From Chryseobacterium sp. StRB126 (GTDB taxonomy: Bacteria; Bacteroidota; Bacteroidia; Flavobacteriales; Weeksellaceae): a DNA stretch of 64,000 nucleotides. The stretch spans positions 5,270,001-5,334,000 of the forward strand of contig NZ_AP014624.1 in the NCBI RefSeq assembly GCF_000829375.1. The letters run 5' to 3'. This document shows positions 1-64,000 of this stretch, in pieces (within the stretch, counting starts at the first letter, position 1; the number at the start of each line of letters is the position of its first letter). The position numbers and the translations under genes are program-made. The notes under the pieces were generated by a model. The model had not been told where the DNA came from, made no database searches, and saw only the letters and a list, made by a program, of their open reading frames with translations.

Positions 1-1456
1 GAATATTCGGTTCGATTTCGCGCTTATCTACATACTCTCTATTCTGAATCGTCTGAATTGTAGGAGGATAGGTAGAAGGACGTCCAATTCCCAATTCCTC
101 AAGTTTTCTTATCAAAGCAGCTTCTGTGTATCTTACGCTTGACCTTGTGAACTTTTCAGCAGCCGTAATTGTTTTATAAGTTAAAACTTCTCCGACACTT
201 ACTTTAGGTAATAATTTTTCGCTGTTTTCTTCATCATCGTCTTCTGTTTTTACAATACCATAAGCTTTAAGGAAACCATCAAAAATGATTACTTCTCCCT
301 GTGCTTCAAAATGATGTGGTAATGAAGCATTTCCGATCTCAATTACAGTCTTTTCAATTTTAGCATTCGTCATCTGGGAAGCTAATGTTCTTCTATAGAT
401 TAATTGGTACAGCTTATTCAACTGTGCATCTCCAATGCTCTTCACTGCGAAATCCGTAGGACGGATGGCTTCGTGAGCTTCCTGTGCTGAAGCTGACTTT
501 GTAGTATAATTTCTTGGAGAAGAATATCCTGCTCCGTATTCTGATACAATCTGTTTTTTAGCACCATCGATAGCTTCCTGGGAAAGGTTTACGGAGTCAG
601 TTCTCATATAGGTAATGAATCCTTCTTCGTATAGTCTCTGAGCCAAACGAGTGGTTGTTGTCACATTATATCCTAATCTCGATGAAGCTTCCTGCAACAT
701 TGTAGAAGTGGTAAAAGGTGCAGATGCAGACCGTGTACCAGGTTTTGTTTCAACATTCAGAACTTTAAATTCTGTAGTTTTTGCCTGTTCAAGGAATTTT
801 TCTGCTTCAACTTCTTTTTCGAAGTCTTTTTTAAGTTTGGCAGCAATTTCCTGCTCTGTATTGTTTAAGAAAATTCCGTCAAGTTTGAAACTTGCTTTGG
901 GTACAAATTCACGGATTTCTTTTTCTCTTTCAACAATTAATCTTACGGCTACCGACTGCACTCTTCCTGCAGATAGTCCTGGTTTTACTTTTTTCCATAA
1001 AACCGGAGACATTTCAAAACCTACGATTCTGTCCAGCACTCTTCTTGCCTGCTGAGCATTCACTAAGTTCTGATCGATATCTCTGGGGTTTTCAATGGCT
1101 TTTAGAATGGCATTTTTAGTAATCTCGTGGAAAACAATTCTTTTTCTGTTTTCAGGCTTCAGTTTCAATTCATCTGCTAAGTGCCATGCAATAGCTTCTC
1201 CCTCGCGGTCTTCATCGGAAGCCAGCCAAACCATTTCTGCTTTCTTTACTGCGGCCTTTAATTCTGTCACCAATTTCTTTTTGTCTGCTGAAACTTCGTA
1301 ATCAGGACTAAAGGTGGCAAGATCTATTCCCATTCCTTTTTTAGGGAGATCCCGGATATGTCCGAAACTGGATTTCACTTCAAAATCCTTACCTAAATAT
1401 TTCTGAATAGTTTTTGCCTTAGCCGGGGACTCTACGATTACTAAATTTTTTGACAT
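1..1456 (-). CDS. topA: DNA topoisomerase I, N-terminal part (runs off the left edge)
   Basis: Type IA topoisomerase that relaxes negative supercoils in the nucleoid. The protein begins MSKNLVIVESPAKAKTI, the Toprim start of TopA, followed by the acidic SDEDREGEAIAWH segment. The active-site region FITYMRTDS, with the catalytic tyrosine, lies near position 610. The ATG at 1454-1456 is the only sensible start because the Toprim strand follows at once. The C-terminal zinc-finger part lies outside the window. A TACTTTTG element (1482-1475) fits a Bacteroidota -7 box just upstream. A membrane-protein gene in the same direction ends 54 bp upstream, so topA may have its own promoter. Identity is certain from the motifs. 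Confidence 0.97.
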   Translation of the reverse strand, partial: MSKNLVIVESPAKAKTIQKYLGKDFEVKSSFGHIRDLPKKGMGIDLATFSPDYEVSADKKKLVTELKAAVKKAEMVWLASDEDREGEAIAWHLADELKLKPENRKRIVFHEITKNAILKAIENPRDIDQNLVNAQQARRVLDRIVGFEMSPVLWKKVKPGLSAGRVQSVAVRLIVEREKEIREFVPKASFKLDGIFLNNTEQEIAAKLKKDFEKEVEAEKFLEQAKTTEFKVLNVETKPGTRSASAPFTTSTMLQEASSRLGYNVTTTTRLAQRLYEEGFITYMRTDSVNLSQEAIDGAKKQIVSEYGAGYSSPRNYTTKSASAQEAHEAIRPTDFAVKSIGDAQLNKLYQLIYRRTLASQMTNAKIEKTVIEIGNASLPHHFEAQGEVIIFDGFLKAYGIVKTEDDDEENSEKLLPKVSVGEVLTYKTITAAEKFTRSSVRYTEAALIRKLEELGIGRPSTYPPTIQTIQNREYVDKREIEPNI

Positions 1457-1474
1457 TCTAAAAAAAATTTTTTG

Positions 1475-1482
1475 CAAAAGTA
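1475..1482 (-). promoter_or_regulatory. Putative -7 element for topA
   Basis: On the minus strand this reads TACTTTTG, matching the Bacteroidota -7 consensus TAnnTTTG, and lies 19 bp before the topA ATG. I see no good TTG at the usual upstream distance, so the assignment rests on one element. Confidence 0.4.
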
Positions 1483-1510
1483 AAGCTTTTTTATTATATA
1501 CTTTTTGAAA

Positions 1511-2659
1511 TCACATTTTATTTAATAATTCTATAGGAGCAACAAACAGTCTGTAGAGTATTCCTTCGAAAGTAAAACCTCTGCCGGACATTTCTACTCT
1601 GTATAGCAAGGACAGCAGTATAATGGCCATTATAATATAAAACTTCCTGTTAATGACTATGGGTTCATAGGCATATATTGAATCTCCTTTTCTCAGCATC
1701 ATGGCAAAAAGCACAATCATCAGCATCATATGAATATACATCCACCTTCCCCAATCTATAGCAAGATAAAACAGTGGAAATGAAAAGATAAAGGCTCCGA
1801 TTAATAAAATATATAAAATCTTTCGCCCATTTAGATATTTTAAATAATAGGTGATATGAAATAGGCTTATTCCTAAACTGATAAAGTAAAGCAGATATTC
1901 ATTAAGATGTTCTTTAATATACTGTCTTTCATCAATGTTCCAATAGAAAATACCATAGGTAGGATGCACTCCTCTGCTGTTAAGAATTTCTAATGACATT
2001 CCTTCGTTCACATTTTTCCCCCATACAACAATAGCTGCCGCAGGAATGATAACCGCCAGAAAAAATTTGATGTATCTTTTGATCTCTAGCGTTCCTTTTT
2101 TCATATAGAGTGCAATGGCAAAATAAGGAATATAAAACAGGGTAACTTCGTGTAAAAGTGTACTTATAAAAAGCAATAAACAGAAGATATATTCTTTATA
2201 TTTTGAAAGCTTATCATTATCTAAAAGATATACAAAATAGGTAAACAGAAGCAATACAATAAATTCTTTTTTTCCAACATAGGTAACAGTATTCAAAAGC
2301 CCTACAAAACCAATGGAAGATAGTAAAAGTGAGAGATACAGCAGGTCTGTTACTTTATACCTTATAAGCTTTGTATAACACCAAAAGAACAGTGAAATAA
2401 TTATAAACTGAAAAAAGTAAACAATATAATTAAGATTAAGTCCTGTTATATCCTGCAGAATAAAAAAGAAACTCCCGGATAGTCCTCTTCTTTTGAAGCC
2501 TCCGTCTTCATAGTTAATAAGCCAGTCTGCAAGAATATATCCGTCATCTTTAAGATTAAATGCAAGAGTAAATGCAAGGGTATAAATTGCTGTAACAGCG
2601 ATAAGAAAATAAATAAATATCTTAATATTAAAATGTTGTACAAACTTTTCTATCCGCAT
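1511..2659 (-). CDS. Polytopic membrane protein, DWLINYxDGG family (copy A0)
   Basis: A 382-residue inner-membrane protein with about ten hydrophobic segments and no recognised named function. Three motifs are shared with the genes at 3984-5135 and 16239-17393: DWLINYEDGGFKRRG (from about residue 45, after the first membrane segment), an HE pair in a membrane segment (LLHEV), and IDWGRW near the C-terminus. Conserved charged residues next to membrane segments recall GT-C glycosyltransferases or polysaccharide polymerases such as EpsG, but this is inference. It is the most diverged of the three; for example it has KKEF where the others have RKDG. It lies between topA and an EpsG-like gene, which supports a surface-polysaccharide role. 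Confidence 0.75.
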   Translation of the reverse strand: MRIEKFVQHFNIKIFIYFLIAVTAIYTLAFTLAFNLKDDGYILADWLINYEDGGFKRRGLSGSFFFILQDITGLNLNYIVYFFQFIIISLFFWCYTKLIRYKVTDLLYLSLLLSSIGFVGLLNTVTYVGKKEFIVLLLFTYFVYLLDNDKLSKYKEYIFCLLLFISTLLHEVTLFYIPYFAIALYMKKGTLEIKRYIKFFLAVIIPAAAIVVWGKNVNEGMSLEILNSRGVHPTYGIFYWNIDERQYIKEHLNEYLLYFISLGISLFHITYYLKYLNGRKILYILLIGAFIFSFPLFYLAIDWGRWMYIHMMLMIVLFAMMLRKGDSIYAYEPIVINRKFYIIMAIILLSLLYRVEMSGRGFTFEGILYRLFVAPIELLNKM

Positions 2660-2778
2660 AGTGTATTTTTAAAATCCTCAAGAAGCGAAATAACAAAATA
2701 ACCTTATGATTTAACAATGTCTCTAGGTATTTAGAGGTATTAATAAAATCAGTCTATTATCAATATCTAAAGTCAATC

Positions 2779-3915
2779 TTAATTAGGCAATACAAAATTC
2801 TTATAGGTATCAATAGAGTAATTTGCCTTTTTAGCATTAAAAATTGAAAAAATAATAAAGTTAAAAAATACAATAAAAATAAGCCCTGAAAAAATAAACC
2901 GCCTTTCTATTTTAGAAACCACCGACATCGAATTTGCCATGAGCAACATTACAAACCCCATAAAAACCCCTACTAATCTGGAACTTAAGATAGGATTTTC
3001 CCTTAGTATGAAAAATGCACATATCCCTATTATGGTAACATTTCTGTAATACTCGTAATAAGGGCTTCTCTCTTCTAATTTATCATTAAAATATATAATA
3101 AAACATGTATAAAGAACCATTAAGATTTCAGGGATACCAAAACCTCCATTAATCCTCGCATATTGTTCATCCATATATCCATTAACTCCATCTGAAATTG
3201 CAGTACCTCCTGCTATTGTATTCAAAAAAGCACCAAGCTGTTCATATATTTTAAAGGGAGACAATATCATTGAAACTAAGACTAATCCAAAGATTAAGAA
3301 TTTGTTCAGAGGAATCCTAACCAACCAATACAATGGTAAGGTTGCCCACGCTGAAGTATGAAATCCTGCAGCCAAAAATACACAGATAAAGTACTTTAAG
3401 AGCTTCCTTTCTTTAATAAAGATAAAAGAATAGAACATAATTCCACCAGCCACTGACTGTCTCATCTGTCCCCCTGTAGAAATTAACATTCCTGGGATAA
3501 ATCCTATTAAAAGTAAAAGCGTAGGATAATCCGAGTTTTTAATTAAGAATGTATAGAATAATATCAGCGAGATAATAGCCACTAATAAAGTAACTACATA
3601 AAAAGGAAGCCCTAGGTCGAGCACGACCCTATTCATCAATACGTATATCCATTCTATTCCCAGCTTGGGGGTATTACTGAATGGAATATTACTCAAAAAT
3701 ATTTTCGAATAATCATTAAGATAAGAGTAGTCAAAAATTCCTCTATAAGAGCCATAATCCGGTCCTGCCTCATTTCGAAGTCCAATCAAAATAATTTGAA
3801 AAAAACAAATTGTATATAAGATTCCGGGATTTATATATCCGCCGGAATATTCTTGAAAAGAAAGAAATAATAAAATAATGAAAATTACTAAAAAGTAAAG
3901 AGGTAATATATCCAT
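2779..3915 (-). CDS. EpsG-family polysaccharide polymerase-like membrane protein
   Basis: A 378-residue polytopic membrane protein. It has the EpsG-type layout: LRNEAGPDYGSYRGIF after the first two membrane segments, GGQMRQSVAGGIMFYSF in the middle, and GFHTSAWATLPLYW in a later segment. EpsG and Wzy-like proteins polymerise or transfer repeat units of exopolysaccharide at the inner membrane. The start is the ATG at 3913-3915. It sits between two DWLINYxDGG paralogues in the same direction (gaps of 68 and 119 bp), so the three may be co-transcribed. Family assignment is good; the substrate is unknown. Confidence 0.75.
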   Translation of the reverse strand: MDILPLYFLVIFIILLFLSFQEYSGGYINPGILYTICFFQIILIGLRNEAGPDYGSYRGIFDYSYLNDYSKIFLSNIPFSNTPKLGIEWIYVLMNRVVLDLGLPFYVVTLLVAIISLILFYTFLIKNSDYPTLLLLIGFIPGMLISTGGQMRQSVAGGIMFYSFIFIKERKLLKYFICVFLAAGFHTSAWATLPLYWLVRIPLNKFLIFGLVLVSMILSPFKIYEQLGAFLNTIAGGTAISDGVNGYMDEQYARINGGFGIPEILMVLYTCFIIYFNDKLEERSPYYEYYRNVTIIGICAFFILRENPILSSRLVGVFMGFVMLLMANSMSVVSKIERRFIFSGLIFIVFFNFIIFSIFNAKKANYSIDTYKNFVLPN

Positions 3916-3983
3916 ACTGCTAATGTATCAAAAAATCAAATATTAATAAAATCTCATAGCTAAAGCTTATTCTTTAAATTATT

Positions 3984-5135
3984 CTATGAATATCCACACC
4001 AAATCATCACTCTTCTTAAGGGTGCAGCTATTTCAATTCCAATAAAATAAGAAGGAACTCTGTAAATAAAATTGGATAAAAAAACTAACACTATAAAACT
4101 GATATTTTTTTTTGAAAAAATAGTTTTATAATCAAAAACGAATGTCTTTGCTTCTGCATCTGGCAAAAGAGAGATAATCAATAAACTCCAGAAGATAAAC
4201 AAATTGTAAAGCCATCTTCCAAAATCAATAGCAATCAAAAACAAGGGTATTGTACCCAATAAACAGGCAAAAAAGAAAAACGTCAATCTTCGTATATCTT
4301 CTTTCTTAAATTCTCTTATCAATAAATAGAAAATCACATACACAAACTGCAATGTGAAAGTTATGATATACAGTAAATAACCAGAAAGATGTTCATCATA
4401 ATAATCTAGTTTTAACAACTTATTTTCTTTCCATGCAAAGATATTATCACTTTGAAAATTGATTCCACAAGCTTTAATGATATTTATTGTATACTCTGAC
4501 CCAACATTTTTCATCCCTCCAAAAAAGATAATCAGGGCAGGAATACAAAATGATAAGGAGATAATGACCATCTTAGAAGTCTCAACCTTCTTTGTATGAA
4601 AATAATATAAAGCAATAAAACATGGAAAAAAGAAAACAAAACTTTCATGTATAAACACCGAAACAAAAAATATGAGGTACAAAAAATACCATCGCCACTT
4701 GCTTATGTTACCCTTTGTAAGAGTATAAGTAAAGAAAGATAGCATAAACCATAAGACGCCATCCTTTCTCGCCCCCATGCCAGAGTCGGAAACAAATCCC
4801 CATAAACAAAACGGTGTAAATAAAAATACAAAATCAAGAATATTATACTTTTTCAATTGTATTAGCCGTATCAGATAATAGAAGAAAAGAAAATGGAAGA
4901 GAAACTGAAAGAAAAATACAGTATACTGTACTTTAATCTGAAATTTCTCATATATAAAAAAAACGATTGTTCCCAGTAATCCCCTTCTTTTAAACCCTCC
5001 ATCCTGATAATTAATAAGCCAATCTCCGAAAGGGTAACCATTAGCAATGGTATACGCGAAATAAATCTTAAAAATCAAAAAAAGAGTAATAAAGAATAAA
5101 AAAAATCGCAAAAAGTAGTTTGTAATAGAATTCAT
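3984..5135 (-). CDS. Polytopic membrane protein, DWLINYxDGG family (copy A1)
   Basis: A 383-residue inner-membrane protein of unknown function. It carries DWLINYQDGGFKRRG from residue 38, RKDGVLW, FIHES and IDFGRW, each at the edge of a hydrophobic segment. It is closest to the copy at 16239-17393. The reading frame extends to a GTG at 5186, but I prefer the ATG at 5135. It gives the same length as the paralogues (382 and 384 residues), and a TACCTTTG -7-like element (5175-5168) would place the transcript start after the GTG. It is the intact partner of the giant gene upstream; the second giant gene has only a relic in the same position. Confidence 0.75.
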   Translation of the reverse strand: MNSITNYFLRFFLFFITLFLIFKIYFAYTIANGYPFGDWLINYQDGGFKRRGLLGTIVFFIYEKFQIKVQYTVFFFQFLFHFLFFYYLIRLIQLKKYNILDFVFLFTPFCLWGFVSDSGMGARKDGVLWFMLSFFTYTLTKGNISKWRWYFLYLIFFVSVFIHESFVFFFPCFIALYYFHTKKVETSKMVIISLSFCIPALIIFFGGMKNVGSEYTINIIKACGINFQSDNIFAWKENKLLKLDYYDEHLSGYLLYIITFTLQFVYVIFYLLIREFKKEDIRRLTFFFFACLLGTIPLFLIAIDFGRWLYNLFIFWSLLIISLLPDAEAKTFVFDYKTIFSKKNISFIVLVFLSNFIYRVPSYFIGIEIAAPLRRVMIWCGYS

Positions 5136-5167
5136 TTGTGTTTTAATACTATTAATTTGGAACCTCA

Positions 5168-5175
5168 CAAAGGTA
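5168..5175 (-). promoter_or_regulatory. Putative -7 element for the membrane protein at 3984-5135
   Basis: Reads TACCTTTG on the minus strand, a match to TAnnTTTG, 32 bp before the preferred ATG at 5135. The matching site near the relic at 10.87 kb reads TACTTGTG and so is degraded. No clear -33 TTG was found. Confidence 0.4.
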
Positions 5176-5223
5176 ATTAATTTCACAAAAGGAATTATTA
5201 ATATACCTTAAAGTTTTTACTGA

Positions 5224-5550
5224 ATATCCATAATTATTCCTAAGACTATACTATTGGCAGCATCAAGCCTATCAATCAGCATATGAAGTACTTTCATCTG
5301 TAAAACCCAGCTTTGATTATCGATAGATTCTTTTGCTATTTTATTAATCTTTTCAGAAAGATGAGCTTCTCAAAATTTGGCTTTAAAATATTACGCCCGC
5401 TCATTCCCTCTATCTAAATTTTCAAGTGGAATATTTTTCAACCTCCTATTTTCCCGCATATCTACGATCTCTCTTTCAAGTGCTCCTAATCCTACAGTCC
5501 AAATTAAAGTTATCCACATAAAACCAGAACGAATATTAAGTATTTTGATT
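5224..5550 (-). pseudogene. Possible decayed small gene in a 471-bp gap
   Basis: The gap 5136-5606 has no intact gene. On the minus strand, one frame reads a plausible helical stretch ending GALEREIVDMRENRR...DRGNERA (stop at 5391-5393). Another frame then continues as KINKIAKESIDNQSWVLQMK up to LGIIMDIQ and a stop near 5224. Both look protein-like but are in different frames and separated by stops, as in a frameshifted remnant. I do not recognise the family. The matching gap beside the second giant gene is about 230 bp shorter and lacks most of this sequence. Confidence 0.3.
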
Positions 5551-5552
5551 CT

Positions 5553-5584
5553 ATAAAAAAACCGTCTCAAAAACTGAGACGGTT
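5553..5584 (-). terminator. Rho-independent terminator of giant gene 1
   Basis: A hairpin with arms ACCGTCTCA and TGAGACGGT and a short A-rich loop lies directly after the stop codon at 5607. On the minus strand it is followed by a run of T. The same structure follows giant gene 2. Confidence 0.9.
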
Positions 5585-5606
5585 TCAAATTTCACATTAA
5601 TTCATA

Positions 5607-8600
5607 TTATTCTTTGATAATCTTTACTATGGTTTCAGAATTGTTGATTCTTACCAAATAGGCTCCGGATAATAAAGAAGAAAGATCAGTCTGTTCATTT
5701 TCAAACTTACCTGATTTTACCATCTGGCCAGACATATTATAAATCTGGTAATAATACTCTTTAACCCTTTCATTCCCTTTGATGTATAATATACTTTTCA
5801 CAGGATTAGGGAATAACTCAAGTTTATTTTGGGTTATTTTATCTTCAATTACAGACTTTGCTAAAACATTCGTTGCTCTAGCCGCAGACAATGACGTGAT
5901 CTGCAGTTTAGGAATTGGACCTAACTCATTTCCGTTTTCATCATATTGTACTTTAACACAACGGCAGTTTTGAGCAAAATATGGGTCAGCATTACTACTG
6001 AATGGAGTTAAATAATTTCCGGCATACTGTATCTCCGTTCTTAATGCTCTTCCTGTATAATTAGAACCTAAAGCTCCTAACCAAAAACCTCCATACACGT
6101 AATCAATAGCATTGAAATCCGGAGAAGCAGGACTTGCTTCTATGGTATTTCTACCTCCCCTCACTCCCAAATTGGCAAAGCTTCCTATATTATAAGCAGG
6201 ATTGTCAAAAGAATATCCAACAGCTGCGGAACTTGATGGAGTTCTGTTGATTCTTGTTCCTCCATAATTATTAGGAATGCTGATTCCTCCAGTAGGTTTA
6301 TAAAAAGGAGTTGCTCCTATAATTGTATTGGACACCCCTGTTAAATCAGGAATCCTCCATCCTTCAGGACAAGGATCGAAAGGAGACTTTTTACCGCCTC
6401 TTCCCCATCTTTCCGGAGCCAGGTTAGGTTCATTTGCCAACCAGTCTGCTCCATTGGTATGATTAGTATCCGCTGATTTCGTGGTCATGTTAGGAACCAT
6501 AAAGATCATTGGATTTTTCACGGAATAGGATAACACCTTGCTGATTTTATCCGCTACTTTATCTGTAGCCAATACATTCGCCTGTACAGAATAATCAGGA
6601 TACTTTTTAAGATAGGAATCTGAATAATAAGTTGCAGCAGCAAGTGTTGTATACGTAACACTTCCATTGGCCTGTACCGTTCCTAAATAAACAGGAATAG
6701 AGTTTCTGTTAGCATTCACAAAAACAGGCAGCGGATCTTTTCTACCCCATTGGAAGTGTAAGCCTCCGGTAGAAGTAGTTTTATTAGCTTCTGCAATAGC
6801 CTGGTTAGCCCCAAGATCTCTATCCATTATTTCTGTTTTGATAACTTCACCAGGCTTGATGTAATTGATATAGTTAACAGCGGCCTGGTTAGGTAATTCA
6901 GTAACATAGCTAACTGAGCTGATAGGCGTATTGGTTACCCAAATATGCCAGCTCCAGTAAATAGGATTGGTGATGCTTCCATTATGCAGCGTAACCACAG
7001 CATTTCCTGATTGGTTCGGAGCAATCTTAACATTAATATTGGTGTTAGAAATATCAGCCAACGAAGTGGGAGCAGCATTAGAAAGTGCAATATTACTGAT
7101 TAAGCCAGTAGCAGTAGACCACAGTACATTAACTTTCAGATTATTGAAATTCGATGGATTCAGAATATCAGGATTGTTAAGCAGCTTGCTTTGAGCAGAG
7201 AATGCTTTACTGATTGGGATCTGAATAGTAGATTCTACTGTATTCTTCACAACAGTATACGAGTTAGGATTGTTTAATCCTTCAGCATATTCTACCACAT
7301 TATTAAAGTATTCGGTAGGGAAATTATAATTATTAACTTCATACAAAGGATCTTTAATACATCTGCATCCATTGGCTCCTGAAGTTGCTCCTGAACCTAT
7401 AGGATAATATTGATATCTTCCTGTGATGGAAGGTAAAGAAGGATCAGGGACATCCGGCTGGTCTCTGTCCGGAATCATACGGAAACCTCTGGCTGATACT
7501 ACAGGGGTTGCATCAAACCATTTTGGCATTGTTGCAGTCCATAAATACGTTTCATGCTGATCTGTATACTGTCCTTCATGGTAATTTCTAACAAGAACAC
7601 CTGTCCCTGGGAATAACCCCATATTATTTCCTCCTACATTGCTTAGATCTACTCCCACATTGTTGTAAATTTTGAAACCTTTCATATAAGCAGGAGCACT
7701 GTTATCATTTGGCTTAATGATATGATACTTATTGGCTTCAAAAGCATTGATGGATATATTATTCTTGATACCGAAGGGACTAAAATCTACTCTTAAATCA
7801 TCAATATAACTTCCATTTCCTAAGTTGGAAATCAATACAGAAGGTATTCTCCATCCGTTAGGACATGGATCAAAAGACGATTTATCTCTATACGGATTGG
7901 CACTAGTATCACTATTATAATTTCCGCTTGTGATAAAGCCTTTTGAATTATCAGACCATAAGTTTAATTCGCTTAATCTATTGGCAGGCAACGTTGTTGA
8001 ATTACCAAACCAGTTCACCTGAAGATTGGCATTGTTATTATAAAGCGCCTGTCCCGAATTATCATCCTTATTTACATATATTAAACTTAGCGGATTTTTA
8101 ATAGATAAACGGAGGTTATTGGGAACTGTTGCATTGGATAATGTTACCGTTTTAATTAAATTATCGATCTTCTGTGAACCATTTGCCATATTTCTGGACT
8201 GTCTGTGTCTTATTCTTCCGACAGATCCTGAAGCTTCATAAAAGTCATTTCCTTTGTACACCAATGGAGGAATCGGATCTTTTCTTCCCCATTGGTACAG
8301 CAGACCTCCGTTTTTGTTAAATTCAGTTCCAGTGATCGTATTGCTTAAAGCTCCAAGATTTCTGTCCATCCATCCCCAGTCTGAATCAGGGATTAATTCT
8401 ACAGTTCCGTCAGTCCTTTGTCTTTTCACCCCATCAAAACTCTTATATGTTGAACCGTTTGTAGGGTCGTCAGTAACCCATACGTGCCACGACCAGAAGA
8501 CCTCTCCGTTTACTTTGTAAGCGATTACAGCATTTCCTTCTTTCGTTTTGTTGATCGGAACTTTTATCTTTGCCTCTTCTCCCGAGCCTATAATTTCCAA

Positions 8601-10187
8601 ACTGTAATTTTCTCCAGATTTTATTAATCCATGGATATCTTCCCAATATACATCTGCAGTTACAGCACCGGCCGGGATAGGAGTTCCGCCCATAAGAGGA
8701 TTGGAGTTCCACATTGTATATGCCTTTTTTACAGGAATATAAAGACCATCTACTTCAGCATTGGTTTTCTTATCCTTACCCGTGAAGATATAACTGTTTG
8801 GAGCTTTGGACCAGTCTCCATAGTCAGATACAGCTCCGGAGTTAATCGTAAAGCAGGCAACAGGGCATTCCTCAGTAACCGGGTTGGTAAAAATTCCTAC
8901 ATACTTTATAAACTTATTGATCTCGCTTTCTATATCCATCAAAGGTCTTGATGGACCGTTCCAGCTATTGATTACTTTTCTGTTTCTGATAGCACCTACA
9001 CCATACAATGATGCCTGAGAAGTATTACTTAATGAAAAATTCTCAGAACCGGGACCTCTCTGCTTGCCATTAAGAGGTGGATACCCAAAATCATTGGTCG
9101 TATTGTAGTTGCTTAGCGCAGAAAGAGCAATATATTGTCCGTTGGCTTTATAAACTCTTAATCCTGTAACCTTACTGATCACAATAACAACAGGCTGCTG
9201 ATTGGCAAATACATCGCCTAATTTTTCATTGATATAGTTATAAAGGTTATAATATCTGTTAACAAGAGCATTAGGATTGGTAAAATCCAGATATCCTCTT
9301 CCCCAATCCTCTCCTCCTTCAGACGGTGGTAAAAACCAGTTACTGAAGTTGATAAAGAAACTTTCATTGGAAAATTTTCCCGCAAACATATACACCGGAT
9401 CATGATAAGAGAACTCGAAAGGACTGGTATCGCTATTCTGATAAATATATTTCTGCGAACTTGCTATTGTAGAAAGATTATTCGGGTTTGTAATGTTAAT
9501 TACCGGTGAACTGGTATTGGAATTATCTAATGCGGCATTCCCCTGGAAAGACAAAACAATATCATCCAGTTTTCTTACCAGATGCTGGGAAGTCACCCTG
9601 TCTTTAACCCCTGAAACGGTTCCATTCGGATTATACACTACAGTTCCATTCTTTTTAGGGGTAAACAGAAGGGTGTACTGGTTTTCATCCAGATCACAGT
9701 TCCCGTAAGTGTAATCCGATTGCTTGTAGTGGTTTACTGTTTTATTCCATGTAACTGATGACCAATTTGTCACCGTTTCATTTGAGCTCAATTCAATTTT
9801 AACGGAATGTGCACTCAAAACTGATGACGGCAGCTCGAAATTGGCGGTAAGTTCTTCATCATAGTCATAATTCCCTGCAAAAGTTTTACACCATAAAGAT
9901 ACCCAGTTGTTTTGGGCATCTTTGTACTTGATGGTAACCTTTACATCTCCTGCGGTAGTGGGTTTTTGAAAGTTTCCTTTCATAACTACCAATCCCTTCT
10001 CATTCACATTTTGTGAAATGATGATAAGAGGATCCAGATCATAGACACTTGGAGGTAAAGCAGTCATATGTTTGAATCCAATACTGGTCTCACCGGGTTC
10101 GGGGACAGATGCTGCCCTTGCCCATGTATGAGACGACGCAATACAAAGTACTGCAGCAAAAATCTTTAAGGTCGATTTTTTTTTCAT
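5607..10187 (-). CDS. Giant secreted T9SS protein with two FISUMP-like modules (copy 1)
   Basis: A 1526-residue exported protein. The preferred start is the ATG at 10187, which gives a clean signal peptide (MKKKSTLKIFAAVLCIASS, cut near ARA); an ATG at 10247 would bury it behind 20 extra residues. A long N-terminal region of unknown fold is followed by two related modules. Each has WSWHxWVT (about residues 566 and 1079), a QWGRKDPxP strand (about 633 and 1146), DPCPxGWRIP (about 779 and 1277) and a closing CRC (about 942 and 1408). This pattern matches the FISUMP-type domain first noted in Fibrobacter surface proteins. The last 73 residues (LFPNP to the terminal KIIKE) form a type A T9SS sorting domain, so the protein should reach the cell surface or medium. 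The biochemical role is unknown; surface binding or adhesion is inference. Confidence 0.85.
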   Translation of the reverse strand: MKKKSTLKIFAAVLCIASSHTWARAASVPEPGETSIGFKHMTALPPSVYDLDPLIIISQNVNEKGLVVMKGNFQKPTTAGDVKVTIKYKDAQNNWVSLWCKTFAGNYDYDEELTANFELPSSVLSAHSVKIELSSNETVTNWSSVTWNKTVNHYKQSDYTYGNCDLDENQYTLLFTPKKNGTVVYNPNGTVSGVKDRVTSQHLVRKLDDIVLSFQGNAALDNSNTSSPVINITNPNNLSTIASSQKYIYQNSDTSPFEFSYHDPVYMFAGKFSNESFFINFSNWFLPPSEGGEDWGRGYLDFTNPNALVNRYYNLYNYINEKLGDVFANQQPVVIVISKVTGLRVYKANGQYIALSALSNYNTTNDFGYPPLNGKQRGPGSENFSLSNTSQASLYGVGAIRNRKVINSWNGPSRPLMDIESEINKFIKYVGIFTNPVTEECPVACFTINSGAVSDYGDWSKAPNSYIFTGKDKKTNAEVDGLYIPVKKAYTMWNSNPLMGGTPIPAGAVTADVYWEDIHGLIKSGENYSLEIIGSGEEAKIKVPINKTKEGNAVIAYKVNGEVFWSWHVWVTDDPTNGSTYKSFDGVKRQRTDGTVELIPDSDWGWMDRNLGALSNTITGTEFNKNGGLLYQWGRKDPIPPLVYKGNDFYEASGSVGRIRHRQSRNMANGSQKIDNLIKTVTLSNATVPNNLRLSIKNPLSLIYVNKDDNSGQALYNNNANLQVNWFGNSTTLPANRLSELNLWSDNSKGFITSGNYNSDTSANPYRDKSSFDPCPNGWRIPSVLISNLGNGSYIDDLRVDFSPFGIKNNISINAFEANKYHIIKPNDNSAPAYMKGFKIYNNVGVDLSNVGGNNMGLFPGTGVLVRNYHEGQYTDQHETYLWTATMPKWFDATPVVSARGFRMIPDRDQPDVPDPSLPSITGRYQYYPIGSGATSGANGCRCIKDPLYEVNNYNFPTEYFNNVVEYAEGLNNPNSYTVVKNTVESTIQIPISKAFSAQSKLLNNPDILNPSNFNNLKVNVLWSTATGLISNIALSNAAPTSLADISNTNINVKIAPNQSGNAVVTLHNGSITNPIYWSWHIWVTNTPISSVSYVTELPNQAAVNYINYIKPGEVIKTEIMDRDLGANQAIAEANKTTSTGGLHFQWGRKDPLPVFVNANRNSIPVYLGTVQANGSVTYTTLAAATYYSDSYLKKYPDYSVQANVLATDKVADKISKVLSYSVKNPMIFMVPNMTTKSADTNHTNGADWLANEPNLAPERWGRGGKKSPFDPCPEGWRIPDLTGVSNTIIGATPFYKPTGGISIPNNYGGTRINRTPSSSAAVGYSFDNPAYNIGSFANLGVRGGRNTIEASPASPDFNAIDYVYGGFWLGALGSNYTGRALRTEIQYAGNYLTPFSSNADPYFAQNCRCVKVQYDENGNELGPIPKLQITSLSAARATNVLAKSVIEDKITQNKLELFPNPVKSILYIKGNERVKEYYYQIYNMSGQMVKSGKFENEQTDLSSLLSGAYLVRINNSETIVKIIKE

Positions 10188-10785
10188 ACGTATAGAATTA
10201 AAAGTGTTTTTAGTGAATATGATGAATGCATCATCCAAATAATACATTGGTTGTCAAATAGAATTAAAAAATATCCTAATCCCAAGCTTGTCAATTAAAA
10301 GCTAGGATTTACAATTTTCTATCTAGAATATATCATTGGTTAAATCAGATTCTTGTGAGTAGGTTTCAGAGGTAACGAAATGAGAAACCTGTTAATGGGT
10401 AGAAAGTATTTTTTTTCATGTTTATATGTTTTTAGTTTTTCTATTGTGTGTTTTTTCAACTTTAAAAATTTCAGATGAAACTGATCTTTAAAGTCTTAAC
10501 AAAAATAGAAAAAAAATATATTCCCACAATAGAGATATTCTATATTTGAAAAACCTGTGAAATAAATCAAAAACAGGTGATTTAGGATATCATAAAGCTT
10601 ATTTGTTATAAATAATATATAAAAAATGCTGTTCTACTTGAATAAAGTAAAGAACGTTCCCTATTTTTTAGATTTTCCTTCTCCGAATTTGAGTCAACGA
10701 TAAAAAGTTATTATTGATAATTTTTAAAGAGTATTCTAATATTCTTGTGATATTAGATTGAGGCAATTTCTTTAAAAATTTTCAA
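10188..10785 (-). promoter_or_regulatory. Upstream region and long leader of giant gene 1
   Basis: A 598-bp non-coding stretch. The minus strand has a near-ideal Bacteroidota promoter: TTG (10529-10527), a 19-bp spacer, then TATTTTTG (10507-10500). This predicts a leader of about 300 nt before the ATG at 10187. Upstream of it, ACCTGT and ACAGGT (10553-10578) form a weak inverted repeat. The region is alignable with, but clearly diverged from, the upstream region of giant gene 2. Confidence 0.55.
10500..10529 (-). promoter_or_regulatory. Promoter of giant gene 1
   Basis: TTG, 19 bp, TATTTTTG on the minus strand: both elements and the spacing match the Bacteroidota primary-sigma consensus. The equivalent site upstream of giant gene 2 has lost the TTG and has a lengthened T run. 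Confidence 0.6.
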
Positions 10786-10839
10786 AAAAGCTTTAAGGGC
10801 AGCCCCATGTCAATTCCCAGTTCATATAATAGAATACAT
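10785..10839 (-). pseudogene. Gutted relic of a fourth DWLINYxDGG membrane-protein gene
   Basis: On the minus strand an ATG (10839) starts MYSII and then meets a stop. In the shifted frame the same bases read YELGIDMGLPLKLF followed by a stop. This matches the C-terminus YELGLDVGLPLKLLLKFF of the gene at 16239-17393. The first codons match MNSI of the gene at 3984-5135, and the sequence upstream of the ATG also matches that gene (AAAACACAAA before ATG). Only the first and last codons of a gene of about 1150 bp therefore remain, joined by one internal deletion. Confidence 0.7.
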
Positions 10840-11027
10840 TTTGTGTTTTAATACTGTTACTTTGGAACGATGCACAAGTAATTAATTCCACAAAATGAAT
10901 TATTCATAAGACTATAATTATGAGCAATAACAAGGGTATCAAAAGGGTTCTCTTCAAAAGGTTTACAAAACTGATTTATGAACATTTGGATAAGATGAGA
11001 ACAAATATTAAATATTTTAAATTCTAT

Positions 11028-11058
11028 AAAAAAAACCGTCTCAAAAACTGAGACGGTT
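11028..11058 (-). terminator. Rho-independent terminator of giant gene 2
   Basis: Same hairpin as after giant gene 1 (arms ACCGTCTCA and TGAGACGGT) with a slightly longer T run on the minus strand, placed right after the stop codon at 11081. Confidence 0.9.
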
Positions 11059-11080
11059 TCAAATTTCACATTAATTCATA

Positions 11081-14000
11081 TTATTCTTTGATAATCTTTA
11101 CTATGGTTTCAGAATTGTTGATTCTTACTAAATAGGCTCCGGATAATAAAGAAGAAAGATCAGTCTGTTCATTTTCAAACTTACCTGATTTTATCATCTG
11201 GCCAGACATATTATAAATCTGGTAATAATACTCTTTAACCCTTTCATTCCCTTTGATGTATAATATACTTTTCACAGGGTTAGGGAATAACTCAAATTTA
11301 TTTTGGGTTATTTTATCCTCAATTACAGACTTTGCTAAAACATTCGTTGCTCTAGCCGCAGACAATGAGGTAATCTGCAGTTTAGGAATTGGGCCTAACT
11401 CATTTCCGTTTTCATCATATTGTACTTTAACACAACGGCAGTTTTGAGCAAAATATGGATCAGCATTACTACTGAATGAAATTAAGTAATTTCCGATATA
11501 CTGTATCTCCGTTCTTAATGCTCTTCCTGTATAATTAGAACCTAAAGCTCCTAACCAAAAACCTCCATACACGTAATCAATAGCATTGAAATCCGGAGAA
11601 GCAGGACTTGCTTCTATGGTATTTCGCCCCCCCCTTACTCCCAAATTGGCAAAGCTTCCTATATTATAAGCTACATCACCAAAAGAATATGCAATAGCAG
11701 CGGAACTATAGGGACTTCTGTTGATTCTTGTTCCTCCATAATTATTAGGAATGCTGATTCCTCCAGTAGGTTTATAAAAAGGACTCGTCCCTACATTGGT
11801 ATTGGATACTCCTGTTGGATCGGGAATTCTCCATCCTTCAGGACAAGGATCGAAAGGAGACTTTTTACCGCCTCTTCCCCATCTTTCCGGAGCCAGGTTA
11901 GGTTCATTTGCCAACCAGTCTGCTCCATTGGTATGATTAGTATCCGCTGATTTCGTGGTCATGTTAGGAACCATAAAGATCATTGGATTTTTCACGGAAT
12001 AGGATAACACCTTGCTGATTTTATCCGCTACTTTATCTGTAGCCAATACATTCGCCTGTACAGAATAATCAGGATACTTTTTAAGATAGGAATCCGAATA
12101 ATAAGTTGCAGCAGCAAGTGTTGTATACGTAACACTTCCATTGGCCTGTACCGTTCCTAAATAAACAGGAATAGAGTTTCTGTTAGCATTTACAAAAACA
12201 GGCAGCGGGTCTTTTCTACCCCATTGGAAGTGTAAGCCTCCGGTAGAAGTCGTTTTATTAGTTTCTGCAATAGCCTGGTTAGCCCCAAGATCTCTATCCA
12301 TTATTCCTGTTTTGATAACTTCACCAGGCTTGATGTAATTGATATAGTTAACAGCGGCCTGGTTAGGTAATTCAGTAACATAGCTAACTGAACTGATAGG
12401 CGTATTGGTTACCCAAATATGCCAGCTCCAGTAAATAGGATTGGTGATGCTTCCATTATGCAGCGTAACCACAGCATTCCCTGATTGGTTCGGAGCAATC
12501 TTAACATTAATATTGGTGTTAGAAATATCAGCCAACGAAGTGGGAGCAGCATTAGAAAGTGCAATATTACTGATTAAGCCAGTAGCAGTAGACCACAGTA
12601 CATTAACTTTCAGATTATTGAAATTCGATGGATTCAGAATATCAGGATTGTTAAGCAGCTTGCTTTGAGCAGAGAATGCTTTACTGATTGGGATCTGAAT
12701 AGTAGATTCTACTGTATTCTTCACAACAGTATACGAGTTAGGATTGTTTAATCCTTCAGCATATTCTACCACATTATTAAAGTATTCGGTAGGGAAATTA
12801 TAATTATTAACTTCATACAAAGGATCTTTAATACATCTGCATCCATGAGCTGCGGAAGTTACTCCCCCAGTTATAGGATAATATTGATATCTTCCTGTGA
12901 TGGAAGGTAAAGAAGGATCAGGGACATCCGGCTGGTCTCTGTCCGGAATCATATGGAAACTTCTGGCTGAAACGGAAGATGTTGCATCGAAAAACCTAGT
13001 CATTGTTGCAGTCCATAAATACGTTTCATGCTGATCTGTATACTGTCCTTCATGGTAATTCCTTACAAGCATACCTGTACCTGGGAATATTCCCATGTTA
13101 TTCCCTCCTACATTGCTTAGATCTACTCCCACATTGTTGTAAATTTTAAAACCTTTCATATAAGCAGGAGCACTGTTATCATTTGGTTTAATGATATGAT
13201 ACTTATTGGCTTCAAAAGCATTGATGGATATATTATTCTTAACACCAAACGGACTAAAGTCCACTCTTACATTATCAATATAGCTTGTATCTCCTAAATT
13301 GGCAACCAATACAGAAGGTATTCTCCATCCGTTAGGACATGGATCAAAAGGAGATTTATCTCTATATGGATTGGCACTATTGTCATTACTCAAATCTCCA
13401 TTTGTAATAAAGCCTTTTGAATTATCAGACCACAAGTTTAATTCGCTTAATCTATTGGCAGGTAACGTTATTGAATTACCAAACCAGTTCACCTGAAGAT
13501 TGGCATTGTTATTATAAAGCGCCTGTCCCGAATTATCATCCTTATTTACATAAATTAAGCTTAGCGGATTTTTAATAGATAAACGGAGGTTATTGGGAAC
13601 TGTTGCATTGGATAATGTTACCGTTTTAATTAAATTATCGATCTTCTGTGAACCATTCGCCATATTTCTGGACTGTCTGTGTCTTATCCTTCCAACAGAT
13701 CCTGAAGCTTCATAAAAGTCATTTCCTTTGTATACCAATGGAGGAATCGGATCTTTTCTTCCCCATTGGTACAGCAGACCTCCGTTTTTGTTAAATTCAG
13801 TTCCAGTGATCGTATTGCTTAAAGCTCCAAGATTTCTGTCCATCCATCCCCAGTCTGAATCAGGGATTAATTCTACAGTTCCGTCAGTCCTTTGTCTTTT
13901 CACCCTATCAAAACTCTTATATGTTGAACCGTTTGTAGGGTCGTCAGTAACCCATACGTGCCACGACCAGAAGACCTCTCCGTTTACTTTGTAAGCGATT

Positions 14001-15661
14001 ACAGCATTTCCTTCTTTCGTTTTGTTGATCGGAACTTTTATCTTTGCCTCTTCTCCCGAGCCTATAATTTCCAAACTGTAATTTTCTCCGGATTTTATTA
14101 ATCCATGGATATCTTCCCAATATACATCTGCAGTTACAGCACCGGCCGGGATAGGATTTCCGCCCATAAGAGGATTGGAGTTCCACATTGTATATGCCTT
14201 TTTTACAGGAATATAAAGACCATCTACTTCAGCATTGGTTTTCTTATCCTTACCCGTGAAGATATAACTGTTTGGAGCTTTGGACCAGTCTCCATAGTCA
14301 GATACAGCTCCGGAGTTAATCGTAAAGCAGGCAACAGGGCATTCCTCAGTAACCGGGTTGGTAAAAATTCCTACATACTTTATAAACTTATTGATCTCGC
14401 TTTCTATATCCATCAAAGGTCTTGATGGACCGTTCCAGCTATTGATTACTTTTCTGTTTCTGATAGCACCTACACCATACAATGATGCCTGAGAAGTATT
14501 ACTTAATGAAAAATTCTCAGAACCGGGACCTCTCTGCTTGCCATTAAGAGGTGGATACCCAAAATCATTGGTCGTATTGTAGTTGCTTAGCGCAGAAAGA
14601 GCAATATATTGTCCGTTGGCTTTATAAACTCTTAATCCTGTAACCTTACTGATCACAATAACAACAGGCTGCTGATTGGCAAATACATCGCCTAATTTTT
14701 CATTGATATAGTTATAAAGGCTATAATATCTGTTAACAAGAGCATTAGGCTTGGTAAAATCCAGATATCCCCTGCCTAAATCCTCACCTCCATCAGACGC
14801 TAGTAAAAACCAGTTACTGAAGTTGATAAAGAAACTTTCATTGGAAAATTTTCCCGCAAACATATACACCGGATCATGATAAGAGAACTCGAAAGGACTG
14901 GTATTACTGTTCTGATAAATATATTTCTGCGAACTTGCTATTGTAGGAAGGTTATTCGGGTTTGTAATGTTAATTACCGGTGAACTGGTATTGGAATTAT
15001 CTAATGCGGCATTCCCCTGGAAAGACAAAACAATATCATCCAGTTTTCTTACCAGATGCTGGGAAGTCACCCTGTCTTTAACCCCTGAAACGGTTCCATT
15101 CGGATTATACACTACAGTTCCATTCTTTTTAGGGGTAAACAGAAGGGTGTACTGGTTTTCATCCAGATCACAGTTCCCATAAGTATAATCCGATTGCTTG
15201 TAGTGGTTTACCGTTTTATTCCATGTAACTGATGTCCAATTTGTCACCGTTTCATTTGAGCTTAATTCAATTTTAACGGAATGTGCACTCAAAACTGATG
15301 ACGGCAGCTCGAAATTGGCGGTAAGTTCTTCATCATAGTCATAATTCCCTGCAAAAGTTTTACACCATAAAGATACCCAGTTGTTTTGGGCATCTTTGTA
15401 CTTGATGGTAACCTTTACATCTCCTGCGGTAGTGGGTTTTTGAAAGTTTCCTTTCATAACTACCAATCCCTTCTCATTCACATTTTGTGAAATGATGATA
15501 AGAGGATCCAGATCATAGACACTTGGAGGTAAATTTGCCCCATATTTGAATCCAATACTGGTGTCAATAGGCTTGGGAACGGATGGCGTCCTAGCCCAGG
15601 CATGAGATACTGCAATACAAATTATTGCAGCAAAAATCTTTAAGATGAACCTATTTTTCAT
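11081..15661 (-). CDS. Giant secreted T9SS protein with two FISUMP-like modules (copy 2)
   Basis: A second copy of the 1526-residue surface protein, exactly the same length as copy 1 and displaced by 5474 bp with no insertions or deletions. The start is the ATG at 15661, giving the signal peptide MKNRFILKIFAAIICIAVSH. Domain order matches copy 1: N-terminal region, two WSWHxWVT/QWGRKDP/GWRIP/CRC modules, and a T9SS type A sorting domain. By my manual count about 60 residues differ after residue 46. Most are grouped in short blocks, chiefly between the conserved DPCPxGWRIP and CRC motifs, plus one block near FLLASDGGEDLG. The first 46 residues are much less alike. Its promoter region looks weaker than that of copy 1. 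Confidence 0.85.
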   Translation of the reverse strand: MKNRFILKIFAAIICIAVSHAWARTPSVPKPIDTSIGFKYGANLPPSVYDLDPLIIISQNVNEKGLVVMKGNFQKPTTAGDVKVTIKYKDAQNNWVSLWCKTFAGNYDYDEELTANFELPSSVLSAHSVKIELSSNETVTNWTSVTWNKTVNHYKQSDYTYGNCDLDENQYTLLFTPKKNGTVVYNPNGTVSGVKDRVTSQHLVRKLDDIVLSFQGNAALDNSNTSSPVINITNPNNLPTIASSQKYIYQNSNTSPFEFSYHDPVYMFAGKFSNESFFINFSNWFLLASDGGEDLGRGYLDFTKPNALVNRYYSLYNYINEKLGDVFANQQPVVIVISKVTGLRVYKANGQYIALSALSNYNTTNDFGYPPLNGKQRGPGSENFSLSNTSQASLYGVGAIRNRKVINSWNGPSRPLMDIESEINKFIKYVGIFTNPVTEECPVACFTINSGAVSDYGDWSKAPNSYIFTGKDKKTNAEVDGLYIPVKKAYTMWNSNPLMGGNPIPAGAVTADVYWEDIHGLIKSGENYSLEIIGSGEEAKIKVPINKTKEGNAVIAYKVNGEVFWSWHVWVTDDPTNGSTYKSFDRVKRQRTDGTVELIPDSDWGWMDRNLGALSNTITGTEFNKNGGLLYQWGRKDPIPPLVYKGNDFYEASGSVGRIRHRQSRNMANGSQKIDNLIKTVTLSNATVPNNLRLSIKNPLSLIYVNKDDNSGQALYNNNANLQVNWFGNSITLPANRLSELNLWSDNSKGFITNGDLSNDNSANPYRDKSPFDPCPNGWRIPSVLVANLGDTSYIDNVRVDFSPFGVKNNISINAFEANKYHIIKPNDNSAPAYMKGFKIYNNVGVDLSNVGGNNMGIFPGTGMLVRNYHEGQYTDQHETYLWTATMTRFFDATSSVSARSFHMIPDRDQPDVPDPSLPSITGRYQYYPITGGVTSAAHGCRCIKDPLYEVNNYNFPTEYFNNVVEYAEGLNNPNSYTVVKNTVESTIQIPISKAFSAQSKLLNNPDILNPSNFNNLKVNVLWSTATGLISNIALSNAAPTSLADISNTNINVKIAPNQSGNAVVTLHNGSITNPIYWSWHIWVTNTPISSVSYVTELPNQAAVNYINYIKPGEVIKTGIMDRDLGANQAIAETNKTTSTGGLHFQWGRKDPLPVFVNANRNSIPVYLGTVQANGSVTYTTLAAATYYSDSYLKKYPDYSVQANVLATDKVADKISKVLSYSVKNPMIFMVPNMTTKSADTNHTNGADWLANEPNLAPERWGRGGKKSPFDPCPEGWRIPDPTGVSNTNVGTSPFYKPTGGISIPNNYGGTRINRSPYSSAAIAYSFGDVAYNIGSFANLGVRGGRNTIEASPASPDFNAIDYVYGGFWLGALGSNYTGRALRTEIQYIGNYLISFSSNADPYFAQNCRCVKVQYDENGNELGPIPKLQITSLSAARATNVLAKSVIEDKITQNKFELFPNPVKSILYIKGNERVKEYYYQIYNMSGQMIKSGKFENEQTDLSSLLSGAYLVRINNSETIVKIIKE

Positions 15662-16238
15662 ACCAAAAGAATTAAAAAGTGTTTTAGAAGGTAAGATGAA
15701 TGTATCATCCAAATAATATTTTGAAAATCAGATAGAATTCAAAACACTATCACAACCCTAACTTTGTCGACAAGTCAGGATCGTAAATTTATTACCTGGA
15801 AAATAGGGTATGTTAAATCAGATTCTTATGAATAATTTTAAGAGGCTGCGAACAGAGTAATCTGTAAATAGGCAGAACGTAATTTTTTATGATTACGTGT
15901 TTTTAGTTTTCTGGCTATGTGTTTTAGAAATCCTTAAAAATTCCAGATATAGCTTATCTTTAAATTTTTAACGAAGTTACCAAAAAAAATAAAAAAAAAT
16001 CTCATAATAGAGAAATTCTATTTTTGAATAAAAATAGATCATAAATGAAATATAAACAATTTACACCATCATAAACATCATTTGCAGTGAAAATATTTAA
16101 AAAATACCACCAGTAAAATTGAAAAAATAAATAAACCACATCGCTGTTTTTTACATTTTTCCTGTTTTAGATTAATTATAATAAGCTAATTTAAAATGTA
16201 TTTTAATAGTCTTATGGGGTTAAATCCAATTGTTTTTT
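15662..16238 (-). promoter_or_regulatory. Upstream region of giant gene 2, no gene
   Basis: A 577-bp AT-rich gap. Its first 350 bp align loosely with the upstream region of giant gene 1 (shared AAATCAGATTCTTATGA-like and TTTTTAGTTTT tracts) but with many changes. At the place of the copy 1 promoter, the -33 TTG has become ATG-like (CTCATAATAG on the plus strand) and the -7 box is stretched by two T. The rest shows nothing I can name. Confidence 0.35.
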
Positions 16239-17393
16239 CTAAAAAAATTTCAACAAAAGTTTTAGAGGCAATCCCACATCAAGGCCCAACTCATATGATG
16301 GAACACGATAAACAAAGTCAGCAATAAGAACAAGTGAAACAAAAATTATATTTTTATTATTCACCAAAGATCTGTCCATTATTTTTACATCACCTTTCCT
16401 ATCAGGAAGCTGGAAAATTAGGATAATGAAAAAAAGAATAAAGTGATTATACAACCATCTTCCCACATCAATAGCGATTAAAATCAGAGGAATTGTCAAT
16501 ATAATCAAAATAGAAAAAGTGATTAATAAAAGTCTCTTATTAGAAAGTTCCTGTTTCTTAATGATGAAAATATAATAGAGTATGAAGAATAACTCTAGTG
16601 TGAAACTCACCACATAAAGACTGACTGTATTGAAATGCTCTCTATAATACTGAATCTTAATCAGTTCATTTTCTTTCCATTGAAAAATGTTTGAATCCTG
16701 TAGGTTAATACCACATTCCTTAACAAGCTGAAGTGTATAGCCATAATCCGGGTTCATATTTCCCATAAAAAAAATGAATACCGCCGGAATAAAAAAAGCC
16801 AATACTATTTTAAGACTCTTTTGAATGTCTAATTTCCTGCTATGAAGGAACAGAATAAATAAAAAATAAGGAGCATAAAAAATAAAACTCTCATGAATAA
16901 AAACGGACAAAGAGAAAGAAATCAATAGAATAATTTCTCTAAATCCAGAATATTTATTCTTTATTAAAAAGTAAGTAAATATGGAGAAAAGCAACCATAA
17001 AATCCCATCTTTTCTAGAGCCAATTGCCGCATCGGAAAGAAAACCCCACAAACAAAATGGGGTAAGAAATAAGAAAACGTCTATAATATTGGTTTGCTTT
17101 ACCTTAAATAGTAATGACAAAAGATAAAAAAACAAGATATAAACGATTGCCTGAGCTGCAAAAACAGAATACTGTAATTTTATGGAGAATGAATCATAAA
17201 AGAAAACAAAAACAGTTCCCAGAAGCCCTCTCCTTTTAAATCCTCCATCCTGATAATTTATCAACCAATCCGCAAAAGCAAACCCATTACATGCATAATA
17301 GGCAAATCCAATTTTAAATAAACAAAGAATAGTAACCGCTATAAGGTACCATCCTAATTTAAATCCTTCCAGTGCTTTTTTTATCGAACTCAT
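16239..17393 (-). CDS. Polytopic membrane protein, DWLINYxDGG family (copy A3)
   Basis: A 384-residue inner-membrane protein of unknown function with about ten hydrophobic segments. It carries DWLINYQDGGFKRRG from residue 42, RKDGILW, FIHES and IDVGRW, and ends YELGLDVGLPLKLLLKFF. It is the closest relative of the copy at 3984-5135 and supplies the template for reading the relic at 10.8 kb. The start is the ATG at 17391-17393, 12 bp after the upstream membrane-protein gene, so the two are probably one transcript. A glycan transfer or polymerisation role is inferred from topology and the nearby EpsG-like gene only. Confidence 0.75.
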   Translation of the reverse strand: MSSIKKALEGFKLGWYLIAVTILCLFKIGFAYYACNGFAFADWLINYQDGGFKRRGLLGTVFVFFYDSFSIKLQYSVFAAQAIVYILFFYLLSLLFKVKQTNIIDVFLFLTPFCLWGFLSDAAIGSRKDGILWLLFSIFTYFLIKNKYSGFREIILLISFSLSVFIHESFIFYAPYFLFILFLHSRKLDIQKSLKIVLAFFIPAVFIFFMGNMNPDYGYTLQLVKECGINLQDSNIFQWKENELIKIQYYREHFNTVSLYVVSFTLELFFILYYIFIIKKQELSNKRLLLITFSILIILTIPLILIAIDVGRWLYNHFILFFIILIFQLPDRKGDVKIMDRSLVNNKNIIFVSLVLIADFVYRVPSYELGLDVGLPLKLLLKFF

Positions 17394-17405
17394 TTATTAT
17401 GAATT

Positions 17406-18398
17406 TCACTGTTTTGGTATTATATTTTTAAACTGATGGGAAGCCACTACAATTCCTGTAAGAATCAATGGTAAAAAAAGTCTTGTTTCCCAGAAAAGGC
17501 CTACCATAGCAATCATTATCAGATAAGGAATGGCAAAGAAAAGATACTTTCTGAGGAGCATTTTTCCTTTATCATTACACAACAGGTAACTGAAATATAA
17601 ACTTATTATTCCAAACAGAAGACCGCTCAGGTTAAAAGGACTGCTGAAATTATCAAGGAAATAAATTCCTTCCACAAAAGAAACATCCTGATGAATCGTT
17701 ATTCTAAGTCCAGCATAAGGAACAATAAAAGCAATCACCAAAAAGATAAGTTCTTTGATAAAAGTAAAATCTTTATTTTTTAATTTTTCAAAATCAATGC
17801 ACATTGCGGCGAAGAAAGAAATATTCAGGCATGAAGTTTCTCTTGCCAGCGTAGAAATAAATACCACCGCGCATAAAAGAATAAAATCTGTAAGCTTCCT
17901 GTGCTCTAGAAATTTCAATGTGAGTAGTGCTCCCCAAAGATAAAAGAAGATGGCAATAGAATCACAGTTGGTGGGAACATACTGTATAATAACCATAAAA
18001 AATATCGCCAGCAGATGGATCATTCTTCTGATCGTAAGAGGCAAGGCACCTAGCTTAAGAAGCGCATGCAGAACAGCTGAAGACAGTATAAAAAAGAAAC
18101 TGTTAATCAGAAAAATACTATGGTAAAATAACGTTCCCTGCTTTAAAAGAAAGTTTTTCAGAAAGGGAATATAATTGTTTACAATGAAAGTCACTATTTC
18201 TGTAACATGTACACTCAGATAATTGGGAATTACCCTGTAAGCATATACAGAAGCAAACATAAAATCAGGAGCCTTTTCCATGGTTTTCAATCTTACATAG
18301 GAAGACTCAAAGCCATAGTAAGCCATCGCAAACAGCAGAAACGGGAGTACTGCTACAAATAGAAATCCGTTTATTTTTTCATCATTTTTTTTCAACAT
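17406..18398 (-). CDS. Polytopic membrane protein of unknown function
   Basis: A 330-residue protein with about nine hydrophobic segments. It has SVYAYRVIPNYLS after the first membrane segment and FISTLARETSCLN in a central one. The arginine-glutamate pair in that position recalls the HE pair of the neighbouring DWLINYxDGG proteins and motifs in GT-C-like membrane proteins, but I do not recognise a named family. It is first in an apparent two-gene operon with the gene at 16239-17393. A promoter-like pair (TTTG, 22 bp, TACTTTTG) lies upstream and diverges from the flexirubin promoter. Confidence 0.7.
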   Translation of the reverse strand: MLKKNDEKINGFLFVAVLPFLLFAMAYYGFESSYVRLKTMEKAPDFMFASVYAYRVIPNYLSVHVTEIVTFIVNNYIPFLKNFLLKQGTLFYHSIFLINSFFFILSSAVLHALLKLGALPLTIRRMIHLLAIFFMVIIQYVPTNCDSIAIFFYLWGALLTLKFLEHRKLTDFILLCAVVFISTLARETSCLNISFFAAMCIDFEKLKNKDFTFIKELIFLVIAFIVPYAGLRITIHQDVSFVEGIYFLDNFSSPFNLSGLLFGIISLYFSYLLCNDKGKMLLRKYLFFAIPYLIMIAMVGLFWETRLFLPLILTGIVVASHQFKNIIPKQ

Positions 18399-18471
18399 AT
18401 CAAAAAACAGATTCTTATTTTTTTAATAATAATTATGGTTTAAAATATATTTCATCAAAAGGGAACTTTTA

Positions 18472-18505
18472 CAAAAGTAGAATATTTTATTGATTTTCAG
18501 ACAAA
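18472..18505 (-). promoter_or_regulatory. Putative promoter for the membrane-protein pair
   Basis: On the minus strand: TTTG (18505-18502), a 22-bp spacer and TACTTTTG (18479-18472). Both boxes fit the Bacteroidota consensus and the spacer is at the long end of the accepted range. Confidence 0.4.
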
Positions 18506-18521
18506 ACTTATCCTGAATTAT

Positions 18522-18551
18522 TTTGATGTAATTCTTAAAAATTTAAATTTG
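18522..18551 (+). promoter_or_regulatory. Promoter of the first flexirubin operon
   Basis: TTTG (18522-18525), an 18-bp spacer and TAAATTTG (18544-18551): a strong match to the Bacteroidota primary promoter. It sits 19 bp before the ATG at 18571, predicting a very short leader. Confidence 0.65.
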
Positions 18552-18570
18552 CAGACTTGATTCAAACGTA

Positions 18571-21500
18571 ATGCATCGCTTTTTTATATTTTTATATTAT
18601 CTGATTTCCAGAAACAAAATTCTTTCTGTTTTTACAGCGTTAGGAATTGCTCTCTTATGCCTTTTCTTTGCTTCTAAGATTAACTTTGAGGAAGACATTA
18701 ACCAGATTATCCCTAAAAATGAAAAATCAGATCTTACTGCAAAAGTTCTTAAACAGCTTAATTTTTCGGATAAGATTATTGTTATCATAGAAAACAAGTC
18801 CCATGAAGACAGCTTCCAGCTTTCTGAAACCGCAGATACTTTTTTACAAAAAACAGAGCCTTTACAAAAGTATATTGGTTCTATTCAAGGGAAAGTAAAT
18901 GATAATGAAATCTCTGAAACCTTTGATTTTGTGAATCAAAACCTGCCATTATTCCTCAATGAAAATGATTATAAAGAGATTGAAAGGAAACTTCAAAAAG
19001 ACAGCATTGCTAAACAGGTAGAGGACAATTATATATCATTGGTTTCCCCTACCAGCCTTGTCACTAAGGAATTTATTAAAAAAGATCCACTTGGATTAAC
19101 CTTTTTAGGAATCAAAAAATTAAACGCCCTCAACATCAGTAAGGATTTCAAACTGGAAGACAGCTATATTGTAACCAAAGATGGCAAAAATCTTCTGCTC
19201 TTCATTGAACCTAAAAATAAAAGTAATGATACAAAGGCCAATGAGGCTTTTGTGGACCAGCTCAATACCATAAAAGACAATCTCAATAAACAGTTCAAGG
19301 GAAAAACTGAGATCAGTTATTTTGGCTCTCCTATGATTGCGGTGGCAAATGCCAAACAGATTAAAAAAGATATTCAGAATACGGTTGTAATTTCCATGAC
19401 CGTACTTTTGGTCTTGCTGATTTATTATTTCAGGAACTTCTTTACCCCAATCATTGTCTTCCTTCCTACAGTCTTCTCTGTTTTACTGGCGTTGTTGGTG
19501 TTATACTTTATTAAGGATAAAATCTCGGCCATTTCATTGAGTGTAGGAGCCATTCTCATAGGAATTACCATAGATTATGCCCTGCATATTCTTACCCATT
19601 ACAAGCACAATAATAATATTGAGGAACTTTATAAAGAAATCACCCAGCCTATTATTTTGAGCAGTGCTACGACTGCGGTTTCCTTTTTATGTCTGGTATT
19701 TGTAAGATCTGAAGCGTTAAAGGATCTGGGACTTTTTGCTGCCATCACGGTTATTCTATCTTCCATTAGCGCGTTGATTATTGTTCCGCAGCTTTATAAG
19801 CCTAAACAGGCTAAAGAGAAACTGAATACCAACTTCATTGATAAAATCGGATCATATCCGTATGAAAAAAACAAACCTTTGATTATTGGATGTTCCATCA
19901 TTATTCTAGCATGTTTGTTTGGATTCAGGCATGTAGGCTTTAATGAAGATATTGGGGATCTGAATTACATTCCGAAAGAAATGAAAATCAGTGAGGCTAA
20001 ACTTCAGAAACTATCGGATATTACTTCAAAATCCATTTATACGATTTCTTATGGAAACTCTGAAGAGCAGGCGTTGGCAAGAAACTCTCAATTAAGCACC
20101 TTCCTGGAACAAGAGAAAAAAGAGGGTAAAATCCTAAGCTATAACTCGATCGGAAGCATTGTTCTGTCTGAAAAAGATCAGCAAAAGAAAATTGAGGAAT
20201 GGAAAAAATTCTGGAATGATCATAAAAAGAATCAAACAGTTTCTGAGCTCATCAGCAATGGAAACAAATTTGGGTTCAACAGTTCAGCTTTTGACAATTT
20301 CAATGAGGTTTTAAATAAAAACTACGCTACATTAGATATCAAGGACTATGAAAAGGTGAAAGCACTCCAGATTTCAGAGTTCATGAGCAATGAAAATAAT
20401 TTTTATACGGTTTCCAATGTAGTAAAGGTTGATGAGAAAAAAAGGGATGCTTTCATTAAGGATATTGAAAAGAAACATAATGCCATTGCGATTGACCGTC
20501 AGCAGATGAATGAGAACTTTTTAGGTCTATTAAAAAGAGATTTCAATACGTTGATTAATTATTCTCTTCTGGCTATTATTTTAACGATCATTGTCTTCTT
20601 CAGGAACTTCGAACTTACTATTCTTACCATGTTTCCTATTGTTCTTACAGGAGTGGTAACCGCCGGAATTTTATATTTCTTAGGGCTGGAATTAAATATT
20701 TTCAGTACAGTAGTTTGTACACTAGTCTTTGGAGTAGGAGATGATTTCAGTATTTTCCTTACACAGGCCATGCAAAAAGAGCATACCACAGGGAAAAATG
20801 AGCTTCCGACTTACAGAACATCAATTATCTTAGCCGTATTTACAACCATTTTATCTATCGGATCTTTAATTTTCGCTCAACATCCGGCTTTACATTCATT
20901 GGCTTTGGTTGCCCTGATCGGAATGTTCTCTGTAATTATCATTACTTCTACTCTATACCCGTTCTGGTTTAGATTATTGATTACCAACAGAGCAAAAAAA
21001 GGACTTTCACCTATTACATTCAGATTATTGATAGTCTCAGTAATCAGCTTTTTATATTATGGACTTGGTGGAATGATATTTTCCGCCATAGGAAGCTTCT
21101 TTGTGAAAAATTCAAAGGGGAAAACACTGAATATTATCAAACTTATTTTGGCCAAGTTTTTAACTTCTGTTCTCTATTCGAATCCATTTGTAAAGAAAAA
21201 GGTCATTCCAAATCCAAATGAAGACTTTAGTAAACCGGCAGTAATTATTGCCAATCATACTTCTTTTCTGGATACTCTGGCTATTGCCATGGCAACCCAT
21301 AAAATCATTTATTTAGTGAATGACTGGGTATACAAGTCTCCGGTTTTCGGAAAGCTGGTAAGAGCATTAGGCTTTTATCCGGTTTCTCAAGGTATTGAAA
21401 ACGGAATGGATCAATTGAAGGAAAAAATTGCACAGGGATATTCTCTTGTTGTTTTTCCGGAGGCAGAACGTTCTTATTCCAATGATGTAAAAAGATTCCA

Positions 21501-22224
21501 TAAAGGAGCATTCTATCTTGCAGAACAATTCGGATTAGATGTTCTTCCTTTATACATTCATGGAAATTCGGAGGTATTACCAAAAGGGGATTTTATTATC
21601 TATGACGGAAGCATCACAGTAAAAGTAGGTGACAGAATCAGTAAAGAGGATCTGAACTTTGGTGAAAATTATTCTGAAAGAACAAAAAAGATCAATGCTT
21701 ACTACAGAAAGGAGTTTGCTAAGCTGAGGGAAGAAATTGAAGATGAAAATTATTTTAAAAAGCAGTTATTCCTAAGCTATTTATATAAGGATAATGAAGT
21801 AGTGACAGCAGTAAAGAAAGACTTCAATGCCAATAAATCGGTTTACTTTGAGCTGAATAAACATATTGCTGGGGATGCCAACATTCTGCATATTGCTGAT
21901 GATTTTGGACAAAAAGATACTTTACTTACCCTTTATCAGGCCAGCAGAAGAATTTTTTCTTGGATTAGAAATGAGAATAAAAGAGCAACAGCCGCCCATA
22001 ATTATCTGGTAAAAAGGAGAAAAATAAACTATATAAAAGATTTGTCTGAAGTGAATAAGAAGATTGATGTTCTTCTGGTTTCTGATGACAGTTTTAATAT
22101 CAAGGATATTGAGATTTTTCCTGAGACCATCATCTTCATCAATACCACAAACAAGGTGATAGAAAGTGAAAATTATATATTAGAGTTTAGTTCTGAATCG
22201 TTAAAAGTATTTAAAACTAAATAA
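18571..22224 (+). CDS. MMPL/RND transporter fused to a PlsC-type acyltransferase (flexirubin locus)
   Basis: A 1217-residue inner-membrane protein. Residues 1 to about 800 form an MMPL-type RND transporter: a first membrane helix, a periplasmic domain and five helices (IGITIDYALHILTHY), then a second such half (FGVGDDFSIFLTQA). A PlsC-like acyltransferase follows, with NHTSFLD near residue 895 (the HX4D motif) and FPEAERS near 962 in place of the usual FPEGTRS. The last 150 residues are of unknown fold. MMPL proteins of this kind occur in aryl-polyene and flexirubin loci and are thought to move lipid-like pigment across the membrane. Fusion to an acyltransferase suggests coupling of acyl transfer to export. 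It is first in the operon and 42 bp before darA. Confidence 0.85.
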   Translation: MHRFFIFLYYLISRNKILSVFTALGIALLCLFFASKINFEEDINQIIPKNEKSDLTAKVLKQLNFSDKIIVIIENKSHEDSFQLSETADTFLQKTEPLQKYIGSIQGKVNDNEISETFDFVNQNLPLFLNENDYKEIERKLQKDSIAKQVEDNYISLVSPTSLVTKEFIKKDPLGLTFLGIKKLNALNISKDFKLEDSYIVTKDGKNLLLFIEPKNKSNDTKANEAFVDQLNTIKDNLNKQFKGKTEISYFGSPMIAVANAKQIKKDIQNTVVISMTVLLVLLIYYFRNFFTPIIVFLPTVFSVLLALLVLYFIKDKISAISLSVGAILIGITIDYALHILTHYKHNNNIEELYKEITQPIILSSATTAVSFLCLVFVRSEALKDLGLFAAITVILSSISALIIVPQLYKPKQAKEKLNTNFIDKIGSYPYEKNKPLIIGCSIIILACLFGFRHVGFNEDIGDLNYIPKEMKISEAKLQKLSDITSKSIYTISYGNSEEQALARNSQLSTFLEQEKKEGKILSYNSIGSIVLSEKDQQKKIEEWKKFWNDHKKNQTVSELISNGNKFGFNSSAFDNFNEVLNKNYATLDIKDYEKVKALQISEFMSNENNFYTVSNVVKVDEKKRDAFIKDIEKKHNAIAIDRQQMNENFLGLLKRDFNTLINYSLLAIILTIIVFFRNFELTILTMFPIVLTGVVTAGILYFLGLELNIFSTVVCTLVFGVGDDFSIFLTQAMQKEHTTGKNELPTYRTSIILAVFTTILSIGSLIFAQHPALHSLALVALIGMFSVIIITSTLYPFWFRLLITNRAKKGLSPITFRLLIVSVISFLYYGLGGMIFSAIGSFFVKNSKGKTLNIIKLILAKFLTSVLYSNPFVKKKVIPNPNEDFSKPAVIIANHTSFLDTLAIAMATHKIIYLVNDWVYKSPVFGKLVRALGFYPVSQGIENGMDQLKEKIAQGYSLVVFPEAERSYSNDVKRFHKGAFYLAEQFGLDVLPLYIHGNSEVLPKGDFIIYDGSITVKVGDRISKEDLNFGENYSERTKKINAYYRKEFAKLREEIEDENYFKKQLFLSYLYKDNEVVTAVKKDFNANKSVYFELNKHIAGDANILHIADDFGQKDTLLTLYQASRRIFSWIRNENKRATAAHNYLVKRRKINYIKDLSEVNKKIDVLLVSDDSFNIKDIEIFPETIIFINTTNKVIESENYILEFSSESLKVFKTK

Positions 22225-22266
22225 TAAATATGAAAAACATATTTTTGTAAACACTAAAAAGATTCC

Positions 22267-23181
22267 ATGAAAAAAAATATACTTGTCATATATTATTCTC
22301 AAACCGGCCAGCTGGAGGATATTGTGAGAAATATTGCCAAGCCTTTTGAAGCTCAAAAGGAAGAATATGATATTACCTATTATAATATTAAGCTAAAGGA
22401 AGACTTTCCTTTTCCCTGGCCAAGTGATGTTTTTTTCAACACCTTTCCGGAATCTTATTTACAAATACCTAAGGAAATTGTACCGCCTTCAGAAGAAATA
22501 CTGAACAAAAAGTACGACCTCATCCTGTTCGGATATCAGGTATGGTACCTCACACCCTCTATCCCGATTATTTCATTTTTGAAAAGTGGCTATGCAGAAC
22601 GTATCCTGAAAGATACTCCTGTAGTTACCATTTCCGGAACCCGAAATATGTGGATGCTTTCCCAGGAAAAACTGAAAATATACTTAAGAGATTTAAAAGC
22701 CCAACTTGTGGGAAACATTGCATTAGTAGACCGGCATGACAATTATACCAGCGTGCTGACTATTCTTCGCTGGCTGACCACAGGACAAAAGGAAAAATCA
22801 GGTATGCTGCCGGCAGCGGGAGTTTCGGAGGAAGAAATTACAGGTTCTGTAAAATATGGAGAGATCATCGAAAAGCATTTTAGAAACAATGACCTGGAAA
22901 ATTTACAACCGGATCTTGTAAAAAATGGCGCTATTGAAATCCGTCCGTTTTTAGTACGTGTAGAAAAGGTAGGGAACAAGATTTTCACAGTATGGTCTCA
23001 TCTGATTATCAAGAAAAAAGAGAAACGCCCATTGCTGATAAAATTCTTTAAGGTATATTTGATGGCTGCGATATGGATCATCTCACCTGTCGTTTTGGTG
23101 TTACACCTGCTTACAACCCCTATATTTTGGTTTAAAAGACAAAAACAAAAAAGATATTTACAAGGAATTAATTTAAAATAG
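22267..23181 (+). CDS. darA: Dialkylresorcinol condensing enzyme DarA
   Basis: A 304-residue protein that opens KKNILVIYYSQTGQ, a flavodoxin-like phosphate-binding loop. It ends in two hydrophobic segments with basic residues, so it is probably membrane-attached. DarA works with DarB to condense two beta-ketoacyl precursors and form the 2,5-dialkylresorcinol half of flexirubin. I assign it by recognition of the DarA sequence pattern and by adjacency: darB begins one base after its stop codon. DarA enzymes are described in Flavobacterium, Chitinophaga and Pseudomonas resorcinol pathways. The exact role of the flavodoxin-like part cannot be read from the sequence. Confidence 0.85.
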   Translation: MKKNILVIYYSQTGQLEDIVRNIAKPFEAQKEEYDITYYNIKLKEDFPFPWPSDVFFNTFPESYLQIPKEIVPPSEEILNKKYDLILFGYQVWYLTPSIPIISFLKSGYAERILKDTPVVTISGTRNMWMLSQEKLKIYLRDLKAQLVGNIALVDRHDNYTSVLTILRWLTTGQKEKSGMLPAAGVSEEEITGSVKYGEIIEKHFRNNDLENLQPDLVKNGAIEIRPFLVRVEKVGNKIFTVWSHLIIKKKEKRPLLIKFFKVYLMAAIWIISPVVLVLHLLTTPIFWFKRQKQKRYLQGINLK

Positions 23182-23182
23182 A

Positions 23183-24322
23183 ATGTACGACGTATTTATA
23201 ACAAAAGCTTCAAAATTTTTACCCAATGAACCGGTATCAAATGAGGAAATGGAAACATATCTGGGGCTTATCAATGACGCACCTTCTAAAGCCAGATCAC
23301 TTATTTTAAGAAATAATAAAATCACTACAAGATATTACGCTTTAGATAAAGAAGGAAACCCTACGCATACCAATGCACAGCTAACGGCAAAGGCAATTGA
23401 AGGACTTTTTGATGAAAATTTCAAAAAGGAAGATATGAAGTTATTATCCGTAGGAACTACTTCTCCGGATCAGATTCAGCCTTCACATGCCTCTATGGTT
23501 CACGGTGAACTGAACATTGGGAAATCTATTGAAATCAATACAGCAACCGGACTTTGCAACTCAGGGATGAATGCCCTTAACTACGGATTCCTTTCTGTAA
23601 GAGCCGGTGTACAGGAAAGTGCTGTATGTGCTGGTTCCGAAAGAATGTCTGCATGGATGACTGCTGATAAATTCAACCATGAAGCTGAAAATTTAAAATT
23701 ATTAGAAGAAAGACCTATTATTGCTTTCAAAAGAGAATTTCTTAGATGGATGCTTTCTGACGGAGCAGGTGCTTTCCTATTAGAAAATAAACCTAGAGAA
23801 AACGAAATTTCTTTAAGAGTGGAATTCATTGATTTCTATTCCTACGCTCACGAGATCGAAGCATGTATGTATGCGGGATGTGAGAAGCAGGAAGACGGAA
23901 GCTTAAAATCATGGGCAGATTATCCATCTGATTCCTGGTTGAAGGATTCTATTTTTGCTATTAAACAAGACACTAAAATCCTTGATAAATATATTCTGGT
24001 AAAAGGTGCAGAAAGCTTAAGAGCTTCTTTTGATAAACATCATCTAGATACTGAAAAAATTGACCACGTGCTGGCTCACATCTCTTCAGGATATTTCAAA
24101 GATGGATTGAAAGAAGAATTCGCTAAAAAAGGAATGGATTTCCCAGCAGAAAAATGGTTCTATAATCTTTCTGACATAGGAAACATCGGGGCCGGATCTA
24201 TCTTCGTAGCATTAGAGGAACTGATGAACTCCGGAACATTGAAAAAAGGAGAGAAAGTACTTCTTTGCGTTCCTGAAAGTGGAAGATTTGCCTATTCTTG
24301 CTCATTATTAACAGTCTGCTAA
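23183..24322 (+). CDS. darB: Beta-ketoacyl-ACP synthase III-like DarB
   Basis: A 379-residue thiolase-fold enzyme of the FabH/KASIII type. The catalytic triad is visible: Cys125 in ATGLCNSGMN, His299 in LAHISSGY and Asn334 in DIGNIGAGS. With DarA it makes the dialkylresorcinol moiety of flexirubin by joining two acyl chains. It overlaps the next gene by one base (TAATG), showing translational coupling within the operon. Length and motifs are complete. Confidence 0.9.
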   Translation: MYDVFITKASKFLPNEPVSNEEMETYLGLINDAPSKARSLILRNNKITTRYYALDKEGNPTHTNAQLTAKAIEGLFDENFKKEDMKLLSVGTTSPDQIQPSHASMVHGELNIGKSIEINTATGLCNSGMNALNYGFLSVRAGVQESAVCAGSERMSAWMTADKFNHEAENLKLLEERPIIAFKREFLRWMLSDGAGAFLLENKPRENEISLRVEFIDFYSYAHEIEACMYAGCEKQEDGSLKSWADYPSDSWLKDSIFAIKQDTKILDKYILVKGAESLRASFDKHHLDTEKIDHVLAHISSGYFKDGLKEEFAKKGMDFPAEKWFYNLSDIGNIGAGSIFVALEELMNSGTLKKGEKVLLCVPESGRFAYSCSLLTVC

Positions 24323-24753
24323 TGGAAAACAGACTGCCAACATCCGATAAAGATTTTGTACAAAGCCTTATCCCGCAACGTGCGCCATTTGTTATGGTAC
24401 ATGAGCTTTCAGAATATTCTGAAAGCCATCTGATTTCCGGTTTTGAAATAAAAGAAGATAATCTTTTTGTTCATGACGGATTTTTTCAGGCTTCCGGACT
24501 TATTGAGCATCAGGCACAAAGTGTAGCGCTTCATACGGGATATAAGTATTATCTGCTTGGAAAAGATGCTCCTACAGGATATATTGGTGCCATTAAATCT
24601 TTTGAAGCCGAAATATTGCCTAAAATTGGGGATCAGCTGAGATCTGAGGTAACCATCCTCAATGAAGTAATGGGAGTAACGCTTGTAGACATTGTCACCA
24701 AATTAAATGGTGAAGTCATTGCAAAATCTCAAATGAAAACTGCTGTAAAATAA
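24322..24753 (+). CDS. Hotdog dehydratase-like protein (ApeP-type), flexirubin locus
   Basis: A 143-residue FabZ/FabA-like hotdog protein. It has IPQRAPFVMV near the start and FVHDGFFQASGLIEHQAQ, where histidine and glutamate take the place of the FabZ catalytic pair but closer together (11 residues apart instead of 14). The ATG at 24322 overlaps the darB stop and is preferred over an earlier in-frame start. The likely role is 3-hydroxyacyl-ACP dehydration during polyene or alkyl chain building. It is a paralogue of the next gene; the two may act as a heterodimer (inference). Confidence 0.75.
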   Translation: MENRLPTSDKDFVQSLIPQRAPFVMVHELSEYSESHLISGFEIKEDNLFVHDGFFQASGLIEHQAQSVALHTGYKYYLLGKDAPTGYIGAIKSFEAEILPKIGDQLRSEVTILNEVMGVTLVDIVTKLNGEVIAKSQMKTAVK

Positions 24754-24759
24754 CTTTTA

Positions 24760-25203
24760 ATGGAAACCAGGGAAGAAAATATCATCAATATTCACAACTT
24801 TTTACCGCATCGCGAACCGATGCTTATGGCAGACTATATTCTGGAACTGACCAAGGAAAAAGTAGTGACTTCCTTTGAAATAAAAGAAGACAATATTTTT
24901 GTTCATAACAATGAATTGGCTGAAGCAGGTTTAATTGAAAATCTCGCTCAAACCTGCTCATCTATTCTTGGGCAAAGCTTCTTCGAAAACCCGGAAGCAG
25001 ACACCAAAGTGATAGGCTTTATCACCAATATCAAAAAGATTGAGATTTTCGGACTTCCAAAAGTAAAGGACAAGATCATTTCAAAAGCATCACTGATTTC
25101 CCAGTTTGAAAATATCTGCCACATCTTCTGCGAAACCTTCAATAATGATGAATTGTTGATTAGAGCAGAGATTAACCTGTTTATTCAGGAGGTAAAATCG
25201 TAA
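24760..25203 (+). CDS. Hotdog dehydratase-like protein, second copy
   Basis: A 147-residue hotdog-fold relative of the preceding protein (shared SFEIKEDNxFVH and LIENLAQ segments, LPHREPMLMADYI near the start). The glutamate of the FabZ-type active site is kept in GLIENLAQT, and a histidine is present in IFVHNNE. It is the last gene of the operon, followed within 20 bp by a strong terminator. Dehydration of 3-hydroxyacyl-ACP intermediates is the family role; division of labour with the adjacent paralogue is not visible. Confidence 0.7.
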   Translation: METREENIINIHNFLPHREPMLMADYILELTKEKVVTSFEIKEDNIFVHNNELAEAGLIENLAQTCSSILGQSFFENPEADTKVIGFITNIKKIEIFGLPKVKDKIISKASLISQFENICHIFCETFNNDELLIRAEINLFIQEVKS

Positions 25204-25222
25204 AAAGAAAGAAAAAGGCTAT

Positions 25223-25256
25223 AAAAGCTGTACGTTTTGTACAGCTTTTTTGTTTT
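25223..25256 (+). terminator. Terminator of the first flexirubin operon
   Basis: An 11-bp perfect stem (AAAAGCTGTAC and GTACAGCTTTT, loop GTTTT) followed by a T-rich run, 20 bp after the stop codon at 25203. Confidence 0.92.
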
Positions 25257-25267
25257 TTGATAATTGC

Positions 25268-25530
25268 ATAGATTGGATGTTGTTATTTTTAACGCTATGA
25301 TCGCAAAGAAAATGTTTACTTCTATTGTTTTAAAGTTCGCAGAGGCGTTTCACTCAGCAAAGACTGCTAATTATTTTTACGTGGGAAATTCTTGTATTCA
25401 GTATCAGGTTTTGGCTAAAGCCAGATGAATTTCATGATTTATTTAGGCGGGCTAAAGCCCACCTCTATTGAATTAAAAACATCAATATTATCAAATGTCT
25501 TCCTTTGGTGAGTGAAACGCCTCTGCGATC
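25268..25530. repeat. Nested palindromic repeat in a 568-bp gap
   Basis: The gap 25204-25771 has no gene. A perfect 19-bp inverted repeat, CGCAGAGGCGTTTCACTCA (25338-25356) and its complement (25509-25527), encloses a second repeat (25407-25474) built on two GGCTAAAGCC-type palindromes. The outer arms recur without the inner element at 35179-35247. The inner element recurs alone at 57145 and 63171. The left flank (GATTGGATGTT...TTATTTTTAAC near 25271) also recurs at about 57044. Confidence 0.8.
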
Positions 25531-25720
25531 GAAAATATCCAGTATTAATAATCCTTTCGCGAACCTTGTGTTATAAAAATAGCCACTGAAAACATTACAA
25601 ATCATTGTGAACATTTGTGGAGTTATTTGTGGCATTCGTATTTAAACAATTCTATATTTCACGTGAAACATTCTAAAAACACATGGAACCCTCACTATCA
25701 AGCAAGTACCTTATTGAAAC

Positions 25721-25747
25721 AAAAAAGTGGAACATTTCTGCTCCACT
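25721..25747 (-). terminator. Terminator of the M16 peptidase gene
   Basis: On the minus strand AGTGGA and TCCACT form a stem around a 10-base loop, followed by a run of T, 25 bp after the stop codon at 25772. Confidence 0.65.
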
Positions 25748-25771
25748 GTATCTATTATTAAAACTAAAATA

Positions 25772-28684
25772 TTAGTATCCGAAGATCTCTTCAAGAGACA
25801 CTTCCTGGAAGGTTCCCATCTTGTTGATAGAATCCATATTCAGGTTTTCTTTCTTACCGATAATCGCGGTATTGTATTGGACAGGTTTCACCTCTGTATT
25901 GTAGAATCCTGTCAGCTGTGGCAATGTCAACCCTTGGATCTCAGCATAAGTATCTTTTCTCAGATCATAATCAACCCCTAATTTTTTCAGCGCTAACTGG
26001 CTGAAGAAAATATTGGTTCTGTTAATTCTGTTAGACGCGATCTGCTTTAATGCTGAACCTCTTGCGTTTTCAAACTGTGTCGGAATCTGTGGCAACTCCG
26101 CCATTAGTTCACTCATTGCATTTACAGCCAAAGGAAGCTTGTTAGCCTGCGTTCCGATATAATTCGTGATGTAGTTAGCATGCCCTTTTTCTGAAGCATT
26201 TGCATAAGAAACATACGCAGAATATGCTAAAGACTTACTTTCTCTGATCTCCTGGAAAACGATAGAAGACAACCCTCTTCCGAAATATTCATTGAAAACA
26301 TTAGACTTTCCGAAGTTGCTTAGGTTTACAGAACTACCTTTTGCTACTTTAGCCATTTCCATCTGTACCATGTCATAATTTGTGAAATATACCTTTCCAG
26401 TTGTTGCAGGCTCTGCATATTCCTTAGCTTTTGCCGGCTGCAGACTTACGTTTACAATATAAGGCTGTACCGCTTTCTCCATTCCTGCTTTGTCCTGTCC
26501 GTAAAGAAGGACTTCGTAAGGATACTGATTCAGTGTTTTGATCTTTTTCACTAGTTCTACAGCATCAATACTTTCAAGACGGGCTTTAGAAATCACATCC
26601 GTCATTCTTGAGTCTTTCCCATATTTTGCATAGTTGGAAAGAGCGCCCATAATTCTCACTTTATCTTTTTTAGCAACTTCTCTGGCTTCAAGAATTGTTT
26701 TTACCGTTTGGCTGTAAATTGCTTTATCCGCTTTTACGTTGGTCATCCAGTGATTCATCAACTCCACTCCTTTCTTCATATTGCTTTCAAGCCCGGATAA
26801 AGTAACCGTAGTTTGGTCATTGGAAGTTCTGAAGCTATAAGAAATCCCTAGCTTATAAAACTCTTCCTTCAACTGTTCCGGAGTATATTTATCTGTCCCA
26901 AGATATTCGAAAAGAGTACCTGCTAACGAAAGTTCCTTATCATGATCTGTTCCAAAAGGGAAAACATAACTTACCTGAGCAATTTCATTGTATTTATTTT
27001 TCACAAAACTTACCGTCTTGTCTTTCACCTTTGAAGTCTGAATAGCCGTCTTATAATCGATAAACTCTGGTTTAATTTCAGCAACCTTAGTATTTAAAAT
27101 ATCTTTAAGGAAAGGTGATTGAGCGTCTCTGTTCAGTTTAATAGGAGTAATTCCCGGGTTTTCTACACGAACAAGTTTATCATTCACTCCTTTTTCTTTG
27201 TACACTACCACATAGTTATCCTTAAAGAAATCATTCGCAAACTTTACTACATCAGCCTTAGTGATCTTTTCATACTGGTTGATCTCATCCAGCTCCTGTT
27301 CCCAGGTTCTTCCTTTGATATAAGAATCATAAAGTTCTGTAGCCAAACCATCAGCAGTTTCCAGCCCTTTCATGCGCTGAACCTTTTTATCATTTACAAT
27401 AGCTTTCAGCATCCAATCCGGAAACTGTCCTTTTTTAACAAGGTCAAGCTGATCCAATAATAATTTCTTAGCCTCATCAAAGCTTTGTCCCTCTTTAGGA
27501 GTTACCACTAATGCAAACGTTCCGTACATTTTGAATGGAGATTCGTAGGCACCCGCTCCTAATGTTTTTTGCTTTTGATTGATATTAAGATCAATTAAAC
27601 CGGCATCACCTCTGTTGCTCAATATTTCAGCCACCACATCTGCCAATCTCGCTTCCTGACTTCCGTAGGAATCTGTTCTCCATGCCATCGTCATTCTTTG
27701 AGTAGATGGGCTTTTTACAGTTCTGGAAACAATTTGAGTCATTGGTTCTTCTGTCACCATCTTTTTCATCGGAAGCTCCTTGTATTTGAAAGCTCCGAAA
27801 TATTGGTCAACTAATTTTATAGTTTTATCGAAATCAAGATCTCCAACCAATACTACCGCCATGTTATTAGGTACATAATACGTATCAAAATACTTATGAA
27901 TCGCTACCATTGAAGGACTCTTCAGATGTTCAGAAGTTCCGATAGTAGTTTGCTGTCCGTTCGGATGTTTTGGAAAAAGTGCTTCCATCAAAGCATAGTT
28001 TACCAAACGTCCGTCATTATCCTGTGCTCTGTTATACTCTTCATATACGGCTTCCAATTCAGTATGGAAAAGGCGAAGTACCAGTTCCGAAAAACGTTCT
28101 TTCTCAACCCTTAGCCATTTTTCAAGTTCATTAGAGGGAATATTGTTTTTGTAAACTGTTTCATCCAGCCAGGTGTGAGCATTAGTTCCCGTAGCTCCTA
28201 ACGAAGAAATAGCTTTATCATATTCATTCGCAATCGCAAATTTTGAAGCCTCCTGAGATACCTCATCAATCTTTTTGTAAAGTTCCTTTTTCTTTGCTGG
28301 ATCTTTTTCTGCCTTATGCTGCTCATAAAGATCAGAAATCTGCTGTAGCAAAGCTTTTTCCTTTGCCCAATCCTGAGTTCCCAACTTTGAAGTTCCTTTG
28401 AAAACCATATGCTCTAAGTAGTGAGCCAATCCTGTATTATCACTAGGATCATTGTTTGATCCTGTTCTTACCGGAATATAAGTCTGGATTCTTGGAGCAT
28501 CTTCATTTTTAGCCAAATAAACTTTTAATCCATTTTTTAGGGTATAGACTCTTACCCCTGCCAGGTCATTCTTTACCGTTTCATACGTGTAGCCCTGGGC
28601 ATCTGTCAGTTTTTGAGTATCGAATTTCTGAGCCATAGCACTAAGCATACAGAAAAGCGAAACAGAAATAAAAAGTTTCTTCAT
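25772..28684 (-). CDS. M16 family (insulinase-like) zinc metallopeptidase, exported
   Basis: A protein of about 970 residues with two M16 halves. The start is the ATG at 28684, which gives the signal peptide MKKLFISVSLFCMLSAMAQ. The inverted zinc motif is HYLEH (residues 88-92), with the downstream glutamate in ELEAVYEEYNR; the second half lacks the motif, as is usual for two-part M16 proteins. Such peptidases degrade short peptides in the periplasm. The gene interrupts the flexirubin locus in the opposite direction, and nothing in it points to pigment synthesis. Confidence 0.9.
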   Translation of the reverse strand: MKKLFISVSLFCMLSAMAQKFDTQKLTDAQGYTYETVKNDLAGVRVYTLKNGLKVYLAKNEDAPRIQTYIPVRTGSNNDPSDNTGLAHYLEHMVFKGTSKLGTQDWAKEKALLQQISDLYEQHKAEKDPAKKKELYKKIDEVSQEASKFAIANEYDKAISSLGATGTNAHTWLDETVYKNNIPSNELEKWLRVEKERFSELVLRLFHTELEAVYEEYNRAQDNDGRLVNYALMEALFPKHPNGQQTTIGTSEHLKSPSMVAIHKYFDTYYVPNNMAVVLVGDLDFDKTIKLVDQYFGAFKYKELPMKKMVTEEPMTQIVSRTVKSPSTQRMTMAWRTDSYGSQEARLADVVAEILSNRGDAGLIDLNINQKQKTLGAGAYESPFKMYGTFALVVTPKEGQSFDEAKKLLLDQLDLVKKGQFPDWMLKAIVNDKKVQRMKGLETADGLATELYDSYIKGRTWEQELDEINQYEKITKADVVKFANDFFKDNYVVVYKEKGVNDKLVRVENPGITPIKLNRDAQSPFLKDILNTKVAEIKPEFIDYKTAIQTSKVKDKTVSFVKNKYNEIAQVSYVFPFGTDHDKELSLAGTLFEYLGTDKYTPEQLKEEFYKLGISYSFRTSNDQTTVTLSGLESNMKKGVELMNHWMTNVKADKAIYSQTVKTILEAREVAKKDKVRIMGALSNYAKYGKDSRMTDVISKARLESIDAVELVKKIKTLNQYPYEVLLYGQDKAGMEKAVQPYIVNVSLQPAKAKEYAEPATTGKVYFTNYDMVQMEMAKVAKGSSVNLSNFGKSNVFNEYFGRGLSSIVFQEIRESKSLAYSAYVSYANASEKGHANYITNYIGTQANKLPLAVNAMSELMAELPQIPTQFENARGSALKQIASNRINRTNIFFSQLALKKLGVDYDLRKDTYAEIQGLTLPQLTGFYNTEVKPVQYNTAIIGKKENLNMDSINKMGTFQEVSLEEIFGY

Positions 28685-29107
28685 AGTGGTTATTTTAATA
28701 ATTTTTATATTCAAATTTCTAATCCATTAGTCTTATAATTGGAGACACTTGTTACAGTTTACCTATCATAAGTAGTAACAGTTGGTCTTAAGATTTCATT
28801 ATCCTCCAATAGTTAAATATCTCTGAGGTAAAAACTGAAGAATAGAAAGATATTACTTAATAGTATAAACCACAACAGAGGCCCCAATATCAAATCACAA
28901 ATGAAACCGGAGAAAAACAACCATTGTCTTTATCATTAAATTTTGAACAGAAAATCTGGTACAGCCTTTATTTCAACGTAATTCTATCATAAAAGCAAGT
29001 ACAATTTTCATATTATGTATTTTCACTATTTTAGCCACCTGATTAAAATAATCAAAAACAGGTGAGTCTTATTTCATCTGGAACCTAAAAAATTAAACAT
29101 TAGTCAG
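28685..29107. other. 423-bp divergent intergenic region
   Basis: Separates the M16 gene from the second flexirubin operon and must hold promoters for both. I see no full TTG-19-TAnnTTTG pair. An inverted repeat CACCTG (29037-29042) and CAGGTG (29059-29064) flanks an AT-rich loop about 45 bp before the ATG at 29108 and could be an operator. The stretch AATCAAAAACAGGTGA also occurs near 10.57 kb upstream of giant gene 1. Confidence 0.35.
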
Positions 29108-29512
29108 ATGAAAAAACAAGACCTACCTCAAGACGAAAGTAATCTGAAATCCGCCAACATGACAGAAATTCTGTATGTAACGGATGAAAATGATAATTAT
29201 ACAACAGCAAACAGTACAGGCTGGGATGTAAAAAAGGCTGCTTTAGACGAATCTATGGAATTGATCTATGAGAGAATTGAAGAAGCAAAACAAAATGTTG
29301 CCAATAATATCGTGAGCCCCATCGTTTATTTTATGGAGTTCAATAAAATGGATCTTGGAGTACTCGCCTCTTATGTAGGAATGTGGCAATGGAGGGTAAA
29401 AAGACATTTTAAACCCAGAGTATTTAAAACACTGAGTGAAGTGGTACTGAAAAAATATGCCGATGCATTTGGAATTTCAGTCAATGAACTAAAAAACTTC
29501 GACGGGAAATAA
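29108..29512 (+). CDS. Small HTH-like protein, first gene of the second flexirubin operon
   Basis: A 134-residue soluble protein with no signal peptide. Its C-terminal 60 residues (LGVLASYVGMWQWRVKRHF ... KKYADAFGISVNELKNF) look like an XRE/Cro-type helix-turn-helix: a short helix, a turn, a basic recognition-like helix and the usual closing phrase ISVNELK. The N-terminal half is acidic and unlike known sensors. Position before the BtrH-like and ABC genes suggests a regulator or a cluster-specific accessory protein. The function is not known to me. Confidence 0.6.
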   Translation: MKKQDLPQDESNLKSANMTEILYVTDENDNYTTANSTGWDVKKAALDESMELIYERIEEAKQNVANNIVSPIVYFMEFNKMDLGVLASYVGMWQWRVKRHFKPRVFKTLSEVVLKKYADAFGISVNELKNFDGK

Positions 29513-29563
29513 ATAAAGTGATGCATCCATTTTATTTACCTATGAAAAAGATATAAACTGCAA

Positions 29564-30559
29564 ATGAAATTAAACTTTGAACACCATCAGACTGCGCATT
29601 GCGAAAACGGTGTTGCTTCTAATCTACTGCTTAACAGAGGACTGAAACTAAGTGAACCTATGATCTTTGGAATCGGTTCAGGATTATTTTTTGTCTATCT
29701 TCCCTTTTTAAAGGTGAATTTTGCTCCGGGCTTCAGCTATCGTCCGATGCCGGGTGCTATTTTCAGTAAGGCAGCTAAAAGATTAGGAATTAAAATCAAA
29801 AGAGAAAAATTCTCAAATCCTCTGGATGCTCAAAAAGCACTGGAAAGAAACTTAGAACAAAATATCCCTACAGGACTTCAGGTAGGTGTTTTTAACCTTA
29901 CTTATTTTCCTGAAGAATATAAATTCCATTTCAACGCCCACAATCTTGTTGTGTATGGTAAAGAAGACGGAAAATTTCTTATCAGTGATCCCGTAATGGA
30001 CTACACCACTTCCCTTACAGAAGCAGAACTTGAAAAAGTACGATACGCCAAGGGAGCACTTCCTCCAAAAGGACATATGTATTATCCTATTTACATCCCT
30101 GAAAATGTTCATCTGGAAGAAGCTATTAAAAAAGGAATCAAAGATACCTGCAAAAACATGTTGGCTCCGGTACCACTTATCGGGGTAAAAGCCATGAGAT
30201 GGGTGGCTAAAAGCATTCCTAAATGGGCAGAAAAGAAAGGAACAAAAGTAACCAACCATTATCTGGGACAGTTGATAAGAATGCAGGAGGAAATTGGAAC
30301 AGGAGGCGGAGGTTTCAGATTTATTTATGGAGCTTTTCTTCAGGAAGCTGCAGTTATCCTTAAAAATGATGAATTAAAAGAACTTTCAAAGGAAATTACA
30401 TCTATTGGTGACCTTTGGAGAGATTTTGCAGTAGATATTGCCAGAGTTTACAAAAACAGAAATGCTAAGAGCGATATCTACAACGAATTATCAAAAACAA
30501 TGCTTCATATTGCAGATTTAGAAGAAGCTTTCTATAAAAAACTGAGAAAAGCAATCTGA
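29564..30559 (+). CDS. BtrH N-terminal-domain protein, putative acyltransferase
   Basis: A 331-residue protein resembling BtrH, the butirosin enzyme that moves an acyl group from an ACP to an amine. The cysteine-peptidase-like beginning is visible: HCENGVASNLL with Cys13, then GIGSGLFFVY. HNLVVYGKEDGKFLISDP supplies a histidine and an aspartate for a papain-like triad. The second half is helical. In this locus an acyl-ACP to hydroxyl transfer is needed to join the aryl-polyene acid to the dialkylresorcinol; this protein is a good candidate (inference). It precedes the ABC exporter genes by one base. Confidence 0.75.
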   Translation: MKLNFEHHQTAHCENGVASNLLLNRGLKLSEPMIFGIGSGLFFVYLPFLKVNFAPGFSYRPMPGAIFSKAAKRLGIKIKREKFSNPLDAQKALERNLEQNIPTGLQVGVFNLTYFPEEYKFHFNAHNLVVYGKEDGKFLISDPVMDYTTSLTEAELEKVRYAKGALPPKGHMYYPIYIPENVHLEEAIKKGIKDTCKNMLAPVPLIGVKAMRWVAKSIPKWAEKKGTKVTNHYLGQLIRMQEEIGTGGGGFRFIYGAFLQEAAVILKNDELKELSKEITSIGDLWRDFAVDIARVYKNRNAKSDIYNELSKTMLHIADLEEAFYKKLRKAI

Positions 30560-30560
30560 T

Positions 30561-31319
30561 ATGGCAGAGAATATGATTGAGATTAAAAATCTATATAAAA
30601 AATACAAAAATTCTGACGAGTTTTCTGTGAATGATATCTCCGTGAATATCCACAAAAATGATATCTATGGAATTCTTGGACCTAACGGAGCCGGAAAAAC
30701 AACTTTGATTTCCATGCTTTCGGGGTTAATTAAACCTACTTCAGGACAATTTACAATTGACGGGCTATCTCCACAAAAAGACAATTTCAAAATCAGGCAG
30801 ATTATGGGGATTGTTCCACAGGAATATGCTCTATATCCTACCCTGACAGCTAAAGAAAATCTGATGTTCTTCGGAAGCTTATATGGATTAAAACATAAAC
30901 AGCTTACCAAAGCGATTGATGATTCCCTGGAAATTATGGGTCTTTCAAAATTTGCCAATAAGCAGGTAGGCCAATTCTCGGGCGGAATGAAGCGTCGTTG
31001 CAACCTCATCGCTGGAACCCTTCACAATCCGAAAGTTCTGTTTTTGGATGAACCTACTGTAGGAGTAGATGTACAATCCAAAAAAGTAATCATCGATTTC
31101 CTTTTAGAATTGAATAAAAGCGGAACATGCATCATCTATACTTCCCACCACCTTTCTGAGGCAGAAGAATTCTGTACCAAGATTGCGATTATCGATAAAG
31201 GAAGAATTCATGCTGTAGGAACTCCTGAAGAACTTATTTCTCAGATTTCCCATGCAGAAAACCTAGAGGATGTTTTCATTTCATTAACCGGAAAAGAATT
31301 AAGAGATGTTGTTGTATAA
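30561..31319 (+). CDS. ABC transporter ATP-binding protein
   Basis: A 252-residue nucleotide-binding subunit. Walker A is GPNGAGKTT, the signature is FSGGMKRR, Walker B is VLFLDEPTVG and the switch is TSHH. Type and neighbourhood resemble ABC-2 exporters of the DrrA/YhhG kind that move lipids or drugs. It overlaps the permease gene by 14 bp, so the two are coupled. A role in pigment or precursor export is inferred from the locus. Confidence 0.92.
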   Translation: MAENMIEIKNLYKKYKNSDEFSVNDISVNIHKNDIYGILGPNGAGKTTLISMLSGLIKPTSGQFTIDGLSPQKDNFKIRQIMGIVPQEYALYPTLTAKENLMFFGSLYGLKHKQLTKAIDDSLEIMGLSKFANKQVGQFSGGMKRRCNLIAGTLHNPKVLFLDEPTVGVDVQSKKVIIDFLLELNKSGTCIIYTSHHLSEAEEFCTKIAIIDKGRIHAVGTPEELISQISHAENLEDVFISLTGKELRDVVV

Positions 31320-32574
31320 ACTGTGGAGAAGTTTTATTAAGGAAATTCTTCTGCTGAAAAGAGATATTGGAGGAATTGTTATCATTTTTGTAATGCCGTT
31401 ACTTTTGATTGTAACCATTACTCTTATTCAGGATTCTACCTTTAAAAACCTTGAAGGTTCAAAAATCCCTATCATTTTTATTGATAATGATAAATCTGAA
31501 GTTTCTAAAAATATAAAAGGCGAACTGGAAAACAGTAAGACTTTCCAACTGCTGACCAATTTCAATGAAAAATCCGCACAGGATGCTGTATTTGCAGGAG
31601 AGTATCAAATGGCGATCGTCATTCCTCAAGACCTTACAAAAGATTTAAATTCCAATATTGATTCCAAAGTTCAGACGATTGTAAGTTCATTCGGATTGGA
31701 AGGAGATTCTGCAAAGACGAAAATAGAAACTCCAAAAGCAAAAGAGATTCATTTGTATTTTGATCCGGCAACCAATGCAGGATTCAAAAACTCTGTGATG
31801 AACTCCGTAAACAAAATGGTTTTTGAGATCGAAAACAAAAAGATCTACAAAGCATTCCAGGATCAGCTCGGAACAACGGAAAACCTTGAAGAAAATAAAA
31901 ACCTCATCAGCTTCAAGGAAATCACCCCGAAAAAAGGAGAAATGGACATTATGCCAAATTCTGTTCAGCATAACGTTCCTGCATGGACGCTTTTCGCCAT
32001 CTTTTTTATCGTAGTTCCTTTATCTATCAATCTTGTAAAAGAAAAAAGCCAGGGAACAAGTGTAAGAGCAAGAATAAGCCCTACTCCCTATTTCGTACAT
32101 ATTTTAGGAAAGACATTTACTTATCTTATTATCTGCCTTATTCAGTTTTTGCTGATGGTGGCTGTAGGAATCTATCTTTTCCCGTATATGGACCTTCCGG
32201 CATTTGATGTATCCGGAAAAATGTTTCAGCTTGTTACGGTAACCTTATTTGCAGGACTTGCAGCCATTGGGTTTGGAGTATTATTGGGAACTATTGCAGA
32301 CACACAGGAACAATCAGCACCTTTTGGAGCAACATCTGTCGTAGTCTTGGCAGCAATCGGTGGAATCTGGGTTCCGGTATTTTTAATGCCTGAATTTATG
32401 CAGACTGTAGCCAAGTTCTCTCCTATGAACTGGGGACTAAACGCTTATTATGATATTATTTTAAGAAACAGCGGAATCGGAGGCATTGCCAAAGAACTGG
32501 TATTCCTGTTTTTATTTTACATTGCAACCGTATCCATTTCTATTTTCTACGAAAGAAAGCTTCATAATATTTAA
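31306..32574 (+). CDS. ABC-2 type transporter permease
   Basis: A 422-residue membrane subunit with one N-terminal helix, an extracytoplasmic domain of about 200 residues, and then a block of about five helices beginning WTLFAIFFIVVPLSINLVKEK and ending before YERKLHNI. This is the ABC-2 (YhhJ/DrrB-like) layout. It partners with the overlapping ATPase gene. The substrate is unknown; flexirubin or its lipid-like precursors are the local candidates. Confidence 0.88.
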   Translation: MLLYKLWRSFIKEILLLKRDIGGIVIIFVMPLLLIVTITLIQDSTFKNLEGSKIPIIFIDNDKSEVSKNIKGELENSKTFQLLTNFNEKSAQDAVFAGEYQMAIVIPQDLTKDLNSNIDSKVQTIVSSFGLEGDSAKTKIETPKAKEIHLYFDPATNAGFKNSVMNSVNKMVFEIENKKIYKAFQDQLGTTENLEENKNLISFKEITPKKGEMDIMPNSVQHNVPAWTLFAIFFIVVPLSINLVKEKSQGTSVRARISPTPYFVHILGKTFTYLIICLIQFLLMVAVGIYLFPYMDLPAFDVSGKMFQLVTVTLFAGLAAIGFGVLLGTIADTQEQSAPFGATSVVVLAAIGGIWVPVFLMPEFMQTVAKFSPMNWGLNAYYDIILRNSGIGGIAKELVFLFLFYIATVSISIFYERKLHNI

Positions 32575-32644
32575 TCTATTTTTATTACTAATATTGTCAG
32601 GAAGTTTCTGACATCCATAAAAACAAAACTCAGGAAGAAAAAAC

Positions 32645-33073
32645 ATGCAGTCTAACGAAAATATATTAACCTGTACTGAAGAGGTAAGAGTACGATTCAA
32701 TGAGACAGATCCGCTGGGTATTGTCTGGCATGGGCATTACATTGTCTATTTTGAAGACGGAAGAGAAGCTTTCGGACGTCAGCATGGCCTTACTTATCTT
32801 GATATTCAGAAGGCAGGCTATGTAACGCCTATTGTAAAAAGTACCTGCGAACATTTTCTTCCCTTAAAATATGGGGATACATTCAGAATTGTAACCACTT
32901 TCGTGAATTCTGTTTCCGCAAAGCTTATTTATAAATATGAGCTTTTCAATCAGGAAGATAAATTGGTATGCAGTGGAGAAACCATTCAGGTGTTTTTGGA
33001 TAGCAACGGAAGTTTATGTTTATACAATCCGGAGTTTTTTCAAGCCTGGAAAGATAAAATGGGGTTATCATGA
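32645..33073 (+). CDS. Acyl-CoA/ACP thioesterase, 4HBT hotdog family
   Basis: A 142-residue single-hotdog protein with VRVRFNETDPLGIVWHGHYIVYF near the start, matching the 4-hydroxybenzoyl-CoA thioesterase signature and its aspartate. It may hydrolyse or edit acyl-thioesters during pigment synthesis. The next gene starts inside its stop codon (ATGA), so the two are translationally coupled. Aryl-polyene loci commonly carry such a thioesterase. Confidence 0.8.
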   Translation: MQSNENILTCTEEVRVRFNETDPLGIVWHGHYIVYFEDGREAFGRQHGLTYLDIQKAGYVTPIVKSTCEHFLPLKYGDTFRIVTTFVNSVSAKLIYKYELFNQEDKLVCSGETIQVFLDSNGSLCLYNPEFFQAWKDKMGLS

Positions 33074-34230
33074 AGAAGGAAATTTATATTACAGACTACA
33101 ACTGCGTAACTCCCCTTGGTTTTGATGTTAATTCTAACTGGAAGGCGCTTTTAACCGGACAATCGGGAGTTGCTTTATATAAAATTATAGAAACCCAGGA
33201 TGCTTTTTATGCCTCTGTGATTGATTCTGAAAAACTGAATGAAGAGTTCAATAGAGTTTTTACTCAAGAGGTCACTTTGCCATTCACAAGACTGGAAAAA
33301 ATGCTTCTTCTAAGCATTAAACCTCTGGTTGAAAAACATAACATAACGGAAGACACTGCTCTTATCCTTTCTACAACAAAAGGAAATATCAGCTTATTAA
33401 AAAACCAGACTGAATTACCGGAAGGTATCTATCTATCACAACTAGCCCATAAAATTGCTGATTTTTTCGGATTTAAAACCAAACCTATTGTGGTTTCCAA
33501 TGCCTGTGTTTCCGGAGTTATGGCTATTGCAGTTGCCAAGAATATGATTCAGGCAGGAAAATATAAAGATGCCTTTGTTATTGCAGGAGATGAAATTTCT
33601 GAATTTGTCATTTCTGGGTTCAATTCATTTCAGGCTATTGGCTCAGAGCCTTGCAAACCTTATGATAAAAACCGGAACGGAATTAATATTGGTGAAGCTG
33701 CAGCAGCGGTTTATATCACCAATGGTCATTCTGACGAAGGAAGAATCTCACAAGATGATAAATGCAGATTTAAAGTTTTGGGAGATTCAGCCATTAATGA
33801 TGCCAACCATATTTCAGGCCCATCCAGAACAGGAGACGGTTTATACGGAAGCATCAGAAACGCTATGATGGAAGCCCATGTTTCTGCAGAAGAAATCGCT
33901 TTTATTTCAGCCCATGGAACGGCAACATTATATAACGATGAAATGGAAAGTATCGCTTTCAGCAGAATGGAGCTTCAAAATATCCCACTAAACAGCATGA
34001 AAGGATATTACGGACACTGTCTGGGAGCTTCCGGATTATTGGAAAGTATTATTTCTATGGAATCTGCTCTTCAAAACACCCTGCTCCCTTCTAAAAATTT
34101 TGAAGAGATGGGAGTATCTCAGCCCTTGAATATTATCAAAGAAAATCAGGTTGCAACCGTAAGATATATTTTGAAAACCGCATCTGGTTTTGGAGGTTGT
34201 AATGCGGCGATTGTATTGGAAAAATGCTAA
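33070..34230 (+). CDS. Beta-ketoacyl-ACP synthase (full catalytic triad)
   Basis: A 386-residue ketosynthase of the FabB/FabF fold. Catalytic residues are present: Cys146 in SNACVSG, His282 in SAHGTAT and His316 in [10 protein letters not shown]. It should catalyse a decarboxylative condensation in polyene or alkyl chain building. It overlaps the thioesterase by 4 bp and is followed at once by a half-size ketosynthase-like gene. This sequence is more diverged than the FabF-like protein at 48181-49401. Confidence 0.85.
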
Positions 34231-34231
34231 A

Positions 34232-34780
34232 ATGAATGTAATGAAGAAAATAAGCAGCTGTACCATAGAACATTCAAAAATAATCCTTGATGAAAACCTT
34301 ATTTTTGAAACCGAAAGCAATACATTCCCGGAATTTGCCAAAGAAGCCTATAAAAGCTTAGAACTCAGTTATCCGAAATTTCATAAAATGGACAGCCTGA
34401 GTAAATTGGCCTTTCTTGCTTCTGAAATGCTTTTAAAAGAAGAAGATCACAGCAGAACTGCATTAGTTTTTGCCAACAAATCTTCCAGTTTGGATACTGA
34501 TTTCAAATACCAGGAAAGCATTAATTCTCAGGAGAACTACTTCCCTAGCCCGGCAGTCTTTGTTTATACCTTACCTAACATCTGTGTAGGTGAGATCAGC
34601 ATTAAACACAAAATGCAGACAGAGAATGCTTTTTTTGTTTTGGATGAATTTGATGAAAAATTTTTAAACGATTATGCTGAACAGATTCTCCAATCCGGAA
34701 AAGCGGATAAAGTATTGTGTGGCTGGGTTGAATTATTTCAGGAAAATTACAAAGCTTTTGTATATTTGCTAACCTTGTAA
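34232..34780 (+). CDS. Half-size ketosynthase-like protein
   Basis: A 182-residue protein that resembles only the first half of a ketosynthase: [16 protein letters not shown] and [15 protein letters not shown] resemble the region before the active site. [12 protein letters not shown] lies where the nucleophile elbow would be, but the histidine half is absent. The ATG at 34232 follows the previous stop by one base; an ATG at 34241 is also possible. Similar short proteins lie between ketosynthases in aryl-polyene-type loci. It may stabilise a ketosynthase partner or act as a chain-length factor (inference). Confidence 0.6.
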
Positions 34781-34792
34781 AAATGGAACACT

Positions 34793-34855
34793 ATAACAAT
34801 GTAGAAATGTAACAATTTTAGCTATTGGTAAACTGGTACATGACACATTGGTAAA
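34793..34855. repeat. AATGTAACAAT/ATTGGTAC repeat, copy 1
   Basis: An imperfect inverted repeat made of AATGTAACAAT-like and CATTGGTA-like words, between the half-ketosynthase and the ACP gene. Related copies lie at 47842-47893 and 49415-49506. Confidence 0.5.
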
Positions 34856-34866
34856 TTAATTAAATT

Positions 34867-35124
34867 ATGGAAAACTTAAAAACTGAATTGAAGCACAAAA
34901 TTATTGAAGTACTTAACCTTGAAGACGTTTCTGTAGAGGAAATTAAAGACACAGATCCATTATTTGGAGGTGGATTAGGATTAGACTCTATTGATGCCCT
35001 AGAATTAATCGTTCTTCTTGATAAAGATTATGGAATAAAATTAGCCGATCCTAAAAAAGGAAAGGAAATTTTCCAATCTATCGATACCATGGCTAAATTC
35101 ATCGAAGACAACAGAACAAAATAA
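34867..35124 (+). CDS. Acyl carrier protein (first of two)
   Basis: An 85-residue acidic ACP. The phosphopantetheine attachment site is Ser41 in GLGLDSIDALE. It should carry growing acyl or polyene chains for the ketosynthases around it. A different ACP is encoded at 47922-48176, which suggests separate carriers for the polyene and the alkyl halves (inference). Confidence 0.92.
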   Translation: MENLKTELKHKIIEVLNLEDVSVEEIKDTDPLFGGGLGLDSIDALELIVLLDKDYGIKLADPKKGKEIFQSIDTMAKFIEDNRTK

Positions 35125-35178
35125 TTTTTTTCAAACGCTAGGTTTGCTGAGCTTTTTAAACATCGGAAATATTTTCGG

Positions 35179-35247
35179 TCGCAAAGGCGCTTCGCTTAGC
35201 AATGAACACTAATCGTATTTTCTTGGCTGAGTGAAACGCCCTTGCGA
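35179..35247. repeat. Outer palindrome, simple form
   Basis: Arms TCGCAAAGGCGCTTCGCTTAGC and GCTGAGTGAAACGCCCTTGC (4 mismatches across 22 bp) around a 25-bp loop. Same family as the outer arms at 25338 and 25509, but with no inner element. Confidence 0.7.
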
Positions 35248-35316
35248 GCTTAAAAACAATTTGAAAATAAAGCTTTGCGCTCATTGCGTTTAAATAATTC
35301 ATAGAAAAACTAATTA

Positions 35317-36516
35317 ATGAATCAAAATATTGCCATAACAGGAATGGGCATCATTTCCTCCATCGGAAACAATGTGGAGGAAAATTTTATTTCACTACAG
35401 TCCGGAAAACATGGTATTTCAGATATTCAGATGTTTGAAACCCGCCATGCCGGAGCCATTAAAACAGGTGAAATAAAATTATCCAATGAGGAGCTTGTAC
35501 AAAAACTTCAGCTTAGTGAGGACAACAATGTAACAAGAACTTCTTTATTAGGTATGGTTGCTGCTAAAGAGGCTGTAGAAAGTGCAGGAATATCTGATAT
35601 TAATGGGTACAGAACCGGACTGATCTCCTCTACCAGCGTCGGAGGAATGGATATTACTGAAAAATATTTCTATTCTTACGAAAACTTTCCTGAAAAGCAA
35701 AAATATATTGATGCTCATGATGCTGGAAATTCCTCTTTGGTGATTGCCGATCATTTGGGATTAAAAGGCATGGTTTCCACCATCAGTACAGCTTGCTCAT
35801 CTGCTGCGAATGCTATTATGATGGGAGCCAAACTCATTAAAAACGGAGTTTTGGATCGTGTCATTGTTGGTGGAACAGATTCCCTATCAAAATTTACACT
35901 GAATGGGTTCAATACCCTGATGATTCTTACAGACTCTTATAACACTCCTTTTGATAATGACAGAAAAGGATTGAACCTTGGAGAAGCAGCCGCTTTCCTA
36001 GTACTTGAATCCGAAGAAATCGTTAAAAAGGAAAATAAAAAGGTGTTGGCTTACCTTTCCGGGTACGGAAATGCTAATGATGCCCATCACCAGACCGCAT
36101 CTTCTGAAAACGGACAGGGTGCATTTTTAGCCATGCAGCAAGCTCTGAAAATTTCAGGTTTACAAAAAGAAGATATCGATTATATCAATGTTCATGGAAC
36201 AGCAACACCTAATAATGATTTATCTGAAGGAATTGCCATGATCAGAATTTTCGGAGAAAATCAGGTACCTGAATTCAGTTCTACAAAGGCATTTACAGGA
36301 CATACACTGGCTGCCGCTGCCGGAATTGAAGCTGTATTTTCAATTTTAGCCATGCAGCACAGCCTTATCTTTCCGAACCTGAATTTCAAAACCAAAATGG
36401 AAGAATTTGATCTCAGTCCTGTTACAGAACTAAAGGAGAAAAACATCAATCATGTTCTTTCCAATTCATTTGGATTTGGCGGAAACTGTTCAACCTTAAT
36501 TTTCTCGAAATCATGA
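35317..36516 (+). CDS. FabF-like beta-ketoacyl-ACP synthase
   Basis: A 399-residue ketosynthase with Cys160 in STACSSAAN, His293 in NVHGTATPNND and His329 in FTGHTLAAAAG. The triad is complete. It overlaps the next gene by 4 bp. That partner lacks the catalytic residues, which is the arrangement of type II KS-chain-length-factor pairs. A polyene-extending role in the flexirubin pathway is the most likely assignment. Confidence 0.9.
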   Translation: MNQNIAITGMGIISSIGNNVEENFISLQSGKHGISDIQMFETRHAGAIKTGEIKLSNEELVQKLQLSEDNNVTRTSLLGMVAAKEAVESAGISDINGYRTGLISSTSVGGMDITEKYFYSYENFPEKQKYIDAHDAGNSSLVIADHLGLKGMVSTISTACSSAANAIMMGAKLIKNGVLDRVIVGGTDSLSKFTLNGFNTLMILTDSYNTPFDNDRKGLNLGEAAAFLVLESEEIVKKENKKVLAYLSGYGNANDAHHQTASSENGQGAFLAMQQALKISGLQKEDIDYINVHGTATPNNDLSEGIAMIRIFGENQVPEFSSTKAFTGHTLAAAAGIEAVFSILAMQHSLIFPNLNFKTKMEEFDLSPVTELKEKNINHVLSNSFGFGGNCSTLIFSKS

Positions 36517-37574
36517 GTACAGTATACATCAATAGTGCATCCTGTATCTCAGTTCAGGACACTTTAAAAGAAAATATCCTTCAGAATCTTACTCCGGAAA
36601 ATTCGGCGAAGATCATTAAGGCCATAGAACCTAATTACAAAGAATTCATTCCTCCGGCCATGATCAGAAGAATGTCTAAAACCGTAAAAATGAGCTCTGT
36701 AGCTTCACATTACGCTTTAAAAGAAGCAGGAATTGAAAAACCGGATGCTATTATTGTGGGAACCGGAATGGGCTGTTCACAGGATTCTGAAAAATTTCTG
36801 AAAAATGTGATTGATAATCATGAGGAATTTTTAACTCCTACATTTTTTATTCAGTCCACTCATAATACCGTTGCAGGTCAGATTGCTCTTGGATTGCAAT
36901 GCCATGCCTACAACTTTACCTATGTTAATACGTCTTCATCGCTGGAGTTTTCATTTTTGGATGCCCAACTTCAGATTAAGGATGGTGAAGCTCAAAATGT
37001 TCTGGTTGGGTCTACTGATGAACAAACTGACAGGACCATGGAACTCTACTGTCTGAATAATACCATTAAAAAAGAATCAGATCTTCCTGCTGATTATCTG
37101 AATTCTACGACCAAGGGTGTTATTTGGGGGGAAGGAGCAAGTTTTTTCGTTGTTGGAAAAGATAAAACCGAAAATTCCTACGCAAAACTTACCGATATTA
37201 AAATCAGTAACAGGTTGGAACTGGAGGAAACTTCAGATTTTATACAGGAGTTTTTAACAAAGAACAATCTCTCCGCAAAAGATATTAATGCCGTAATTTT
37301 AGGCTTCAGCGGAGATAAAGATTCTGATGCTTATTATACAAAAGCCATGGATCTGTTTCCAGATTCGGCATTATTATATTACAAACATTTGAGTGGAGAG
37401 TTTAATACAGCGAGTGGTTTCTCTACGTTTATCGCTTGTCAGATTCTTAAGGAACAGCTGATCCCGGAAGTGATGATGATTAATACAGCGACAAAAGGAG
37501 AAGTGAAAAATGTAATTCTTTACAATCACTTGGCAGGTAGCGATCATAGCTTGGTATTATTGGAAAGAGCATAA
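36513..37574 (+). CDS. Ketosynthase-like factor without catalytic Cys (CLF-like)
   Basis: A 353-residue thiolase-fold protein paired with the ketosynthase upstream. The active-site cysteine is replaced by Ser141 (VNTSSSLEF), and the HGTxT motif reads ILGFSGDKDSD with no histidine. The last motif survives as KHLSGEFNTASG. These losses make it non-condensing and fit a chain-length-factor role in a KS-CLF heterodimer, as in type II polyketide and aryl-polyene systems. The 4-bp overlap supports equal production of both subunits. Confidence 0.8.
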   Translation: MSTVYINSASCISVQDTLKENILQNLTPENSAKIIKAIEPNYKEFIPPAMIRRMSKTVKMSSVASHYALKEAGIEKPDAIIVGTGMGCSQDSEKFLKNVIDNHEEFLTPTFFIQSTHNTVAGQIALGLQCHAYNFTYVNTSSSLEFSFLDAQLQIKDGEAQNVLVGSTDEQTDRTMELYCLNNTIKKESDLPADYLNSTTKGVIWGEGASFFVVGKDKTENSYAKLTDIKISNRLELEETSDFIQEFLTKNNLSAKDINAVILGFSGDKDSDAYYTKAMDLFPDSALLYYKHLSGEFNTASGFSTFIACQILKEQLIPEVMMINTATKGEVKNVILYNHLAGSDHSLVLLERA

Positions 37575-37604
37575 TCATTTTATTATAAAGTAATTGTTGT
37601 TATT

Positions 37605-37765
37605 CACAGCGAAACGAAGTGAAGCGTGAAATCTCAGCATAGGTAATTTAAATTTATTGGTCAGAATCTTACAGAGTGATAAAAAGAGTTCTAAAATAGA
37701 TCCAACAGACATAAATTGGTTACAATTGTCATTCTGACGAAGCAAGAATTTCTGTCAGAAATAAA
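37605..37765. repeat. Degenerate intergenic repeat
   Basis: Contains CAGCGAAACGAAGTGAAGCG on the left and GTCATTCTGACGAAGCAAGA on the right. Both recall common intergenic repeats of Chryseobacterium-type genomes. The right part runs up to the next gene and explains a spurious upstream extension of that reading frame from a TTG at 37716. Confidence 0.4.
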
Positions 37766-37778
37766 AAAACACCCAATC

Positions 37779-38534
37779 ATGAGACATTATTCATTCATCC
37801 TGTTTTATCTCTTCTGTAACGTTTTTATCTATGCGTTTCAGGGAAGCATTTGGGTGTATATTGCATGTTTCCTTGCTTTTTCAGCAGTAGTGGTTTGGGG
37901 ATCATTTGCTATTGAGCTGGGATATTTCGTCAACAGTATTACTCATAAAAGAACGAAAATCAAGGAAGTGGCTCTTACTTTTGATGATGGCCCTACTGAA
38001 TTCACCCCGAAATTTTTAGACTTGCTTAAAGAACACGAGATTAAGGCAACTTTTTTCTGTATCGGAAAACAGATTGAAAAATATCCTGAAACCTTCCAAA
38101 GGATTATTGCAGAAGGCCATACCATCGGGAATCATACCTTATCACATTCCAATTCAACAGGTTTTTTATCGACTTCAAAAATGATTGCAGAAATTGAAAA
38201 CTGTGATACAATCATGAAGGATATTGGGAATATACAAACCAATTTATACAGACCCCCATTCGGAGTAACCAATCCGAGTATTGCTAAAGCAATCCAAAGG
38301 ACTCATAAAACCAGCATCGGATGGAATGTTCGTTCTCTGGACACCATTATTGATGATGAAAAGAAAATCTATCAAAGAGTAACTAAAAGTTTAAGAAAAG
38401 GAAGCATTATTCTCCTTCACGATACTTCAGAAAAAACGTATCGTGTACTGGCTGATTTATTAGTATTTTTGGCAGATAAAAAGTATTCAACTTTTACGGT
38501 TGATTCCATTACAAATTCAAGAAAAAATGATTAA
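37779..38534 (+). CDS. Polysaccharide deacetylase (NodB/CE4 family), membrane-anchored
   Basis: A 251-residue protein with two N-terminal hydrophobic segments followed by a NodB domain. Motifs seen are LTFDDGPT, HTIGNHTLSH, RPPFG and LLHD, which carry the metal-binding Asp/His/His and catalytic residues of CE4 deacetylases. The start is the ATG at 37779 (MRHYSFILF); the longer frame begins in repeat DNA. It overlaps lolA by 8 bp. A CE4 enzyme in a pigment locus is notable; it may act on an N- or O-acyl group of a glycosylated lipid (inference). Confidence 0.85.
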   Translation: MRHYSFILFYLFCNVFIYAFQGSIWVYIACFLAFSAVVVWGSFAIELGYFVNSITHKRTKIKEVALTFDDGPTEFTPKFLDLLKEHEIKATFFCIGKQIEKYPETFQRIIAEGHTIGNHTLSHSNSTGFLSTSKMIAEIENCDTIMKDIGNIQTNLYRPPFGVTNPSIAKAIQRTHKTSIGWNVRSLDTIIDDEKKIYQRVTKSLRKGSIILLHDTSEKTYRVLADLLVFLADKKYSTFTVDSITNSRKND

Positions 38535-39153
38535 AAATATTGCTTTCGGAGCATTTTTACTGGTATCCGGTTTCTTTTTTGCTCAAAATACAGCCATGGC
38601 CGGAGCAGAAGCTAAAGCATTTGTATCCAAGGTTACTGCAGACACTAAGGAAATCAAAACTTTACAGAGTGATTTTACCCAGACCAAAAAAATGGATTTT
38701 CTGGATAAAAGCATTGTTACTTATGGAAAAATGTCTTTGCAGACTCCTAATATGCTAAGCTGGAAATACACCAAACCTTATCAGTACAGTATTGTTTTTA
38801 AAAGCAACAAGATCTACATCAATGACCAGGGGAAAAAATCGTCTGTAGATGCCAAAAGCAAAACTTTCGAAAAGATCAATAAACTGATTGTCGGAAGCTC
38901 AAACGGAACAATGTTCAATGATCCTGAGTTTACAGTAACTTATTTCAAAAACGGAAATTACAATGTGGCGAAATTTGTTCCAAAGACTTCACAGCTTTTA
39001 AAATACATTAAGCAAATTGAACTGTTCTTCCCTAAAACCCAGTCTACGGTTTCTCAGGTGAATATGACCGAAGCTTCGGGAGATACAACTAATATTGTTT
39101 TCAAAAATACAAAGATCAATGCTTCCATTCCTGCGTCAGAATTTACTTTATAG
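38527..39153 (+). CDS. LolA-like outer-membrane lipoprotein carrier
   Basis: A 208-residue periplasmic protein with signal peptide MIKNIAFGAFLLVSGFFFAQ. SDFTQTKKMDFLDKSIVTYG and SWKYTKPYQYSIVFKSNKIYI match the LolA/LolB-type half-barrel. LolA shuttles lipid-anchored molecules across the periplasm. In aryl-polyene loci a LolA-like protein and a lipoprotein accompany the pigment genes and probably carry the hydrophobic pigment to the outer membrane. It overlaps the next gene by 35 bp. Confidence 0.85.
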   Translation: MIKNIAFGAFLLVSGFFFAQNTAMAGAEAKAFVSKVTADTKEIKTLQSDFTQTKKMDFLDKSIVTYGKMSLQTPNMLSWKYTKPYQYSIVFKSNKIYINDQGKKSSVDAKSKTFEKINKLIVGSSNGTMFNDPEFTVTYFKNGNYNVAKFVPKTSQLLKYIKQIELFFPKTQSTVSQVNMTEASGDTTNIVFKNTKINASIPASEFTL

Positions 39154-39754
39154 CCTTATTCTGGTATTGGCTGTTTCTTGCAAATCCTATCAGCTTACTG
39201 ATGTGAAGCCAGTTCCGGCAAAAGAAAAAACAGTTGAAAATCTATATTTTTCGTCTGCTGAAGACTATGTTTATAAATGTCAGATGGATATTTATAAAAA
39301 TCATGTAAGCGGGATTCTGATTATCAAAAAATTGAATGAAACCACGCATCGTGTCGCGTTAACTTCTGATTTCGGGAATAAACTAATTGATTTTGAAATC
39401 TCAGATCAAAATTTTAAGCTCAACTATGTACTTCCTGACCTGGATAAGAAAATTGTTATTAACTTTCTGAAAAATGATTTTCAGCAGCTCTTAAAAAGAC
39501 AATATCCGGTGAGTGAAAGCTTTGAAAATGAAAATGCTGCAATCTATCTCTCTAAGATTGACAATAAAAGCTATTATCTGTTCTTCAATAAAGACAATAA
39601 TATGTTGAAGCAGATCATTTACACAAAAAACAACAGGGAAAAGATCGATTTTACTTTTGATGCAAAAAAGCATATCTTCGCAGACAGTTTAAACTTAAAA
39701 CATAAGGATTTTAAGATCAATATAAAACTATTTCAAATAACCGAAACTGAATGA
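39119..39754 (+). CDS. Putative lipoprotein, possible LolB-like partner
   Basis: A 211-residue protein with a lipoprotein signal ending LAVSC; the preferred ATG at 39119 places that signal at the N-terminus. The mature part is beta-rich (ILIIKKLNETTHRVALTSDF, FEISDQNFKLNYV), similar to a half-barrel acceptor. Its start lies 35 bp inside the LolA-like gene. An outer-membrane receptor paired with that carrier is the natural inference; no catalytic motif is seen. Confidence 0.7.
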   Translation: MLPFLRQNLLYSLILVLAVSCKSYQLTDVKPVPAKEKTVENLYFSSAEDYVYKCQMDIYKNHVSGILIIKKLNETTHRVALTSDFGNKLIDFEISDQNFKLNYVLPDLDKKIVINFLKNDFQQLLKRQYPVSESFENENAAIYLSKIDNKSYYLFFNKDNNMLKQIIYTKNNREKIDFTFDAKKHIFADSLNLKHKDFKINIKLFQITETE

Positions 39755-39830
39755 TTTCCAACATGAAAAACAGAGTAATATCGTTTTCAAACCGAAATTC
39801 ATCATCCATTTAATCTTAAAAAATAAGATC

Positions 39831-40211
39831 ATGCAGACCATTCTTACAGATTTTTACACCCTTACTTCATACGAAAAGACCGAGAACGGAAGTTTTATTG
39901 CTCAAATCCATTTAAATAAGAACCACGACATTTTCAAGGGGCATTTCCCAGGAAACCCTGTAACTCCAGGAGTTTGTATGATGCAGATTATTAAAGAACT
40001 GACTGAAGAGTTGACAGGTTCAAAATTATTTTTAAAAACGGCCTCAAATGTAAAATTCATGGCTATTATCAATCCTTTTGAAACTCCTGATCTTAAACTT
40101 CAACTGGATATTACAGAGGATGGAGAAGATGTTAAAGTAAAAAACGTAACCTCTTTTGGCGAGACTATTGCATTGAAATTGTCTGTAAGCTATAAAAAAT
40201 TAATGTCATGA
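39831..40211 (+). CDS. FabZ-like hotdog protein with Glu-to-Gln change
   Basis: A 126-residue hotdog protein with the FabZ loop FKGHFPGNPVTPG and catalytic His38. The acidic partner 14 residues later is Gln52 (PGVCMMQII) where FabZ has glutamate. It may therefore be a weak or non-catalytic dehydratase, or depend on a partner. It overlaps the next gene by 4 bp. Two other hotdog proteins at 24.3-25.2 kb have a glutamate but a changed histidine loop, so the sets could be complementary (inference). Confidence 0.75.
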   Translation: MQTILTDFYTLTSYEKTENGSFIAQIHLNKNHDIFKGHFPGNPVTPGVCMMQIIKELTEELTGSKLFLKTASNVKFMAIINPFETPDLKLQLDITEDGEDVKVKNVTSFGETIALKLSVSYKKLMS

Positions 40212-40684
40212 AACTTATTTTATCCTTCGTAGCGGCATTTATATTTTTCTTTCAGTCTGATCTTGAAGCACTCAGAAACAGCTATGCCAAGGCTAATGAT
40301 TCCAGTACCAATACCTCGAATTTCATTGACGTTGCAGAAAAGCAGTCAGGTTCTGATCCGATCACTTTAGGGTATAAAGCAGCTGCCAAAATTATGGAAG
40401 CAAAGGTATCTAAAGGAAACAGAAAAGCACTTGTAAAGACTGGTGCTACTAACCTTGAGGGCATCATTAAAAGCAATCCCAATAACGCTGAACTTCGTCT
40501 GATAAGATTAAGTGTTCAGGAAAACATCCCTAAAATTGTGGGATACAGAGGAAGCTTAAAAGATGATAAAACATTTCTCCTGAATAATTACAGTAAACAG
40601 AATGCTGCTTTAAAAAACTATATCAAAAGGTTTGCATTGCAGTCTAAAACTATTACCGAGGCTGAAAGAGCCACTTTAAAATAA
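40208..40684 (+). CDS. Exported protein of unknown function
   Basis: A 158-residue protein with a hydrophobic N-terminus (MKLILSFVAAFIFFF) acting as a signal peptide or anchor, followed by a helical, lysine-rich body with GYKAAAKIMEAK and SNPNNAELRLIRLSVQENIPK. The latter suggests a TPR-like helix pair. I do not recognise the family. Its 4-bp overlap with the hotdog gene and 4-bp gap to the glycosyltransferase tie it to the pigment operon. Confidence 0.65.
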   Translation: MKLILSFVAAFIFFFQSDLEALRNSYAKANDSSTNTSNFIDVAEKQSGSDPITLGYKAAAKIMEAKVSKGNRKALVKTGATNLEGIIKSNPNNAELRLIRLSVQENIPKIVGYRGSLKDDKTFLLNNYSKQNAALKNYIKRFALQSKTITEAERATLK

Positions 40685-40688
40685 AAAC

Positions 40689-41861
40689 ATGTCCCTTGCT
40701 GAAGTACAAAATGCAATTTCCGAAAGGAAAATCTGCATTTTAATACCTACTTATAATAATGAGAAGACCCTGAAAAGGGTAATTGACGGTGTTTTAGATT
40801 ACACCGAAAGTATTATTGTGGTTAATGATGGTTCCACCGATTCCACACCTCAGATCTTGAACCAATATCCTCAGATTACAATAATTTCCTTACCTGAGAA
40901 TAAAGGGAAAGGAAACGGGCTTAAAACAGGCTTCAGAAAGGCAAAAGAATTGGGGTATGCTTATGCCGTAACCATTGATTCTGACGGGCAGCATTATCCC
41001 GACGATATCCCTGTATTTGTAGAAGCTCTTCTTCAGGAAGATGAAGATGTTCTGCTGATTGGAAACAGAAATATGTCTCAGGATGGGATTCCAAAGAAAA
41101 GCAGTTTCGGAAACAGATTTTCCAATTTCTGGTTCTGGTTTGAAACCGGAATTAAACTGGAAGACACTCAATCCGGATACAGGCTTTATCCTTTGCATAA
41201 AATTCCTAAAAAATATTTTACCCCTAAGTTTGAATTTGAAATTGAAATTATCGTAAGAACTGCCTGGAGGCATGTTCCTGTAAAAAATGTTCCCATTAAA
41301 GTTCTCTATGATCCTGCGGAGCGTGTTTCTCACTTCAGACCGTTTAAGGATTTTACCCGAATCAGTATTCTGAATACAATTTTGGTAACCATTACCCTAT
41401 TCTACATTATTCCGAGAAACTTCGTGAATAATTTCAAAAAAAAAAGCTTTAAAAGGTTCATAAAGGAAGATGTGTTAGAAAGTGACGGAAGTAACCGTAC
41501 GAAAGCATTTTCTATAGCATTGGGAGTTTTTATTGGCCTTTCACCTTTCTGGGGATTCCAGACGCTTCTGGTGATCAGCTTATCTGTACTTTTTAAGCTC
41601 AATAAAGTCCTTGCATTTGTAGCCTCCAATGTGAGTCTCCCTCCTTTTATTCCTTTCATTATTGCTGCCTCTCTATTTCTGGGAGCACCATTTGTAAGTG
41701 GTGATAGTGATATTTTAAATCAGGATTTAAACTTTGAGCTGATTAAGAACAATCTTCTGCAATATATTATCGGCAGCTTTATTTTAAGTACCACACTTTC
41801 TGCTGTTGCAGGAATAGCTTCTTTTTTATTTTTAAATAAAGTAAGTCCGGAAAGCAATTAA
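40689..41861 (+). CDS. GT2 glycosyltransferase fused to a DUF2062 membrane domain
   Basis: A 390-residue protein. Residues 1 to about 235 form a DPM1-like GT2 domain: CILIPTYNNEKTL, IVVNDGSTDST, TIDSDGQHYPDD. After one membrane segment a DUF2062 domain follows (ALGVFIGLSPFWGFQT) with two or three further helices. GT2-DUF2062 proteins act at the inner membrane. This is the last gene of the second pigment operon; it could glycosylate a pigment precursor or make a lipid-linked sugar. The downstream hairpin serves the opposing operon better than this one. Confidence 0.85.
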   Translation: MSLAEVQNAISERKICILIPTYNNEKTLKRVIDGVLDYTESIIVVNDGSTDSTPQILNQYPQITIISLPENKGKGNGLKTGFRKAKELGYAYAVTIDSDGQHYPDDIPVFVEALLQEDEDVLLIGNRNMSQDGIPKKSSFGNRFSNFWFWFETGIKLEDTQSGYRLYPLHKIPKKYFTPKFEFEIEIIVRTAWRHVPVKNVPIKVLYDPAERVSHFRPFKDFTRISILNTILVTITLFYIIPRNFVNNFKKKSFKRFIKEDVLESDGSNRTKAFSIALGVFIGLSPFWGFQTLLVISLSVLFKLNKVLAFVASNVSLPPFIPFIIAASLFLGAPFVSGDSDILNQDLNFELIKNNLLQYIIGSFILSTTLSAVAGIASFLFLNKVSPESN

Positions 41862-41885
41862 AAAAACCTGGAATAAAGTTCCAGG
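41861..41885 (-). terminator. Terminator between converging pigment operons
   Basis: Stem CCTGGAA (41867-41873) and TTCCAGG (41879-41885), loop TAAAG. On the minus strand it is followed by seven T, so it ends the operon coming from the right; the plus-strand side lacks a T run. Confidence 0.75.
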
Positions 41886-41912
41886 CTCATTATAACAAAA
41901 TTTGTAATTCAA

Positions 41913-43166
41913 TTAATTCAGGATAAACTGTGTCAGGTCTTTCAAGAACTGTTCATCCACCTTCCCTTTTATTTCATAATCTTTTGGAGATGGTTTACCG
42001 GTGCCGGAAATAAATAAGTGACTTAATGCAGGATAAAACCTAAAAACTGCTGTTTTATCATTTTTTAATGTTTCTTTCCAAAGGCTGAAATCTTTCTCAG
42101 TTACCTGATAATCTCTGCCCCCTTGTGCAAAAAACATAGGAGCTTTTACTTTTTTAACCTCATTAAGCTGATTGTAATCCTTCAAATATTTCCAATAGGG
42201 TGCAGATTGTCCCAAAGGAAGTTCTGATGAGGGTGAACTTACATTAAATTTAGGCGAGTTTAAAAATGATACCTGCTTTTTTACTTCCTGTACAGCCTCA
42301 GCTGGAACTTTAGCTGGATCTATAGCATGAAGATAATCATACTGTTCCACTAATAAATCCTGTAATGGTCTCGCATTCCCGGCCATAAAAACATATTTTG
42401 AAACCTGAGCCTTTTCTGCAATTTTTGGCATCATATACGCTCCTTGGCTATGCCCAAGAATGATAATCTGATATCCTTTGTAATCAGCATTATTTTTAAA
42501 ATAAAGAGCTGCGTTTACTGCATCATTGACCGTCTCCTCTTCTACAGTAGATTTTTCATTAAATGTCTCAGGGTAGGAATAGGTTCTTTTATCATATCGG
42601 TAAGAAGCAATTCCGTTGGCTAAAAGGTATTCTGCTATATCTTTAAACGGTTTATTTTCCCCAATGGTTTCGTCTCTGTCATGTGCTCCTGAGCCATGAA
42701 CGAAAATAACCAGTTTCTTTTTATTGTTGGAAGGAGGAAGCAACAGCGTTCCATTCAGTTCAATTCCATCACTTTTTATTTTAAGTGTGGTTTTCTCATC
42801 TGGTTTTTCAAATGTTTTATGAGGAACCAGAAAGAAACCCATCAGCTTATTATTCTCTCCAAAAGTAATTTGAATGTCAAGTTTTGTTTTTTCAAATTCG
42901 GAATAGTAATAGTAGGTGTTTCCTTCATTATTTACTTCAAGGATATTTTTCAATCCTCCAACCTGACTCTGAAGCTGGTCTGGAATAGCTTTAAGCTGAT
43001 CCACCGGAATTTGTCCTGCTACGGAAGGATCGAAATAAGAATGTGCTTTTTCTGCATTTTTATCTACAAGCAAAGCTTTAATGAAAGTATCTCCGATCTC
43101 TTTTCTATCCTGAGAAAAGAATAAAAGAGTAGATGCGGTAAAGAATAAGGTTAAAAGTTTTTTCAT
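41913..43166 (-). CDS. Exported alpha/beta hydrolase with N-terminal DUF3887-like domain
   Basis: A 417-residue protein. The ATG at 43166 gives the signal peptide MKKLLTLFFTASTLLFFS; an in-frame TTG two codons earlier is less likely. Residues 20-120 form a small domain seen before many secreted hydrolases (GDTFIKALLVDKNAEKAHSYF). The hydrolase part has VIFVHGSGAHDRDE, the nucleophile elbow GHSQGAYM, and a late histidine in LSHLFI. It is last in the minus-strand pigment operon. An esterase role in pigment maturation or turnover is inference only. Confidence 0.8.
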   Translation of the reverse strand: MKKLLTLFFTASTLLFFSQDRKEIGDTFIKALLVDKNAEKAHSYFDPSVAGQIPVDQLKAIPDQLQSQVGGLKNILEVNNEGNTYYYYSEFEKTKLDIQITFGENNKLMGFFLVPHKTFEKPDEKTTLKIKSDGIELNGTLLLPPSNNKKKLVIFVHGSGAHDRDETIGENKPFKDIAEYLLANGIASYRYDKRTYSYPETFNEKSTVEEETVNDAVNAALYFKNNADYKGYQIIILGHSQGAYMMPKIAEKAQVSKYVFMAGNARPLQDLLVEQYDYLHAIDPAKVPAEAVQEVKKQVSFLNSPKFNVSSPSSELPLGQSAPYWKYLKDYNQLNEVKKVKAPMFFAQGGRDYQVTEKDFSLWKETLKNDKTAVFRFYPALSHLFISGTGKPSPKDYEIKGKVDEQFLKDLTQFILN

Positions 43167-43172
43167 AATCAA

Positions 43173-43538
43173 TTATTTAAAGACCACATCAGCAAATGAT
43201 AGTGGTGTCATCATTATGGTAACAAATATCGAAATAATAACCAGAGCTAGCTGGGTGATATGGTATATTTTTTCTCTTTCCTCCTCATTGATTTCAAAAG
43301 TAAATTTTATTTTATCAGGTCTTCTGATAATCAACCAAATAAACACAAGAACAGCCAGATTCATCAGTACGGGAAATACAAGAAAGATCTTGCTTCCATA
43401 ATTGTCTTTCATACTTCCGTACCCATGAATAGTGATGGTGTCAGGTATTGAGCTGTAAACAGTGCACAAATACACAGAATAGCAGATGATAATAACAAAA
43501 GGAATACAGAACAGCAGTTTTATATATTTGGGGATCAT
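43173..43538 (-). CDS. Small membrane protein, DUF1648-like
   Basis: A 121-residue protein with three hydrophobic segments. After the first, SSIPDTITIHGYGSMKDNYGSK resembles the short loop of DUF1648/SdpI-type proteins (usually IPxHxxxxGxxD). The function in this setting is unknown. Its ATG overlaps the stop of the C45 gene by 4 bp and the hydrolase follows after six bases, so it is translated with them. Confidence 0.65.
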   Translation of the reverse strand: MIPKYIKLLFCIPFVIIICYSVYLCTVYSSIPDTITIHGYGSMKDNYGSKIFLVFPVLMNLAVLVFIWLIIRRPDKIKFTFEINEEEREKIYHITQLALVIISIFVTIMMTPLSFADVVFK

Positions 43539-45223
43539 TTCAGTTTCTTTAAAGTTTTCCTCAGGTATTTTTCAACATTTTTTCTGTCGGGAACTGTTGT
43601 AATTTCTTTTGTCAATGCTTTTTCAAACTCCATTTTTGCCTTTGAATATTCTTTTTTGCTAAAATAATACTTTCCTGATTGATAATAGACCAGCCAAAAA
43701 TCGGGGTTCATAGCCTGATAGGATGGGATTACATCATCTGTCAACAGCGTGTTTTTATAATCAGCAGCCTCATTAATTTCTTTCCCGTACATTTTGGACA
43801 GTTCATAGTTTTGAAATGCTTCAGAATCTGCAAATGGATCTCTTGCAATATTCAATTCTGTTTTCGCCAGCAGACTTTGTGATAACTGCTTACCGGAAAA
43901 AATCTCATTCAGGTCATAACAAACAAATTCTCCAAGCTGATAAGGATTGGAAGAAACCCAAACCAGTTTTTTCTGAGGTGAAAATATAACGGCATGGTGA
44001 GCCAATAGCTGATTGAGTGCTTTTTCATTTCCATAACCTATACTTTTATCCTTTAAGCCGGATTTATTTCTTAAAATAGAAGCCATCTTTTCGGGAGTGA
44101 TCTTCTTTTCTTTCTGCAAAAGCTCCTGAAGTTTTTCATAACGGTATTCTGAATGGCTTTCTTCAATCTGCTTCTGATTTCTTTTGTCATCCTTATAAGC
44201 TTCAGACTGGAAATGATTGGTGCAAAGAACTCTGCTGGTATTCTGTACTCTGTACACTCCGAAATTCTCAGGTGAAACTTCAATAATGACTGCATTTTTA
44301 TCTGCTGCACTTCCCACAAGAATGGATTCTGAAACAAATACCTTTCTTTTTTTAGCAATGGCAATCGCTTCTTCTATATTTTTAGCATATTGTAAAATCT
44401 CTCTTGTAACCAGGGAAATCGGAGTCTTTGCCGTTAAAGGAATTCTTGATTTTCCGGCATTAATGGTCACGGTAATTCCTTCCTTATTCATCCCCGAAAC
44501 CACACCTATCATTCCCGGCCAGCTTACAGACATATAAGGAATCCCATTTTCCGGTTCCACGAATTCAACCAGCTTATTTTGGGCAAACTCGTCTCCTACA
44601 TAGAAATCAAAATTTCTTCCGATCAACATATCACCGTCTTCTGTATTTTCATTCCAGACTGCCAGGGAAGTACAGCCTACCATTGCCAGATCCTGCATGG
44701 CATGCCCAATATCATGAGCACCATGTAAATATAAATTTCTCAGATATCTTGGGGCAATAAAATCATATTGACCTGAAGAATATTGTGACAAGCCATACAA
44801 TTCGGCCTGATAATCCTCTCTTATATTCAGATACATTTTACGGTTGTACCATTTTAGGAAGATATTTAAAAGCTTCTGTTTAAACTTCGAAGGAACAAAA
44901 TCCTCCACTTTGGAGAAGAAGATACCCTCTTGTTTCTGCATCAGATCCTGGGTTAATGCTCCGTTATTATAACCCAACTGCAAAGGATTTCCTTTAATAT
45001 AAAGTTCCCAAAGCTGTTGTTTATTTTTGGTGAGAAAATTCTGTTTATAGCTGAATGTACTGTCATTGATCTTATTAACCTTCGGAACTTCCAGAGTATA
45101 TTGTTTTACATCAGGAAGATGATGAACAGATTTAGACACTCCGCATGCGCTCAGGAGGCAGGAAAAAAAGAAATATAAGAGAAGTCTTTTATATGACAGG
45201 TTATGGATCTCAGTTTTTTTCAC
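43535..45223 (-). CDS. C45-type autoproteolytic acyltransferase/hydrolase, lipoprotein
   Basis: A 562-residue protein starting at a GTG (45223) with a lipoprotein signal (LLYFFFSCLLSACG). The penicillin acyltransferase-like Ntn-hydrolase core follows. The expected N-terminal nucleophile after self-cleavage is Cys184 in AMVGCTSLAVW, with IGRNFDF, YMSVSWPGMIGVVSGMNKEG and CTNHF further on. A TPR-like hairpin (SGKYYFSKKEYSKAKMEFEKAL) lies near the C-terminus. Family members cleave or transfer amide-linked acyl groups. In this locus it is one of several candidates for joining the two pigment halves, probably outside the inner membrane. Confidence 0.8.
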   Translation of the reverse strand: MKKTEIHNLSYKRLLLYFFFSCLLSACGVSKSVHHLPDVKQYTLEVPKVNKINDSTFSYKQNFLTKNKQQLWELYIKGNPLQLGYNNGALTQDLMQKQEGIFFSKVEDFVPSKFKQKLLNIFLKWYNRKMYLNIREDYQAELYGLSQYSSGQYDFIAPRYLRNLYLHGAHDIGHAMQDLAMVGCTSLAVWNENTEDGDMLIGRNFDFYVGDEFAQNKLVEFVEPENGIPYMSVSWPGMIGVVSGMNKEGITVTINAGKSRIPLTAKTPISLVTREILQYAKNIEEAIAIAKKRKVFVSESILVGSAADKNAVIIEVSPENFGVYRVQNTSRVLCTNHFQSEAYKDDKRNQKQIEESHSEYRYEKLQELLQKEKKITPEKMASILRNKSGLKDKSIGYGNEKALNQLLAHHAVIFSPQKKLVWVSSNPYQLGEFVCYDLNEIFSGKQLSQSLLAKTELNIARDPFADSEAFQNYELSKMYGKEINEAADYKNTLLTDDVIPSYQAMNPDFWLVYYQSGKYYFSKKEYSKAKMEFEKALTKEITTVPDRKNVEKYLRKTLKKLK

Positions 45224-45234
45224 GGTTGTTTTTA

Positions 45235-46752
45235 TTAGGTCATTGAGTCCAAACGGCTGTCAATAGTTTCTTTTCCCAGAATTTCAGCACAGGTATTGAA
45301 GGCACCGATGGTTACACCCAAAATTCCGTGCATATTTACAGATTGCCCTGTCAGAAAAAGATTATCAATTTTTGTACGGGGAGAAACCATAGTTTTAAGA
45401 GGGTTCTCTGAGTTTTTCATATAGCCATACATATTTCCCTCAAAACTGCCGATATAGTCGCGGTAAGATAAAGGAGAAGAGGTATATATATATTGGATTG
45501 CATGCCTTAACCCGGGAAGCTTCTTCTCTAGGGCATCAATCATTTTTTCAGTCATTTCCAGTTTGAACTTCTCATACTGTTCTCCTCTTTCATGTTCATC
45601 CGCAACTGTATTCACCGTACTTTCCCATTGTTTCACCTCATCAAAATCCATGTAAGAAATAGCGGTGAGACTTTCTGCAAACTTGGGGTGATGCTTTGAA
45701 GGTGTAGATGAAAGCATATAGGTCTCCGGCCAGTCTTCTTTGTTGTAACGGGATGCATTCCAAACCTTACTTTCCGAAGAATAATGATAGATATTGTAAT
45801 TAAAATGGGGTAAACAATGAGGTTTTAAGACAATATAAATACTAAAGCATGACGAAACCGGCTGCCAGCTTAAAACCCTGTTCAGAAAAGATTTTTTCAA
45901 TCTTCCTTCTCCAATCAGCTTAATAGTAGAACGTATTTCAATATTGGAAATAAACTGCTTAGCGGCATATTCTTTCCCTGACTTTGTTTTTACAGAGGTC
46001 AGCGTATTATTTTCATTAAAAATAAATTCGGAAACTTCTGAATGTTTGTGAACTTCAGCTCCATACTGACGAAGTTTTCTAATCAGTAACTTTGAAATCT
46101 GACTTCCCCCTTTTAAGCATTTATAGGCACTTTGTATATAAGAATTCACCGTTAAAGCATGAACATAAAAAGGAACATTTTCAGAATCTCCCGCATATAG
46201 GAAATTGGAACCTAGTAAGACTGCCTGAAGAGTTTTATTCTGTGTTACAGATTCTATAAATCTTTTGGTATTTAAATGCAGGATTTCTTCATTGTAATTC
46301 TCTTTTCCCACTACATGATATCTCGGAAACTGGCTGCATACATACTGAAGTTCTTCACAATAGTTTTCAAGATTTTCCTTTTCTTCAGGAAAATAGGTGG
46401 ATAGCTGCTCTACAAAATTCTCATAGCCCTGAGCATGCGGATATTCGATCTTATCATCTCCAAAGGAAATTCTGTCATATCCGTCTTCATCCATCTTCTG
46501 AAGTTCCAGTTCCTCCATGATCTCCAAGTAGGAGAAGAAACGGTTCAGATTCTGGCCTTTTGAAAGCCCACCCAAATAATGAACTCCGGTATCAAAAATA
46601 AGTTTATCCCTTGAAAAAGTCTGCAAATTTCCGCCATACTGGTTATTTTTTTCCAGCACGCAAACCTTCAGGCCTTCTTTTGCCAAAACAAGAGCCGAAA
46701 CAAGACCTCCCAATCCGCTGCCGATTACAAGTATGTCATATTCTTTTTTCAA
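45235..46752 (-). CDS. CrtI-like FAD-dependent oxidoreductase
   Basis: A 505-residue flavoprotein with the dinucleotide motif DILVIGSGLGGLVSALVLAK and an acidic strand end VLEKNNQYGG. The C-terminal FAD segment is LFLTGQSVNMHGILGVTIGAF. This is the phytoene desaturase/retinol saturase type. The start is a TTG: the frame has a stop seven codons upstream, no ATG between, and the Rossmann motif begins at once. It could oxidise or isomerise the polyene, or reduce a precursor; the sequence does not tell. It lies 11 bp before the C45 gene. Confidence 0.82.
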   Translation of the reverse strand: MKKEYDILVIGSGLGGLVSALVLAKEGLKVCVLEKNNQYGGNLQTFSRDKLIFDTGVHYLGGLSKGQNLNRFFSYLEIMEELELQKMDEDGYDRISFGDDKIEYPHAQGYENFVEQLSTYFPEEKENLENYCEELQYVCSQFPRYHVVGKENYNEEILHLNTKRFIESVTQNKTLQAVLLGSNFLYAGDSENVPFYVHALTVNSYIQSAYKCLKGGSQISKLLIRKLRQYGAEVHKHSEVSEFIFNENNTLTSVKTKSGKEYAAKQFISNIEIRSTIKLIGEGRLKKSFLNRVLSWQPVSSCFSIYIVLKPHCLPHFNYNIYHYSSESKVWNASRYNKEDWPETYMLSSTPSKHHPKFAESLTAISYMDFDEVKQWESTVNTVADEHERGEQYEKFKLEMTEKMIDALEKKLPGLRHAIQYIYTSSPLSYRDYIGSFEGNMYGYMKNSENPLKTMVSPRTKIDNLFLTGQSVNMHGILGVTIGAFNTCAEILGKETIDSRLDSMT

Positions 46753-46961
46753 AAGAGGGTGTGCTTTTTTTAATTAAGAGATTGGGAATTTAAGAAATTT
46801 GGATATTATTTTGTGATTACTATACAGGAAAGTCCTATTTGAACAATATCATTTTTAAAATTCAGTCTCTCAATATTCCTTAGTGATTTTGAGTTTTATT
46901 ATTAGTTTTCAGGGAATAAAAATAGAAAAATTAATCAATATCATCCCAAAAGTCGAAATAA

Positions 46962-47816
46962 TTAAACCACTGAAGCGGATATTTTTTTCACCATGGTTTC
47001 AAGATTCTGAACATAAGACTGTAAAAGTCCTTGAGAATCCCTGTTCTTGATATTCTGAGCTACCCTTGCATACAAGTGATAATGAAGATTTTTTTCTTTC
47101 ATTACGTAGACATACACAACAGGTACACCCAATCGGGATGCAATAAGAAATGGGCCAGCCGGAAATTTGGCACTTTTTCCCAACAGATCAGCTTCCAGGA
47201 ATTTTGAACCTTCAAAATAGCGGTCTCCGGTAAAGCAGATCAATTCATTATGGGACAATGCCTGATTAATCTCAAAGATATGCGACATATCTTCTTTGAC
47301 ATAAATGAATTTGATATTGCTCTTTTTTACAGAAACACTTTCCAGGTATTCCTTAATGACAGTAATTTCCTGATCTGTAGTAACCAGATTGATCTGACAG
47401 TCAAAATCAATATCTGCAAAGAAATGTTCTGCTACTTCAAAGTTACCGATATGAGCACTGATCAGAACTCCTCCTTTCTTGGCAGCCAAAAGATTTCTCA
47501 GATTTTCAATACCATCAAATTCATAGGTGTATTTTTCTCTCAAGCCGGCAGAAATAGCCGTTTTATCAATTAAAATCTGTCCGAAAGTGAAGTAGCTTTT
47601 AAAAATGGAGCGTTTGGCTTTCCAATAGCCTAGATGAAGTCTTTTCTGGAAGTAATAGAGAATGTATTGGTTGCTTTTTTTCTGAAACAGAACATAATAA
47701 GCAGCCACAAAGTATAAGACAAAATATGAACTTCTGATGCCGATATTTCTAATACACCAGACGAATATTCTGTAGCCCAGAACCGTCCCTTTAGATTTAC
47801 CTTTCCACTTGTTCAT
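46962..47816 (-). CDS. LpxL/HtrB-type lipid acyltransferase
   Basis: A 284-residue protein with an N-terminal membrane-associated region and the acyltransferase motif SAHIGNFEVAEHFF (H-x4-E), then CFTGDRYFEGSKFL and FPAGPFLIASRLGVPVVYVY. These match the lysophospholipid/lipid A acyltransferase family. Aryl-polyene loci often carry such an enzyme, thought to attach acyl or polyene chains to a lipid. It lies just downstream of an ACP gene, which could supply the donor. Confidence 0.85.
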   Translation of the reverse strand: MNKWKGKSKGTVLGYRIFVWCIRNIGIRSSYFVLYFVAAYYVLFQKKSNQYILYYFQKRLHLGYWKAKRSIFKSYFTFGQILIDKTAISAGLREKYTYEFDGIENLRNLLAAKKGGVLISAHIGNFEVAEHFFADIDFDCQINLVTTDQEITVIKEYLESVSVKKSNIKFIYVKEDMSHIFEINQALSHNELICFTGDRYFEGSKFLEADLLGKSAKFPAGPFLIASRLGVPVVYVYVMKEKNLHYHLYARVAQNIKNRDSQGLLQSYVQNLETMVKKISASVV

Positions 47817-47841
47817 AAATACAGTTTGCTAATATAACAGA

Positions 47842-47893
47842 GTACCAATGTAACAATATCTCTGAGTATCCTCTTCTATTATTACATTGGTAC
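47842..47893. repeat. GTACCAATGTAA inverted repeat, copy 2
   Basis: Perfect 12-bp arms, GTACCAATGTAA (47842-47853) and TTACATTGGTAC (47882-47893), in the gap between the ACP and acyltransferase genes. Related words occur at 34.8 and 49.4 kb. Confidence 0.7.
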
Positions 47894-47921
47894 CTTATAA
47901 GGAATATAGATTACTTAATAA

Positions 47922-48176
47922 CTATGCTTTTTTCTCAGCGATCTTTCTTTCAATCGTTGTATAGAAATCATCAAATGTCACCATTTTCTTGAAGTCTGCT
48001 TCTCCTAATTTCACTCCGAAATTGGATTCAATCACTACGACCATATCAATGTAATCTAAGCTGTCTAGTCCCAGTGTATTTTTAAGGTTAGCATCATTAC
48101 TGATTTCATCTCCGTCAACTTCAAATTCGTTAACCAGAAAATCATTAACAATAGCAACAATTTTTTCCCTTTCCAT
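47922..48176 (-). CDS. Acyl carrier protein (second of two)
   Basis: An 84-residue acidic ACP with the attachment serine at Ser39 in TLGLDSLDYIDM. The start is the ATG at 48176; an earlier in-frame TTG overlaps the upstream ketosynthase. It lies directly downstream of the FabF-like gene, so the pair is likely to work together. Sequence differs clearly from the ACP at 34867-35124. Confidence 0.92.
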   Translation of the reverse strand: MEREKIVAIVNDFLVNEFEVDGDEISNDANLKNTLGLDSLDYIDMVVVIESNFGVKLGEADFKKMVTFDDFYTTIERKIAEKKA

Positions 48177-48180
48177 GTTT

Positions 48181-49401
48181 TTAATCAAATTTTTTAACTA
48201 TTAGTGCAGAATTGGTTCCCCCGAACCCAAAAGAATTCGACAAAAATACATCAATTTTTTGATTTTTTGTTTTGGAGACTAAATTTATCTTTTGTGCTTC
48301 ACTATCAGGATTTTCCAGATTAATATTCGGAGCTACAAAATCATTCTGCATCATCAGGATTGAGTAAATAACTTCACTTGCACCAGCCATCCAGCACTCG
48401 TGTCCCGTCATAGATTTCGTAGAACTTACCGGAACTTCACTTCCAAAAATCTCGTAAATAGCTTTGGCTTCATTGGCATCACCAATTGGAGTGGAAGTAG
48501 CATGGGCGTTGATATAGTCTATATCTGAAGCTTTTAACCCTGACTGTTTCAAGGCTCTGTCCATTGCTAAAGCCGGCCCATCAACATTCGGAGTTGAAAT
48601 ATGACCTCCGTTTGATGAAAAACCATATCCTATGATTTCAGCAATAACAGGAACCCCTCTTCTTTGAGCAGATTCCAGGCTTTCAACAATTAAAGAGGCT
48701 GCTCCACCACTTGGAATTAAGCCATCTCTGTTAGCATCAAAAGGTCTTGATGCTTTTGTAGGCTCATCTTCTCTTGCTGAAAAAACGCCTAATCCGTCAA
48801 AGCTCGCCATAGAATATTTGTTGGTTTCCTGAGCACCACCACAGATGATCATATCCTGAAACCCGTTCTTAATCATCATATAAGCAAGCCCTAAGGAATG
48901 TGAACCGCTTGCGCAGGCCGCACTGATGGTAAGGTTAATTCCTTTCAGTTTAAAAATCGTAGAAAGGTTCATTGTTACAGTTGAGTTCATTGATTTAAAA
49001 ATCGCGCCCGATCCCATCAATGTAGTATCTTTCTTTTCTCTTGCAATGTCAATAGACTCTACTACTGCCTGAGAAACACTGTCATTTCCGTATAAAATCC
49101 CAACTTCATGGGTATCTAAAAAGGCTTCATCAAGATTGGCCTGTTTCAGTGCATCAAGGGTAGCAAGATAAGCATACTCACTTTCTTCTCCCATGCTTAC
49201 ACGCTGGCGTCTGTTCAAAAGGTTCTTTAAATCAGGTTTTGGAACAATTCCTGTAAGCCCTGACCTGAAACCAAATTCTTTTCTGTCCTGATCCAGGACA
49301 ATTCCGGACTTTCCTTGATATAGGGATTCCCTGACCTCTTCTAAAGACGTCCCGATGCAGGAATAAATTCCCATTCCGGTAATTACAACCCTATTTTCCA
49401 T
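48181..49401 (-). CDS. FabF-like beta-ketoacyl-ACP synthase
   Basis: A 406-residue ketosynthase with Cys163 in SAACASGSHSLG, a histidine in NAHATSTPIGD and another in MTGHECWMAGASE. The triad is complete and the sequence is closer to classical FabF than the other ketosynthases here. It probably extends the coumaroyl starter with malonyl units. It sits with FabG-like reductase, ACP and ammonia-lyase genes in one minus-strand operon. Confidence 0.9.
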   Translation of the reverse strand: MENRVVITGMGIYSCIGTSLEEVRESLYQGKSGIVLDQDRKEFGFRSGLTGIVPKPDLKNLLNRRQRVSMGEESEYAYLATLDALKQANLDEAFLDTHEVGILYGNDSVSQAVVESIDIAREKKDTTLMGSGAIFKSMNSTVTMNLSTIFKLKGINLTISAACASGSHSLGLAYMMIKNGFQDMIICGGAQETNKYSMASFDGLGVFSAREDEPTKASRPFDANRDGLIPSGGAASLIVESLESAQRRGVPVIAEIIGYGFSSNGGHISTPNVDGPALAMDRALKQSGLKASDIDYINAHATSTPIGDANEAKAIYEIFGSEVPVSSTKSMTGHECWMAGASEVIYSILMMQNDFVAPNINLENPDSEAQKINLVSKTKNQKIDVFLSNSFGFGGTNSALIVKKFD

Positions 49402-49414
49402 TTGTTCATATTGA

Positions 49415-49506
49415 ATTTAACAATGTATCAGTCTAGCAATGTAACAATATTTTTATTGATATTCAATCAACATTGGTACGCTGGTACATTGGTATATTGT
49501 TAGATT
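49415..49506. repeat. AATGTAACAAT/ATTGGTAC repeat, copy 3
   Basis: Between the ketosynthase and FabG genes: CAATGTATCAGTCTAGCAATG on one side and CATTGGTACGCTGGTACATT on the other form an imperfect inverted repeat around an AT-rich centre. Confidence 0.55.
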
Positions 49507-49508
49507 AT

Positions 49509-50240
49509 TTATGAGTAAATTCCACCGTTAATATTAATGACTTCTCCTGTAATGTATGAAGATTTTCTGGATGCCAAAAACGCTACAAGATCTGCAACTT
49601 CCTCTGCTTCACCAAATCTGTTGGCAGGAATCATTGCTTTCAATTCATCTTCATTGAACTCCTGAGTCATATCGGTTTTAATAAACCCTGGTGCGACTGC
49701 ATTTACAGTAACATTTCTTTTAGCAACTTCCTGTGCAAGAGCTTTTGTAGCGCCAACCAATGCTCCCTTAGCTGCTGAATAGTTCGTTTGACCGGCTGTT
49801 CCTTTTACTCCGGATACTGAAACCATATTGATGATTCTTCCGTATTTATTACGAAGCAATTTTTGAATAAAGAAATTAGTAACATTGAAGAAACCGTCTA
49901 AACTGGTATTAATTACACTATTCCAGTCTTCTTTCTGCATCCACATAAACAACCCGTCTCTAGTAATTCCGGCATTATTAACAATAACTTCTACCACAGC
50001 TTCAGGATTACTCTCCTGCCATGCTGTTAATACCTGCTGTACTTCTTCTGTATTCCCTACATCAAACTTAAGAATTTCTCCTGTAGCACCCAACTCTTCT
50101 ACTTTTGCCAAAGTTTCCTTTGCTGCAGCTTCATTGGAAGTGTAGTTAATCAATATATGGTAGTTCTTCTCTTCAGCCAGTTTTATACAGATTGCCCGCC
50201 CGATTCCTCTGGAGCCTCCTGTTACAATTGCACATTTCAT
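49509..50240 (-). CDS. FabG-like 3-oxoacyl-ACP reductase
   Basis: A 243-residue short-chain dehydrogenase. It has TGGSRGIGRAI for NADP(H) binding, NNAGIT, the serine in MVSVSGVKG, YSAAK with catalytic Tyr and Lys, and the C-terminal ITGEVININGG typical of FabG. It should reduce the 3-keto group after each condensation in the polyene cycle. It lies between the ammonia-lyase and ketosynthase genes. A role in pigment rather than in general fatty acid synthesis is inferred from position. Confidence 0.92.
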   Translation of the reverse strand: MKCAIVTGGSRGIGRAICIKLAEEKNYHILINYTSNEAAAKETLAKVEELGATGEILKFDVGNTEEVQQVLTAWQESNPEAVVEVIVNNAGITRDGLFMWMQKEDWNSVINTSLDGFFNVTNFFIQKLLRNKYGRIINMVSVSGVKGTAGQTNYSAAKGALVGATKALAQEVAKRNVTVNAVAPGFIKTDMTQEFNEDELKAMIPANRFGEAEEVADLVAFLASRKSSYITGEVININGGIYS

Positions 50241-50319
50241 GCGTTAGTGTTTATTTTGTTTTAGTTTTTTTAAGTTACCTCGTTTTTCTTTTTTAAAGAC
50301 AATTGATTACAGATAATAA

Positions 50320-51840
50320 TTACATTGTCTTTAAATATTTCTTCACTTCCTCCAGATACGGATACATCACCATATCATCTGAGAATGCAGGAATTATTTT
50401 TCTAATCGCATCGTACAATTCTTTTGTAGACGATGAAACTTCATTCTGGAAACCAAGATATTCAATAGCCTGAATGATTGTAATGGCTTCAATTGTTAAT
50501 ACTTCAAAGGCATTTTCAATCACCTTTCTGCAAATTACCGCCGCATTGGTTCCCATGCTTACAATATCCTGATTATCATTATTATTCGGAATACTGTGAA
50601 CATACATAGGATTAGACAACATCTGGCTTTCTGCTGTAGTGGAAGTTGCTGTAAACTGTACACCCTGCATTCCGAAATTGAATCCTAATTTACCTAAATT
50701 TACAAAAGGAGGCAAAATTTCGTTGATTTTAGCATTTAAAAGATAGTTCAGCTGTCTCTCAGCCAACATCGTAAGCTTGGTTACCACAATTTTTAGTTTG
50801 TCCATTTCCAGAGAGATGTAGTCTCCGTGAAAATTCCCACCGTGGTAAACATGCTGATCCTCAACATTGATAATCGGATTATCATTAGCAGAATTGATCT
50901 CATTTTCAAGAACTTTCTCCGTATATTCTAATGTATCTAATACCGGGCCTAAAATCTGCGGTACACATCTTAAAGAATAATATTCCTGTACTTTTTCCTT
51001 GAAAACCTTTTCCTGTTCTTCAAAGTGGGTGTATAAATGATCTGCTCTTTTTCTGATCAGTTTACTGTCTGCAAGGTGCGCACGCATTCTTTCTGCTACT
51101 TTCTGCTGACCGTAGTGTCTTTTTGTTCCGTTTAAAGCCTCTGATAAATGATCGTCATAAGCCTGAACAATTTCGTTGATGGCACAGGAAAGCTTAATAG
51201 AAATATCTGTTAACTGATTCGCTTTATAAGCATTAACGATACCAATTCCTGACATTACAGAAGTTCCGTTCATTAAAGCTAGTCCTTCACGGATCTCAAC
51301 CTGTATTGGTTGCAGCTCTTCTATTTCAAAAACGTCTTTGGTAGATTTTCTTTCTCCTTTATAGAATACTTCTCCTTCACCAATCAATACCAAGGCAAGA
51401 TGAGCTAACTGAACAAGATCACCGCTTGCTCCTACTCCTCCATGTTCAAAAATTAATGGTGTAATATCTCTATTAATAAGTTCCTGAAGAAGGTAAATAA
51501 CAGACTCATGCACTCCTGAATTTCCTAATGATAAGGTGTTCAGTCTTGCCAGCATACAAGCTTTCACTTCCTGAGCAGGTAAAGGATTTCCGATTCCCGA
51601 AGAATGGCTTCTAATTAGGTTATACTGAAGCTGGTGTGTATCCTCATCACTGATTTTGAATTGGGCCATTGGTCCAAAACCGGTATTCACACCATATATT
51701 ACTTTATTTTTTGAAAATTCCTTTAAAAACTGAAAACTTGTATTCACTCTTGATAAAAGTGATTCATCCAGTTCTATTTTTTCATTTCCAATGATAATTT
51801 TTTGAAAGTCTTTCAGTTCTAAAAAGTTATTTATTTTCAT
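50320..51840 (-). CDS. Aromatic amino acid ammonia-lyase, probably tyrosine ammonia-lyase
   Basis: A 506-residue MIO enzyme of the HAL/PAL/TAL family. The ATG at 51840 is preferred over the TTG just before it. The cofactor-forming Ala-Ser-Gly is residues 138-140 in GGVGASGDLVQL. IYGVNTGFGPMAQ and YNLIRSHSSG near residues 48-82 closely resemble, as I recall it, the tyrosine ammonia-lyase of Flavobacterium johnsoniae. It would turn tyrosine into p-coumarate, the starter of the aryl-polyene half of flexirubin. Histidine activity cannot be excluded from sequence alone. It is first in the minus-strand operon. Confidence 0.88.
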   Translation of the reverse strand: MKINNFLELKDFQKIIIGNEKIELDESLLSRVNTSFQFLKEFSKNKVIYGVNTGFGPMAQFKISDEDTHQLQYNLIRSHSSGIGNPLPAQEVKACMLARLNTLSLGNSGVHESVIYLLQELINRDITPLIFEHGGVGASGDLVQLAHLALVLIGEGEVFYKGERKSTKDVFEIEELQPIQVEIREGLALMNGTSVMSGIGIVNAYKANQLTDISIKLSCAINEIVQAYDDHLSEALNGTKRHYGQQKVAERMRAHLADSKLIRKRADHLYTHFEEQEKVFKEKVQEYYSLRCVPQILGPVLDTLEYTEKVLENEINSANDNPIINVEDQHVYHGGNFHGDYISLEMDKLKIVVTKLTMLAERQLNYLLNAKINEILPPFVNLGKLGFNFGMQGVQFTATSTTAESQMLSNPMYVHSIPNNNDNQDIVSMGTNAAVICRKVIENAFEVLTIEAITIIQAIEYLGFQNEVSSSTKELYDAIRKIIPAFSDDMVMYPYLEEVKKYLKTM

Positions 51841-51864
51841 CAATTAAAAGTAATAGTTGATAAT

Positions 51865-51909
51865 TTTGTAAAATATTAATTATTTGTCACTAATTTTGCG
51901 GCAAAGATA
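51865..51909. promoter_or_regulatory. Divergent promoters between the ammonia-lyase and the halogenase-like gene
   Basis: Plus strand: TTTG (51865-51868), a 22-bp spacer, TAATTTTG (51891-51898), 41 bp before the ATG at 51939. Minus strand: TATCTTTG (51909-51902) fits a -7 box for the ammonia-lyase; its TTTG partner is 24 bp away, slightly long. The two -7 boxes are only a few bases apart, so the promoters overlap back to back. Confidence 0.5.
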
Positions 51910-51938
51910 AAAGTTATTATTAAAATAAAAAATCAAAG

Positions 51939-53189
51939 ATGAGCAAAGAATTTGTTGACGTTCTTGTAATCGGAGCAGGACCTTCCGGATGCGTTTCTTC
52001 ATCATACTTAAAGAAGAATAACGTCAGCGTAAAAGTTGTTGAAAAGACAAAATTCCCAAGACTGGTAGTTGGTGAAAGCTTAATTCCAAGGGTAATGGAC
52101 CACTTTGACGAGGCGGGACTTTTTCCTGCATTAGATAAAATGGGCTTTGAAAAAAAACTGGGTGCCCGTTTCCTTCGTGGTGACGAAGTCTGCATTTTTG
52201 ATTTCAGCAATAAATTCGGGGAAGGCTGGGACTGGACCTGGCAGGTTCCTAGAGCTGATTTTGATAATACCCTGGCTCAGGAAGTAATTAATAAAGGAGT
52301 AGACCTTGAATTTGAAACGGAAGTTATCGATATCAAGTTTGATGGTACAGATTCTATCACAACGGTAAAAACTAAAGACGGAGAAACTAAAGAAATCCAC
52401 GCAAAATTCGTGATTGATTCAAGCGGCTACGGAAGAGTTTTACCCCGTTTGCTTGATCTTGAAAAACCTTCAAAACTTTCACCTCATTCTGCAATATTTT
52501 CTCATGTAAATGATAGTAACAGAGAGCCTGGAGAGGAAGGCACTTTGATTTCTTTTGATATTATTGAAACCGAAGTATGGCTTTGGGTGATTCCTTTTTC
52601 TAATGGAAATACAAGTTTAGGGATTGTAGGCCCAACTGAATATATTGATAAATTATCTGAGAACGGAGATACTGCCGAGGCTTTAAGAAAAGCAATTTCC
52701 CTTTCAGATTATTATGTAAAACGTTTTGGTGACGTAGAGTTCCTTTTTGAGCCCAAACACCTGAAAGACTATTCATGTTCTGTAAAGACATTATTCGGAG
52801 ACGGATTCGCCTTAACCGGTAACGCTTCGGAATTCCTTGATCCTGTTTTTTCTTCGGGAATGGCTTTCGCTACAGAATCAGGAATGCTGGCTGCTAAACT
52901 GGCATTAAGACAGCTGAATGGTGAAAAAATCGACTGGCAAACAGAATACACGGATTATATTTTATATGGTGTGGATGTCTTCACTACTTATGTAAAAGAA
53001 TGGTACACCGGAAATCTTCAGGAATTATTCTTCCATCAACCTGAAAACCCGGATGTAAAGAAAAAGATCTGCGCAGTATTAGCCGGATATGTCTGGAATA
53101 AGGACAATCCTTTTGTGAAAAAGCATGATACAGTGATTAAGAATCTTGCCAACCTCATCAAACTTGAAAAAGAACAAACTCAAGAATAA
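51939..53189 (+). CDS. FAD-dependent halogenase-like oxidoreductase
   Basis: A 416-residue flavoprotein. The FAD motif is VIGAGPSGC (G12, G14, G17), followed by VGESLIPRVMDH and GFEKKLGARFLRGD, which resemble phenolic flavin-dependent halogenases; Lys73 is a candidate catalytic lysine. WLWVIP (residues 214-219) fits the WxWxIP motif that marks halogenases against monooxygenases. Chlorinated flexirubins are known from this group of bacteria, so ring chlorination is the leading role; ring hydroxylation is the alternative. It diverges from the ammonia-lyase gene and ends at a bidirectional terminator. Confidence 0.8.
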   Translation: MSKEFVDVLVIGAGPSGCVSSSYLKKNNVSVKVVEKTKFPRLVVGESLIPRVMDHFDEAGLFPALDKMGFEKKLGARFLRGDEVCIFDFSNKFGEGWDWTWQVPRADFDNTLAQEVINKGVDLEFETEVIDIKFDGTDSITTVKTKDGETKEIHAKFVIDSSGYGRVLPRLLDLEKPSKLSPHSAIFSHVNDSNREPGEEGTLISFDIIETEVWLWVIPFSNGNTSLGIVGPTEYIDKLSENGDTAEALRKAISLSDYYVKRFGDVEFLFEPKHLKDYSCSVKTLFGDGFALTGNASEFLDPVFSSGMAFATESGMLAAKLALRQLNGEKIDWQTEYTDYILYGVDVFTTYVKEWYTGNLQELFFHQPENPDVKKKICAVLAGYVWNKDNPFVKKHDTVIKNLANLIKLEKEQTQE

Positions 53190-53219
53190 AAAAACGGTCT
53201 GAAATTCAGACCGTTTTTT
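53188..53219. terminator. Bidirectional terminator
   Basis: A stem with AAAACGGTCTGAA and TTCAGACCGTTTT nearly back to back, T-rich on the plus side and A-rich on the left, between converging genes ending at 53189 and 53226. Confidence 0.92.
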
Positions 53220-53225
53220 GTTTTA

Positions 53226-53828
53226 TTACTTTATAACTTCCTTAATTTTTTTTCCTAAATATTTCCCTGTTTGTTCGTAGGCTCCTGCAATCCTTCCATA
53301 CTCCATAACGAAATCTTTATTCTGTGGTTTTCCAAGAACTTTATCTCCCTTAAGCTTCATCACAACATTTGATGGATTGTCTGTTTCTACGAAAGTGAGA
53401 TCTGATGTTAATTTAGCTTCCTGTCCTATTAATCCACCATGCCATCCCGCATAAATCCATTTTGCATCAACAATGAGTGTATACTTAGCATGAGCATCTT
53501 TTTTGAAAACAGTTTTTTTAGACTTTCTGTTAATTCCTTTCAGAAAATAATCTAGATATTCTGTGCTTTTAAACTTATCCCATTCTCCAATCCATTTCCC
53601 CCAGGCTTCTTCACCCTTTTTAGCTATAGTTTCTGTCTTTCTTTTTTCTATATATTGCGTTTCAGTATAATTCTCTACCTGAAAAGCAACATTTTCAAAT
53701 TTCACCTGAACATTTACTTCTGTCTGATCCTTTAAAAAGTCAAAATTTCCAGATTCAACATTAATTTGGTCTTGAGCAAAGGTTACTACACCTATTACCA
53801 TAAAGAATAGCAATAATAATTTTCTCAT
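53226..53828 (-). CDS. Exported protein of unknown function
   Basis: A 200-residue protein with signal peptide MRKLLLLFFMVIGVVTFAQ. The body is a single domain with alternating beta strands (INVESGNFDFLK, TEVNVQVKFENVAF, YTLIVDAKWIYAGWHG) and a lysine-rich C-terminus. I do not recognise the family and see no catalytic motif. It has no link to its neighbours beyond position: it follows the ligase gene by 77 bp in the same direction, and lies at the edge of the pigment locus. Confidence 0.65.
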   Translation of the reverse strand: MRKLLLLFFMVIGVVTFAQDQINVESGNFDFLKDQTEVNVQVKFENVAFQVENYTETQYIEKRKTETIAKKGEEAWGKWIGEWDKFKSTEYLDYFLKGINRKSKKTVFKKDAHAKYTLIVDAKWIYAGWHGGLIGQEAKLTSDLTFVETDNPSNVVMKLKGDKVLGKPQNKDFVMEYGRIAGAYEQTGKYLGKKIKEVIK

Positions 53829-53905
53829 ATTTTTTTATTAGCTTTTTATTTAAGGGCCTAAAGATATTATAAAAATCAATTTTTTATCATTCTTTATTCT
53901 TAGTT

Positions 53906-55198
53906 TTATCTTAAATCAATAAAAGTAATTGGTTTTCTGCTATTTGGATTAAAAACAGTTTTAGAAAGAATATTAAAATCGATGATTTCAATTTTTGGGC
54001 TTACTCTCAGTTTTGCACGGAAATGATCTCTTACCTCATTCACAAAGTTTTCAGTTTCCTGATCTGTACTTAATTTGATGATAATTTCATCCAGTCCGAT
54101 CTCATTAGCCTGAATCACGATCTGGTAACACAGAATATTGCTGAAATCATTCAGAATATCATTCATAGCAGGCGGATACAGTGTTGTACCTTTATATTTG
54201 ATCATCTGCTGTTTTCTTCCGATCACAGGCCCCAGTCGCATCGTATTCCTTCCACATTCACATGGTTCATAATGCGCTTTTACAATATCCCCGGTTTTAA
54301 ACCTCAGCAAAGGAATAGCTTCTACACCTAAAGTAGTAATCGTAAGTTCTCCACTCTCCCCTTCTTTTACAATATTTCCTTCATCGTCCAGAATTTCTGT
54401 GATGATTAACTCAGGATGATGATGTCCTCCGATTTGAAACTCACACTCGGTAAAAGCTGTACTCATTTCTGTAGAAGCATACGTGGAAAAGAGCTTAATA
54501 TCCCACTTTTCTTTGATCTTCTGCGAAAGAATATTATCTGTAAAGTCCTGATTTTTGATGCTTTCCCCAATGCATACTGCTCCATAAACACTTGAATTTT
54601 TATAATCCAGGCCATGTTTTTCAGCATAATCGATCATCTTCAGTAAAAATGAAGGTACAGTAATCAGGTATTTCGGTTTGTATCTGAAAATAGAATCCCA
54701 TTGTAACTCAGGTATTCCCGGTCCCATCCTGACAACGCTGGCACCCATCTTTCTTAATCCTAAAAAATAAGCAAGTCCTGCCATGAAACGTTTATCAATG
54801 GTAGTAATCATCTGTACTACATCTCCTTTCTGAATTCCGGCACAGGCAAAAGATATGGCTTCATTGTATGCCAGCCTCTCAAGGTCTCCATCAGACAACC
54901 CGAAAGTTACCGGATCCCCCAACGTTCCCGAAGTAGTGCTATAATCTACAATCTTATCAGGAGTAATACAGAAAAAATCATGATTATACTGCTGCAGATC
55001 ATTCTTTGTTGTCACAGGAATCTTCTGCAGATCTTCCAATGTTTGGATCTCTCTTACATTGATATTATTTTCTTTAAACAGTCTCTGATAAAAAGGTGAA
55101 TTACCTTCAAGATAAACCAGAAGCTGCTGAAGTTTTTCTTCCTGAAATGCCTTTATTTCCTGTGTGCTCGATTGTTCGATGAATGGATGAAATTCCAA
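53906..55198 (-). CDS. Phenylacetate-CoA ligase-like AMP-forming enzyme
   Basis: A 430-residue adenylating enzyme. Motifs are STTSGTLGDPVTF (phosphate loop), YASTEMSTAF, GELTITTLG, RFKTGDIV and IGRKQQMIKYKGTTLYPPAM, as in PaaK-type ligases. In the pathway it probably activates p-coumarate and loads it onto CoA or an ACP. A TTG at 55198 is the only start compatible with the frame, with a TAAATTTG -7 box 21 bp upstream. A cysteine-containing CECGR segment follows RFKTGDIV. Confidence 0.85.
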   Translation of the reverse strand: MEFHPFIEQSSTQEIKAFQEEKLQQLLVYLEGNSPFYQRLFKENNINVREIQTLEDLQKIPVTTKNDLQQYNHDFFCITPDKIVDYSTTSGTLGDPVTFGLSDGDLERLAYNEAISFACAGIQKGDVVQMITTIDKRFMAGLAYFLGLRKMGASVVRMGPGIPELQWDSIFRYKPKYLITVPSFLLKMIDYAEKHGLDYKNSSVYGAVCIGESIKNQDFTDNILSQKIKEKWDIKLFSTYASTEMSTAFTECEFQIGGHHHPELIITEILDDEGNIVKEGESGELTITTLGVEAIPLLRFKTGDIVKAHYEPCECGRNTMRLGPVIGRKQQMIKYKGTTLYPPAMNDILNDFSNILCYQIVIQANEIGLDEIIIKLSTDQETENFVNEVRDHFRAKLRVSPKIEIIDFNILSKTVFNPNSRKPITFIDLR

Positions 55199-55218
55199 TG
55201 ATTTTAATTTTTAAAGGA

Positions 55219-55226
55219 CAAATTTA
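55219..55226 (-). promoter_or_regulatory. Putative -7 element for the ligase gene
   Basis: TAAATTTG on the minus strand, 21 bp before the TTG start at 55198. No TTG box at the usual distance. Confidence 0.4.
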
Positions 55227-55283
55227 TTTAAAATTAAAGGATTGAAACAGTAAAAAATCAAAAGATTACACCTTCCCAATCAT

Positions 55284-56972
55284 TTATCTCTGAAATGTAA
55301 AATTCTGTGTATTCGTATTTCCTGCGCTATTGATGGTTGTGACTTTTAAAGTATGAGAACCTGAGCCTTTTGGACATTTCTCGTCAAAAACATACACAAA
55401 ATCATTTTTTTCACGGGCAAACCGAAGCCACTTACCATCTAATTCCGCTCTGAATGAAACAATATCACCCACTTTTGTGCTTCCTTTTAACCGTAAAGGA
55501 CCACCGTTTACAATAGCTCCTTCTTTCCAGTTTGATGAAACTGATGGCAGGCTGTTATCCAATATCAATTCCGCAGTGCCCAACCTGTTGAACTGAGCTT
55601 CTGCCTGATCACTATTCCATTTTGCTTTTACAGCATCTTTATCACTTCCATAATTAAACAAAGCCACTACTCTTTCTTTTTCTTCTTTGGAAAGTTTCCT
55701 GTTAGGTTTTATTTTCAAGGTGTAATAATCCTGAACCGGAAGATATGGATTCTGCAAAACAATGGTATTGGAAACGGCGTTCCCATCCGAACTGTTTTTT
55801 TCGTACATATTAAAATTCACAGCATCATACACAGCATTTTTACTGAAGTTGATTTCTGCATTTTCAGTGGTAAGAGTTTTCTCTTCATTGGCTAAAATTG
55901 TTTTTCCGGAAGTTGCAATTCCGCTTCCGGCATTAGTCAACTGAACTTTTGTAATTAATCGGCTGGTATTTCCTTTTACATCTTTTAAAACAATTTCAAT
56001 ATTGTGAACGTTTTCATCCTGAAGGCTGATAATTCCTGACAGATTGGGCGCACTGTAATTTTGCAGTTTCATTCCTTGCAATGCAGACAGATGCTGAACT
56101 CCTACTTTATCCCTAATAAATTTAGTGTAATCTATACAGCCATTCAGATAACGGGTATCATCATAGCTTACCTTATCAATGCTAAAACCATAGATTAACT
56201 TTCCATCCATCAAGATTTCGGCCTTATAAATCCCCAGATTAAATCCCTGGTTGGCTTTATCTACGGCTTTAATTCCAAAACTTATCATTGGAGAATTAAC
56301 TTTTACAACATCAGCTGTGTAAACATTTCCAGCTTTTTTAACGGCAATTCCATTAGCTCCGGGCTCGTAAGTACTGAATCTACGGTCATACCAATACAAT
56401 CCACTGACAATAGGGGCTACAGAATCCGGAATATTAAATCCAAATAATAGCGGATTAAGACATTCTTCTGTTTTGGTATCTCGTATTTCAAAATGTAAGT
56501 GTGGTCCTGCTGAACCACCGGTATTTCCACTCAAAGCAATAAGCTGCCCTTTTGTCACCGGAAACTGTCCCGGCTGGAAGGTAATATCCTGTTCCCATTT
56601 TTCATCTTTGTATTGCTTCTCCTTTACATACTCATCCAGCTTATCAAAATATTTATTCAAATGGGCATAGACTGTAGTAAAACCATTCGGATGGGTAATG
56701 TACACCGCATTTCCGAAGCCATATCGTTCTACTTTTATTCTGCTTACATAGCCATCTGCTGCAGCCAATACAGATAAATTTTCCTGACTGTTCGTCCTCA
56801 GATCCAATCCCATATGGAAATGATTGGTTCTTACCGCACCAAAATTGGCAGCCAACTGCATAGGAATATTCAGTGGGTTACGGAAATAGTTTTGTGGATA
56901 GTTATTTTGGGCCTGTGTGATAATTGTAGTGATTAAACAAATAGCAACCATCAGTTTGGAGAAGATTTTCAT
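55284..56972 (-). CDS. Exported M23 family metallopeptidase
   Basis: A 562-residue protein with signal peptide MKIFSKLMVAICLITTIITQAQ. The LytM/M23 domain is near the N-terminus: NHFHMGLDLR (H-x3-D zinc ligands) and GPHLHFEIRD (HxH). The long C-terminal part is beta-rich and without a named domain. M23 enzymes cut peptidoglycan cross-links or act in envelope remodelling. The gene is 85 bp before the ligase gene in the same direction but is probably not part of pigment synthesis. Confidence 0.9.
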   Translation of the reverse strand: MKIFSKLMVAICLITTIITQAQNNYPQNYFRNPLNIPMQLAANFGAVRTNHFHMGLDLRTNSQENLSVLAAADGYVSRIKVERYGFGNAVYITHPNGFTTVYAHLNKYFDKLDEYVKEKQYKDEKWEQDITFQPGQFPVTKGQLIALSGNTGGSAGPHLHFEIRDTKTEECLNPLLFGFNIPDSVAPIVSGLYWYDRRFSTYEPGANGIAVKKAGNVYTADVVKVNSPMISFGIKAVDKANQGFNLGIYKAEILMDGKLIYGFSIDKVSYDDTRYLNGCIDYTKFIRDKVGVQHLSALQGMKLQNYSAPNLSGIISLQDENVHNIEIVLKDVKGNTSRLITKVQLTNAGSGIATSGKTILANEEKTLTTENAEINFSKNAVYDAVNFNMYEKNSSDGNAVSNTIVLQNPYLPVQDYYTLKIKPNRKLSKEEKERVVALFNYGSDKDAVKAKWNSDQAEAQFNRLGTAELILDNSLPSVSSNWKEGAIVNGGPLRLKGSTKVGDIVSFRAELDGKWLRFAREKNDFVYVFDEKCPKGSGSHTLKVTTINSAGNTNTQNFTFQR

Positions 56973-57043
56973 ACAGCATTTGGGTTTAGTTCTGTTTAAA
57001 TATACGAGATTTCAAGCAATGATCGTGCTATTGTACTGTTTCA

Positions 57044-57212
57044 GATTGGATGTTTTTATTTTTAACACACAAATAGCATGAGTTTTTACAGATGATTATG
57101 GATAAATCTGCGAAATCTGTGTGATCTGCGAGAGATTATATTTAGGTTTTGGCTAAAGCCAACAGATCGTTATCTATTTTTTAAGCAGGCTAAAGCCCGC
57201 TTCTATTGAATA
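57044..57212. repeat. Dispersed repeat in a 433-bp gap upstream of ileS
   Basis: The gap 56973-57405 has no gene. It holds an ATCTGCGAAATCTG-type segment (57086-57140) followed by GGTTTTGGCTAAAGCC (57145) and GCAGGCTAAAGCCCGC, the same inner element as at 25407 and 63171. Its left edge matches the GATTGGATGTT stretch near 25271. Confidence 0.75.
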
Positions 57213-57360
57213 AAAAAGAATGAAAATTCATCTAAAAAATAAAGTTGAAAATTCACTCATTATTCACTTTTCCCTCCTCTTTTCATTTATATTTCTGAAA
57301 TTGAAGTTTTTAATAGAAATTACCTACAGAAAACATATCTTATAAACCGACAAAATTTAG

Positions 57361-57368
57361 TAAATTTG
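57361..57368 (+). promoter_or_regulatory. Putative -7 element for ileS
   Basis: TAAATTTG, followed by GCAGAC as in the promoter at 18.54 kb, 37 bp before the ATG at 57406. No clear TTG at the expected distance. Confidence 0.45.
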
Positions 57369-57405
57369 CAGACTTAATTTATCAACGAATATTGAGATAT
57401 TTACA

Positions 57406-60400
57406 ATGAGCCAATTTAAAGAATACAAAAACCTCAACCTTATTGACGTAGCAGAGAATGTAGCGGAATTTTGGAAACAAAATAAAACTTTCAATAAGAG
57501 TGTTGAGATTCGTCAGGGAAATCCTGAGTTTGTTTTTTATGAAGGTCCGCCTTCAGCAAACGGTATGCCTGGAATTCACCACGTAATGGCAAGAGCATTG
57601 AAGGATATTTTCTGCCGTTACCAGACTCAAAACGGAAAGCAGGTTTTCCGTAAGGCAGGCTGGGATACGCATGGTCTTCCTGTGGAACTGGGTGTAGAAA
57701 AAGAATTAGGAATTACAAAAGAAGATATTGGCAAAAAAATCTCTATTGAAGATTATAATAAAGCTTGTCGTGAAGCTGTAATGCGTTATACCGATGTATG
57801 GAATAACCTTACAGAAAAAATCGGATATTGGGTAGACCTTGATGATCCGTACATCACGTACAAGTCAAAATATATGGAAACTGTTTGGTGGTTGTTGAAG
57901 CAATTATATGACAAAAGCTTGTTGTATAAAGGGTATACAATCCAGCCCTACTCTCCGAAAGCAGGAACAGGACTTTCTTCTCACGAATTGAACCAGCCTG
58001 GAACGTATCGTGATGTTTCAGATACAACGGTTGTGGCTCAGTTTAAAGTTAAGAAAGATTCATCTGCTTTATTCAACGATGTTGACGGAGATGTACATAT
58101 CCTTGCATGGACGACGACTCCATGGACGTTGCCATCCAACACCGCACTTACAGTAGGTAGAGATATTGAATATGTTGTTGTTAAAACATTCAACCAATAT
58201 ACATTTGAGCCCGTAAAGGTTGTATTATCAAGCGTTCTTTTACCTAAAGTATTCGGTAAGAAATACGCTGAAGGTACAGACGAGGATTTTGCCAACTACA
58301 CTCCGGAAACTAAAGTAATTCCATTTAGAATTTTAAAAGAATTTACCGGAGAAAAACTTGTTGATACAAGATATGAGCAATTAGTTCCTTGGTTTACGCC
58401 AAATGATAACCCTGAAAATGCTTTCAGAGTAATCTTAGGGGATTTCGTTACAACAGAGGATGGTACAGGTATCGTACACACAGCTCCTACTTTTGGTGCT
58501 GATGATGCGAGAGTGTCTAAAATGGCTCAGCCAGAGATTCCGCCAATGTTGGTAAAGGATGACAATGACAATCTTGTTCCATTGGTAGATTTACAGGGTA
58601 AATTTATTCAGGGAGAAAATGTTCCTGAAGTATTCTCAGGAAAATATATCAAGAACGAATATTACGATGAAGGAACTGCTCCTGAGAAATCTTGGGATGT
58701 AGAATTGGCGATCTTATTGAAAACAGAGAACAAAGCCTTCAAAGTAGAGAAATATGTTCACTCCTATCCACACTGCTGGAGAACAGACAAGCCGGTATTA
58801 TACTATCCGTTGGATTCATGGTTTGTGAAGATGACTGCTGTAAAAGACAGATTGGTTAATCTGAACAAAGAAATCAATTGGAAACCAAAAGCTACCGGAG
58901 AAGGACGTTTTGCCAACTGGTTGGAAAATGTGAACGACTGGAACTTATCCCGGTCAAGATACTGGGGTATTCCGTTGCCAATCTGGAGAACAGAGGATCT
59001 GAAAGAAGAAAAGATCATCGGTTCTGTAGAGGAACTTTACAACGAGATTGAAAAATCTATTGCTGCAGGAATAATGACTGAAAATCCATTCAAAGGTTTT
59101 GAAGTAGGAAATATGTCTGAATCTAACTATGAATTGGTAGATCTTCACAAAAATGTAGTGGATAAAGTTGTATTGGTTTCTGATTCCGGAAAAGCCATGA
59201 AACGTGAAAGTGACTTGATCGACGTTTGGTTCGATTCAGGTTCTATGCCGTATGCTCAATTGCATTATCCTTTCGAGAACAAGGAAATGATCGACAGCAA
59301 CAAGGCATTCCCTGCTGACTTCATTGCAGAAGGTGTTGACCAGACCCGTGGTTGGTTCTATACATTACATGCGATCGGAACGGCTGTTTTTGACTCTGTT
59401 GCCTATAAAAATGTAATGAGTAACGGTCTTGTTTTGGATAAAAACGGACAGAAAATGTCCAAACGTTTAGGAAATGCAGTAGATCCGTTTGAAACACTTT
59501 CTGTTTACGGACCGGATGCTACCCGTTGGTACATGATCTCGAATGCCAATCCTTGGGAAAACCTGAAGTTTGATATTGAAGGAATTGATGAGGTAAGAAG
59601 AAAATTCTTCGGAACTCTTTACAATACGTATTCATTCTTCTCATTATATGCGAATGTTGACGGATTCAATTATTCAGAAAAAGAAGTGGAAAACCGTCCT
59701 GAAATTGACAGATGGATCCTTTCTGAGCTGAACTTATTGATCAAGGAAGTAAAAGCATTCTATGAAGATTACGAACCTACAAGAGTAGCAAGAGCAATCA
59801 ATACATTCGTAAACGATAACTTGAGTAACTGGTATGTAAGATTATGCAGAAGACGTTTCTGGAAAGGAGATTATTCTGATGATAAGATCTCTGCTTACCA
59901 AACTTTATATACTTGTCTTGAAGTAGTAGCAAAATTATCTGCTCCTATTGCTCCGTTCTTTATGGATCAGTTATATCAGGACTTAAATAAAGTAACAGGA
60001 AAAGAAAACTGTGAATCTGTACACTTAACAGACTTCCCGGTTGCTGATGAAAGTTTAATCGATCAGGATCTGGTTGAAAAAACACACTTAGCTCAGAACA
60101 TTACGAGTATGGTTTTCTCTTTAAGAAAGAAAGAAAACGTGAAAGTTCGTCAGCCATTACAAAAAGTATTGATTCCTGTATTGGATGCTAAAACAGAAGC
60201 GCAGATTCTTGCTGTTGCAGATCTTATCAAACAGGAAGTAAACGTGAAAGAATTACAGTTAATTAATGCCGAAGAAGCATCTCACTTAATTGTAAAACAG
60301 ATAAAACCAAACTTCAAAGCGCTTGGTCCTAAATTAGGAAAAGACATGAAGGTGGTTGGTGCCGAGATTACGAATCTTACCACAGAACAGATTGCCGCTC

Positions 60401-60801
60401 TTGAAAAAGAAGGAAAGCTGGATGTTCAGGGCTATGAGATCACGCTTGACGACGTGGAAATCTCTACTAAAGATATCCCGGGATGGACAGTAACTTCAGA
60501 TGGTAAAACAACTGTGGCATTAGATTTGACGTTAACCGATGAGTTAAAATCAGAAGGTGTTGCAAGAGAGTTTATTAACAGAATTCAAAACCTGCGAAAA
60601 GAGAAAGATTTTGAACTGACAGACCGAATTAATATCTCCATTGAAGAAAACTCACCATTCCTTGAAGATATTAAGAAAAATGAGGAATATATTTCTTCTG
60701 AAGTCTTGTCAAATAAAATAGAAATTGTATCTTCACTTTCAAATTTTAACGAAATCGAAATAGATGAGGTTAATTTTAAGATAAATGTCGAAAAAAATTA
60801 A
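57406..60801 (+). CDS. ileS: Isoleucyl-tRNA synthetase
   Basis: A class I aminoacyl-tRNA synthetase of 1131 residues that charges tRNA-Ile in the cytoplasm. The HIGH-type motif appears in PPSANGMPGIHHVMAR, the editing domain in WTTTPWTLPSNTAL, and the KMSKS-type motif as KMSKRLGN. DQTRGWFYTLHAI and the anticodon-binding C-terminal domain (ARAINTFVNDNLSNWYVRL) are present. Length fits the long IleS type common in Bacteroidota. It is followed 59 bp later by a DksA-like gene. Confidence 0.98.
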   Translation: MSQFKEYKNLNLIDVAENVAEFWKQNKTFNKSVEIRQGNPEFVFYEGPPSANGMPGIHHVMARALKDIFCRYQTQNGKQVFRKAGWDTHGLPVELGVEKELGITKEDIGKKISIEDYNKACREAVMRYTDVWNNLTEKIGYWVDLDDPYITYKSKYMETVWWLLKQLYDKSLLYKGYTIQPYSPKAGTGLSSHELNQPGTYRDVSDTTVVAQFKVKKDSSALFNDVDGDVHILAWTTTPWTLPSNTALTVGRDIEYVVVKTFNQYTFEPVKVVLSSVLLPKVFGKKYAEGTDEDFANYTPETKVIPFRILKEFTGEKLVDTRYEQLVPWFTPNDNPENAFRVILGDFVTTEDGTGIVHTAPTFGADDARVSKMAQPEIPPMLVKDDNDNLVPLVDLQGKFIQGENVPEVFSGKYIKNEYYDEGTAPEKSWDVELAILLKTENKAFKVEKYVHSYPHCWRTDKPVLYYPLDSWFVKMTAVKDRLVNLNKEINWKPKATGEGRFANWLENVNDWNLSRSRYWGIPLPIWRTEDLKEEKIIGSVEELYNEIEKSIAAGIMTENPFKGFEVGNMSESNYELVDLHKNVVDKVVLVSDSGKAMKRESDLIDVWFDSGSMPYAQLHYPFENKEMIDSNKAFPADFIAEGVDQTRGWFYTLHAIGTAVFDSVAYKNVMSNGLVLDKNGQKMSKRLGNAVDPFETLSVYGPDATRWYMISNANPWENLKFDIEGIDEVRRKFFGTLYNTYSFFSLYANVDGFNYSEKEVENRPEIDRWILSELNLLIKEVKAFYEDYEPTRVARAINTFVNDNLSNWYVRLCRRRFWKGDYSDDKISAYQTLYTCLEVVAKLSAPIAPFFMDQLYQDLNKVTGKENCESVHLTDFPVADESLIDQDLVEKTHLAQNITSMVFSLRKKENVKVRQPLQKVLIPVLDAKTEAQILAVADLIKQEVNVKELQLINAEEASHLIVKQIKPNFKALGPKLGKDMKVVGAEITNLTTEQIAALEKEGKLDVQGYEITLDDVEISTKDIPGWTVTSDGKTTVALDLTLTDELKSEGVAREFINRIQNLRKEKDFELTDRINISIEENSPFLEDIKKNEEYISSEVLSNKIEIVSSLSNFNEIEIDEVNFKINVEKN

Positions 60802-60860
60802 CATGTAATTATTGTATTTCAAATTCCATTTCATAATTTTATTAAAAAAGAGAAAAGAAT

Positions 60861-61241
60861 ATGTCAGACGAAAGAGTTAGATACAGCGATGCTGATTTAC
60901 AGGAATTTAGAGCGATCATAAAAGAAAAAATAGAAAAGGCAGAGAAAGATCTTCAGCTAATCAGAGAAAGTTTCATCAATGACCAGAATAATGGGACTGA
61001 TGATACTTCACCTACATTCAAAGCATTTGAGGAAGGTGCAGAAACTTTGAGCAAAGAGCAGAACTCTATTCTTGCAGGAAGACAGGAAAAATTCGTCCGT
61101 GATCTGAAGAATGCTTTAATCAGAATTGAAAACAAGACTTACGGTGTTTGTAGAGTAACAGGAAAATTAATTCCTAAGGAAAGACTTTTAGCCGTTCCTC
61201 ATGCTACTTTAAGCATCGAAGCGAAAAACATGCAAAAATAG
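60861..61241 (+). CDS. TraR/DksA-family protein with reduced zinc site
   Basis: A 126-residue protein with a long coiled coil (residues about 10-95) and the DksA-type end YGVCRVTGKLIPKERLLAVP. DksA proteins bind RNA polymerase through the secondary channel. Only one cysteine (Cys97) remains where classical DksA has four, so zinc binding is unlikely; this reduced form is, as far as I know, common in Bacteroidota. It lies between ileS and lspA. Confidence 0.88.
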   Translation: MSDERVRYSDADLQEFRAIIKEKIEKAEKDLQLIRESFINDQNNGTDDTSPTFKAFEEGAETLSKEQNSILAGRQEKFVRDLKNALIRIENKTYGVCRVTGKLIPKERLLAVPHATLSIEAKNMQK

Positions 61242-61319
61242 CCGTAAGGTTTGTAAAATAATATTGGGTTTATATTGTATCTGTGGATACTTTATAAACC
61301 TAATTTTTAATGTATACCC

Positions 61320-61565
61320 ATGAGCGAAGTATTGATTTTGGTAATCATTGTAACAGCAGTGCTGGCTTTTTTCAACAGAGAATGGATCAGAAACAGATTT
61401 TCTCCAAAGAAGCACACTTACTACACCATTGATGACCAGTTTAATTCTGATAAACGCGACAGGGAGAAAGAAATAGACAGACTTTTAAGTAAAATGGGCA
61501 AAAACGGAATTAATGATCTTTCCGAAAAAGACCGGAAAAGACTTGATGAGCTGTCTAAAATGTAA
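61320..61565 (+). CDS. Small membrane-anchored protein, DUF6576-like
   Basis: An 81-residue protein with one N-terminal membrane helix (VLILVIIVTAVLAFF) and a charged tail ending IDRLLSKMGKNGINDLSEKDRKRLDELSK. The tail resembles a short motif found at the C-terminus of Bacteroidota rhomboid-like proteins, which serves as the basis for the tentative name. Its function is unknown. It lies 17 bp upstream of the next small gene. Confidence 0.7.
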   Translation: MSEVLILVIIVTAVLAFFNREWIRNRFSPKKHTYYTIDDQFNSDKRDREKEIDRLLSKMGKNGINDLSEKDRKRLDELSKM

Positions 61566-61582
61566 AATTAAAATACTAAGAA

Positions 61583-61780
61583 ATGGAATCAATCATAGTA
61601 CATCCAAAAAATGCAATGGAGCTTAGCGCACTGAAAAGTGTTTTGAAAGAAATGAACATTAAATTTGAGAAAGCTCATGTGAAAAGTTCATATAACGGAC
61701 AAAAAGTGATTAAGAAAGCGAGCGATAATAAAAATGTAAAACCAGCTGCAAAACCTTCAAAACCTAAAGGACAACAGTAA
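61583..61780 (+). CDS. Small DUF2683-like protein
   Basis: A 65-residue basic protein beginning MESIIVHPKNAMELSALKSV, a pattern of the DUF2683 family, with a lysine- and proline-rich tail. Its stop overlaps the lspA start by one base (TAATG), so the two are translationally coupled. The function is unknown; the related toxin-antitoxin idea is not supported by a partner here. Confidence 0.75.
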   Translation: MESIIVHPKNAMELSALKSVLKEMNIKFEKAHVKSSYNGQKVIKKASDNKNVKPAAKPSKPKGQQ

Positions 61781-62421
61781 TGAAAAAGATCTTAGCTATC
61801 ACATTTTTGGTGTTGTTGATAGACCAAGCCTCAAAAATTTATATTAAAACTCATTTCGAACTGAATGAGAGCATTCCGGTTATAGAAGGATTCTTTAATA
61901 AAACTTTTGTTGAAAATCCAGGAATGGCTTATGGCTTTCATTTTGGTGGCATTATCGGAAAATATTTCCTTGTTATCCTAAGGATTTTTCTGATTGGAGG
62001 AATGGTTTATATGTTTAAAAAATGGTTGAAAGAAGGTGCTTCCAACTATCTTTTAGTTCCAATGGCGATCATCTTTGCCGGAGCTATCGGAAATCTTATT
62101 GACGGAATGTTCTACGGAATGATCTTCGATAGCGGAACAGTTTATGATGCCAGCACTGACCGATGGATTGGCTACGGCGGAGTTTCAAAATTTGTTCCGT
62201 TTGGACAAGGATATTCCACTTTTATGAAAGGATGTGTTGTAGATATGCTTCACTTTCCGGTAGTAGACTGGTATGTTCCGGATAGCTGGCCTATCATAGG
62301 CGGAAAGCATATTGAATTCTTTAAATATATTTTCAATGTTGCCGATTCGGCGATTACTGTAGGAGCTGCTTTCCTATTAATCTTCAGAAAAAAAGCATTC
62401 CCTAACGGACTTGAATTCTAA
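61780..62421 (+). CDS. lspA: Lipoprotein signal peptidase (signal peptidase II)
   Basis: A 213-residue inner-membrane aspartic peptidase that cleaves lipoprotein signal peptides. Catalytic aspartates are in GAIGNLIDGMFYG and FNVADSAITVG; the first helix has IDQASKIYI. Bacteroidota members carry an insertion between the two motifs, as here (VPFGQGYSTFMKGCVVDML). Length and topology are complete. Confidence 0.95.
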   Translation: MKKILAITFLVLLIDQASKIYIKTHFELNESIPVIEGFFNKTFVENPGMAYGFHFGGIIGKYFLVILRIFLIGGMVYMFKKWLKEGASNYLLVPMAIIFAGAIGNLIDGMFYGMIFDSGTVYDASTDRWIGYGGVSKFVPFGQGYSTFMKGCVVDMLHFPVVDWYVPDSWPIIGGKHIEFFKYIFNVADSAITVGAAFLLIFRKKAFPNGLEF

Positions 62422-62435
62422 CAGATGTATTTAGA

Positions 62436-63080
62436 ATGAGAAAAATAATCAAAAATATTTTTAAATTTTTCCTGCTTCTTCTGGTTGCAGGAATTATTTT
62501 TATTGCCTGGGCCAATTACAGCATTAGAAAGGAAAGTGCAGCTTCTGTATCTTACAATATCGCAGATGTACCTGAAGCAAAAACGGCTTTACTGTTAGGA
62601 ACTGGAAAAATGTTAAGCAACGGAATGCCCAATGCCTATTTCTATAACAGAATCAAAGCGGCTACGGATCTGTATAAAAGCGGAAAAGTTCAATACATCA
62701 TTGTAAGTGGAGACAACAGCAGCAAGGAGTATAATGAACCGGAAGATATGCAGTTGGCGTTGGTGCAGCAAGGTATTCCACAGAACAAAACCATTCTGGA
62801 TCATGCAGGTTTCCGAACTTTGGATTCAGTGGTAAGAGCAAAGGATATTTTCGGGCAAACCAAATTGATCATCATCTCTCAAAAGTTCCACAACGAAAGA
62901 GCGGTCTTTCTTGCTCAGAAAAACGGAATACAGGCCTTTGGGTATAATGCGGAAGATGTGAATAAATACGCGGGGTTAAAGACCAATTTAAGAGAGTATC
63001 TTGCCAAAGCTAAAGTGTATTGGGATTTGATCTTTGGAGTGGAGCCTAAATTTGGTGGGGAAAAGATTATTATTCCGTAA
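62436..63080 (+). CDS. SanA/YdcF-like DUF218 membrane-anchored protein
   Basis: A 214-residue protein with one N-terminal helix (FFLLLLVAGIIFIAWA) and a DUF218 domain: ALLLGTGKML, YIIVSGDNSS, SQKFHNERAVFLA. SanA is linked to envelope permeability and vancomycin tolerance in enterobacteria; the biochemical activity of the family is unclear. It lies 14 bp after lspA, probably in the same transcript. Confidence 0.88.
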   Translation: MRKIIKNIFKFFLLLLVAGIIFIAWANYSIRKESAASVSYNIADVPEAKTALLLGTGKMLSNGMPNAYFYNRIKAATDLYKSGKVQYIIVSGDNSSKEYNEPEDMQLALVQQGIPQNKTILDHAGFRTLDSVVRAKDIFGQTKLIIISQKFHNERAVFLAQKNGIQAFGYNAEDVNKYAGLKTNLREYLAKAKVYWDLIFGVEPKFGGEKIIIP

Positions 63081-63088
63081 CTTTTTTA

Positions 63089-63237
63089 ACCACGGATTAC
63101 ACAGATTTTCACAGATGGTTATGGATAAAAAATCTGCGAAATCTGCCGAATCTGCGACAGGTTATATTGAGGTTTTGGCTAAAGCCCATGGAATTGTTTT
63201 TCTATTGTAAGGCGGGCTAAAGCCCACCCCTATTGAT
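63089..63237. repeat. Dispersed repeat between the SanA-like gene and trpS
   Basis: ACACAGATTTTCACAGATGG and AATCTGCGAAATCTGCCGAA (63089-63163), then GGTTTTGGCTAAAGCC and GGCGGGCTAAAGCCCACC (63171-63237). Third copy of the inner element of 25407 and 57145. Confidence 0.75.
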
Positions 63238-63323
63238 GTTGATATGAGCATAGAAAATAAATCGTAGATATTTAAGAACTAAATCTTTTACTGTTTTTCA
63301 TGCATTATTCGCGTTAAACCTCG

Positions 63324-63331
63324 TAAATTTG
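63324..63331 (+). promoter_or_regulatory. Putative -7 element for trpS
   Basis: TAAATTTG followed by GCAG, 35 bp before the ATG at 63367; same form as upstream of ileS and of the flexirubin operon. A -33 TTG was not found at the standard spacing. Confidence 0.45.
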
Positions 63332-63366
63332 CAGTTCATTAATTTTTAAATATAAATTTTAAACAA

Positions 63367-64000
63367 ATGTCAAGAATTCTTACCGGCATTCAAGCCACCG
63401 GAACACCCCATCTTGGAAATTTATTAGGGGCTATTATTCCTGCGATCGAACTTTCTAAGCAGGAAGGAAATGAATCATTTTTATTTATTGCGAATCTTCA
63501 TACGCTTACCCAGATTAAAGATGCGCAGACTTTAAGACAGAATACCTACGAGATTGCTGCGGCTTGGCTTGCTTGTGGATTAGATACCGAAAAAACATTT
63601 TTCTACAGACAAAGTGATATCGCTGAAACCTGTGAACTATCTTGGCATTTATCATGTTTTTTTCCTTATCAAAGATTAACATTAGCGCATTCATTTAAGG
63701 ATAAGGCTGACAGACTTCAGGATGTAAATGCCGGTTTGTTTACCTACCCTATTTTGATGGCTGCAGATATTTTACTATACGATGCAGAGATTGTTCCTGT
63801 TGGAAAAGATCAACTTCAGCATTTGGAAATTGCAAGAGATGTAGCTTCAAGGTTTAACAACCAGATGGGCGAAGTTTTTGTACTGCCACAATCTGAACTT
63901 CAGGAAGACACCAAATATGTTCCCGGAACAGATGGTCGTAAAATGTCTAAATCAATGGGAAATATCATCAATATCTTCCTGCCTGAAAAAGAATTGAAGA
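63367..64000 (+). CDS. trpS: Tryptophanyl-tRNA synthetase, N-terminal part (runs off the right edge)
   Basis: Class I synthetase charging tRNA-Trp. The HIGH-type motif is GTPHLGN near residue 13, and KMSKS appears intact as RKMSKSMGN near residue 198. AADILLYDAEIVPVGKDQLQHLE is the tryptophan-binding region. The C-terminal third lies outside the window. The ATG at 63367 is well placed before SRILTGIQATG. Confidence 0.97.
   Translation, partial: MSRILTGIQATGTPHLGNLLGAIIPAIELSKQEGNESFLFIANLHTLTQIKDAQTLRQNTYEIAAAWLACGLDTEKTFFYRQSDIAETCELSWHLSCFFPYQRLTLAHSFKDKADRLQDVNAGLFTYPILMAADILLYDAEIVPVGKDQLQHLEIARDVASRFNNQMGEVFVLPQSELQEDTKYVPGTDGRKMSKSMGNIINIFLPEKELK

Follow-up and report, generated by a model that had tools for sequence, protein, structure and literature searches.

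The 331-aa protein encoded at 29564-30559 of the window (the whole 64,000-nucleotide stretch of Chryseobacterium sp. StRB126 DNA analysed here, located inside a single 5.5-Mb contig) is probably a cytoplasmic papain-fold acyltransferase, DarH, which makes the ester of the orange pigment flexirubin through an acyl-Cys13 intermediate, with an aryl polyene on an acyl carrier protein as donor and the resorcinol produced by DarA and DarB as acceptor. The basis for this role is the domain content of the protein, an invariant triad, near-perfect co-occurrence with dialkylresorcinol (DAR) genes, membership in the DAR module and a predicted full-length fold. Features of the locus are the following:

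18571..22224, plus strand: MMPL exporter fused to a PlsC-type acyltransferase (PF03176 and PF01553), rival candidate
22267..23181, plus strand: probable DarA, named from its position beside DarB; relative in 80/80 DarB-anchored loci
23183..24322, plus strand: DarB, dialkylresorcinol ketosynthase (NF053539, 632.7 bits, cut-off 550)
29108..29512, plus strand: DarG, small DAR-module protein adjoining DarH (NF053545, 196.7 bits, cut-off 170)
29564..30559, plus strand: DarH (BtrH_N + DUF4872), proposed carrier-protein-dependent acyltransferase (PF14399/PF16169, NF053550, AF2 model and fold matches)
30561..31319, plus strand: ABC transporter ATPase of the DAR module (PF00005; match in 77/80 DarB-anchored loci and 0/7 polyene-only regions)
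31306..32574, plus strand: ABC-2 permease of the DAR module (PF12698; match in 76/80 DarB-anchored loci and 0/7 polyene-only regions)
34867..35124, plus strand: acyl carrier protein of the polyene gene block, possible donor carrier (PF00550; match in 6/7 polyene-only regions)
43535..45223, minus strand: C45/AAT autoproteolytic acyltransferase/hydrolase (NF040521, PF03417), rival candidate
46962..47816, minus strand: LpxL-like acyltransferase (PF03279), rival candidate
47922..48188, minus strand: second acyl carrier protein of the polyene gene block, possible donor carrier (PF00550; match in 6/7 polyene-only regions)

DarB, DarG, DarH, LolA2 and LolB2 of this flexirubin cluster all score above their NCBIfam cut-offs, and several ketosynthases, the two acyl carrier proteins, a ketoreductase, an aromatic amino acid lyase and an AMP-binding protein are also present. 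Probable DarA has no match in Pfam or NCBIfam; its relatives adjoin DarB in nearly all of the 80 DarB-anchored loci described below. The ABC pair follows DarH directly, as had been claimed for the exporter genes, and Pfam and NCBIfam domains bear out the earlier count of four possible ester-forming enzymes, the other three being the PlsC-type, C45/AAT and LpxL-like proteins. An M16 peptidase gene on the opposite strand (25772-28714, minus strand) separates DarA and DarB from DarG and DarH. A local insertion is suggested by the gap from DarB to DarH, which measures 5.2 kb here and about 1.4-1.5 kb in two genomes of the same genus. Within the polyene block, a tryptophan-halogenase-like flavoprotein (51939-53189, plus strand; PF04820, E 7.4e-23) could chlorinate the aryl ring, a suggestion made because chlorinated flexirubins are mentioned in PMC3992019. 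Elsewhere in the window, a tandem duplication is suggested by the open reading frames at 5607-10247 and 11081-15712 (minus strand; 1546 and 1543 aa), whose starts and three shadow reading frames recur with a fixed spacing of 5474 bases.

The DarH reading frame (plus strand) begins with ATG. In Pfam, BtrH_N (PF14399) covers residues 12-143 with E 4.9e-49 (166.4 bits against 29.7) and DUF4872 (PF16169) residues 155-327 with E 6.9e-59; with these values, the resemblance to BtrH pointed out in the original prediction is far above chance. The NCBIfam equivalog model NF053550 is matched with 503.7 bits against a curated cut-off of 300, residues 4-328 aligning to model positions 1-325. Judged by this full-length match, with no difference at the sequence level, the protein can be assigned to the catalogued family "BtrH-related acyltransferase DarH", whose name already states the acyltransferase activity. 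Among the matches listed, a Chryseobacterium soli protein is nearest, with 94% identity. BtrH of butirosin biosynthesis, with which DarH has the N-terminal BtrH_N domain in common, is an acyl carrier protein:aminoglycoside acyltransferase (PMC10318531); the proposed DarH reaction differs in its polyene donor, phenol acceptor and ester bond.

BtrH-like genes also occur outside pigment clusters. A second one in the same genome, about 27-28% identical to DarH (L002 1501-2442; G000:C1:2787212-2788153, minus strand), is distant from the pigment genes and lies near papain-family peptidase, GNAT and MarR-type genes. Among plasmid records having a match, 45 of 55 are Acinetobacter plasmids, and in the one that was read (L228 1407-2378) the BtrH-like gene is accompanied by a TetR regulator and two PaaI-type thioesterases.

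The predicted active site of DarH consists of three residues:

29600..29602, plus strand: codon (TGC) of Cys13, proposed nucleophile
29939..29941, plus strand: codon (CAC) of His126, proposed general base
29987..29989, plus strand: codon (GAT) of Asp142, proposed third triad residue

The order of Cys13, His and Asp noted earlier was confirmed, as all three residues are invariant and in papain-like order in 36/36 aligned DarH sequences, 35 of which are 59-94% identical to the StRB126 protein. A five-sequence alignment that includes two distant relatives, the same-genome paralogue (~27% identical) and an Acinetobacter plasmid protein (28%), also keeps Cys13 and His126, while the Asp column is not invariant in it. 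A second conserved block, with E242 and the motif GTGG with F251 and R252, is located in the C-terminal half.

Fold comparison with the AF2 model of DarH gave full-length matches to carrier-protein-linked biosynthetic enzymes, one of them solved together with a carrier domain, and all scored well above peptidase domains. The model has the two-part fold of the CtaG/CcbD/AziU3 group, in which a papain-like N-terminal half is followed by a helical C-terminal half. CtaG acts in the assembly of a thioamide antibiotic, CcbD forms an amide on a sugar amine, and AziU3/U2 takes part in azinomycin assembly, not as a plain acyltransferase; the product of BtrH is likewise an amide. Because the structural relatives are mostly amide-forming, ester formation on a phenol by DarH would be an extrapolation from them. 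Identity to DarH is low, at ~11% for CtaG of Ruminiclostridium cellulolyticum (PDB 9quz, 9qvj and others), ~12% for CcbD (PDB 9dkr, 9dks, 7yn1, 7yn2) and ~15% for AziU3/U2 of Streptomyces sahachiroi (PDB 7wuw, 8gs1). A profile search of PDB sequences (profile A3, E up to 10) found no CtaG, CcbD or AziU3, and the solved relatives came from fold comparison alone, none from sequence search; since the profile did not match them, we propose a shared fold and a likely shared way of working, and claim no membership in one sequence family.

To follow the distribution of DarH, DarB and DarH were sought in sampled genomes. In a first sample of 138 genomes of the phylum, both were above cut-off in the same 9 genomes; because only 34 of the 138 belonged to the class or nearer, the sample was enlarged to 396 Bacteroidia genomes at least 90% complete. 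Here dar-type DarB was above cut-off in 67 genomes, and one more (G278), with DarB split over two contigs, was scored positive before the 2x2 count. DarH was above cut-off in 66 genomes spanning 20 families, namely in 66 of the 68 DarB-positive and none of the 328 DarB-negative genomes, a count for which Fisher values ignore relatedness. In this scoring, seven genomes with a DarB-like match below cut-off were taken as DarB-negative, and six with a DarH match below cut-off, all without DarB and LolA2, as DarH-negative. The seven DarB-like matches lie inside open frames of ~620 aa, in genomes without DarH or LolA2.

DarB occurs without DarH in two genomes. In G304, whose assembly consists of 360 contigs, DarB and DarA share a contig of 5.5 kb; in G241, DarB occurs singly, with a TetR-type regulator and an IS66 transposon as neighbours and no DarA within 20 kb. 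On Bacteroides and Prevotella plasmids and in G241 (L043 14008-15150, L044 19935-21071, L191 10113-11252), DarB-like ketosynthases stand alone beside regulators of TetR or helix-turn-helix type, with no DarA seen next to them, and after two loci had been read, such genes on Bacteroides, Phocaeicola and Prevotella plasmids were rejected as dar operons. A family sample of 67 genomes contained no DarB and was uninformative for the pairing. DarH was matched in 0/14 control genomes. Two of these controls have matches to the DarB model (E up to 1e-60), Caulobacter vibrioides and Bacteroides ihuae; one of the two is above cut-off, and neither matches DarH; B. ihuae also has LolA2, and it may resemble G241 or be a true exception to the DarB-DarH pairing.

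A DarB-anchored scan of GTDB genomes was evaluated for the best 80 of 584 confirmed loci. DarH was within the fetched stretch in 78 of these 80, and in the other two, Capnocytophaga periodontitidis and a MAG whose locus is at a contig end, it is elsewhere in the genome. The same loci contained DarA (80), DarB (80), DarG (79) and the ABC pair (77 and 76). As DarG and the ABC pair share the distribution of DarH, the co-occurrence also fits another DAR-linked task, such as thioesterase or editing activity, acylation for ABC export or self-protection, with a different enzyme making the ester. DarH lies directly beside these genes here, it adjoins DarG in 15 of 17 regions read (a non-random set, picked for separation of DarH from DarB or for missing LolA2), and papain-like folds include hydrolases. 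Against such a task speak the full-length fold matches to biosynthetic enzymes described above and the fact that none of the three other acyl-transfer candidates tracks the DAR genes; we regard it as rather unlikely.

Genomes with polyene genes and without DAR genes separate the two halves of the pathway. The flexirubin marker LolA2 was found in 72/396 genomes at E up to 1e-12, in 63 of them above cut-off. Seven LolA2-containing genomes lack DarB, and DarH was present in 0/7 of them. This polyene-only set, chosen at the same E-value, includes two genomes below the LolA2 cut-off of 125 bits (G267 with 62.5 and G447 with 97.7 bits); both regions were read and have polyene-type genes, the set in G267 being partial and diverged, and leaving out G267 gives DarH in 0/6. 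The seven genomes represent seven families, five of which also hold DarH-positive genomes; joint presence or absence has therefore arisen several times. Conversely, polyene genes accompany DarH in 66/66 genomes, 63 of them recognized through LolA2 and three (G099, G226, G491) through polyene-block genes near DarH or DarB.

DarA, DarB, DarG, DarH and the ABC pair were each found in 0/7 polyene-only regions, where DarA, DarG and the ABC pair were sought within fetched stretches of 13.5-20 kb. These six are the only genes near-universal in the 80 DarB loci and absent from the seven polyene-only regions, in gene-by-gene counts that, for paralogous genes such as those of ketosynthases and carrier proteins, include cross-hits between paralogues. 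Because of this gene-by-gene distribution, the cluster reads as two modules, one for the aryl polyene and a DAR module of six genes in which DarH is the sole acyl-transfer candidate.

The three rival candidates were counted in 75 genomes (66 DarH-positive, 7 polyene-only, G241 and G304) with match cut-offs of E 1e-20 for C45, 1e-30 for PlsC and 1e-10 for LpxL, at which a distant or paralogous match could score either way: C45 was present in 63/66 DarH-positive and 5/7 polyene-only genomes, MMPL-PlsC in 64/66 and 7/7 (its PlsC part reached in 5/7), the LpxL-like protein in 62/66 (the match in G489 being only 29% identical) and 6/7, and each of the three in both G241 and G304. All three candidates thus track polyene genes with or without DAR genes, and are disfavoured as ester makers. 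The C45/AAT protein, which would act as an autoproteolytic N-terminal-nucleophile acyltransferase, is common with the cluster and belongs to a family whose name includes acyltransferase; its occurrence in polyene-only genomes and in G241, together with the absence of a match from G099, G200 and G489, all of which have DarB and DarH, makes this explanation very unlikely. We consider it equally improbable that the ester is made at the membrane, either by the PlsC domain of the MMPL fusion protein or by the LpxL-like protein. Both are frequent in DarH-positive genomes, but both also occur with polyene genes alone and neither was matched in G099. In Escherichia coli, whose polyene cluster as listed in PMC8253772 has no DAR genes, deletions of ApeJ and of ApeD, a lysophospholipid acyltransferase, led to late intermediates and were read in that paper as impaired attachment to membrane lipids; these results would fit PlsC and LpxL-like proteins doing another task. 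The genome of G099 has no match to LolA2, C45, MMPL-PlsC or the LpxL-like protein. Its locus L217 combines dar genes and DarH with the ABC pair and with polyene-type enzymes (ketosynthases, a reductase, a dehydratase and a lyase); by its gene content, this appears to be a reduced flexirubin-like locus.

We therefore favour DarH as the best supported of the four candidates, in the form of a proposal, and the earlier suggestion that the BtrH-like protein makes the ester bond is strengthened by its presence in nearly all DarB-positive genomes, the polyene-linked distribution of its rivals and the full-length fold match. In the proposed reaction, the aryl-polyene acid would be transferred from an acyl carrier protein to form an acyl-Cys13 thioester on DarH, with His126 and Asp142 completing the triad. 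Attack on this thioester by a resorcinol hydroxyl, aided by His126/Asp142, would place the polyene on one phenolic hydroxyl of the dialkylresorcinol that DarA and DarB supply and release the aryl ester. Transport of the ester or of an intermediate may follow through the downstream ABC pair. The cellular place, donor, acceptor, acyl-enzyme step, direction of the reaction and role of the ABC pair are all what we infer from the evidence above.

Published data bear on this division of labour. In a heterologous host, darA and darB from Chitinophaga pinensis were by themselves sufficient for formation of the resorcinol. Against our reading, the same paper puts forward a different, "ligase-like" protein, FlxW, for joining the flexirubin halves, with no test given where it is proposed (Schoner et al. 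2014, PMC3992019). The dar cluster of Azoarcus, azo0283-0293, lists a BtrH-like gene, darE (azo0290, "BtrH-like peptidase"), and an ester-linked polyene-resorcinol hybrid was inferred there from mass spectra (PMC3949708). Compared by gene list, a BtrH-like gene thus lies inside the dar cluster of a polyene-resorcinol producer, as here; the polyene genes of Azoarcus form two separate clusters, one (azo0253-0264) at a distance of about twenty genes and the other at azo3910-3921 (PMC3949708). Azoarcus dar gene names do not carry over to the NCBIfam names, since "DarH" in PMC3949708 is a PilT-domain protein. In the open-licence PMC papers searched, we found no DarH mutant, assay or other experiment.

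Flexirubins have long been used as taxonomic markers, and in open-licence PMC papers the joining enzyme has so far been only proposed, as FlxW; here four candidates are narrowed to one, with a predicted active site. With less assurance than for the ester-forming role itself, we think it reasonably likely that DarH is a carrier-protein-to-phenol O-acyltransferase, representing an ester-making branch of enzymes that work like BtrH, CtaG and CcbD. On the same reading, it would be the key component of a portable DAR module of six genes (DarA, DarB, DarG, DarH and the ABC pair) through which an aryl-polyene producer becomes one of flexirubin type, in Bacteroidota and, to judge from the genes listed for Azoarcus, in Proteobacteria as well. 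If this is true, the chemistry would be that of an ester rather than an amide, extending an amide-making family to aryl-ester formation, and DarH would be of practical use for linking polyenes and other carrier-bound acids to resorcinols.
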